A stretch of 34,593 nucleotides of DNA from Anaerolineales bacterium (GTDB lineage: Bacteria; Chloroflexota; Anaerolineae; Anaerolineales; Villigracilaceae), in contig CAKKRM010000126.1 in the NCBI GenBank assembly GCA_919902735.1, positions 1 to 34,593 on the forward strand. Reading direction: 5' to 3'. The position numbers were made by a program, and so were the translations under genes. This document shows positions 1 to 34,593 of this stretch, in pieces; positions within the stretch are counted from its first letter, which is position 1; each line of letters begins with the position of its first letter. The notes beneath the pieces are model-generated. The model searched no databases and had not been told where the DNA came from. It saw nothing but the letters and a program-made list of their open reading frames with translations.

Positions 1-581
1 CGATCCGCGCGAGTTTGAAATATCACGGCGTGCCGATGGAGATCAAACACAAAGACCGCGTGCGCAAGCCGAAGATCGTGGTGATTTGCGATGTGAGCAC
101 GTCGATGCGTTTTTGCTCGGAGTTGATGCTGAGTTTTCTTTTTGCATTGCAAGGACAAGTGCGCAAGACCCATGCCTTCGCATTCATCGACCATCTTGAA
201 TCCATCTCGGAGGATTTCAGCGGAGCGAACGCGGACGAGGCAATCCAGTCCGTTTTGTGGCGCATGCCCAGCGGATATTACAACACCGATCTCGGCTACG
301 CTTTGAATAATTTCAACGATGATTACCTGGATACATTGAACAGCGGAACGACTCTCATCGTCGTTGGGGATGGACGCAACAACTACAATGATCCACGCCT
401 CGACATTTTCTCCAACATGTCCCGCCGCGCCACACGCACCATTTGGCTGAATCCTGAACCGCCGATCATGTGGCACGGCGACAGCGACATGCCGAAATAC
501 GCTCCGTTTTGCAGCAATGTGTTGAAGGTGAGTAATTTGCGGGAGCTGGCGGAGGCGGTGGATGAGTTGCTGGCAGGATAA
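1..581 (+). CDS. VWA domain protein, CoxE-like, 5' truncated by window edge
   Basis: The reading frame is open from base 3 to the TAA at 579-581, and the true start lies upstream of the window. The TTG at 15 is only the first possible start inside it. The visible part is the C-terminal VWA domain of a CoxE-like protein. It shows the metal-binding MIDAS motif DVSTSM early, then a hydrophobic strand with a VVGDGRNNY segment (the second acidic metal loop), and ends with HGDSDMPKYAP and a short helix. CoxE-like proteins usually work with a MoxR-type AAA+ ATPase in assembling or maturing protein complexes. No MoxR gene is visible here, but it could lie upstream. The last ~190 bases are repeated twice downstream, at 811-895 and 4096-4225. 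The VWA assignment is firm; the cellular role is not. Confidence 0.85.
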   Translation, partial: IRASLKYHGVPMEIKHKDRVRKPKIVVICDVSTSMRFCSELMLSFLFALQGQVRKTHAFAFIDHLESISEDFSGANADEAIQSVLWRMPSGYYNTDLGYALNNFNDDYLDTLNSGTTLIVVGDGRNNYNDPRLDIFSNMSRRATRTIWLNPEPPIMWHGDSDMPKYAPFCSNVLKVSNLRELAEAVDELLAG

Positions 582-603
582 GGTTTTGATGTAAAATTGA
601 ATT

Positions 604-720
604 ATGAATACTTTGCTGGCTGTTCAGCCCCCTTACCTGAACGAGGTAATAGAGAGGATCACGCGCAAGTTCAACCCTGTGCAAATCATCCTCTTTGGTT
701 CCTGGGCACGCACCCGACGT
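604..720 (+). pseudogene. Truncated MNT-type nucleotidyltransferase (antitoxin-like) start
   Basis: From the ATG at 604 the frame reads a helix (NEVIERITRKFNP) and then IILFGSWAR, the N-terminal signature of minimal nucleotidyltransferases (GSxARG motif). After about residue 39 the expected DSDxDLLV metal-binding strand is missing and the sequence turns into low-quality translation. The gene is therefore cut off inside the active site and cannot be functional. MNT proteins usually pair with HEPN toxins, and a HEPN-like tail follows immediately in another frame, so this looks like a deletion remnant of an MNT/HEPN module. The identification rests on one motif plus the context. Confidence 0.6.
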
Positions 721-804
721 GGTCGAATACGAAGCGCGCGATACCCTTCAATTGGCAGAGGCTGTGTTCGATGCCGTCAGGAAGAATTGGAAAAACAATT
801 TTAA
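706..804 (+). pseudogene. HEPN-like C-terminal remnant fused out of frame to the MNT fragment
   Basis: In the frame of base 2 (mod 3) the sequence reads PDVVEYEARDTLQLAEAVF and DAVRKNW. This matches the usual last helix of small HEPN proteins, where an EARDAL.LAE.V...V pattern closes the fold. The upstream part, including the catalytic RxxxxH, is absent. The junction with the MNT fragment falls around 703-720. The simplest reading is an internal deletion that joined the start of an MNT gene to the end of a HEPN gene. A short chance helix cannot be excluded, because only about 30 residues remain. Confidence 0.5.
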
Positions 805-807
805 CTT

Positions 808-895
808 GCGGCACGGTGATAGCGACCCACAGAAATACGCGCCACTTTGCAGCCATGTGCTGAAGGTGAGTAATTTGCGGGAGAACCACAAATAA
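808..895 (+). pseudogene. Second copy of the VWA gene 3' end
   Basis: Bases 811-883 align without gaps to 473-545 inside the VWA gene. By hand count about 62 of 73 positions match, and the last ~20 bases before the copy ends are identical. The translation HGDSDPQKYAPLCSHVLKVS mirrors HGDSDMPKYAPFCSNVLKVS of the parent. The copy keeps the parent frame and runs on to a TAA at 893-895, but has no start of its own. It directly follows the HEPN remnant. Confidence 0.85.
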
Positions 896-915
896 ATGAC
901 CCAAAGAAGAAACTT

Positions 916-1287
916 ATGACAAAAATCATGATCGTGGATGACGATATAGAAGCTACAACCATATTGGAAAGCCTGCTTAAGTTGGAAGGGTATGAACCAA
1001 CTTCGGTAAATGACAGTACGATTGCCGCTCAAAGAGCAAGTTTGATGCATCCAGATTTATTCCTGCTCGATTTAATGATGCCTGAGATCGACGGTTTCAA
1101 GTTGTGCAGGCTGCTTCGGACAGATCCAGAATTTGCCCACACGCCAATCATCATTGTCACCGCCCTGGCCGACCTGGATAGCAGGATTGTGGCCTATGGC
1201 GCTGGGGCAAGCGGTTACATTACAAAACCCTATCATCCTCATGAACTTGTAATAAAAATAAAAGAGCTTATTGCGCTAACCCAATAG
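916..1287 (+). CDS. Single-domain response regulator (CheY-like receiver)
   Basis: This 123-residue protein is one receiver domain and nothing else. It shows the acidic pocket D8-D9-D10, phospho-acceptor D52 in LLDLMMP, switch T82 and invariant K104 in TKP. There is no DNA-binding or enzymatic output domain, so it must act by protein contact or as a phosphorelay carrier. No histidine kinase is encoded in the window. It is closely related to the receivers at 5074 and 5546, sharing the I-VDDD start and T-T-LES patterns. The ribosome site is weak (AAGAAG, about 5 bases before the ATG). It precedes the ABC ATPase by 31 bp and may be co-transcribed with it. Confidence 0.93.
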   Translation: MTKIMIVDDDIEATTILESLLKLEGYEPTSVNDSTIAAQRASLMHPDLFLLDLMMPEIDGFKLCRLLRTDPEFAHTPIIIVTALADLDSRIVAYGAGASGYITKPYHPHELVIKIKELIALTQ

Positions 1288-1318
1288 GGTATAGCGCAAT
1301 ACTGCCAAAGGAGTCCCC

Positions 1319-1996
1319 ATGAGCATCCTGCACGCCACACAACTTAACAAAGAATATCAGATGGGGGAAGTCACCGTCCATGCCCTGCGGGGTGTGGACT
1401 TTGTCGTTAATAAAGGAGAGTTCATCGCGATTATGGGCGCATCGGGGTCGGGCAAATCCACCTTGCTGCACCTGCTCGGCGGGCTGGATTCACCGTCTGA
1501 TGGCGAGGTTATGCTGGCGGGAAAACGCCTCGCGCAACTCAACGATAACGACCTGACTATTATCCGCCGCCGTGAGATCGGATTCATCTTTCAGTTTTTC
1601 AACCTGCTGCCCACATTGAGCGCCGCGGAAAATATTGCGCTTCCGCTGTTAATTGACGGCAAACGCATCGGGGACTACGCCGCCAAAGTGGATGAAGTGC
1701 TGACGCTGGTGGGGTTGGCTGACCGCAAGGATCACCGTCCACACCAGCTTTCCGGCGGACAGCAGCAGCGCGTCGCTATCGCCCGCGCGCTGGTCACCGA
1801 CCCGGCCATCATCCTCGCGGATGAACCGACTGGGAATCTCGACTCCGCTTCGGGCGGGGAGATTCTCAAAATCCTGCGCCACGCCTGCGACGAAAAAGAG
1901 CAGACCATCATCATGGTCACGCACGATGAGCACGCCGCCAAATATGCGGATCGAATCGCGCGGTTGAAAGATGGCATGATTGACGCCCAGTCATGA
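1319..1996 (+). CDS. ABC transporter ATPase, MacB/LolD type
   Basis: The 225-residue ATPase has Walker [10 protein letters not shown] with K46, a Q-loop in [10 protein letters not shown], the signature LSGGQQQR, Walker [13 protein letters not shown] and a switch histidine in VTHDEH. Length and the ADEPTGNLD form are typical of the MacB/LolD/FtsE branch. This branch drives FtsX-type permeases in lipoprotein release, peptide export or cell-envelope mechanotransmission, and does not do classical uptake. AAAGGAG sits 7 bases before the ATG. Its TGA overlaps the ATG of the permease (ATGA at 1993-1996), so the two are translationally coupled and form one transporter. Confidence 0.95.
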
Positions 1997-4101
1997 AATC
2001 ACTCAATGAACTTGTCATCCGCAATCTTGACCAATCGCGCTCGCGAACTTTATTAACTGCGCTGTCTGTTTCCATCGGCGTCGCGACCATCACCGCGACG
2101 GGAGTCTTTGAATCGGGAATCAAAGCCAGCTGGGGCGGCGGCGAAGGTCCCGCTGGTTTCATTGTCAACATCACCGCGATCCTGTTCACTGGCGTGGGCG
2201 GAATGATCCTGCTTGCAGCGGGATTTCTCATTTTCAACGCTTTCGCCATGACCGTGACCCAGCGTCAGAAACAGATCGGCATGATGCGCGCGCTGGGCAT
2301 GACCCGCAAACAGGTGATGAGATTGATTCTGCTGGAGGCTCTCGCCACCGGCGGAATTGGAACAATCATTGGATTATTGCTTGGTCAGCCATTCGGACAG
2401 GCGATTTTGTCATCCATGAGTCAATTCGGGTTTGAAGCAGGGCGCGGTTCGCTTCGTTTGCAGGATGTCTTGCTGGCAATCTTTTTGGGAATGGGAATCA
2501 CGTTATTCGCATCGCTTGTTCCCGCGCGCCGCGCAGCATCCGTGTCGCCGATGACAGCCTTGAAGGAAACCGACGACGCAAAGCAGGTAACAAAAGTGGA
2601 ATTTCGGTCGCCAAGAACAATGGCAGGATTTATCGTTGGCATCCTTATCTGGGCATGGCTGTTGATTGCGCCGCCCGGCGAGTGGAGCGGCTATTACCCG
2701 CCTCTGGATCTGGTTCTCTTGCAGGTGGTGGGAATCATCTGGCTGTTCGCCGTTATTTTGCTTGCTCCTTACTTATTTCAAAAAGCCGCGGATTGGGTCA
2801 AGCCGTTTTTATGGAAATTCGGCGGAATCTCCGGGCGGCTTGCGGCGGATAACCTTCAGCGCAATCCCGCGCGATTGACATTGACCGCGCTTTCATTTGC
2901 GATTGGCATCAGCGTTCTGGTTGGCGCCGCGGGGTTGGTCAGTTTTCAAAACGATGTTCTGCTTGGCACGATCTCCAAAAACGCCTTGCAGGAAGCGGGC
3001 TGGCATATCTATGCCTTTGACCGTTCATCGGGCGTTGCGCAGTTGAGCTCCTTTGGCAACACCAGCGCGTCCGCGCTTGATCCCGCCGTGATCGAAGCGG
3101 CAGCCGAAATTGTCCGCGACCGCGCCGAGGTGGGAACGATCTACATGGTCAACGCGGCGGAGATCGGTTCGCCGACAACGGGCTTTCCATCTTTTCTATT
3201 AAACGAATCCGAAGTAAAACGTTTTCGCCGTCCCGAAGTTTTCAACCTACTCGAAGGCGACCGCGATGAAATGCTTCGTTTGTTGTTACAGCCTGGCTGC
3301 GCCTTGACCACATCGCCCGCTGTGGCAGCAAAATTCAAAGTGACGCAAGGCCATTCGATCTCAGTTACAGGCATTCATGGAAAAGTAGATTGCGTTGTTG
3401 CCGGAGTCGGTTCGTATGGCATCGTACCAGTTTCGTTGCTCAGCCCCGGCGCGCGCGATTTCTTTGTGCCTGAAGGCCGCACACCCGATACGTACGCCAT
3501 TCATCCACGCCCGGATACCGATCGCGCCGCGCTCGAAGCGGATATCTTCAAACTGGAAGAACGCTTCCCCGATAAAGCCTTCGTCTCCACCGCAGATCAG
3601 GAAGTGCGCGCAGTCACCGATACCAGCGACCAGTTGATGGTCATCTTCAACGGCATGTTGTTGCTGGCAATTGTGGGCGCGGCATTCGGAATGTTGAACA
3701 CAGTCATGGTCGGCATCCTCGAACGTCAAAAAGAGATCGGTCTTCTGCGCGCAGTGGGTTCGACGCGCGGTCAGATCATGAACATGCTGATTCTCGAATC
3801 CGTGTTGACAGGTATCTTCGGCGTGCTGTTGGGCGCAGTGATGGGATTCGGCTGGGCGGCAATTTCCGCACTCACAATAGGCGGCATCGCGTGGACTCTT
3901 CCCGATCTTGATTTGCGCGCGGCGGCCTGGGTAGTATTGACCCCAGCCTTCCTCAACGGCTGGTGGGCGTTCATCGCCGCACCGCTGATGGCGGGGTTGA
4001 TTGCGTATCCCGTTGCCCGTTCCGCTGTGCGCGGCTCGGCAGTGGATGCGCTTCAGCCCGAGCGGCGCGACATCATCAGCGCAAATCGAAGCGCACAATG
4101 A
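1993..4101 (+). CDS. FtsX-like ABC permease with a shortened first half
   Basis: This 702-residue membrane protein is a duplicated FtsX fold. The second half is complete: a membrane helix near 295-320, an extracytoplasmic domain of about 210 residues, then three helices starting at [18 protein letters not shown], with the conserved coupling segment [12 protein letters not shown]. The first half has the same [12 protein letters not shown] segment. However, its first helix (res. ~18-38) is joined to the next (res. ~58-85) by only about 20 residues rich in Gly, where a large ectodomain is normally found. This looks like an in-frame loss. The stop codon TGA (4099-4101) lies inside a copy of the VWA gene tail, so the original 3' end may also have been replaced. 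It pairs with the ATPase upstream. Confidence 0.9.
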
Positions 4102-4225
4102 TCCGCGCCTCACACGCCCATCGGGCTGAATCCTGAACCCAGGCATTCGTGTCACGCTGACGGTGACATGCCCAAATGCGCGCCGTTATGTGACAATAAG
4201 TTGAAGATCGTAATTTCAGTAAATC
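4096..4225 (+). pseudogene. Third, decayed copy of the VWA gene 3' end
   Basis: Bases 4096-4111 match 386-401 of the VWA gene at 15 of 16 positions. After a deletion of about 30 bases the similarity resumes (4112 onward against 432 onward), including an identical stretch GGCTGAATCCTGAACC, and continues to about 4225 with small gaps. In the parent frame it hits a stop after ten codons. It starts exactly at the end of the permease gene and donates its stop codon. Confidence 0.8.
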
Positions 4226-4239
4226 ACAGATTGAGCGGA

Positions 4240-4298
4240 ATGCAGGCTGTAGTCTGCAATTTTGCAGGGGCAAAGCAGACTGAAGTCCGCGCTCCGTA
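4240..4298. repeat. Intergenic GCAGACT-type repeat
   Basis: Two related units, GCAGGCTGTAGTCTGCA and GCAGACTGAAGTCCGCG, lie side by side. Each carries an imperfect AGTCTGC/GCAGACT symmetry. They resemble short dispersed repeats rather than a gene. Apart from the VWA remnant this is the only structure seen between 4102 and 4358. Confidence 0.4.
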
Positions 4299-4358
4299 GC
4301 AAATTCGTAATGTACTGAATTTAAGAACGGTTGGCGCAGGCAATTGATTCCGTATCAA

Positions 4359-4715
4359 TTACCAGCCCCTGTCCGAAGCGTACTTTTCGATCATGCGTTT
4401 AAATATTTCCGTATCATCATGCGAAAGCAAAGTCACCTCAAAACCGATGTTATGCGAATTCGGTTCGAACCTGTCTGGCTGGCACCATTTACTGCGGCCA
4501 TTAAAGACCATAAAGGTTTTGTTCGCAATGTCTGCGGTCAATTCCAGGCGCAGTTTATAACTCACATTCAACGGCAGGGGTTTCTCGCTATCCACCTGAA
4601 TCCCCACTGCGCTGATCTCCGTCAGATACCCGATAAGCTGAAGCGTGCTTGCGTCCACTACACGCATGTAATACGTAAACTTCCTGCGTTTATTCTTGCG
4701 TCGCTCCGGTTCCAA
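4359..4715 (-). CDS. PilZ domain protein
   Basis: A 118-residue PilZ domain. I choose the TTG at 4715 as start because AAAGGAG lies 7 bases before it and a good promoter overlaps the longer ATG start at 4817. The extra 34 N-terminal residues of that longer form also look like untranslated leader. The c-di-GMP motif RxxxR is present (R6 to R10 in ERRKNKRRK). The second motif reads E-I-S-A-V-G (E33 to G38), where families usually have Asp or Asn at the first position. A GFEV strand and a C-terminal helix complete the domain. It probably senses cyclic di-GMP and acts through a partner. It is transcribed opposite to all its neighbours. Confidence 0.82.
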   Translation of the reverse strand: MEPERRKNKRRKFTYYMRVVDASTLQLIGYLTEISAVGIQVDSEKPLPLNVSYKLRLELTADIANKTFMVFNGRSKWCQPDRFEPNSHNIGFEVTLLSHDDTEIFKRMIEKYASDRGW

Positions 4716-4789
4716 GAGAATGCTCCTTTCCAAACAACAATAAATCCCATACCCACGATCCGCTCCAAGCATTAAACAACACCTCTTAT

Positions 4790-4817
4790 AGTATATTCCC
4801 CATCGAAAAAATTTCAA
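4790..4817 (-). promoter_or_regulatory. Promoter of the PilZ gene
   Basis: Reading leftward, TTGAAA (4817-4812), a 16-base spacer and TATACT (4795-4790) form a good sigma-70-type promoter. It lies about 75 bases upstream of the TTG start. This promoter position supports the short PilZ start. Confidence 0.6.
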
Positions 4818-5073
4818 TGGGACTTAAGTTGCCCCTGCCTGAATATTCAGGTCCCGCCCACGCAGGCTCCCCCCGCCACAACGACAGCCGGGCTGAATCA
4901 ACAAAATCCGGCCTCATAAATGCGGGAATTCAGATTCGTATTAATTCCACGTACATTTCAAAATCAACTGGCACAAAGGGTATAATATATTTACATGAAG
5001 CCGATGATAATATGCGGAATAATTTTTAAACAAAAAGCTCAGACTCAATCCAATACACCCGTAGGAACATTTT
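4818..5073. other. Divergent intergenic region between PilZ and response regulator
   Basis: No gene is visible. It holds a perfect 14-base palindrome CCTGAATATTCAGG at 4838-4851. A TATAAT at 4981-4986 could be the -10 box for the rightward response regulator, but I see no convincing -35 box in front of it. Confidence 0.4.
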
Positions 5074-5436
5074 ATGGCAAAAATCCTGATTGTTGATGAC
5101 GACGAAAAAGTGACAACCCTCCTGGAGAGATTTTTATCCTCGAGAAGATACCAGGTCACCGCCATCAACGAGAGTTCGAAAGCAATCCATACCGCCCGAT
5201 CCCTGCACCCCGATCTTTTTATTTTGGATATCATGATGCCCCCTCCAGACGGGTTCACGCTCACTCAAATGCTGCGCGCCGACCCAGATTTTGCGCGCAC
5301 TCCAATTCTCATCATCACCGCGCTGGATAACAGCAACAGCAAGGCCGCCACCTTCGGCGCCGACGATTACCTGACAAAACCCTTCGACCTGGACGAATTA
5401 ATATCGAGAATCGAAGCCCTGCTACCCAATCAATGA
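5074..5436 (+). CDS. Single-domain response regulator (CheY-like receiver)
   Basis: A 120-residue stand-alone receiver with D8-D9-D10, phospho-acceptor D52 in FILDIMMPP, T82 in IIITAL and K102 in LTKPF. No output domain is attached. It is 109 bp from the next receiver and clearly paralogous to it and to the receiver at 916. With no kinase nearby, its input is unknown. Adaptor-type receivers of this kind often feed into chemotaxis-like, twitching or stress pathways, but nothing in the neighbourhood decides this. Confidence 0.93.
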   Translation: MAKILIVDDDEKVTTLLERFLSSRRYQVTAINESSKAIHTARSLHPDLFILDIMMPPPDGFTLTQMLRADPDFARTPILIITALDNSNSKAATFGADDYLTKPFDLDELISRIEALLPNQ

Positions 5437-5545
5437 GAACGCGAACTCTCTTATCATTACGCCTTCCAGTAGGACATCTGTTTCATTGATTTGAATCTTG
5501 TACAAAGTGAATGAAAATGGAGCTCACTTTATTTGGAGAAAGCTT

Positions 5546-5914
5546 ATGGCGAAAATACTAATTGTAGATGATGATATTCAGACCACCACCTTATTGGAAA
5601 GCTTGATCACCATGAACGGGCATCAACCCACCTCTGTCAACCTCAGCAGGAATGCCATCAAAGAGGCCAGCACACTCAGCCCAGACCTCATTCTGCTGGA
5701 CATCATGATGGAAGGCGTCAACGGCATTGAACTTTGCAAACTGATCAAGGCGGATTCCAGCTTGAAGAACGTTCCCGTCATCATGGTCTCGGCGTTGGAC
5801 GATCTCGGCAGCAAGAGGGATTCCTTCAACGCAGGCGCAGTGGATTTCATTACAAAACCCGTCCGTCCCCACGATTTTGCCCACAGAATTCAGGGCGCAC
5901 TCATCAACAAGTAA
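5546..5914 (+). CDS. Single-domain response regulator with altered DxxxP motif
   Basis: A 122-residue receiver. The ATG at 5546 is preferred over the upstream one at 5498 because GGAGAA lies 5 bases before it and the paralogues also begin with MAKIL-type residues. D8-D9-D10, D52, S82 in the switch strand and K104 in TKP are present. The residue four after the phospho-acceptor is Glu (LLDIMMEG) where Pro is almost universal, including in the two sister proteins. It probably still accepts phosphate. It may be co-transcribed with the receiver upstream. Confidence 0.92.
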   Translation: MAKILIVDDDIQTTTLLESLITMNGHQPTSVNLSRNAIKEASTLSPDLILLDIMMEGVNGIELCKLIKADSSLKNVPVIMVSALDDLGSKRDSFNAGAVDFITKPVRPHDFAHRIQGALINK

Positions 5915-6073
5915 CCTGGAACTCAACAGCCCCCGTTGGGCATCTGTTTTAATAGCAGAAATTCTATTGCGGCAAGGCAATCAGTTGCCATACATGAACA
6001 CGACTCGCCCCGAAAATAATCTTTCGCGGGCGGGTTTGTTTTTAATGACTCGCCTTACGCACCGCCCATGATT

Positions 6074-6134
6074 CCCTGAGCGATAGCGAAGGGTCTCTGA
6101 GACAGTCGTAGAGACCCTTCGCTATCGCTCAGGG
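6074..6134. repeat. Perfect 25-bp inverted repeat with 11-base loop
   Basis: The arms 6074-6098 and 6110-6134 are exact reverse complements and begin with CCCTGAGCGATAGCGAAGGG. There is no long U run after either arm, so it is more likely a dispersed palindromic repeat than a plain terminator, though it could stop transcription from the receiver genes. It is the strongest hairpin of the 485-base gene-free stretch 5915-6399. Confidence 0.85.
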
Positions 6135-6157
6135 CGACATGACCCTAAAACACGCAA

Positions 6158-6199
6158 ACTGCGTAAGGTGAATTAATGACTCGCCGTACGCAGTTTATT
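6158..6199. repeat. Inverted repeat AAACTGCGTA / TACGCAGTTT
   Basis: Ten perfect base pairs extend to about 14 of 16 around a short loop. The ACTCGCC.TACGCA segment at its right arm also occurs at 6049-6062 in direct orientation, so the unit is repeated within this intergenic region. Confidence 0.6.
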
Positions 6200-6215
6200 C
6201 AGTACCGCACACCTG

Positions 6216-6248
6216 CCCTGGTACGGCTTAAGCCGCACAGTGCCAGGG
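6216..6248. repeat. Small hairpin CCCTGG / CCAGGG with inner palindrome
   Basis: Arms 6216-6221 and 6243-6248 enclose the perfect palindrome CGGCTTAAGCCG (6224-6235). Its function is unknown and it has no coding potential. Confidence 0.45.
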
Positions 6249-6298
6249 AGATTTACCTTGCGTTTTGGGCGCTTCTTGGGTAAGCGCAACATAAATGC

Positions 6299-6322
6299 CT
6301 GTCCTGAGCCTGCCGAAGGGTT
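6299..6322. repeat. Dispersed repeat motif CTGTCCTGAGCCTGCCGAAGGG
   Basis: The motif around CCTGAGCCTGCCGAAGGG is an abundant short interspersed sequence in many environmental bacterial genomes (reverse complement CCCTTCGGCAGGCTCAGG). It carries no gene here. Confidence 0.5.
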
Positions 6323-6399
6323 GCAGTACCGAGATTCACACAACTATAGGGAACAAAATCCAGGTTCAGGCGTTTTGATAATATATGGAGGGTTCGCCC

Positions 6400-9300
6400 A
6401 TGACAGAGAATCGTAATCCAGTGTTCGGAACGAAACGCGCTCTGACAATTGCCGGGCTGATTGTTTTGGTATGCGCTGGCGGGATCGCGCTATGGTCAAA
6501 CAGATCGCGGTTTGGTTTAACAACCCCGGCGCCCATCGACGTGAACATAACCCAGTCGCCTGCCGGGGATTCCGAAGATGGCTACAGCATCAGCATCGAA
6601 TTGAGTGACGGCCAGTCCCAGCCGCAGATTGTGGAAGGATTGCCGCTGGCGAGCGGAGAGCCGCTTTCACCTGCAGAGATCGAGTTGATCCTCTCGCGTC
6701 TGCCGGCCCTGCCAGTTGATTCTGCTCAACAGACAGATTTCAACTTCCCAGCCCAGACTCTGCCCCCGCCGCGCCCGGGGGATACTGTCACAGAGAAGTT
6801 CCCGCCTTTCGAAACAGAACCAACTCCGGGGGCGGTTGAGGCGGGTCCGCTCCAGGTGTTGAGATATGCCCCAGAAGGGGAAATCCCGATTGCGCCCTTC
6901 GTCAGCGTGACGTTCAATCAACCCATGGTTCCGTTGGGAACGCTGGATGATTTGGCCGAAGCGGATGTGCCGATCAAGATCGAGCCGTCCCTGCCCGGTA
7001 CCTGGCGCTGGTTGGGAACCAAAACCCTGACCTTTGAATACGATTCCGAGTTGATCGACCGCCTGCCCAAAGCCACCGAATACCGCGCCACTGTGCCGGC
7101 GGGGACGGTATCCGCCACTGGCGGCGTACTCGCTGAATCGGTTACATGGATGTTCACAACGCCGCCCCCAAGTGTGGTGACGTTTTACCCGGATACTTCC
7201 CCTCAACCGCTCGACCCCATCTTTTTCATTCAATTTGACCAGCTCATTGACCCGCCCGCGGTGTTGGAAACTATTCAAGTGACCGCGGATGGAAAATCTG
7301 TCGGCGTTGTTTTGGCGGGGCAAACCGAAATTGATAAAGACGAGCGCGCCAGCCAACTGGTGAAGGATGCGCCCGATGGACGTTGGCTTGCCTTCCGCGC
7401 CGCACAGCCGCTTGAACCTGAGACGAATATTTCCGTAGTCGTTGGCCTGCAGACGCCTTCGCTGGAAGGGCCGCTCACCACAACTGAAGCGCAAACCTTT
7501 GCATTTTCCACTTATTCTTCGTTGCGAATTGATGAACATAGCTGTTACTGGTACAACGGCGACTGCCCGCCGTTGACTCCTTTTTATATCCAATTCAATA
7601 ACCCGCTTGACCTGGACGTTTTCAGCGAGAACATGCTGAGCGTTGACCCTGCGATACCGGGCGTCTCCGCCAATGTGTACGGCAATACGATTGAGATCAG
7701 CGGTGAGACACGCGGGCAGACAACCTATACCGTGACGGTATCGGGAAAGATTCAGGATAGTTTCGGCCAGCAATTGGGCGACGATGTTCACCTGAAATTC
7801 AAAGTGGGCAAAGCCGAGCCGGTTCTGGTGAACACAGGGCAGATTTTGCTCACCCTTGACCCATCCGCTAAAAAGCCAGTCTTTTCAGCTTATGCCATGA
7901 ATTACAACAAGCTCAACCTGAAGGTCTATGCGGTTCAGCCTGCTGACTGGCCCAAGTTCAAAGTGTACCTGCGCGATTGGCAGCGGACAGATGTGCCCTC
8001 CAAAATGCCGGGCCTGCTGGTTGCCGATAAACCCATCAATTTGGATATGCCCGACGACACCCTGACCCAGGTGGATATTAATCTAAGCCAATACATGGAT
8101 GGAGACTTCGGTCATTTTGTAGTGATCGTCGAACCGCCTGCTGGAACTTTCGAAGACGACAACGACAAATGGAGACGCTACTCGCAAACGATCATCACCT
8201 GGGTGCAGATCACGCAAATTGGAGTGGATGCCTACGCAGACCACAGCGAGATGGTAGCATGGACAACGAACCTCAAAGATGGCGCGCCGTTATCCGCCGT
8301 GAGCATTCAACCCAATAATGGAAGTTCCACGATCCTCACGGGCGCAGACGGCATCGCGCGTTTTCATATTCCCTCCGGCACAACCTATCTCACCGCCCGC
8401 CTCGGCGCGGATTTGGCGATCCTGCCGTATTCAACCTATTATTGGAGCGACGATGCCTGGGTTCCCAGCCCGCCGAGCGACGCCCTGCAATGGTTCGTTT
8501 TCGATGACCGTCAAATGTACCGCCCCACTGAGGAGGCACATATCAAAGGCTGGCTGCGAAAAATCGGCGGCAGGCAGGATGGCGATGTTGAATTGGTGGG
8601 AAGCCAATTAAGTTCGGTCAGTTATCAGGTCATCGATTCGCAGGGCAATGCCATTGGCAACGGCGAGGCGCAGGTCAATGCCCTCGGCGGATTTGATTTC
8701 GCCTTCACCCTGCCAGAGGGAGTCAATTTGGGATATGCCCAGCTTTACTTAACCGCCAATGGAAACCTGGGCGGGCTGGGCGGCACGCAGTATTATCATC
8801 AATTCCAAATACAGGAATTTCGACGCCCCGAGTTTGAAGTGATCGCGCGCAACGAAACCATCGGCCCATATTTTGCCGAAGACCATGCCACGCTGGCAGT
8901 GGATGCAAAATACTACGCAGGCGGCGGCCTGCCCAACGCTGAAGTCAACTGGCAAGTGGTCACCAGCCCCGCCACGTACGCGCCGCCCAACTGGCCGGGC
9001 TTCACCTTCGGCACGCAAAAGGATTGGTGGTTTTATGATTTCGCCTATCAAGCCGGCGGCGAGGCGCAAATAGAAACATTCACAGGAAAAACCGATGCCA
9101 GCGGCACACATTACCTGGGCCTGGATTTCAACCCGCAGGGCGACCCCGCCAAAAATCCCCAGCCGTACAGCGTGATGGCGCAGAGCACCGTCACCGATGT
9201 GAACCGCCAGGCCTGGAGCAGCGCCACCACCTTGCTCATCCACCCGGCGGATGTGTACATCGGCCTGCGAAGTGAATCGTATTTTGTCGAACGCGGCACG

Positions 9301-12300
9301 CCGCTCGATGTGAATTTCATCGTCACCGACCTCGATGGCAACCCGATTGAAAATCGTGCGGTTGAGATCACCGCCGGGAGATTGGATTGGAAATATAAAA
9401 ATGGGGATTGGGTGGAAGAAGTGGTTGACGTGCAAATCTGCTCGCTTCTCTCCGCGCCCGAGCCTGATTCCTGTTCCTTTGAAACTCCCCTCGGCGGACA
9501 GTATCAAATCACAGCCATTGTCACAGACAAACTCGAACGCAAAAACCAAAGCCGCATCACCCGCTGGGTCAGCGGCGGGCAACAGCCTCCCTCGCGCAAA
9601 GTGGAGCAGGAAAAGGTCACGCTGATTCCAGACAAGGAAAGCTACCAGCCCGATGACACAGCCAAAATTCTCGTTCAATCTCCATTCACTCCCGCCGAAG
9701 GATTGTTAACCGTCACCCGCAGCGGCATTCTCTACACGGCCCGCTTCCACATCGAGGATGGGACTGCCACCCTCAACATACCCATCGAAGAAGAGCATAT
9801 TCCCAACCTGAATATTCAAGTGGATTTAGCTGGCTCTGCGCCCCGCACCGACGATCAGGGTGAGACGCTCAAAAACGTGCCGCCGCGTCCCGCCTTTGCG
9901 AGTGGCACGTTGACCTTAAGCATTCCGCCACAGCAAAGGACTCTTTCACTGCAAGTGACGCCAGATCAAACCGCATTGGAGCCGGGCGGCGAAACAAGCC
10001 TGCTTGTGCTGGTGAAGGATTCCCACGGTCTGCCCGTGTCTGATGCGGAACTGGCGGTTGTAGTAGTGGATGAAGCCGTGCTGGCGTTGAGCAATTATCA
10101 AATGCAAGACCCGCTCAGCGTTTTTTATGCCGACCGTCCTTCCTACCTTTATAGTGTTTACAGCCGCGCAAGCATCGTCCTCGCTAACCCGCAGTCCCTT
10201 GCGAGGCAGGCCAGCGCTGATGCCATGCTTTTTGCCGCAGCGCCTGCCGCCACAGAAGCTCCGGCCATGGAGCAAGAACTACCGTCAGGTGTGGGCGGGG
10301 GAAATGGGTATGCGCCTCCCATTCTCGTGCGCTCCGACTTCAATCCGCTGGCAACCTTTGCGCCCACCGTGCGCACCGGGTTCAACGGCGAAGCGCGAAT
10401 CGTCATCAACCTGCCCGATAACCTCACCCGTTACCGTGTGATGGTCGTGGCGGTTGACGATGATGGAAATCAATTCGGCGTGGGCGAGTCCAACCTCACG
10501 GCGCGCCTGCCGCTGATGGTGCGCCCTTCCGCTCCGCGCTTTCTCAACTTTGGCGATACATTTGAGTTGCCCGTTGTGCTTCAAAACCAAACCGATTCGC
10601 CGATGACGGTGAACGTTGTCACCCGCGCCAGCAACCTTGAAATTGAAAACAACGGCCAGCGCGTCACCGTGCCTGCCAATGACCGGGTGGAGGTGCGCTT
10701 CCCGGCGTCTACGGTGATGGCAGGCGATGTTCACATTCAGTTCGCGGCAGTGTCGGGAAATTATGCCGATGCCGCCACAGCAGACCTGCCAGTCTACACC
10801 CCGGCCACGAGCGAAGCCTTTGCCACCTACGGAGTCATTGACGAGGGAACAATTGCACAGCCTGTGCAATATCCGTCCGGTGTGTTCCCGCAATACGGCG
10901 GGCTGGAGATCAGCGCCTCCTCGACTGCTTTGCAAGCGTTGACCGATGCGATGTTGTATCTGGTGGAATATCCGTTTGAAGGCTCGGAGCAGCTCGCTTC
11001 GCGGATCATGGCAGTGGCATCCCTGCGCGATGTGCTGAGCGCCTTCAAAGCTGACGGGTTGCCGTCTCCGTCAGAAATGGAAGCAACTGTCGGCGGCGAT
11101 GTGAAGCGTTTACAGTCCATGCAAAACTTCGATGGCGGATTCCCATATTGGCGGCGCGGATTCGAATCCAGCCCGTTCAACACCATCCACGTGGCTCATG
11201 CCTTGTTCCGCGCCCAGCAAAAGGGATTCGATATTCCCGTCGAGATGCAGCAAAATGCGCTGATTTACCTGCGCGACATCGAAAGTTATTACCCATCCTG
11301 GTACGGCGCGGAAACACGCCGAACGCTCAGCGCGTACGCGCTTTACGTCCGCGATTTGACGGGCGACCGCGATTCGCAGAAAGCCGAAAAACTGTTGAAC
11401 AGCGCCGGGCTGGAAAATCTTTCGATGGAAGCCATCGGCTGGCTGTGGCCTGTGATCGATGACAATGCGCAACTGGATGCCATTCGGCTTTACGTGAATA
11501 ATCATATCGTTGAAACGGCGGGCGCGGCCAACTTCACAACCGACTACACCGACCAGACCTATCTGCTGCTCAGCTCCGACCGCCGCACCGACGCCATTTT
11601 GCTGGATGCGTTGATCGAAGACAACCCGCAAAGTGCCTTGATTCCCAAGCTGGTGGCTGGCCTGCTCGCGCATCGTAACCGCGGACGCTGGAACAATACG
11701 CAGGAGAATGTCTTTATCCTGCTGACGCTCGACCGCTATTTCAATATCTACGAATATCAAACGCCAGACTTCGTGGCGCGCATCTGGCTTGGGAATACCT
11801 ACGCGGGCAGTAACGAGTTCCGCGGACGCACGACGGACATCCACGAAACGCTCATCCCGATGACATACGTTCTCACTGAAACCGCGTCCGGTGGCGGGAT
11901 ACAGGATTTGATCCTGAGCAAGGAAGGCCCCGGCCGGCTTTATTATCGGCTTGGCTTGCAATACGCTCCCACTGATTTAAACCTCGACCCGCTGGATATG
12001 GGCTTCGTCATCCAGCGCCGTTATGAAGGCGTGGATGATCCCGAAGATGTCTTCCAGGATTCCGAGGGCGTCTGGCACATCAAAGCCGGGGCGCGTGTGA
12101 AAGTGACCATCACCATGGCGGCGGATAATCGCCGTTATCACGTGGCGCTTGTTGACCCATTGCCCGCCGGCCTTGAAATCATCAACCCGGCATTGGCGGT
12201 TTCGCAAAGCGTCCCGCAGGATGCAACCAGCCCGGACTATCGCTACGGGTGGTGGTGGTGGTGGAGCGTCTGGTACGAACACCAGAACATGCGCGATGAC

Positions 12301-12468
12301 CGCGCCGAGGCCTTCACCTCGTTGCTGTGGGAGGGCGTCTACGAATACACCTACTTTGCCCGCGCCACCACACCGGGCGCCTTCATTGTCCCGCCCGCCA
12401 AAGCCGAAGAGATGTATTCCCCCGAAGTCTTTGGCCGCAGTAGCAGCGATTGGGTGATCGTGAAATAA
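6400..12468 (+). CDS. Giant membrane-anchored alpha-2-macroglobulin, thioester Cys replaced by Gly
   Basis: A 2022-residue bacterial alpha-2-macroglobulin. The ATG at 6400 is chosen over that at 6385 because GGAGG lies 8 bases before it. Order: a membrane anchor at residues 14-32 with no lipobox, and a Pro-rich linker. Then come beta-rich Ig-like and macroglobulin domains from about 130, the A2M core near 1310-1400 (RTGFNGEARIVINLPDN), and an alpha-toroid thioester domain near 1515-1800. A receptor-binding-like end closes with VFGRSSSDWVIV. The family traps proteases outside the inner membrane through a Cys-Gln thioester. At that motif this protein reads YPFEGSEQ. Homologues normally have Cys where Gly1528 stands (codon GGC at 10981), so no thioester can form. 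A five-Trp run lies near residue 1952. No pbpC-like partner is adjacent. Family certain, activity doubtful. Confidence 0.94.
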   Translation: MTENRNPVFGTKRALTIAGLIVLVCAGGIALWSNRSRFGLTTPAPIDVNITQSPAGDSEDGYSISIELSDGQSQPQIVEGLPLASGEPLSPAEIELILSRLPALPVDSAQQTDFNFPAQTLPPPRPGDTVTEKFPPFETEPTPGAVEAGPLQVLRYAPEGEIPIAPFVSVTFNQPMVPLGTLDDLAEADVPIKIEPSLPGTWRWLGTKTLTFEYDSELIDRLPKATEYRATVPAGTVSATGGVLAESVTWMFTTPPPSVVTFYPDTSPQPLDPIFFIQFDQLIDPPAVLETIQVTADGKSVGVVLAGQTEIDKDERASQLVKDAPDGRWLAFRAAQPLEPETNISVVVGLQTPSLEGPLTTTEAQTFAFSTYSSLRIDEHSCYWYNGDCPPLTPFYIQFNNPLDLDVFSENMLSVDPAIPGVSANVYGNTIEISGETRGQTTYTVTVSGKIQDSFGQQLGDDVHLKFKVGKAEPVLVNTGQILLTLDPSAKKPVFSAYAMNYNKLNLKVYAVQPADWPKFKVYLRDWQRTDVPSKMPGLLVADKPINLDMPDDTLTQVDINLSQYMDGDFGHFVVIVEPPAGTFEDDNDKWRRYSQTIITWVQITQIGVDAYADHSEMVAWTTNLKDGAPLSAVSIQPNNGSSTILTGADGIARFHIPSGTTYLTARLGADLAILPYSTYYWSDDAWVPSPPSDALQWFVFDDRQMYRPTEEAHIKGWLRKIGGRQDGDVELVGSQLSSVSYQVIDSQGNAIGNGEAQVNALGGFDFAFTLPEGVNLGYAQLYLTANGNLGGLGGTQYYHQFQIQEFRRPEFEVIARNETIGPYFAEDHATLAVDAKYYAGGGLPNAEVNWQVVTSPATYAPPNWPGFTFGTQKDWWFYDFAYQAGGEAQIETFTGKTDASGTHYLGLDFNPQGDPAKNPQPYSVMAQSTVTDVNRQAWSSATTLLIHPADVYIGLRSESYFVERGTPLDVNFIVTDLDGNPIENRAVEITAGRLDWKYKNGDWVEEVVDVQICSLLSAPEPDSCSFETPLGGQYQITAIVTDKLERKNQSRITRWVSGGQQPPSRKVEQEKVTLIPDKESYQPDDTAKILVQSPFTPAEGLLTVTRSGILYTARFHIEDGTATLNIPIEEEHIPNLNIQVDLAGSAPRTDDQGETLKNVPPRPAFASGTLTLSIPPQQRTLSLQVTPDQTALEPGGETSLLVLVKDSHGLPVSDAELAVVVVDEAVLALSNYQMQDPLSVFYADRPSYLYSVYSRASIVLANPQSLARQASADAMLFAAAPAATEAPAMEQELPSGVGGGNGYAPPILVRSDFNPLATFAPTVRTGFNGEARIVINLPDNLTRYRVMVVAVDDDGNQFGVGESNLTARLPLMVRPSAPRFLNFGDTFELPVVLQNQTDSPMTVNVVTRASNLEIENNGQRVTVPANDRVEVRFPASTVMAGDVHIQFAAVSGNYADAATADLPVYTPATSEAFATYGVIDEGTIAQPVQYPSGVFPQYGGLEISASSTALQALTDAMLYLVEYPFEGSEQLASRIMAVASLRDVLSAFKADGLPSPSEMEATVGGDVKRLQSMQNFDGGFPYWRRGFESSPFNTIHVAHALFRAQQKGFDIPVEMQQNALIYLRDIESYYPSWYGAETRRTLSAYALYVRDLTGDRDSQKAEKLLNSAGLENLSMEAIGWLWPVIDDNAQLDAIRLYVNNHIVETAGAANFTTDYTDQTYLLLSSDRRTDAILLDALIEDNPQSALIPKLVAGLLAHRNRGRWNNTQENVFILLTLDRYFNIYEYQTPDFVARIWLGNTYAGSNEFRGRTTDIHETLIPMTYVLTETASGGGIQDLILSKEGPGRLYYRLGLQYAPTDLNLDPLDMGFVIQRRYEGVDDPEDVFQDSEGVWHIKAGARVKVTITMAADNRRYHVALVDPLPAGLEIINPALAVSQSVPQDATSPDYRYGWWWWWSVWYEHQNMRDDRAEAFTSLLWEGVYEYTYFARATTPGAFIVPPAKAEEMYSPEVFGRSSSDWVIVK

Positions 12469-12519
12469 ACTGAATTAATAGGCGAGAGTCAGGTAAAATT
12501 TAGCAAGACACATAAATAT

Positions 12520-12595
12520 AGGACTTTCGCTCGCTCCTCTTGTTTTGCATGTCACCCTCCCGATGTCCTTCGGGAGAATGACAAGCGAAAGTCCT
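12520..12595. repeat. Nested palindrome after the macroglobulin gene
   Basis: The outer arms AGGACTTTCGCT (12520-12531) and AGCGAAAGTCCT (12584-12595) are perfect. Inside them GTCA/TGAC and the hairpin CTCCCGA/TCGGGAG (12557-12576) are stacked, giving a long folded element. It may end transcription of the gene upstream, but it resembles a mobile palindromic repeat. Confidence 0.7.
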
Positions 12596-12612
12596 GAAAT
12601 AATTAGCAGGCG

Positions 12613-12664
12613 ACAGTCACTTTGGGCGCGTTCTCCACAAAGAAACGGGTGGAAAAGTGACTGT
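12613..12664. repeat. Inverted repeat ACAGTCACTTT / AAAGTGACTGT
   Basis: Perfect 11-bp arms with a 30-base spacer lie just before the YjbQ-family gene, about 36 bases upstream of its ATG. It could be part of that gene's leader or a second unit of the palindrome at 12520. Confidence 0.6.
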
Positions 12665-12700
12665 CAGCTTATTCCCAATCATGCCTGATGAGAGGTCCGT

Positions 12701-13120
12701 ATGAAATCCTATCGCAAAGAACTTTGGTTCAACATCCCTGCCCGGCGCGGGTTTGTAAACATCACATCACAGGTGGAGGAATGCCTGCGTGAAAGCGGCA
12801 TCAGGGATGGAATCTTGCTGGCGAATGCGATGCACATCACCGCCTCGGTATTCATCAACGACGATGAAAGCGGCCTGCATCACGATTACGACAAATGGCT
12901 GGAGAAACTTGCCCCGCATGAACCGATCAACCAGTACCGCCACAATGACACAGGCGAGGACAATGCCGATGCTCACATGAAACGCCAGATCATGGGGCGC
13001 GAAGCGGTGGTGGCTGTGACAAATGGAGAATTGGATTTCGGCACGTGGGAACAGATCTTCTACGGCGAGTTCGATGGAAAAAGAAAAAAACGCGTACTGG
13101 TAAAAATTATTGGTGAATAG
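12701..13120 (+). CDS. yjbQ: YjbQ / UPF0047 family protein
   Basis: A 139-residue protein of the YjbQ family, of the usual length. It has the conserved HITASVFIN strand, a DNADAHMK segment with the metal-ligand-type His, and the closing block [18 protein letters not shown] followed by basic residues. Family members form trimers and some show weak thiamine-phosphate synthase activity in vitro; the physiological role is not established. AGAGG lies shortly before the ATG. Eight bases separate it from the DJ-1/PfpI gene, so the two are probably one operon. Confidence 0.9.
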
Positions 13121-13128
13121 AGGCAGAA

Positions 13129-13653
13129 GTGAAATTACAAAATAAAACCATCGCCACCCTGATCGCCGAAGGCGTGGAAGACCTTGAGTATTATGTCCCA
13201 TTGATGCGCTTGCAAGAAGAGGGCGCAAAAGTTTTATCAGCAGGATTGGATTTGAAATCCGTCAAAGGCAAGAATGGGCTGGTTATCACACCAGACGTCA
13301 CCATCGAATCACTCGACCCCAGCGAACTCTACGCGCTCATCCTGCCCGGCGGGTGGGCCCCCGATAAACTGCGTAGATACGATGTTGTCAAAAATCTTGT
13401 GAAAGAAATGAACGCTGCCAATAAAATCATTGGCATCATCTGTCACGGCGGGTCAATCGCCATTTCGGCGGGCATCATCAAAAAAGGCCAGCGCGCCACG
13501 GGTTCGCTTGGCATCAAGGACGATCTCGTCAACGCGGGCGCGTCCTGGGCGGATGAACCTGCCTTTCGTGAGGGCAACCAGGTTTGGGGGCGGGTTGTGG
13601 CGGATATTCCAGATTTCAACCGTGAATTAGTGAAGGCGCTCATCCAAGGATGA
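13129..13653 (+). CDS. DJ-1/PfpI family protein
   Basis: A 174-residue class I glutamine-amidotransferase-like protein beginning with GTG at 13129. The PfpI-type triad is visible: E17 in GVEDLE, the nucleophile C105 in IICHGG at the elbow, and H106. The LPGGWAPDKLR stretch is typical of the PfpI branch, members of which are reported as proteases, chaperones or glyoxalase/deglycase enzymes. The exact activity cannot be chosen from sequence. It follows the YjbQ gene by 8 bp and is convergent with the phosphatase gene, only 35 bp away. Confidence 0.9.
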   Translation: MKLQNKTIATLIAEGVEDLEYYVPLMRLQEEGAKVLSAGLDLKSVKGKNGLVITPDVTIESLDPSELYALILPGGWAPDKLRRYDVVKNLVKEMNAANKIIGIICHGGSIAISAGIIKKGQRATGSLGIKDDLVNAGASWADEPAFREGNQVWGRVVADIPDFNRELVKALIQG

Positions 13654-13688
13654 AGGATAAAAGATGAAGGATGAATGTCTCACGTAAA

Positions 13689-14504
13689 TTACGAAAACTG
13701 AATGGGGGCATATTTCATTGTGAAAGGAATAGGGATTTCCAAAAGATTCAAGATGGTGGGCGCGATTTGCAACTGTGAGGTGGATTCATCCACCTCGCCT
13801 CTTCCCTGACCGTTGGGCTGAATCACAAAAAATGGCACGGTGCGCTGCTGATAGGTTGTCCCGCCATGCGCTCCATCGGCATTGATGCCGTGATCGCCAG
13901 TGACAAAAATTGTGTACCCGCGCTCGCGCCATTCCATGATGAGCGGCGCGAGTTTTGAATCCTGATGAATGGCATGATTGCGATATTCCTTTGTATCAGA
14001 GCCGAAAGTCTCGCCGTGATAATCCATGCCCATCGGGTGAAGCAAAAGGTAATCGGGTGAAAACTTGCGAACTAAATACGCCGCGCTGGCAAAGAGTTCC
14101 ACATCGGGGTATTCATCCTCGGTATAGAACCGCCCGTGCTGGATGTTCAATGTATCGTCATCGATTTCTTTATCATCAATGCGATCATAGGGCGCGCGAT
14201 TATACAATTCGGAATACCAATAATATGCCGCCGCGGCAGTGACCCTGCCCGCATTTTTTATAGACTGAAAAACATTCGGCTGGCTTGAAAGCCGCACTAT
14301 CGAATTCGCCACGATCCCATGCTCGCTGGATGGCAAGCCTGTATGAATTGTCTCGTACATGGGGCGGGACATGCTCGGCAATTCGCCCGTTATTTTATAC
14401 AGGCTGGCTTGTTTTGTTTCCACCAAATGGCCGAGAAACCCCATATTGTCTTTTGCAATATCGTAACGCAGGGCGTCTGAAAGAACGAGAATGACTTTGT
14501 TCAT
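13689..14504 (-). CDS. Alkaline phosphatase superfamily hydrolase (phosphodiesterase type)
   Basis: A 271-residue, compact member of the alkaline phosphatase / type I phosphodiesterase superfamily. Metal ligands can be followed in order: D10 in VLSDALR, nucleophile position S46 in ELPSMSRP, D and H in MGMDYHGE, DH in VTGDHGIN, and the final H in AHGG. Ser replaces the Thr usual in nucleotide pyrophosphatases and phosphonoacetate hydrolases. There is no signal peptide, so it is probably cytoplasmic. It lies downstream of the ABC transporter genes on the same strand but behind a terminator, so linkage is looser. A role in hydrolysing an imported phosphoester or phosphonate product is an inference from position. 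Confidence 0.85.
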   Translation of the reverse strand: MNKVILVLSDALRYDIAKDNMGFLGHLVETKQASLYKITGELPSMSRPMYETIHTGLPSSEHGIVANSIVRLSSQPNVFQSIKNAGRVTAAAAYYWYSELYNRAPYDRIDDKEIDDDTLNIQHGRFYTEDEYPDVELFASAAYLVRKFSPDYLLLHPMGMDYHGETFGSDTKEYRNHAIHQDSKLAPLIMEWRERGYTIFVTGDHGINADGAHGGTTYQQRTVPFFVIQPNGQGRGEVDESTSQLQIAPTILNLLEIPIPFTMKYAPIQFS

Positions 14505-14517
14505 ACCAACCTCAAAG

Positions 14518-14553
14518 AAAAACGGTTCGACGCTGACACGCCGAACCGTTTTT
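14518..14553 (-). terminator. Rho-independent terminator after the ABC ATPase gene
   Basis: Perfect 12-bp arms AAAAACGGTTCG (14518-14529) and CGAACCGTTTTT (14542-14553) surround a 12-base loop. The leftward transcript ends in a U-rich run. It closes the transporter operon 15 bases before the phosphatase start codon. It may allow some read-through or act as leader control for that gene. Confidence 0.85.
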
Positions 14554-14568
14554 GATTTAATTTAATTC

Positions 14569-15630
14569 TTATTCATCCAAAACCAGCACAGCTTCCTTCG
14601 AACAAGTCACCTGCTCTTTCGCGCCGATTTTGGGAAGTTCAAGGAAGGGATTGTTGAACGTATCCATGTTGAATTTGGTGTTACCAATCTTCACCTGGAT
14701 GCGGACAACCGCCCCAAGGAAGGTGATATTCTCGATGGTGCAATCCACTACATTGGCCTTCTTTTGCTCCGAAGCAAAACTGAAACGTTCCGGACGAACG
14801 GCGATCTTCACCTTGTCGCCCTTCTTCCTTGCATCCGTTCCTTCTGCCGCCTCGAATTGCACTCCATCCATGCTCACCAATCCTTTCGCAGGATCAACCA
14901 CCTCTGCATCGGCTGTGTTCAACGAACCCACAAAATTAGCGACAAAACGAGTCTTGGGGAAGTTGTATATCTCAAAGGGAGTGCCCACCTGTTCCATTTC
15001 GCCCACATTCATCACCACGATACGATCGGAGATGGAGAGAGCTTCCTCTTGATCGTGCGTAACAAAAATCGCCGTAATTCCCAGCGACTTTTGAATCGCG
15101 CGGATTTCCGCCCGCAAAGACACGCGGATCTTGGCGTCCAACGCTGAAAGAGGCTCATCAAGCAGAAGCACCTGCGGACGATTGGCAAGCGCGCGCGCCA
15201 ACGACACCCGCTGCTGCTGTCCGCCTGAAAGCTGGTAGGGGTATTTATTGGCGTGTTTCTCAAGGTTGATCAGGCTGACCATTTCATCCACGCGCTGTTT
15301 GATCATCGCTTCAGACTCTTTGCGAACGCGGAGGCCAAAGCCGATGTTTTGCGCAACCGTCATGTTTGGGAACAAGGCATACGATTGAAAGATCATGCCC
15401 ACATTCCGTTGATTCGGGGCCTTGTCGGTTATATCCGCGCCATCCAGTAATATTTTCCCGGATGTGGGAATCTCAAAGCCTGCCACCATGCGCAGGGTGG
15501 TGGTTTTCCCACAACCAGATGGCCCGAGAAAAGAAACGAATTCGCCCTTCTCGATATCGAGGTTGAAATTATCAACAACCACCGCATCGCCAAACTGTTT
15601 TGTAACATGTGAAATGGATAAATATGACAT
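14569..15630 (-). CDS. ABC importer ATPase (iron/polyamine/2-AEP type)
   Basis: A 353-residue importer ATPase. Walker A GPSGCGKTT, Q-loop MIFQSYALFPNM, signature LSGGQQQR, Walker B LLLDEPLSALD and switch His in VTHDQEE form the nucleotide domain (to about 235). A C-terminal TOBE domain follows (about 275-350, IAVRPERF). This is the PotA/FbpC/PhnT class that energises uptake of polyamines, ferric iron, thiamine or 2-aminoethylphosphonate. GAGGAG precedes the ATG. It is the last gene of the transporter operon, 19 bp after the second permease, and is followed by a strong terminator. Confidence 0.93.
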   Translation of the reverse strand: MSYLSISHVTKQFGDAVVVDNFNLDIEKGEFVSFLGPSGCGKTTTLRMVAGFEIPTSGKILLDGADITDKAPNQRNVGMIFQSYALFPNMTVAQNIGFGLRVRKESEAMIKQRVDEMVSLINLEKHANKYPYQLSGGQQQRVSLARALANRPQVLLLDEPLSALDAKIRVSLRAEIRAIQKSLGITAIFVTHDQEEALSISDRIVVMNVGEMEQVGTPFEIYNFPKTRFVANFVGSLNTADAEVVDPAKGLVSMDGVQFEAAEGTDARKKGDKVKIAVRPERFSFASEQKKANVVDCTIENITFLGAVVRIQVKIGNTKFNMDTFNNPFLELPKIGAKEQVTCSKEAVLVLDE

Positions 15631-15649
15631 GGTGAATCTCCTCGGTAAT

Positions 15650-16531
15650 TTAATGCGCCCCGGCGGCTTGCCCCTGCCCGCCTGTGAACAATTGAATCAG
15701 TCCCATTGCAACCCATGTAAGCAGGAAGCTTGCGAAGGAAAGCGCCGCAGGTTCGTACGCGCGATGCTGACCCAACAGGAAAAGGTAGGGGCCGAAAGCG
15801 GGCACGCCAAGGAAGGAGGCAAGAGTGACCTCGCCAACCACAATGGCAAAGGTAAGCAGGGCGCCGCTTAATAACGCTGCGCGAATATTGGGCAGGATCA
15901 CACGCACAATGATGGTGAACCAGCTTGCGCCCAGGCTTTGCGCGGCTTCGGTAAGAGTGCGAACATCCACAGTGCGCATACCTGTATCCACCGAGCGGTA
16001 CATATAAGGCAGACCCAATACCATGTAACCGGCAACGATCAAAATATCCGTGCCTACTTCAAACGTCGTAAGCGGCTGGAATAATGTCGCATCGGTAAAG
16101 GGGATTTTGATGGGCGAGCTATAGATGCGAATCAAACCGAAAACCAGGATGATCGCCGGCACTACAAAAGGAAGCAGTGTGATGAATTCCACGATCCTTC
16201 GGGCTTCCGGCAAACGCAAGCGAATCCAATAGGCGGTTGGTACGATCAGAATAATGCTGGCAACAATAGTCAACAAGGCGAGAACATTTGAATACAGGAA
16301 TGTTTTAAGAAATTCGGGATCCTCAAACGCCCTGATATACGCCTTGAACCCAATTACATCGCGTTCCATGCGAAGGGAAAAGTTAAGGGTTGCATATAAG
16401 GGGAGAAGGAAATACAGCGCGCCTAAAATAAACCAGAACCAACTCCAAAACCGTGTTCCGAGGCGCGAAAGGGACCAGGACTTGCGACCCCGCCCCTTGC
16501 CAACCCGCAGATCAATGGAAATGCCGCTCAT
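15650..16531 (-). CDS. ABC importer permease 2
   Basis: A 293-residue inner-membrane permease with six predicted helices. It carries the EAA loop TEAAQSLGASWFTIIVRVIL that docks to the ATPase. I take the ATG at 16531 because it overlaps the stop of the first permease (ATGA) and has AGGTGG in front. A further in-frame start at 16564 would overlap the neighbour by 37 bases. It is of the PotC/PhnV type and forms the channel with permease 1. Confidence 0.9.
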   Translation of the reverse strand: MSGISIDLRVGKGRGRKSWSLSRLGTRFWSWFWFILGALYFLLPLYATLNFSLRMERDVIGFKAYIRAFEDPEFLKTFLYSNVLALLTIVASIILIVPTAYWIRLRLPEARRIVEFITLLPFVVPAIILVFGLIRIYSSPIKIPFTDATLFQPLTTFEVGTDILIVAGYMVLGLPYMYRSVDTGMRTVDVRTLTEAAQSLGASWFTIIVRVILPNIRAALLSGALLTFAIVVGEVTLASFLGVPAFGPYLFLLGQHRAYEPAALSFASFLLTWVAMGLIQLFTGGQGQAAGAH

Positions 16532-17418
16532 CTCAACCACCTTTCTGATCTTTTCTGAAGCCATGAATAGCCAATCAAAGATATTGTCATCACGACAACC
16601 ATTCCCATCGCCATGGCATAGCCAAGACCTGGGTTATGGTGTACATCGCCGCGGATCTGCGCCCCGATCTGAATAGTAATAATGCCCAATCTGCCGCCGG
16701 TGAGGGCGTACGCCGTTGCATAGGCGCCGAAGGCATTCCCAAACAAAAGGATCATGGTACCCAAGATCGAAGGAAGCAGCACAGGGAAGGCGACCCGCAT
16801 CCAATATTGAAAGTTACTCGCCCCAAGGTTTTCAGCGGCTTCACGCCATTCACGCTTCAATCCATCCAATGCCGGGGCCATGATCAACACCATGAGCGGG
16901 AATTGGAAATACATATAGGTCAGGCTGAGGCCAGCAAAACTGTAAAGGTCAAAATTTGTTTGCTGATATAAATTCACGCCAAACAGGTTTTTGATGAGGG
17001 TGGTGATAAACCCCGTGCGCCCCAATGTTGCAATAAAAGCAAACGCCAGGGGAACCCCTGCAAAATTGGAAGCCACACCGGAGAATGTTATCAATGCCGA
17101 ACGCAGCGGTTTTGGCAGGCCGCCCACTGTTACAGAGTATGCAAGTAAAAAGCCGAAGAGTCCGCCGCCGAGTGCGGTGGCTGCGCTAATGCGAATGCTC
17201 AGCCAGTATGCATCCAGGATGGCCTTTTCTTCAAATAATTGAATGATATTGGCGAGTGAAAATTGGCCTTCTTCAGTTGTAAAGCTGCCGATAAATAAAC
17301 GCAGGGACGGCAAAATAAGAAAAAGGATTGCAAACAGGAAAAATGGCGTAACGCCCAGCCATTTTTTCCAATCAGCGGAGGGGGAAACGCCTTTTGGGTT
17401 AAGAGCAGTTTGAGCCAT
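16528..17418 (-). CDS. ABC importer permease 1
   Basis: A 296-residue permease of the PotB/PhnU type. It has a cytoplasmic N-terminus, a first helix near 22-42, and the EAA loop REAAENLGASNFQYWMRVAF in the second half. It overlaps the second permease by four bases. An 80-base gap containing a strong hairpin separates it from the binding-protein gene upstream, which fits higher expression of the binding protein than of the membrane parts. Confidence 0.92.
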   Translation of the reverse strand: MAQTALNPKGVSPSADWKKWLGVTPFFLFAILFLILPSLRLFIGSFTTEEGQFSLANIIQLFEEKAILDAYWLSIRISAATALGGGLFGFLLAYSVTVGGLPKPLRSALITFSGVASNFAGVPLAFAFIATLGRTGFITTLIKNLFGVNLYQQTNFDLYSFAGLSLTYMYFQFPLMVLIMAPALDGLKREWREAAENLGASNFQYWMRVAFPVLLPSILGTMILLFGNAFGAYATAYALTGGRLGIITIQIGAQIRGDVHHNPGLGYAMAMGMVVVMTISLIGYSWLQKRSERWLR

Positions 17419-17446
17419 TAATTACCTCAACTTATCTCTTGCTGTG

Positions 17447-17476
17447 GCGAGACCCCGCCAGGTGGCGGGGTCTCGC
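17447..17476 (-). terminator. Hairpin between binding-protein and permease genes
   Basis: Perfect 14-bp arms (GCGAGACCCCGCCA and its complement) enclose a two-base loop. No U tract follows, so it is more likely a 3'-end stabiliser or partial attenuator for the binding-protein message than a full terminator. Confidence 0.75.
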
Positions 17477-17498
17477 ATTATTACATCAAATCAATTTG

Positions 17499-18683
17499 TT
17501 ACGGAGCAGCTTGAACGTCTGCGCCGACGGCTGAATCCCAGTTCGCGGTGATGAGGGCTTTCGCAGCATCAAGTTGGGCGAGGGTGGGGAATACTGCGCC
17601 GGAGACATCAGGCAGTTTGGCGAGCAAGTCAGCGGGGATAACACCGCGGTCGCGCATATCGCCTTCGCGGATCGGATGGCAGTAGCCCTTCATCCAGATG
17701 GTCTGGCCTTCGTCAGAATAGAGGAACTCCATCCATAACTTGGCGGCGTTGGGGTGCGGAGCATAGGCGCTAATCGCCTGAACATATACACCAGCGAAAC
17801 GGCCAGTGGCGGGAATCACAACCTCAGCCTTGGGATTGCCTTCGAAGGAATCCACGGCGGCGAGAGCGTTATAGTCCCAGGTAATGCGGACAGCGGTTTC
17901 GCCAGTTGCAACCAAACCATTATTCGCGATTAAAGGAACAAGGTTGCCAGCAGCGTTCAAATCGGCGAAGAAGTCGAGGCCGGCCTGGGCGTCATCAAGG
18001 GAACCGCCGTTTGCGAGTGTGGAGGCATAAACGGTTTGAATCGCCTGATTGGAAGTGCGGGGATCACCAGAGAGCGCAACCTGACCGTTGTACTTGGGGT
18101 CAAGCAAATCAGCCCAATCCTGGGGAACATCGGGTTGAACATCGGTGTTCACGAGGAAGGATAACACGCCGTAGTAATCGCCATACCAGTAACCCTCGGC
18201 ATCCTTGGCGTCATCGGGGATGCTGTCCCAGGTGGAAACCTTGTAAGGCTGGATCAAACCTTCAGCCTTGGAGGAAGCGCCGAAAGCAAAACCAACGTCA
18301 ATGACATCAGGAGCCTGCGGGCCGGTATTATCCTTGTTGGCTTTGATGGCTTCAACTTCGTCACCGGAGCCAGCGTCAGGATTCAATTCGTTGACCTCGA
18401 GACCATACTTGGCTTTGAAGGTCTCAATGGCTTCGCCGTAGTTGCACCAGTCATGCGGCAGGGCAATAGTGGTGAGCGTGCCTTCAGCCTGAGCCGCGGC
18501 AACAAGGTCAGCCATGGGGTCGACAACGGGCGCTTCGGTTGCAACAGGGGCTTCGGTAGCAACGGGGGCTTCGGTAACGACAGGGGCTTCGGTGGCAACA
18601 GGGCCGCCGCCGCACGCGGACAACAATGTTGCCGCAATGACGAACAGGGCGAGCAAATGATAAGCAAAGTTTTTGGTACGCAT
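17499..18683 (-). CDS. ABC importer substrate-binding lipoprotein
   Basis: A 394-residue extracellular binding protein. A signal peptide with lipobox LLSAC places the lipid-anchored Cys at residue 24. Residues about 28-55 form a flexible linker of TEAP repeats. The mature domain has the two-lobed fold of the FbpA/PotD/PhnS class, with motifs such as DVIDVGFAFG, WADLLDPKYNGQVALSGDP and a C-terminal KLWMEFLYSDEGQ. The ligand cannot be read off. Polyamine, ferric iron, thiamine or 2-aminoethylphosphonate are family options. AGGAG lies about 10 bases before the ATG. It is the first gene of the operon with the two permeases and the ATPase. Confidence 0.92.
   Translation of the reverse strand: MRTKNFAYHLLALFVIAATLLSACGGGPVATEAPVVTEAPVATEAPVATEAPVVDPMADLVAAAQAEGTLTTIALPHDWCNYGEAIETFKAKYGLEVNELNPDAGSGDEVEAIKANKDNTGPQAPDVIDVGFAFGASSKAEGLIQPYKVSTWDSIPDDAKDAEGYWYGDYYGVLSFLVNTDVQPDVPQDWADLLDPKYNGQVALSGDPRTSNQAIQTVYASTLANGGSLDDAQAGLDFFADLNAAGNLVPLIANNGLVATGETAVRITWDYNALAAVDSFEGNPKAEVVIPATGRFAGVYVQAISAYAPHPNAAKLWMEFLYSDEGQTIWMKGYCHPIREGDMRDRGVIPADLLAKLPDVSGAVFPTLAQLDAAKALITANWDSAVGADVQAAP
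18532..18603. repeat. Four tandem 18-bp units encoding the TEAP linker
   Basis: Units start at 18532, 18550, 18568 and 18586, each of the form GCTTCGGTnnCnACnGGG. On the coding strand each gives six residues of the type V-A-T-E-A-P. The repeat number sets the length of the lipoprotein linker and could vary by slippage. Confidence 0.85.
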
Positions 18684-18772
18684 TTCTCTCTATCTCCTAT
18701 TTGTATTAGTTTGAATGGACAAAAGATACGATCTATACTGCCTTTACTATTTCTCTTCCCAGCGCCTCCAGT

Positions 18773-18820
18773 CTGTTAACAAACTGTTAACATTTTAGCA
18801 TTATCAATATTCAAAGTCAA
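18773..18820 (-). promoter_or_regulatory. Promoter of the binding-protein operon with tandem CTGTTAAC sites
   Basis: Leftward, TTGACT (18820-18815), a 17-base spacer and TAAAAT (18797-18792) give a strong sigma-70-type promoter. Directly downstream two copies of CTGTTAAC (18784-18791 and 18773-18780, as read on the plus strand) are spaced 11 bases, one helical turn. They touch the -10 box and lie in the expected start-site region, a classic repressor position. The regulator is unknown. Confidence 0.65.
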
Positions 18821-18867
18821 ACCGCGCTTTGAATGAATGACCAAGATAATCGTTCCATTCCCCTCTT

Positions 18868-19860
18868 CTACCTGCCTCCCGCCACATTTACGATAAACCA
18901 ATAAATACCCGCCGAGATCAACCCACTGACTGGGATGGTGATCATCCAGGCCGTGAGAATATCTGTAACCACAGTCCAGCGCACTTTGCCGAAGCGTTCC
19001 GAGGAGCCTACGCCAACAATGGCAGAGCTGACAACCTGCGTAGTGCTGACTGGCGCGCCCCCAAAGGAAGCCGCAAGGATCACAAAAGCAGATGCCATTT
19101 GAGTGGCAAAGCTATGCACGGGGCGAATCTTGTAGAACTTGCCGCCCAAAGTGCGGATCAACCTCCAGCCACCCAGAGCAGTTCCCAGCGCCATAGTCGA
19201 AGCGCTGATGGCAATCACCCAAAACGGGACGGTGAAATTATCCAGCGCGCCGCCGATCAATAAACTCAGCGTGATGATGCCCATTGTTTTTTGCGCGTCA
19301 TTCGTCCCGTGACTGAACGCCAGCCCAATGGCAGTAAACAACTGGGCGCGTTTGAAAAATTCGTTGATATTCGGAGACACGTTTCGCGCAAGGAAGTAGA
19401 TTAGCCGTAATATCAAAAAACCAACTACAAAGCCAGCCAGGGGTGAAATAAACAAACCGATGAGCACTTTGTAAATTGCTTTAAGGTTGATCGCTCCGAA
19501 ACCAGCCGTAAACGCAACCACGCCGATCAGGCCGCCAATCAACGCATGAGATGAACTGCTGGGTATGCCCAGAAACCATGTGATCATGTTCCAAATGATG
19601 GCAGCCAGCAAACAAGCCACCAACGCATTCAGCGTGAGCAGGTGCGAATCCACTATATCGCCGCCGACCGTTTTTGCCACGGTCACGCCAAACAAAAAGG
19701 GACCAAAGAACTCGGCAACGGCGGTCACGCCAAGCGCAGTATTTGGGCGAAACGCACGCGATGAAATCATGGTTGCTACGATGTTGCTCGAATCGCGCAT
19801 TCCGTTGATGAACTCGAAAACCAGCGCCAGAATAATAACAAGGATCAATTGAGAAGACAT
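18868..19860 (-). CDS. PiT-family inorganic phosphate transporter
   Basis: A 330-residue PiT-family permease with ten or more hydrophobic helices. The family's duplicated signatures are NGMRDSSNIVATMISSRAF near the N-terminus and GTNDAQKTMG in the second half, plus IPSSSSHALIGG and APVSTTQVVSS. It imports inorganic phosphate with a cation. The ATG at 19860 is preferred over the GTG at 19866 because the AGG ribosome site would overlap the latter. It follows the DUF47 gene by 10 bp, the usual pairing for PiT transporters. Confidence 0.92.
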   Translation of the reverse strand: MSSQLILVIILALVFEFINGMRDSSNIVATMISSRAFRPNTALGVTAVAEFFGPFLFGVTVAKTVGGDIVDSHLLTLNALVACLLAAIIWNMITWFLGIPSSSSHALIGGLIGVVAFTAGFGAINLKAIYKVLIGLFISPLAGFVVGFLILRLIYFLARNVSPNINEFFKRAQLFTAIGLAFSHGTNDAQKTMGIITLSLLIGGALDNFTVPFWVIAISASTMALGTALGGWRLIRTLGGKFYKIRPVHSFATQMASAFVILAASFGGAPVSTTQVVSSAIVGVGSSERFGKVRWTVVTDILTAWMITIPVSGLISAGIYWFIVNVAGGR

Positions 19861-19870
19861 TAACACCTGG

Positions 19871-20491
19871 TTAAGTTTTCTTTACAACAATATCTGCAAT
19901 AATGTTCGCCGCTTCATCGCCGCGGTCTGCCGCGTTGGAAAGGTGACGGTATACCTCGCGCAGCTTTAACATCTCGACCACGTGATGCAAATCTTCAGGC
20001 CCGCTGAACAGGTCTGCCACGGCTTCACGGTAAACGGCTTCCACTCGGTTCTCCAGCGCCTTGGCGCGCTGGGCATGGTCGATGGCGACGTTTGGATGTT
20101 TCGGCAGGCGTTGAACGGCATGTAGGATCTCGTACGCCGCATCCTTTAAAAGGGAGGCGATCCTTTGCATGTAGACGGTGGGCTGCACCTTGAGAACAAC
20201 CATCTCCATCACCGTTGTATCCGCGTAGTCAATCACATCGTCAATGGAGCGGGAAAGGGCAAAAATATCCTCGCGGTCAAACGGCGTGACAAAAGAGCGG
20301 TTCAATTCGTCAATTAAAATACGGCGAACTTCATCCGCCTCCTTCTCTTTTATGGATAGTTCCTCCGCGACATCGGGGTCGCTGGTCTCGAAATATCTGA
20401 CCAAAAGACGCAGTCCTTCATAAGCAAGGGACGCCTGCTGTTCGATCAGGTTTTGAAATACATTTTCTCGTTTCTTGAAAAAGCCAAACAT
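19871..20491 (-). CDS. DUF47 (PhoU-like) regulator of the PiT transporter
   Basis: A 206-residue all-helical DUF47 protein, related to PhoU. The start is placed at the ATG at 20491 (MFGFFKKRENVF), which has AAAGG about 10 bases before it and matches the common MFxFF beginning of the family. The upstream ATG at 20524 would add an atypical IIERYYY segment. Conserved features include KEADEVRR and DREDIFALSRSIDDVIDYAD, typical metal-binding helices. DUF47 proteins control the activity of the PiT transporter encoded next door. Nothing suggests a broader Pho system here. Confidence 0.9.
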   Translation of the reverse strand: MFGFFKKRENVFQNLIEQQASLAYEGLRLLVRYFETSDPDVAEELSIKEKEADEVRRILIDELNRSFVTPFDREDIFALSRSIDDVIDYADTTVMEMVVLKVQPTVYMQRIASLLKDAAYEILHAVQRLPKHPNVAIDHAQRAKALENRVEAVYREAVADLFSGPEDLHHVVEMLKLREVYRHLSNAADRGDEAANIIADIVVKKT

Positions 20492-20583
20492 ATAATAGTA
20501 CCTTTCGATAATTTTTATGGTCACGGCGGGTTGAACTCCAGACCATGACCGTATTGCTGATTTATATAACTGACGTTACACAC

Positions 20584-20637
20584 CGTCCCGAAGGTTTGGA
20601 CTACAAACCAGCTTGATTTACGAGAACCTTCGGGACG
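20584..20637. repeat. Inverted repeat CGTCCCGAAGGTT / AACCTTCGGGACG
   Basis: Perfect 13-bp arms with a 28-base spacer lie in the 322-base gap between the MttB-like gene and the DUF47 gene. The same core TCCCGAAGGTT / AACCTTCGGGA recurs at 26106-26155. The rest of the gap (20638-20813) shows no gene. Confidence 0.75.
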
Positions 20638-20813
20638 TTTCGCCTGGCGTTCAAATTCCTCGAAAAAAACCTCACCGCACTCCCGCAAGAACATCGGGAC
20701 GATGTAGCGCGCGGCGCAAGTGTCGGGACGGCGCCTGTGTGTTATTTCCGATAAAGTCTAATACCTGCGGCCATAAGCGGGAAAGCGCAATTTATGACCG
20801 TGGCGGGTAAACT

Positions 20814-22250
20814 TTATTCGACTGGGGTTAATTCGCCCGCAACCATGCCCTCGAACCTTGCCCGAAGTTTTTCGTCCAATTCATCCGAAATCAACGGCTG
20901 GGGGTTGCTGGTCATAATCTCCTTTGCCTTCATCATCGCGCGGGCGTGAATATCCGTCGAGCCTTTCTTTTCCCAAATCGTGCGCGCATTGCGGTCTGCG
21001 ATCTTTGTCATCACGGCTTCGGTCTTCATGCGGCCAATGGTGTGTTTGGCAGTGATGTACGAGCCGCCCGGCCCAACTTCTTTGATAAGCGAAATCGCCA
21101 GTTCATCCTCGCTAAAATTGATTCCGCGTTTCAAGCGTTTCATCATTTGGGCGGCTTCATCATCCATCACGGCTTTGGCAAAATCGAAGGTCTTCAGCGC
21201 ATCGATCAACCCGCCAATGTTGAACATATCCATGCCGCCGAGCAAACCAGCAATTCCAGACATGCCTGTTTCATACCCAGCCTGCGCGTCATTCAACTTT
21301 GAATTGGTCAAGCCAACGTACCCGCCGCAGGGAACAGTGTAAAACCGCGCCAACTGTGCGAACGCCATGTGTAACATGCCGCACTCGATTGCGCCAGATG
21401 TGTAGGCGCCAGAGCGCATGTCTGCAACGGTGCCGAGTGTGGCGTAAATGGTGGGTGTGCCTTCCTTTACCATCTGCATCAACACCAGCCCGGATAAAAA
21501 TTCGGCGTTGCCCTGCGCCAGCGTCCCCGCCATGGACATCGGCGAAGTAAGGCCCGCGTTCGGTACAATGGTCGGGTAGACAGGCAGGCCCTCATTGGCA
21601 AAATACATCACATTTTCAGTGGAGAGCTTATCCATGGTCAACGGCGACACAATGGGGCAATAATGATGTGTGAGGAAAGGATGTTCCTTATAAGCTTCCT
21701 TTCCGCCCGCCACCATATACGCCATTTCCATAACGTCAAGCGTATCCTTGTGATCGGTCGTGGTGACACGGATCGGTTTAAGACAATACTTGATGGACGG
21801 ATACAGCCTCGAGATTGTGAATTGATCCGCAGGCGCGTCATCTGCCAAAGTGGAAATGGAGAAAATATCGTAGCCTGGAAGTTCATTGATGAGATGCGCG
21901 ATCCGCGCGATATCCGCTGACTCGGCGCGTCTTTCCGCGCCCGTAACTGGATCTATGATATCAGGAGCGGAACTGGCTGTGACAATGACCGGGCTATCCC
22001 GCGGGATCGTTTTATCGAACTTCGGGTCGCGCCCGTGAAAAGTAAAAGTAGGCGGAACCAGCCTGCGATATTTTTCTGTAATTGCGCGTGGAAATTTAAC
22101 CCGCTCATCTTCCACGATACATCCGTGCTGTTTGAAAAGTTCACGGGCAGGTTCATAACGAACCTTCAAGCCAACATCCTCCAAAATCTCCAATGAGGCT
22201 TCGTGGATTCGTTCGACCTGTTCCTGGGTAAGAAGAGCTGCAAATGACAT
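20814..22250 (-). CDS. MttB-family (COG5598) methyltransferase, no pyrrolysine
   Basis: A 478-residue member of the trimethylamine methyltransferase family. Family hallmarks are the N-terminal helix LTQEQVERIHEASLEILEDVG, a TIM-barrel core, and the block GLTNSKLNDAQAGYETGMSG. The gene has no in-frame TAG, so it belongs to the non-pyrrolysine branch. Characterised members of that branch demethylate quaternary amines such as glycine betaine, proline betaine or carnitine, passing the methyl to a corrinoid protein. No corrinoid-binding partner is encoded in the window. AAGGA lies 9 bases before the ATG. It follows the PfkB gene by 24 bp, so both are likely one transcript. The substrate is open. 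Confidence 0.9.
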   Translation of the reverse strand: MSFAALLTQEQVERIHEASLEILEDVGLKVRYEPARELFKQHGCIVEDERVKFPRAITEKYRRLVPPTFTFHGRDPKFDKTIPRDSPVIVTASSAPDIIDPVTGAERRAESADIARIAHLINELPGYDIFSISTLADDAPADQFTISRLYPSIKYCLKPIRVTTTDHKDTLDVMEMAYMVAGGKEAYKEHPFLTHHYCPIVSPLTMDKLSTENVMYFANEGLPVYPTIVPNAGLTSPMSMAGTLAQGNAEFLSGLVLMQMVKEGTPTIYATLGTVADMRSGAYTSGAIECGMLHMAFAQLARFYTVPCGGYVGLTNSKLNDAQAGYETGMSGIAGLLGGMDMFNIGGLIDALKTFDFAKAVMDDEAAQMMKRLKRGINFSEDELAISLIKEVGPGGSYITAKHTIGRMKTEAVMTKIADRNARTIWEKKGSTDIHARAMMKAKEIMTSNPQPLISDELDEKLRARFEGMVAGELTPVE

Positions 22251-22274
22251 GGGTCACATCCTTATTGATAAATT

Positions 22275-23372
22275 TTAATCAACCAATGATCTTTTGATCT
22301 TCCTGCGTTCCACTTTCTTCTTCGGTAAAATTTTTGCTGCCAGCTTCTGGCCTTCCTTTACAAGGGCGTTGTTGGCAATCGGGTTGCCCTGCGGAATATG
22401 CAGAAATTTGCGTATTTTGTAGAACTGGTCGCCGCGATAGACCATACGCTCGATGCGAACGGTGCGCGCCAGCCCCATGATTTGCTGGACGGGGAACATC
22501 GCCAATCCTGAGCGGGTGACTTTGAGCGAAGCGGCCGCAATCGCAAAGCGGACGGTCTCCTCCAGGCTCCATCCATTGAGATAGCCGTAGGCAAATCCCG
22601 ATGAGAACGTTGCGCCTGCGCCGGAGGCGTCCACGGCTTTCACTTTGGGGGCATAGGCGCGGATGATCTCATCGCCCTGCACCACCATACAGCCCTGACT
22701 AGCCATGGTAATGATGGCAGTCTTTATACCAGAGTTAATCAATTTGCGCGCCACACCCAGCATGGCCTGTTTTTTTCCGATCTGCGCGGCATCTGTCACC
22801 GCCTGACAAACTGTGACCAGGCCTGAGTATTTTTTGAGCAATTCAGGGTGCTGATGTCCATGCTCAAAATTGAGAAAAACGGGTACGTTATGCCGATGCG
22901 CCTCTTCCATGGCGCGGAGGATGTGGGCGTCGCCATCGTACCAGTCCACGTACAGCAGTTTGGACTTCTTTATTAATGAAAGGTCGGCGGTATCCAGTGT
23001 GCCGAGGATTTCTTCAGAGCGTTGCCAGAAATACGTGCGCGCTCCTTTTTTATCGGAGACATTCACCTCGAGCGGCGTTTTATATTTTTTGGTAAAACGC
23101 ACCTTTCCCTGCACACCCATTTTTTTTAGGGTATCGGCAACATGATGGCCGAGCAGATCGTCGCCAACTGATGTGCCAATCATGCCAGCAGGCACACCCC
23201 ATTGACTCAGGTTACATGCAATAATCGCCGCATCGTCATAGACATACTCGCTGACTTGATGCACGATCGCGCCTGTGTTGTGCTTGGGCAGGCGATCCAA
23301 CGCCATAATGTAGACAGGCGTCAACATGCCGAAGCCGACGTATGCGGGAGAGGTTTGTTTGGTAGAAGGCAT
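22275..23372 (-). CDS. PfkB-fold sugar-kinase-like protein lacking catalytic Asp
   Basis: A 365-residue PfkB/ribokinase-fold protein: the core spans about 10-305, followed by an unusual basic tail (KKKVERRKIKRS). The C-terminal signature normally DTxGAGDxFxxG reads DASGAGATFSSGF, so the catalytic Asp is Ala254 (codon at 22611-22613, GCA). The N-terminal GG substrate motif is also replaced (VYDDAAIIACN). Either it is a pseudokinase with a binding or regulatory role, or it uses another base. The anion-hole Gly-Ala-Gly is intact, so nucleotide binding may persist. It lies between the dehydrogenase and the MttB-like gene on the same strand. Confidence 0.85.
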   Translation of the reverse strand: MPSTKQTSPAYVGFGMLTPVYIMALDRLPKHNTGAIVHQVSEYVYDDAAIIACNLSQWGVPAGMIGTSVGDDLLGHHVADTLKKMGVQGKVRFTKKYKTPLEVNVSDKKGARTYFWQRSEEILGTLDTADLSLIKKSKLLYVDWYDGDAHILRAMEEAHRHNVPVFLNFEHGHQHPELLKKYSGLVTVCQAVTDAAQIGKKQAMLGVARKLINSGIKTAIITMASQGCMVVQGDEIIRAYAPKVKAVDASGAGATFSSGFAYGYLNGWSLEETVRFAIAAASLKVTRSGLAMFPVQQIMGLARTVRIERMVYRGDQFYKIRKFLHIPQGNPIANNALVKEGQKLAAKILPKKKVERRKIKRSLVD

Positions 23373-23375
23373 TCT

Positions 23376-23466
23376 AAAAATTCACCACAAAGTGTCACAA
23401 AGGATCACGAAGGAAGGTCACTTAAACCTTTGTGTACCTTCGTGCCCTTTGTGGTTAAAAATTTTT
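23376..23466. repeat. Palindromic CACAAAGG/CACGAAGG element
   Basis: Paired segments ACCACAAAG (23384-23392) with CTTTGTGGT (23447-23455), and CACGAAGG (23406-23413) with CCTTCGTG (23437-23444), fold into an imperfect hairpin that fills the gap between the dehydrogenase and PfkB-like genes. The sequence type is widespread in bacterial intergenic DNA. Confidence 0.65.
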
Positions 23467-25894
23467 AGGCGCGCGCCCTCTCGCCTTTCGGGTCGAATAA
23501 CACAGACGCGGTCACTTCCGCTTCACGCCGACCCTCTATCAGGTCAATGAGGAAGCGATTGCCCTGCTTCGCCAAATCCGTTGGCAAATAGGCGTACAAA
23601 ATATTCTTCTTCAACGTGAAGCCATATCCGCCACTGCGAACGCGGGTCAACACCTTGTCTTCGTGATAGATCGCTTCACCGCCGTAGATTTGAGTGAAGT
23701 CATCACCCTTGACGAGGACAAGCGTGCAAAGTTTACGATTAATGCCTTCCGCTTTTTGTTTTACCAAGGCATCGCGCCCGATGAAATCGCCTTTATCGAG
23801 ATGGACACAAAATCCAAGACCCGCCTCGTAAGGCGTTTCAGAAGGCGTAATATCGGTTGTGAAATAGCGGTAGCCTTTTTCAAGACGCAATGAGTCAAGC
23901 ACTTTGTAACCGCCAAGTTCGAGGCCAAATTCCGTGCCTGCTTCAATGAGCAGATCCCAAACGGGTGTGGCGCGGTTGTTGGGAATGTAAAGCTCCCAGC
24001 CCAGTTCGCCTGCATAGCTGACTCTCTGAGCATACACCTTTGCCCCATTGATCAGAATCAGTTTTGTCGTTAAGTAAGGATGCGCGGAATTCGACACATC
24101 GCTCGTGGTGATCTTCTCCAACACCGCGCGCGCCTTCGGCCCCCACAACGCGAGACAGGCATACTCCTGCGTGATGTCGCGGATGGATACATCGCCATCC
24201 TTTTCATCCACGTGCATTTGAATGCGCGCGAGGTCATTGCCGATAAAACCAGAACCTGTGATGACCCAAAAATGATCTTCGCTCAAACGAGTGACGGTGA
24301 GATCGGATTCAATTCCGCCGCGTGTGTTCAAGAACTGAGTGTAGACCGCGCTGCCAACAGGCTTATCAATATTGCTGGAAGTCAATCGCTGCAACAAGGG
24401 CAATGCTCCTTCGCCTTTCACTTCGATCTTTCCGAAGGAAGTCAGATCAAACAAGGTCACACGTTCACGAGTGGCAACATGCTCTTGACCAACGCGGTCA
24501 AAAAACGGCGGCTTCGCCCAACCCCATCCACGCTGATCCTCACCCATGCGCCGCGACTCTTTGCCAGGTTCAAAATAATTCACACGCTCCCAGCCAAATT
24601 TTTCACCAAAGACCGCGCCATTTTCCATCAAGCGGAAATGAAGGGGACTCACGCGATGAGGCCGCGCGGTTTCATGTTCATCGTGCGGGAACTTCATGCG
24701 GTAATAATATTTCACGCTTTCGACAGTGCGCTCCGCCGCATACACGGGGTCGGCATAATAATTTCCAAAACGCGTGGCGCGATAGCCATACACATCCATC
24801 GGTGCTTCGCCTTCGATGATCCACTCGGCCAGCAATTTTCCCATGCCGCCCGCGCCGCCGTATCCATTTAATGACATGCCTGCCAGCATCCAGAAACCCT
24901 TGACACCTGCCATCGGTCCAAGCAAGGGTTGGCAATCCGGCGTGTACGCGCCCGGGTGACGCACCAACGTAATAATTCCAGCCTGATCTAAAAATGGCAG
25001 GCGGCGAATCGCGCCTTCGAGCAGCATTTCAAATTGATCGAAGTCACCGGGGAAACTCTTGCTGCCATGTTCCCAGGGCGTGCCATCGATCCAGCGCGGC
25101 AGTGGCTTCGGCTCATAGCCGCCGATCACCAGCCCGCCCTGCTCCTGGCGCATGTACACCAAATTATCAGGGTCGCGCAAACACGGCGTGGATGATGAAA
25201 ACTCATGCCCTGGCACGGCGCGCAAGGCAATATGCTGATGATCCACTGGAGTAGTTGGGATGTGAAGCCCCGCCATTGCAGCGATACGCGGCGCCCACAG
25301 TCCCGCGGCATTGACGATGATCTCGCATCTTATCTCGCCTTTATCTGTCACTACACCTTGAACCTCGCCCTTCGCTGACAGTTTGATTCCCGTCACCCGT
25401 GTGTTGGTGTAAACCTCCACGCCCAATTCCTTCGCAAACTTTACCATCGAAGTCGTGGCAGTATATGGGTCAAGCTGCCCATCACGCGGAAGATAAATGC
25501 CGCCGTACAGATCTTTTTTAGAAATCTGCGGCATGACCTTCAACGCATCATCGGGAGAGATGACTTCCACGTCGAGGCCCAAGGCCTTGGCGCGGCTGAC
25601 GCTTCTTTCCAACTCTTTGAGCTGTTCCCTGCTCGAAGCGACTCGCAAACTGCCGACATGGTCGAACAACCCCAACTCGCTGTACAACTCAATGCTGTAC
25701 ATGCGGAACTTGAGCATCGCCTGAGACGTGGCAAACTGCGTCACCAACCCCGCCGCGTGAGACGACTCACCGCTGGCGATCTCGCCTTTCTCCAGAATCA
25801 CCACATCCTTGCGCCCGTACTTTGCAAGGTGATAGGCAACCTGCGCGCCATAAATCCCGCCGCCAATGATAACAATCTGTGCTTGGCTCTTCAT
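23465..25894 (-). CDS. Dimethylglycine/sarcosine dehydrogenase-like flavin-folate enzyme (copy 1)
   Basis: An 809-residue fusion. It starts with an FAD-dependent DAO domain (1 to about 370): dinucleotide motif IIGGGIYGAQVAYHL, and H46 in SSHAAGL, the His that carries covalent FAD in this family. A small central domain (375-430) follows, then a GcvT folate domain (430-700) and its C-terminal barrel (715-805). Such enzymes oxidise N-methyl groups of dimethylglycine, sarcosine or related amines and transfer the one-carbon unit to tetrahydrofolate. AGGTGA precedes the ATG. It is similar in length and order to the copy at 31704. No signal peptide, so cytoplasmic. The substrate cannot be assigned. 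Confidence 0.92.
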   Translation of the reverse strand: MKSQAQIVIIGGGIYGAQVAYHLAKYGRKDVVILEKGEIASGESSHAAGLVTQFATSQAMLKFRMYSIELYSELGLFDHVGSLRVASSREQLKELERSVSRAKALGLDVEVISPDDALKVMPQISKKDLYGGIYLPRDGQLDPYTATTSMVKFAKELGVEVYTNTRVTGIKLSAKGEVQGVVTDKGEIRCEIIVNAAGLWAPRIAAMAGLHIPTTPVDHQHIALRAVPGHEFSSSTPCLRDPDNLVYMRQEQGGLVIGGYEPKPLPRWIDGTPWEHGSKSFPGDFDQFEMLLEGAIRRLPFLDQAGIITLVRHPGAYTPDCQPLLGPMAGVKGFWMLAGMSLNGYGGAGGMGKLLAEWIIEGEAPMDVYGYRATRFGNYYADPVYAAERTVESVKYYYRMKFPHDEHETARPHRVSPLHFRLMENGAVFGEKFGWERVNYFEPGKESRRMGEDQRGWGWAKPPFFDRVGQEHVATRERVTLFDLTSFGKIEVKGEGALPLLQRLTSSNIDKPVGSAVYTQFLNTRGGIESDLTVTRLSEDHFWVITGSGFIGNDLARIQMHVDEKDGDVSIRDITQEYACLALWGPKARAVLEKITTSDVSNSAHPYLTTKLILINGAKVYAQRVSYAGELGWELYIPNNRATPVWDLLIEAGTEFGLELGGYKVLDSLRLEKGYRYFTTDITPSETPYEAGLGFCVHLDKGDFIGRDALVKQKAEGINRKLCTLVLVKGDDFTQIYGGEAIYHEDKVLTRVRSGGYGFTLKKNILYAYLPTDLAKQGNRFLIDLIEGRREAEVTASVLFDPKGERARA

Positions 25895-26101
25895 TCAATT
25901 CACCTGTTTATATTTAGACTATATCACACACCTGAAGAGTCTCGCATGTTTGAAGGCGAAACCCATAAGGAGGATATTCAATTTTTAATTCCGCTTTGCA
26001 AGATACTCTAACCCGTTCACCGACATCAAGCGCCTTATTACAAGCCGTAGTTGGCCGTATTTACATCCTTTGATCTCAATAATGTAACTCACCTTACGCG
26101 A
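25895..26101 (-). other. Leader region of dehydrogenase copy 1
   Basis: No gene is seen. About 75 bases before the start codon the leftward transcript carries CCTCCTT (25973-25967), the anti-Shine-Dalgarno sequence. No convincing -35/-10 pair could be fixed. The region right of it contains the two hairpins listed next. Confidence 0.4.
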
Positions 26102-26105
26102 AACA

Positions 26106-26155
26106 TCCCGAAGGTTCTCTCAAAAGAACCTTATTGAGCAACAAAACCTTCGGGA
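26106..26155. repeat. Inverted repeat TCCCGAAGGTT / AACCTTCGGGA with inner hairpin
   Basis: Perfect 11-bp outer arms enclose a further AAGGTTCT/AGAACCTT stem (26111-26132), giving alternative folds. TTACGC lies on the left flank and GCGTAA on the right. It shares its core with the repeat at 20584-20637. Confidence 0.7.
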
Positions 26156-26201
26156 CGGTGCGTAACATCAGTAATCTAATTTTCTGAACAATAAACTAAA
26201 C

Positions 26202-26234
26202 GGTGGTCAGTGCTTACGAAACGCACTGACCACC
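26202..26234 (-). terminator. Terminator of the APC permease gene
   Basis: Perfect 12-bp arms GGTGGTCAGTGC and GCACTGACCACC have a 9-base loop. The leftward transcript then runs into a T-rich tract (GTTTAGTTTATTG). It lies 25 bases after the permease stop codon and separates the permease from the dehydrogenase. Confidence 0.75.
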
Positions 26235-26258
26235 CACCATCAGACAGAAGAGTAAATT

Positions 26259-27887
26259 TTACTCTGGCGGGATTTCCTTGAAGGCGTAATCCACGTTGAT
26301 ACCTTTGGATTTTTGGGTATTTTTGGCAAACATATACCAAACGGCAGAGAAGATCAGAATTCCAAACACCACGCTGTACGCCAATGTGCTGGTAAGCCCA
26401 AGCTGCGCATAGAGCATGAACATCAGGATCATCGCGCCGCCAAGGATGAAACCAATCACGCCGATAATGGTGACGAGCGGGGTGTTGCCAACTTTGTACT
26501 TTGCGCCCGGAGACGATTCGTATACATCCTTTGCGCGGTAAGGCAATAATGCGCCCGCCAAACATGTGATCACGAATACATAACCGCAGGCAAAAGTAAC
26601 GCCGAGTGTAAGCGCAACCCAATTTGAGTTTAGGTTGTATAACAAAATGACGGGAATACTGGCGAGGAAATAAGCCCAATGCGCATTGACCGGGGTATGG
26701 CGTTTCTCGTCCACTTTGCTGATCCATTCGGGGAGCAGGCGGTCGAGTGACATGGCAACCATCACACGCGTCATGCCGATATAGCAGTTATGCACAATTT
26801 GATGCGAATTGAGAATATAACCCAGGCCAATAATGATAATAACCAATGGGCTGGCCGACAGCGCAACCGCAATGATGTTGGGCCAGAGCCAGAACCCGGC
26901 AATGGTCGATTCTCCAACACCTGACCAATAGCCTGCGCCAGCCACATACAGGAATTCCGTGCCAACTGCTTTTTCCAAAGCAAATGCGAGAACGGCAAGC
27001 AAAATGCCTGTAAAGATCAATGAACCTACGATGATGAACATCTGGCTGTTGAAGGAACGCGCATTCTTAATCTCGCCGTTCTGTTGAGCGCTATAGGTAG
27101 CCCATTGCAGGGAGGTCCACGCAATTGGGGCAACTAGCACGGTTGCCAGCAAACTGAAGGGCGGATTCAAATCCACGCCCGCGGCAATGGATGCATCCCT
27201 GGCCGTCTGGACAAAATTCTGGGTTCCGCCAATAGCAAGAGCGAATGCGTCGATCTTTGTCATGGAGGAAGCGGGGTCACCCAGGAAGAGAACGACCAGC
27301 ATGGTAACGAAAGCAAGTAAGGTGCCGCCGATCATGACAGCCTGAAAACGCACATAATTCTTGAAACCGCTGATGAGGATCATCATGGAAACAAAGGCGT
27401 TCAGGATGCTGGTAATGATGATGCCGGTTGAACCTGTAAACCAAAGGCCCAGTCCGGTCATTGCCGCGCTGCCCATGGTTGCCCCAAGCCCAAGGAATAG
27501 CGGCGCAAATCCAAGATAAGATAGCAGCCATCCGGATAGCGCCACCCACTGAAGTATCCAGATCACATAACCAGACATGACCACAGTGAAAGCAGTACCG
27601 CCGCCAAACACACGGCTTTGGAATACATAATCACCGCCAGAACGCGGCAAAGCTGTGGAAAGCCACACATAGACAAGCGCAATGGGAATTTCGATCACCA
27701 TCGCAAGCAAAATTCCCCAGACGAGTTTGCCGCCGGGAAGCGCGCCCGGCGCCCAAAGATACGTCCATGGGAAAATCAGGCCCATCGTCAAAATGTTGTA
27801 GACGAAGGCGGAGAACGGAGACATAACACGCACAAGCCCGGAGGCTTTTCGAGTAAAGACTTCTGGTTTTGCCGCAGCTGTTGCCAT
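26259..27887 (-). CDS. APC-superfamily amino acid/amine permease
   Basis: A 542-residue membrane protein with about twelve hydrophobic helices and the amino acid-polyamine-organocation fold. After a short cytoplasmic start come FSAFVYNILTMGLIFPW, ALPRSGGDYVF (the conserved substrate-helix region) and a long loop before the sixth helix. The substrate is probably an amino acid or amine and cannot be named. GGAGAAAAGAA precedes the ATG. It lies on the same strand as the metallophosphoesterase and DeoR genes (101 bp gap) and next to the dehydrogenase, so import of that enzyme's substrate is the plausible job. A strong hairpin ends its transcript. Confidence 0.88.
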   Translation of the reverse strand: MATAAAKPEVFTRKASGLVRVMSPFSAFVYNILTMGLIFPWTYLWAPGALPGGKLVWGILLAMVIEIPIALVYVWLSTALPRSGGDYVFQSRVFGGGTAFTVVMSGYVIWILQWVALSGWLLSYLGFAPLFLGLGATMGSAAMTGLGLWFTGSTGIIITSILNAFVSMMILISGFKNYVRFQAVMIGGTLLAFVTMLVVLFLGDPASSMTKIDAFALAIGGTQNFVQTARDASIAAGVDLNPPFSLLATVLVAPIAWTSLQWATYSAQQNGEIKNARSFNSQMFIIVGSLIFTGILLAVLAFALEKAVGTEFLYVAGAGYWSGVGESTIAGFWLWPNIIAVALSASPLVIIIIGLGYILNSHQIVHNCYIGMTRVMVAMSLDRLLPEWISKVDEKRHTPVNAHWAYFLASIPVILLYNLNSNWVALTLGVTFACGYVFVITCLAGALLPYRAKDVYESSPGAKYKVGNTPLVTIIGVIGFILGGAMILMFMLYAQLGLTSTLAYSVVFGILIFSAVWYMFAKNTQKSKGINVDYAFKEIPPE

Positions 27888-27988
27888 TTCTTTTCTCCTT
27901 TGGTTTGAATTATTTCAATCCGTACACGCAGTACACGATCTCCTGAAAAATAATCTGCAATCTCTGAATGTGCCGCCTCCTTTCAATT

Positions 27989-28987
27989 CTATCCACTGGT
28001 CATCTGATAGCCCTGTACTTCACCATCCGCGAAGGTGACAAGGCAGCCGCGTAAAACACCTTCGGCGTATTCGCTGCCTGGGTTGATGCAAGTCGTCCGC
28101 CCCAGCCTGGCAACAGATTGCGATTCATGGATGTGACCATGCAGCCCAAGCATCGGCTTATATTTCTCGATTGCCTGGCGGACGGCTGCGCTTCCCGCTC
28201 CGTGCATAACTGGTTGCCCTCCCTGAACAATTTGCTCAGGTGGATCCTTATCCCAATCCAACATGGGGCAGGTATCCAGCGTGGAGTCTTTCGGAGGGTC
28301 ATGGAAGTTGAAAATGGCTTTGTTCAAATCAGGCACCAGGGACGCCATTTTGTCGATCATGGCTCCCAGCTCCTCTTCTGAAACTTCACGCGGGGTCTTC
28401 CAGGGAGTCGGTGTGCTGATACCCACCGAGATCATGGTGTGATCGTCATCTACTTGAACCATTTCATTTTCACAGGCAAAGAAGGACTTTACGCCTTCCT
28501 GTTTCAGCGCTTTTAACACATCCCACTCATCGTCGTTGCCGCCGGTGACAAAACATTTAATGCCGGTACCGTTTAATCTCTCTTCAGCAAGGCTTACCCA
28601 GTTGACCAGTTTTTGCTTCGCAAGCTCATTGAACAATACCTCTACAGACCTGGGATCGGCCTGCAAAGTACGGAACTCGTCCTCTTGCATAATCTTATAA
28701 TAAAATCCGAGAATATCCAGTTTGCCTGTCAGGGCTTTTAATTCTTCTTCGGTGGTAATGTGTTCAACACGTCCCTGCACGGTGGCGCGGTGATGACCGT
28801 TTGATTCCTTGATGATGGGGATCATCAACTTGCCTTGAATGTCTCCGCCCATCACGATGACATTTACATTGTAGAACTTTCCCGCATTGATAAACTTGCG
28901 AAATGTTCGTTCAGAGCCATGAATATCCGTGGCAAAGAACAGGCGGGTCGGTTCTTTTTTTGGTTTCTTTGAAAAGAAAAAAGACAT
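27989..28987 (-). CDS. Calcineurin-like metallophosphoesterase
   Basis: A 332-residue phosphoesterase. The motifs run in order: D21-x-H23 in FATDIHG, GGD49IQG, GGNDDE where most families have GNHD, a lone His in NFHDPP, and GLHGHIHES. The GNHD motif reads GNDD, so the usual active-site His is missing at that point. The long insertion between the second and third motifs is unusual and might recognise a particular substrate. There is no signal peptide. GGAGG precedes the ATG. It follows the DeoR gene by 33 bp and is probably co-transcribed with it. Substrate unknown. Confidence 0.88.
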   Translation of the reverse strand: MSFFFSKKPKKEPTRLFFATDIHGSERTFRKFINAGKFYNVNVIVMGGDIQGKLMIPIIKESNGHHRATVQGRVEHITTEEELKALTGKLDILGFYYKIMQEDEFRTLQADPRSVEVLFNELAKQKLVNWVSLAEERLNGTGIKCFVTGGNDDEWDVLKALKQEGVKSFFACENEMVQVDDDHTMISVGISTPTPWKTPREVSEEELGAMIDKMASLVPDLNKAIFNFHDPPKDSTLDTCPMLDWDKDPPEQIVQGGQPVMHGAGSAAVRQAIEKYKPMLGLHGHIHESQSVARLGRTTCINPGSEYAEGVLRGCLVTFADGEVQGYQMTSG

Positions 28988-29020
28988 CTGGGTTCCTCCA
29001 ATTAAAAACCTGGCGTACTA

Positions 29021-29824
29021 TTAATTCACGTCCGGCTGGGTGGTAATAAAATTGGCGAGAAGGCAGGGGATGTTATGTGCAGCGAGCGATTCCACGGCTG
29101 AAGAATCAAAGCGCTCATCCGATACAAGTTTATCGACCTCATCAATATTGGCGATTTGAAAATTAGATACCACGCCCCATTTACTATGGTCTGCGACCAC
29201 AATGACCTGTCCTTTTGTGCGTTCGATCATCTTGCGGACAACTTCGGCTTCAGGGTTGGTTGGCACGGTGCAGCCGTGTTTAAGGGAGATTCCGTCAACG
29301 CCAAGGATCGTTTTGTTGGCATAGACCAGCCCTAAATTGTCCAGTGCGAAGCGGCCTGCCAAAGAGTTGGAACGGGATTGGAACTCGCCTCCCGTCATAT
29401 AGTAGTGAAAGCCCGGGTTGCCGAGATCCATCACGGCGCTGACATTATTTGTAAAAACCGTAATCCGGGAATCTCGCCGAATATGCTGTAAAACCTGTGT
29501 GGCGGTGGTGCCGCTGTTGATAAAAACAATATCACCATCTTCGATCAACGACGCGGCAAGTTCGCCAATACGCCGCTTTTCTTCGGGGTGATGCTGCACT
29601 CTTTGTTGATATTCCTGCTCGAGGATCATGCGCTGATTTAAGATCGCTCCCCCATGCGTACGCTCAAGAATTCCTTTTTGCTCCATCCACTCGAGGTCAC
29701 GGCGCACAGTTGCTTCGGAAGTTTCCAGCATTTGACACAAATCAACCGTGCGGACGATTTGGTGGACAGCCAGATATTCCTGAATTCGCTCCCGCCGTTG
29801 GGCTGGAATGAGAGGTTTGCTCAT
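29021..29824 (-). CDS. DeoR-family transcriptional regulator
   Basis: A 267-residue DeoR/GlpR-type repressor. A winged helix-turn-helix (res. ~7-60) carries the family signature SEATVRRDLEWMEQKGILERTHGGA. The sensor domain (about 75-250) has INSGTTATQV and the phosphosugar-type pocket residues TNN and GVDGIS. The sensor usually binds a phosphorylated sugar or related phospho-metabolite, which may link it to the kinase-like and phosphoesterase genes here. It is first in the leftward cluster and divergent from the nucleotidyltransferase-like gene, so it probably controls its own operon and perhaps the divergent one. Confidence 0.92.
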   Translation of the reverse strand: MSKPLIPAQRRERIQEYLAVHQIVRTVDLCQMLETSEATVRRDLEWMEQKGILERTHGGAILNQRMILEQEYQQRVQHHPEEKRRIGELAASLIEDGDIVFINSGTTATQVLQHIRRDSRITVFTNNVSAVMDLGNPGFHYYMTGGEFQSRSNSLAGRFALDNLGLVYANKTILGVDGISLKHGCTVPTNPEAEVVRKMIERTKGQVIVVADHSKWGVVSNFQIANIDEVDKLVSDERFDSSAVESLAAHNIPCLLANFITTQPDVN

Positions 29825-29873
29825 TAACTGGTCTCAACTTGGAGATGAAGGAAATTGCTCACTTTGATGTCGC

Positions 29874-29902
29874 ATTATATAAGAATCTGATGAAATTTGC
29901 AA
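29874..29902 (-). promoter_or_regulatory. Promoter of the DeoR-family gene
   Basis: Leftward, TTGCAA (29902-29897), a 17-base spacer and a perfect TATAAT (29879-29874) lie about 50 bases before the start codon. The surrounding 29880-29960 stretch is very AT-rich and must also hold the promoter of the divergent gene. No clear -10 element was fixed for that direction. Confidence 0.7.
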
Positions 29903-30014
29903 GTTTTTGACTTTTTTATTATAATTACAATAATGTACTCAACGAACAAGAAAAATTCATCAACACGCTTTCATCAGACTCGAATGGCTTAATTCTCTTT
30001 CAGGAGATATGTGA

Positions 30015-30803
30015 ATGACAAATAGTTCTGTTGGGATGGGTGAACAGGATCGTTCTGAGCGCGAAAAATTCGAGAACGAATTGAAGACGATACTAAAAAC
30101 CAGTGAAGATTCGAATATCCTTTTACGGGTAATCGGCTCACTGGCTTTTCAAATGCATTGTCCTCAGTTTGGCTATTTACAAGCGGCAATGGGCCGCGCA
30201 TATACAGATATTGATTTTGGGGCGTACGGCAACCAAAATAAACAAATCTCTCGAATGATGGCTTCGCTTGGTTATGTGGATAACCGCGAAGTCTTTATTT
30301 CATCTGAAGGGGAACGAGCTATTTTCGACAAGCCTGGCACGGGTCTACACGTAGATGTTTTCTATGAGAAGCTCGACTTTTGTCATGCCATTTATTGGAA
30401 GGACAGACTTGAAGTTGACTCGCCCACCATCCCTTTGACAGAACTGCTTCTCGAAAAAATGCAGATCGTTCAGATCAACGAAAAGGATATTATCGACACC
30501 ATCATGTTGTTGCTCGAACACCCATTGGGCGATATTGACAAGGAAACGATCAACATAAAACTCGCGGCACAGTTATGTTCGAATGAGTGGGGGCTGTGGC
30601 GCACCGCCACCATGAATCTCGATAAAGTAAAACAACTCGCGCAACATTACACACAGCTTTCCGACGAACAAAAATCAAAAGTGGTCACACAAGTGGACGA
30701 AATCGTTGCGCGTTTGAACAGCGAACCAAAACCGCTCGCATGGCGCATCCGTGACCGCGTAGGCGACCGCGTCAAATGGTACAAAGAAGTGGACGAAGTT
30801 TAA
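30015..30803 (+). CDS. Nucleotidyltransferase-like protein of unknown function
   Basis: A 262-residue protein that I read as a divergent polymerase-beta-type nucleotidyltransferase. IGSLAFQ (GS motif) is followed by YTDIDFGAY (the two metal-binding Asp) and LHVDVFY (the third acidic strand). This is the order of the fold, with an insertion between GS and DID. The C-terminal half is helical, and the last 30 residues are rich in Arg and Lys. The family is often annotated only as hypothetical. AGGAG lies 9 bases before the ATG. It precedes the CBS gene by 9 bp. Which group it transfers and to what is unknown; an AbiEii-like toxin is not indicated because no antitoxin partner is seen. Confidence 0.65.
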   Translation: MTNSSVGMGEQDRSEREKFENELKTILKTSEDSNILLRVIGSLAFQMHCPQFGYLQAAMGRAYTDIDFGAYGNQNKQISRMMASLGYVDNREVFISSEGERAIFDKPGTGLHVDVFYEKLDFCHAIYWKDRLEVDSPTIPLTELLLEKMQIVQINEKDIIDTIMLLLEHPLGDIDKETINIKLAAQLCSNEWGLWRTATMNLDKVKQLAQHYTQLSDEQKSKVVTQVDEIVARLNSEPKPLAWRIRDRVGDRVKWYKEVDEV

Positions 30804-30812
30804 GGAGTCATC

Positions 30813-31625
30813 ATGGCAAAACTTGTAAAAGATTTAATGCACACAGGCTTGATCACCTGCAAACCCACAGCTACGCTCGGCCAGGTGGCGGTATTACTCC
30901 ACCAGCATCATGTCCATGCCCTGGTAGTTGCAGATCGGGATGGACGCACATTAGGTCTCATCTCCGATTTTGACTTGATGGCTGGTGAATGGCTTTCATC
31001 GGATGAAGAAAGCCTGGCAGTTATGCGAAAATTGACAGCTGCGGATCTTATGTCACAAACGGTTGATTCCGTTGATGCAAACACTTCCATCACTGAGGCA
31101 GCCGGTATCTTCATGGAAAAAAAGGTCAGCCGCCTTTTGGTCACTGAGAACGGCAAATCTATCGGCATCGTTTCCCTTTCCGATTTTATCGCCAGTATCG
31201 CAGGTGAAATGAAGACCAAACGGGAAACGGTCGGCGATGTCATGTCGGATGCCATCCTGGTCTGCCGCGGTAAAACCCCCGTCGCCTCGGCAGCTCGCGC
31301 AATGACATCTGCTGGCTGGCGTTCTGTGCTGGTGGTGGATGCAAAAGGAAAAATCCTGGGCGTGGTCAGCGGGCACGACCTGCTGCGTTTTGTAAAAGAA
31401 GGCCTAGCAGAAAAGATGATCGTCCGTGATGTAATGCACCCCGCGCTGACCATTGACATCCACGCCAGCCTGCGCGAAGCCGCGGATATGATGATCCAGA
31501 ATCACTATCACAGGCTGGTTGTGGTTGACAAGGAAGACGCGGATGCATTCCCCCTCGGCGCAATCTCCACATTTGACATTGTAGCGGAAATGGCAAGGCC
31601 TGATTCTATATGGCAGAAAAAATAA
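30813..31625 (+). CDS. Four-CBS-domain protein
   Basis: A 270-residue protein made only of four CBS repeats (two Bateman modules). Each begins with a DLM/DVM-type residue group: KDLMHTG, ADLMSQT, GDVMSDA and RDVMHPA. Each ends with a GLISDFDL-like segment. CBS pairs bind adenine nucleotides or S-adenosyl compounds and sense energy state. The protein has no catalytic domain and probably regulates a partner. AAGGAG precedes the ATG. It lies 9 bp after the nucleotidyltransferase-like gene and 78 bp before the second dehydrogenase. Confidence 0.9.
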   Translation: MAKLVKDLMHTGLITCKPTATLGQVAVLLHQHHVHALVVADRDGRTLGLISDFDLMAGEWLSSDEESLAVMRKLTAADLMSQTVDSVDANTSITEAAGIFMEKKVSRLLVTENGKSIGIVSLSDFIASIAGEMKTKRETVGDVMSDAILVCRGKTPVASAARAMTSAGWRSVLVVDAKGKILGVVSGHDLLRFVKEGLAEKMIVRDVMHPALTIDIHASLREAADMMIQNHYHRLVVVDKEDADAFPLGAISTFDIVAEMARPDSIWQKK

Positions 31626-31628
31626 ATT

Positions 31629-31686
31629 GACCATAGACAGTGGACGGTGGAAAATTTCAATGGTCTATCGTCCACGGTCCATCGTC
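31629..31686. repeat. Imperfect hairpin between CBS and dehydrogenase genes
   Basis: The segment 31629-31650 and the reverse complement of 31661-31686 share the GACnAT.GAC.GTGGACG pattern over about 22 bases. A hairpin at this place could lower read-through from the CBS gene into the dehydrogenase gene. It resembles a dispersed repeat. Confidence 0.55.
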
Positions 31687-31703
31687 TTAATTAGGAGATA
31701 CAC

Positions 31704-34136
31704 ATGTCAGAATTTCCAACACAGGCTCAGGCAGTTGTTATCGGCGGAGGCGTGGGCGGATGCAGCATTGCCTATCATCTCACCAAATTAGGGTGGAAGG
31801 ATATCGTCGTTCTCGAACGACACGAATTAACTTCAGGCTCCACCTGGCACTCGGCGGGGCTGGTGGGACAAATGCGTTCAGATGCGAACCTGACCCGCAT
31901 GATGCACTACAGCACAGACTTGTACCGCAGCCTCAAAGCGGAAACGGGACAGGATACTTCATGGCGCGAGGTCGGTGGGATTCGCCTCGCTTCCTCCGCT
32001 GAAAGAATGGAAGAGACGAAAAGATTAGTGGGCATGGCGAATTCCTTTGGCGTGCCGATGGAATTGATCAGCGCCAAAGAAGCGCAGGCTATGTTCCCAT
32101 TGATGGACATCAAAGGTGTGGTCGGCGCGGCGTACACCCCCAACGATGGCAGCATCGACCCGACAGGCCTCACGAATGCGCTCGCCATCGGCGCAAAGAA
32201 CCGCGGCGCAAAGTTCTTCACCGACACAAATGTTGAAAAGATCAACCTGAAAAATGGCCGCGTCAGCGAAGTGGTCACTAACAAGGGTACGATCAAAACT
32301 GAAGTTGTTGTGAACGCTTCCGGCATGTGGGGACGCGAGATCGGAAAAATGGTCGGGCTGAGTCTGCCTGTCATCCCAATGGCGCATCTTTATATTATGA
32401 CCAAGCCCATCGAAGGTGTCACCAGCAAATTCCCCAACCTGCGCGACCCAGACTTGTTGGTTTACTGGCGCGAAGAAGTCGGTGGCTTGGTGACGGGCGG
32501 TTACGAACGCCAGCCTGCCACCTTCGGCATGAATGGCATTCCGCGTGATTTCAAATTCCAGTTACTTCCCCCAGATTGGGAGCGTTTTACGCCGTTGATG
32601 GAAAACTCCATCCGCCGCGTTCCTGCGATTGAAAATGCCGAAGTGAAAATGTTGTTGAACGGCCCCGAAGGCTTCACGCCAGATGGTGAATTTTTGCTGG
32701 GACCAACCACCGTCAAAGGCTTCTGGGTGGCGTGTGCGTTCTGCGCGCATGGCCTCGCGGGCGCGGGCGGTATTGGCAAGGTCATGGCTGAGTGGATCGT
32801 GGATGGCAACCCCGAGTGGGATATGTGGCGTTTGGATGTGCGCCGCTTTGGCCCCAACTACAACAGTCTCGAATATGCGGTTGCGCGTACCTTTGAAACC
32901 TACACCCAATATTACGATATTCACTTCCCCGGTGAGGAGCGTTTGTCGAAACGCAACGTGCGCACCTCCCCCACCTACTATCGCCTGCGCGATCTTGGTT
33001 GTCACTTTGGCGAAAAGATGGGTTGGGAGCGCCCGAACTGGTTCAAGAAATATGAAGAGCTTGCCACGCACGGCCACGAACCACGCGGCTGGGCGCGTCA
33101 CAATTGGTCACGCGCCATCGGTCACGAGCATTTGAAAACCCGCGAAAACGCCGGTCTCTTCGATGAAACCTCCTTCAACAAATTTGAAGTGCGCGGCCCC
33201 GGCGCGTTGAAATTCCTCAACTATGTTTGCTCCAACGAAATGGATCAACCGCTCGGCGCGATCACCTACACCCAATGTCTCAACAAGCGCGGCGGAATTG
33301 AATGCGATTTCACCGTCACCCGCCTTGCGGAAGACCGCTTCTTCATTGTGACAGGCACGGCCTTCGGTCAGCATGACATGTCCTGGCTTTCGCTCAACAT
33401 GCCCGAAGACGGCACCGTCACACTTGAAGATGTCAGCTCCAATTATGTGTGTCTCGGCTTGTGGGGTCCCAAGGCGCGCACCATCCTTGAAAAAGTGACG
33501 ATGGATGATGTCTCGAATGCATCCTTCCCTTATATGACTTCCAGGCGAATGAACGTGGGTGATGTCCCGGTCATCGCTTCGCGCGTAACGTATGTAGGAG
33601 AGCTGGGCTGGGAGTTTTACTGCCCCTCGGAATACGGCCTGCGACTCTGGGATACGCTCTGGACAGCGGGAGAATCTCTGGGCATGGTGGCTGGCGGTTA
33701 TAAAGCCATTGACACCCTGCGCCTCGAAAAGGGTTATCGTTATTGGAGCGGTGAAATTTCCCCGGACTACACTCCATATGAAGCAGGCCTCGGCTTTGCA
33801 GTGAAATTGGACAAGCCTGATTTCATCGGCAAGGACGCGTTGGTGAAGCAGAAAGCGGAAGGCATCAAGCGAAAGCTTTGCACGATCACGCTTGCAGATG
33901 ACCGCACGATTGCGCTTGGCAAGGAACCCATCCGCGCAGACGGGAAGCTCGTCAGTTGGGTGGCTTCGGGCGGGTTTGGGTATTCGGTGAATAAGTCCAT
34001 TGCGTATGCCTATCTCCCGATGGAATATGCAAAAGCTGGAACAAAATTAGAGGTAGAGTGTTTTGGCGAGCAGGTCGGCGCAGAGGTGACACAGGCCGTG
34101 TTGTGGGATGCCAAAGGTGAGAGAATTCGTCAGTAA
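31704..34136 (+). CDS. Dimethylglycine/sarcosine dehydrogenase-like flavin-folate enzyme (copy 2)
   Basis: An 810-residue paralogue of the enzyme at 23465, with the same order: DAO-type FAD domain (VIGGGVGGCSIAYHL), H49 in STWHSAGL for covalent FAD, a central domain, then GcvT folate domain and C-terminal barrel. The C-terminal stretch KPDFIGKDALVKQKAEGIK is almost identical to the other copy, while the N-terminal halves differ much more, as expected if the two act on different amines. AGGAG lies 7 bases before the ATG. It is transcribed rightward, away from copy 1, and is followed by a phosphotransferase gene. The one-carbon acceptor is presumably tetrahydrofolate. Substrate unassigned. Confidence 0.92.
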   Translation: MSEFPTQAQAVVIGGGVGGCSIAYHLTKLGWKDIVVLERHELTSGSTWHSAGLVGQMRSDANLTRMMHYSTDLYRSLKAETGQDTSWREVGGIRLASSAERMEETKRLVGMANSFGVPMELISAKEAQAMFPLMDIKGVVGAAYTPNDGSIDPTGLTNALAIGAKNRGAKFFTDTNVEKINLKNGRVSEVVTNKGTIKTEVVVNASGMWGREIGKMVGLSLPVIPMAHLYIMTKPIEGVTSKFPNLRDPDLLVYWREEVGGLVTGGYERQPATFGMNGIPRDFKFQLLPPDWERFTPLMENSIRRVPAIENAEVKMLLNGPEGFTPDGEFLLGPTTVKGFWVACAFCAHGLAGAGGIGKVMAEWIVDGNPEWDMWRLDVRRFGPNYNSLEYAVARTFETYTQYYDIHFPGEERLSKRNVRTSPTYYRLRDLGCHFGEKMGWERPNWFKKYEELATHGHEPRGWARHNWSRAIGHEHLKTRENAGLFDETSFNKFEVRGPGALKFLNYVCSNEMDQPLGAITYTQCLNKRGGIECDFTVTRLAEDRFFIVTGTAFGQHDMSWLSLNMPEDGTVTLEDVSSNYVCLGLWGPKARTILEKVTMDDVSNASFPYMTSRRMNVGDVPVIASRVTYVGELGWEFYCPSEYGLRLWDTLWTAGESLGMVAGGYKAIDTLRLEKGYRYWSGEISPDYTPYEAGLGFAVKLDKPDFIGKDALVKQKAEGIKRKLCTITLADDRTIALGKEPIRADGKLVSWVASGGFGYSVNKSIAYAYLPMEYAKAGTKLEVECFGEQVGAEVTQAVLWDAKGERIRQ

Positions 34137-34146
34137 AGCTTCGTCC

Positions 34147-34271
34147 CGTCATTGCGAGGAGGGCATTTGCTCTTTCCGACGACACTTGCGCCGTACGCCA
34201 GTGCGGTGAGCAATCCCATCACTGGCAGGAGATTGCTTCGGGCAAAGAACAAGGTCGCCCTCGCAATGACG
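34147..34271. repeat. Long inverted repeat of the CGTCATTGCGAGG type
   Basis: The left arm CGTCATTGCGAGGAGGGC (34147-34164) pairs with GCCCTCGCAATGACG (34257-34271) with a three-base bulge. The 90-base centre includes GAGATTGCTTCGGGCAAAGA. This is a widespread class of bacterial interspersed palindromic element. It fills most of the gap after the dehydrogenase gene; the remaining 34272-34433 shows no gene. Confidence 0.8.
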
Positions 34272-34433
34272 AATCTGAAGTGGAATGAATTTACCAGTAA
34301 ACAGGATCAAATCCAACGTTAAGAATGAAGCGATGTACTTCATCCAAAAAATAATGGAGGCTGCCGTCTCAAATAATTTTCATGGAAAGCGCGAACGTAA
34401 ACAAAAATCCTAATCTTGTTTGGAGAATATGCC

Positions 34434-34593
34434 ATGTCAACACTCGCAATTGATAAAGCCATTGAAAAAGTTCCGTTTCTCGCCGGGTCTAAAAATGTAA
34501 AGAAGACTGCCTTGAGCGGCGGAATCACAAATTTGAACTTCAAGGTTGATGCAGACGGTAAGTCTTATGTGATTCGACTCGCGGGCGATGGGA
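34434..34593 (+). CDS. Choline-kinase/APH-type phosphotransferase, start only
   Basis: The last 160 bases encode the first 53 residues of a protein cut by the window edge. After a short helix comes LSGGITNLNFKVDADGKSYV followed by IRLAGDG. This is the Gly-rich nucleotide-binding loop and the strand with the Lys/Arg of choline/ethanolamine kinases and related aminoglycoside-phosphotransferase-fold enzymes. GGAGAA lies 6 bases before the ATG. Its place after a dimethylglycine dehydrogenase-like gene suggests a small amino-alcohol or related substrate, which is inference only. Confidence 0.75.
   Translation, partial: MSTLAIDKAIEKVPFLAGSKNVKKTALSGGITNLNFKVDADGKSYVIRLAGDG

Follow-up and report, generated by a model that had tools for sequence, protein, structure and literature searches.

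A conserved Anaerolineales locus combining MttB-type and flavin-folate demethylation genes with phospho-metabolism genes, and its possible role in choline catabolism

Gene content of the locus

The window, meaning the whole stretch of DNA analysed here (34,593 nucleotides), carries at positions 20814-34593 a group of genes that the preliminary description had listed as an MttB homologue, two dimethylglycine dehydrogenase (DMGDH)-like genes, an APC permease, a DeoR regulator, a kinase-fold protein, a phosphoesterase and a choline-kinase-like gene. All of these are present, and together with the adjoining genes they are given below.

13689..14504, minus strand: type I phosphodiesterase/alkaline-phosphatase-superfamily enzyme (PF01663; 19 loci)
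14569..18683, minus strand: ABC importer, nearest models being 2-aminoethylphosphonate (2-AEP)/polyamine importers (about 30 loci); substrate-binding protein (SBP) 17499-18683, permeases 16528-17418 and 15650-16564, ATPase 14569-15630
18868..19866, minus strand: PiT-type phosphate transporter, Pho4 (PF01384, 288 bits; 32 loci)
19871..20524, minus strand: DUF47/PhoU-like protein, downstream of MttB (PF01865, 84.5 bits; 31 loci)
20814..22250, minus strand: MttB-superfamily methyltransferase, non-pyrrolysine, 478 aa (PF06253, 336 bits)
22275..23372, minus strand: PfkB/ribokinase-fold protein, probable conserved pseudokinase (PF00294, 113 bits)
23465..25894, minus strand: DMG1, DMGDH-type FAD/folate N-demethylase (DAO+FAO_M+GCV_T+GCV_T_C)
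26259..27887, minus strand: APC-family permease (PF13520, 70.5 bits; 13 loci)
27989..28987, minus strand: calcineurin-like phosphoesterase-type protein (PF12850, weak at 23.9 bits, cut-off 27)
29021..29824, minus strand: DeoR/GlpR-type regulator (PF00455 and PF08220), conserved first gene of its operon
29874..29925, between the operons: divergent promoter with a shared palindromic -35 element, TTGCAA (29897-29902), 17 bp spacing on each side, and -10 sites at 29874-29879 (minus) and 29920-29925 (plus, TATAAT)
30015..30803, plus strand: p7, nucleotidyltransferase-like, no assigned role (no Pfam/NCBIfam match)
30813..31625, plus strand: protein with four CBS domains (PF00571, four copies), paired divergently with DeoR in 25 loci
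31704..34136, plus strand: DMG2, DMGDH-type FAD/folate N-demethylase, 46% identical to DMG1 (DAO+FAO_M+GCV_T+GCV_T_C)
34434..34593, plus strand: choline/ethanolamine-kinase-family gene, start only; the rest is positions 1-831 of contig C110

The p7 and CBS-domain genes were missing from the earlier gene list. A paralogue of p7 on contig C154 matches NTP_transf_5 slightly under the cut-off; the structural model of p7 itself (pLDDT 45) was of no use and was left out of the analysis.

Conservation and extent of the functional unit

The gene set is kept throughout Anaerolineales, mostly at 70-98% identity, and extends into other families of this widespread and mostly uncultured order. Linkage was counted over 49 genome-contig loci selected by MttB alone, of which 44 place MttB in a cluster with the PfkB-fold gene and 37 with a DMGDH-type gene, while DeoR, DUF47/Pho4 and the ABC importer are each clustered with it in about 30. 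Because loci chosen by a single gene repeatedly carry these same neighbors, the arrangement is not due to chance, and the phosphoesterase-like gene is likewise linked with the APC permease and MttB across several families. The 14-kb grouping first described does exist as a set of genes; the functional unit, however, exceeds it on both sides, with the importer, phosphodiesterase and phosphate transporter on one side and, on the other, an aldolase, a transaminase and a CbbY-like protein, all encoded on contig C110. The choline kinase gene is also found within the MttB operon, between the APC permease and DMG1 (L012, L019, L034 and others).

The MttB protein and its corrinoid partners

The MttB protein matches PF06253 over residues 5-464 with 335.9 bits (cut-off 25) and thus belongs to the superfamily, whereas its score against the pyrrolysine-dependent trimethylamine methyltransferase model TIGR02369 (371 bits) falls below the equivalog cut-off of 525. 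Its reading frame is open, with no stop or in-frame amber codon; a TGA seen upstream was dismissed as an overrun beyond the ATG into the 24-bp gap, outside the gene. The nearest solved relative is the glycine betaine methyltransferase MtgB (9yce/2qne), of which positions Y94, N199, R309, H345 and F353 are replaced by S, C, G, N and L in the MttB clade. At the proposed betaine-binding positions, three of the residues S/C/G/N are fixed in all 63 clade members and the fourth in 62 of 63, so that the pocket is made of clade-specific invariant residues unlike those of MtgB, while an MtgB orthologue from a Firmicutes genome (G151), used as a control, retains Y/N/R/H. The MtgB pocket residues are themselves derived from docking (PMC6855144) rather than mutagenesis, and the alignment at the N199 column is ambiguous. 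Since the clade lacks all of the proposed betaine-binding residues, a non-carboxylate substrate fits.

Neither a corrinoid protein nor an activator is encoded in the window, as had been noticed before, and the suggestion that the partners lie elsewhere was borne out by a search of the whole genome, in which an MtgC-type protein, the sole standalone corrinoid protein found, lies on contig C157, the RamA-type activator RACo on C171 and an MtgA/D-type methyltransferase on C244. The genome therefore holds MtgB-, MtgC-, MtgD- and RamA-type proteins (C126, C157, C244 and C171, respectively), the MtgB place being filled at superfamily level only and with a different pocket. The corrinoid protein gene shares the MttB operon in L069 and L070; in the former, from another genus (G038), a single operon reads DeoR-DMG1-PfkB-Corr-RACo-HcyMT-MttB, and its corrinoid protein, RACo and homocysteine methyltransferase are 73%, 67% and 63% identical to the C157/C171 copies of the genome studied here, which also encodes a full-length MetH. 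RACo occurs in 29 of 29 genomes carrying this MttB versus 99 of 151 in the order. The idea of a corrinoid-independent MttB was discarded because all 29 carry RACo together with PF02607 matches.

Flavin-folate enzymes and the pseudokinase

Both DMG1 and DMG2 retain the FAD-linked histidine, the active histidine, the tyrosine and the folate-binding aspartate of the DMGDH type, to which they belong; their nearest relatives are DMGDH and DMGO, and the nearest solved relative of DMG1 is 4pab. The preliminary description listed a kinase-fold protein, which holds for the fold but probably not for kinase activity. Its structural model (pLDDT 81) adopts the ribokinase fold, but GAGAT replaces the GAGD motif, with loss of the catalytic aspartate, and the GG motif has also been lost (DDAA). 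Judged by its motifs, the protein is probably not a kinase, since GAGD reads GAGA in 49 of 49 orthologues.

The second operon and its regulation

Contig C110 overlaps the end of the window by exactly 55 bases and begins with the remainder of the choline-kinase-like reading frame, giving a second operon of DMG2, choline kinase, class II aldolase (FBA), HisC-like transaminase, CbbY-like HAD protein and APC permease, in that order. The nearest solved relatives of the kinase are choline kinases. The HAD protein is closest in sequence to CbbY (4uav, E = 2.5e-66; 4uar, E = 1.2e-40), scoring 226.8 bits against CbbY versus 37.9 bits against phosphonatase. Xylulose-1,5-bisphosphate (XuBP) is a misfire product of RubisCO, and HisC's own substrate is a 2-amino-alkyl phosphate. 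The FBA-HisC-HAD trio follows DMG2 in ten relatives from three families, in nine of which RubisCO was undetected (two of them single-contig genomes), whereas it was detected in the present genome and in G079. The trio was not found near DMG2 in G038 and G059, and in some genomes GlpK and GlpO follow. The aldolase or HisC could instead serve glycolysis or histidine synthesis.

The divergent layout with 17-bp spacing on both sides was found in 30 of 35 regions upstream of DeoR versus 0 of 2000 shuffles, and DeoR together with the shared -35 element would couple the two operons. The motif gave no match at one mismatch or fewer upstream of the corrinoid protein gene on C157 and the RACo gene on C171, where the relevant starts were blank, and no regulatory link in trans is therefore drawn.

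A proposed route through phosphorylated intermediates

The analysis upholds the view of a conserved amine-demethylation locus that joins corrinoid-type and flavin-folate routes with phospho-metabolism genes. The cluster may serve the catabolism of a choline-type quaternary amine via phosphorylated intermediates, the reading that we prefer, though as an even chance. Gene content, conservation, synteny, promoter layout, the linkage of corrinoid protein, RACo and MttB in relatives, and the retained or missing catalytic residues are observed, whereas we infer the substrate, the order of steps and every reaction. In this scheme, choline, or imported phosphocholine or glycerophosphocholine, would be brought to phosphocholine by the choline kinase, and MttB would transfer one methyl group to the single MtgC-type corrinoid protein of the genome, whose active state RACo would maintain; tetrahydrofolate and/or homocysteine would be the next acceptor. 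Oxidation of the remaining two methyls by DMG1 and DMG2 would yield methylene-tetrahydrofolate and O-phosphoethanolamine. The HisC-like transaminase would convert O-phosphoethanolamine to glycolaldehyde phosphate, which the class II aldolase is predicted to condense with dihydroxyacetone phosphate to XuBP, an aldol addition that corresponds to the published synthesis of this compound (PMC10212915), and the CbbY-like phosphatase would release xylulose-5-phosphate and phosphate. There is a precedent for the initial substrate in Eubacterium limosum, where phosphocholine, the product of a choline kinase encoded divergently, is the substrate of MthB (PMC12155760). The PfkB-fold pseudokinase, p7 and the CBS-domain protein have no place in the scheme.

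It is a tentative and somewhat doubtful extension of this reading that the cluster encodes a complete, undescribed choline route that is phosphorylated throughout, with a new MttB subfamily acting on phosphocholine, DMGDH-type enzymes acting on dimethylaminoethanol (DMAE) phosphate and methylaminoethanol phosphate, phosphoethanolamine channelled into sugar metabolism through transamination, aldol addition to dihydroxyacetone phosphate and CbbY, and XuBP as a true catabolic intermediate. The entry of the two-carbon phosphate into sugar metabolism may be a route not described before; literature searches on MttB with DMGDH in Anaerolineae and on catabolism of phosphoethanolamine to glycolaldehyde phosphate returned nothing on point. 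Few products of dying cells are commoner than choline and its phosphate esters. If the route is real, a single conserved cluster would salvage each of the three methyls together with the two-carbon phosphate and would be an unannotated methyl source for folate pools, glycolaldehyde phosphate and XuBP would gain a biological role beyond RubisCO damage, the CbbY genes of RubisCO-less genomes would be explained, and an orphan MttB subfamily would acquire a substrate.

Alternative explanations

The substrate could instead be glycine or proline betaine, degraded as in Ruegeria by MttB as a betaine methyltransferase with MtgC and RACo, followed by DMG1 and DMG2 as dimethylglycine and sarcosine dehydrogenases yielding glycine, with the choline kinase, aldolase, transaminase and CbbY as unrelated neighbors. 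The three-step logic of this reading is already known (PMC12478193), and the nearest relatives of MttB and of the DMG proteins agree with it. A GbcA/Stc2-like Rieske enzyme, kin to glycine-betaine and stachydrine demethylases, lies between DMG1 and MttB in the operon of relatives (L072-L074, L077, L078 and L081) and points to betaine, against phosphocholine. The MtgC-like corrinoid protein is accompanied by a betaine-homocysteine-methyltransferase-like gene in other genera, which also speaks against phosphocholine, and in L083 a MetF-like gene (read by eye) adjoins HcyMT-Corr-RACo-MttB. We nevertheless regard betaine as rather unlikely: the MtgB betaine-binding positions are conserved in none of the 63 clade members, the cluster has no betaine transporter of the ProU or BCCT type, and the conserved ChoK-FBA-HisC-CbbY block is left unexplained.

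The two operons could also have separate functions under a shared regulator, with MttB and DMG1 serving quaternary amines and DMG2-ChoK-FBA-HisC-CbbY the salvage of a sugar phosphate or amino-alcohol phosphate. DMG2-ChoK-type modules without MttB in Alphaproteobacteria, the missing trio in G038 and G059, and the GlpK and GlpO genes following in some genomes are consistent with such a division, but the shared -35 element with its constant 17/17 spacing in 30 loci and the choline kinase inside the MttB operon argue that it is improbable. Least probable is the breakdown of N-methylated 2-AEP, in which MttB and the DMG proteins would remove the methyl groups, the transaminase would give phosphonoacetaldehyde and a hydrolase would free phosphate for the Pi transporter. 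The top-scoring models for the ABC genes are 2-AEP importers, DMG2-like and DeoR genes adjoin genes for 2-AEP transport and/or PhnW/PhnA/PhnY in Shinella, Ensifer and Aminobacter, and DAO-family enzymes act on N-methyl-AEP (PMC10590968). However, the SBP scores far below cut-offs, the HAD protein resembles CbbY rather than phosphonatase, phnW, phnX and phnA were not recognised in the cluster, and the choline kinase and aldolase are left unexplained.

Comparison with known systems

The preliminary description stated that the corrinoid and flavin-folate routes usually occur in different settings. Their pairing is already known from marine Proteobacteria, in which later-demethylation genes are often near mtgBCD (PMC12478193), and from pSymB of S. 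meliloti, where DMGDH-like genes stand beside a different, 30%-identical MttB; a search for the present MttB subfamily on proteobacterial plasmids gave a best identity of only 32%. The MtgBCDE/MetF2 system of Ruegeria pomeroyi (PMC12478193) shares an MttB-type first step, a corrinoid protein, a RamA-type activase, later flavin/folate demethylation and a homocysteine methyltransferase-like gene, with a MetF-like gene in a relative of the present genome. The present system, from Chloroflexota, differs in that its MttB does not have the pocket of MtgB, in its genes for choline kinase, an aldolase, a transaminase and CbbY, and in the full-length MetH that the genome also encodes. In the case of Desulfitobacterium hafniense MtgB (2QNE/9YCE), the superfamily is the same and the alignment is full length at about 35% identity over aligned positions, but the five pocket positions differ. 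DMG1 and DMG2 share the domain order and the four catalytic or cofactor residues of mammalian DMGDH and Arthrobacter DMGO, while being two paralogues linked with kinase and phosphatase genes and not with betaine genes. The HAD protein matches AtCbbYA and RsCbbY over nearly its full length, including GGGKERM and KKKPDPAIYNLA, although it lies beside an aldolase and a transaminase in mostly RubisCO-less genomes rather than in a cbb operon, and its XuBP hydrolysis is a prediction.

The MthK-MthB-MthC-MthA system of E. limosum (PMC12155760) resembles the locus by gene context, with an MttB member, a divergent choline kinase and an MtgC-type corrinoid protein, and by phosphorylation of the substrate before demethylation, which is only proposed here. 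The choline kinase is divergently encoded in both, but here it lies about 12 kb from MttB and not immediately adjacent, and the corrinoid protein gene is outside the cluster; no kinase-linked MttB that might stand in for MthB was found in the Firmicutes genome G151. In E. limosum one methyl group is removed and DMAE-phosphate is recycled, whereas the present gene set goes on to two DMGDH-type enzymes, an aldolase, a transaminase and a CbbY-like protein.

Gene content and conservation of the cluster

The source genome, of the Anaerolineales group, comprises 4.26 Mb in 356 contigs (completeness 96%, contamination 2%), and the window is its contig C126. All the genes named in the preliminary description of an amine-demethylation locus are found there, including the following:

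29021-29824, minus strand: DeoR regulator
27989-28987, minus strand: phosphoesterase-like protein
26259-27887, minus strand: APC permease
23465-25894, minus strand: DMG1, a DMGDH-type FAD/folate N-demethylase
22275-23372, minus strand: PfkB-fold protein
20814-22250, minus strand: MttB, a non-pyrrolysine MttB-superfamily methyltransferase

Downstream of MttB lie genes for DUF47, a Pho4 transporter, an ABC importer and a PF01663 phosphodiesterase. The plus strand carries, in order, p7 (nucleotidyltransferase-like), a protein with four CBS domains, DMG2 (the second DMGDH-type enzyme) and a choline-kinase-family gene that runs off the contig. The remainder of this gene is on contig C110, whose first 55 bases repeat the end of the window. 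The window also encodes a bacterial alpha-2-macroglobulin of 2027 aa with Ig-like domains (6385-12468).

A search of 84,980 species genomes with MttB as sole query recovered 49 loci, mostly at 77-95% identity; about 45 come from MAGs of Anaerolineales or Chloroflexi. PfkB is linked to MttB in 44 of the 49 loci and a DMGDH-type gene in 37. Linkage of the ABC importer, Pho4, DUF47 and DeoR is seen in about 30; 25 loci have CBS and choline kinase, and 13 have APC, phosphoesterase and p7. All are minimum counts, since many contigs break off within the cluster. The genomes compared are mostly MAGs. Linkage outside the source genome extends to more distant genera and families, where MttB is 53-72% identical: DMG1 and DeoR are kept in families f1 and f14, the f4 locus has a DMG relative at 49% identity, and the ABC importer is retained more widely than DMG1 or DeoR.

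The gap between DeoR and p7 (29874-29925) contains a symmetric promoter pair, -10/17 bp/TTGCAA/17 bp/-10, in which TTGCAA can serve as the -35 element in both directions because it is its own reverse complement. The same layout and spacing occur in 30/35 loci versus 0/2000 shuffled upstream regions, and from this arrangement two polymerases at the shared -35 should be mutually exclusive.

Corrinoid partner and activator

The preliminary description placed the MttB partner elsewhere in the genome or considered it absent. A genome-wide search located it outside the locus: one standalone, MtgC-like corrinoid protein on C157 (7774-8430), together with one RACo-type corrinoid activator on C171, followed by a betaine-homocysteine-methyltransferase-like gene (HcyMT). 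Apart from the corrinoid protein, PF02607 matched MetH and a MerR-type regulator, and C244 encodes one pterin methyltransferase, assigned to the MtgA/D type by eye from its sequence. In the related genome G038 these functions form a single operon, DeoR-DMG1-PfkB-Corr-RACo-HcyMT-MttB, whose products match the source-genome copies at 73% identity for the corrinoid protein (Corr), 67% for RACo and 63% for HcyMT; related arrangements occur in G121, G018 (with a MetF-like gene alongside) and G004. RACo is present in 29/29 genomes with window-type MttB versus 99/151 across the order (naive hypergeometric 9e-7, shared ancestry ignored). Given these copies, operons and co-occurrence, the MttB partner is encoded in trans here and in cis in relatives.

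Three additional MttB paralogues adjoin the corrinoid protein on C157, so five MttBs appear to share it. This locus also has a GntR regulator and NuoEF/formate-dehydrogenase-like genes, and would be a second quaternary-amine locus. Genome G015 (completeness 95%) has seven MttB matches and neither a RACo nor a PF02607 match.

The PfkB-fold protein adjoins MttB or the corrinoid gene. Its structure model has a ribokinase fold; GAGD is changed to GAGAT in 49/49 orthologues and DDAA replaces the GG motif in nearly all, while solved relatives retain GAGD or AGD. The protein described earlier as kinase-fold is probably not a kinase, and substrate phosphorylation by the usual mechanism is unlikely from these motifs.

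Substrate of the methyltransferase and N-demethylases

Glycine betaine-binding positions in MtgB have been proposed by docking (PMC6855144). Their equivalents are S, C, G, N and L across the whole window clade, the N199 column moving by one from alignment to alignment, and a control MtgB orthologue retains Y, N, R and H. MthB demethylates phosphocholine, supplied by a choline kinase encoded divergently alongside, and known substrates of other MttB members carry a carboxylate (PMC12155760). As in the MthB system, the choline-kinase-family gene here (nearest solved structures 3dxq and LicA 4r77) lies in a divergent operon; in other genomes it adjoins DMG1. Against phosphocholine stands a GbcA/Stc2-type Rieske enzyme, encoded between DMG1 and PfkB/MttB in six relatives (L072, L073, L074, L077, L078, L081) and not found in the source genome; it scores 371-400 bits, versus a GbcA cut-off of 670, and need not share the GbcA substrate. 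In these relatives oxygen-dependent, corrinoid and flavin N-demethylases stand within one operon.

Aligned with rat DMGDH, DMG1 and DMG2 (46% identity) each retain two histidines, one for covalent FAD attachment and one in the active site, as well as the active-site tyrosine and the aspartate of the folate domain; these presumably match the corresponding DMGO residues. In Ruegeria, Shinella and Ciceribacter, DMG2-like genes have no MttB with them but are linked to choline/ethanolamine kinases, DeoR and an ABC importer; in Shinella, Ensifer and Aminobacter such genes adjoin others for 2-aminoethylphosphonate. On S. meliloti pSymB, a different MttB (30%) has as neighbours a polyamine-type ABC importer and DMGDH-like genes, of which the second seems to be split.

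A putative exit through xylulose-1,5-bisphosphate

The genes after the choline-kinase-family gene on C110 encode, in turn, an aldolase of class II, a PLP transaminase resembling HisC, a HAD phosphatase and then an APC permease. The first three stand beside DMG2 in ten relatives from three families (G139, G093, G011, G145, G056, G100, G079, G103, G021, G064); no such trio was found near DMG2 in G038 or G059. HisC acts on a 2-amino-alkyl phosphate, and its homologue here would convert O-phosphoethanolamine to glycolaldehyde phosphate, which the aldolase would join to DHAP, giving xylulose-1,5-bisphosphate (XuBP). The nearest solved relative of the HAD protein is the XuBP phosphatase CbbY (E 2.5e-66), a role predicted from gene order ahead of the structure-relative search. 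Published XuBP synthesis is the aldol addition of DHAP and glycolaldehyde phosphate (PMC10212915); combined with phosphoethanolamine transamination, this chemistry would therefore give a continuous path from choline to xylulose-5-phosphate. A RubisCO large-chain match occurs in 1/10 of the relatives (G079), with none in the single-contig genomes G011 and G093. A paralogous phosphoesterase-APC-choline kinase-NTP_transf_5 set lies upstream of Nuo genes on contig C154 (31000-44405), and its downstream genes also follow MttB in L022, L024, L045 and L047.

Comparison with known systems

The cluster very probably encodes stepwise N-demethylation served by an in-trans corrinoid system. Choline or phosphocholine, with intermediates staying phosphorylated, has roughly an even chance of being the substrate, and a route reaching xylulose-5-phosphate is a more tentative proposal. 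The combination of MttB-type and DMGDH-type steps, earlier described as unusual, is known for glycine betaine (PMC12478193), as is an MttB member demethylating phosphocholine (PMC12155760). Within the searched literature, the present MttB subfamily is new, and so are its occurrence together with two flavin/folate demethylases and a choline kinase and the proposed exit by way of aldolase, transaminase and CbbY.
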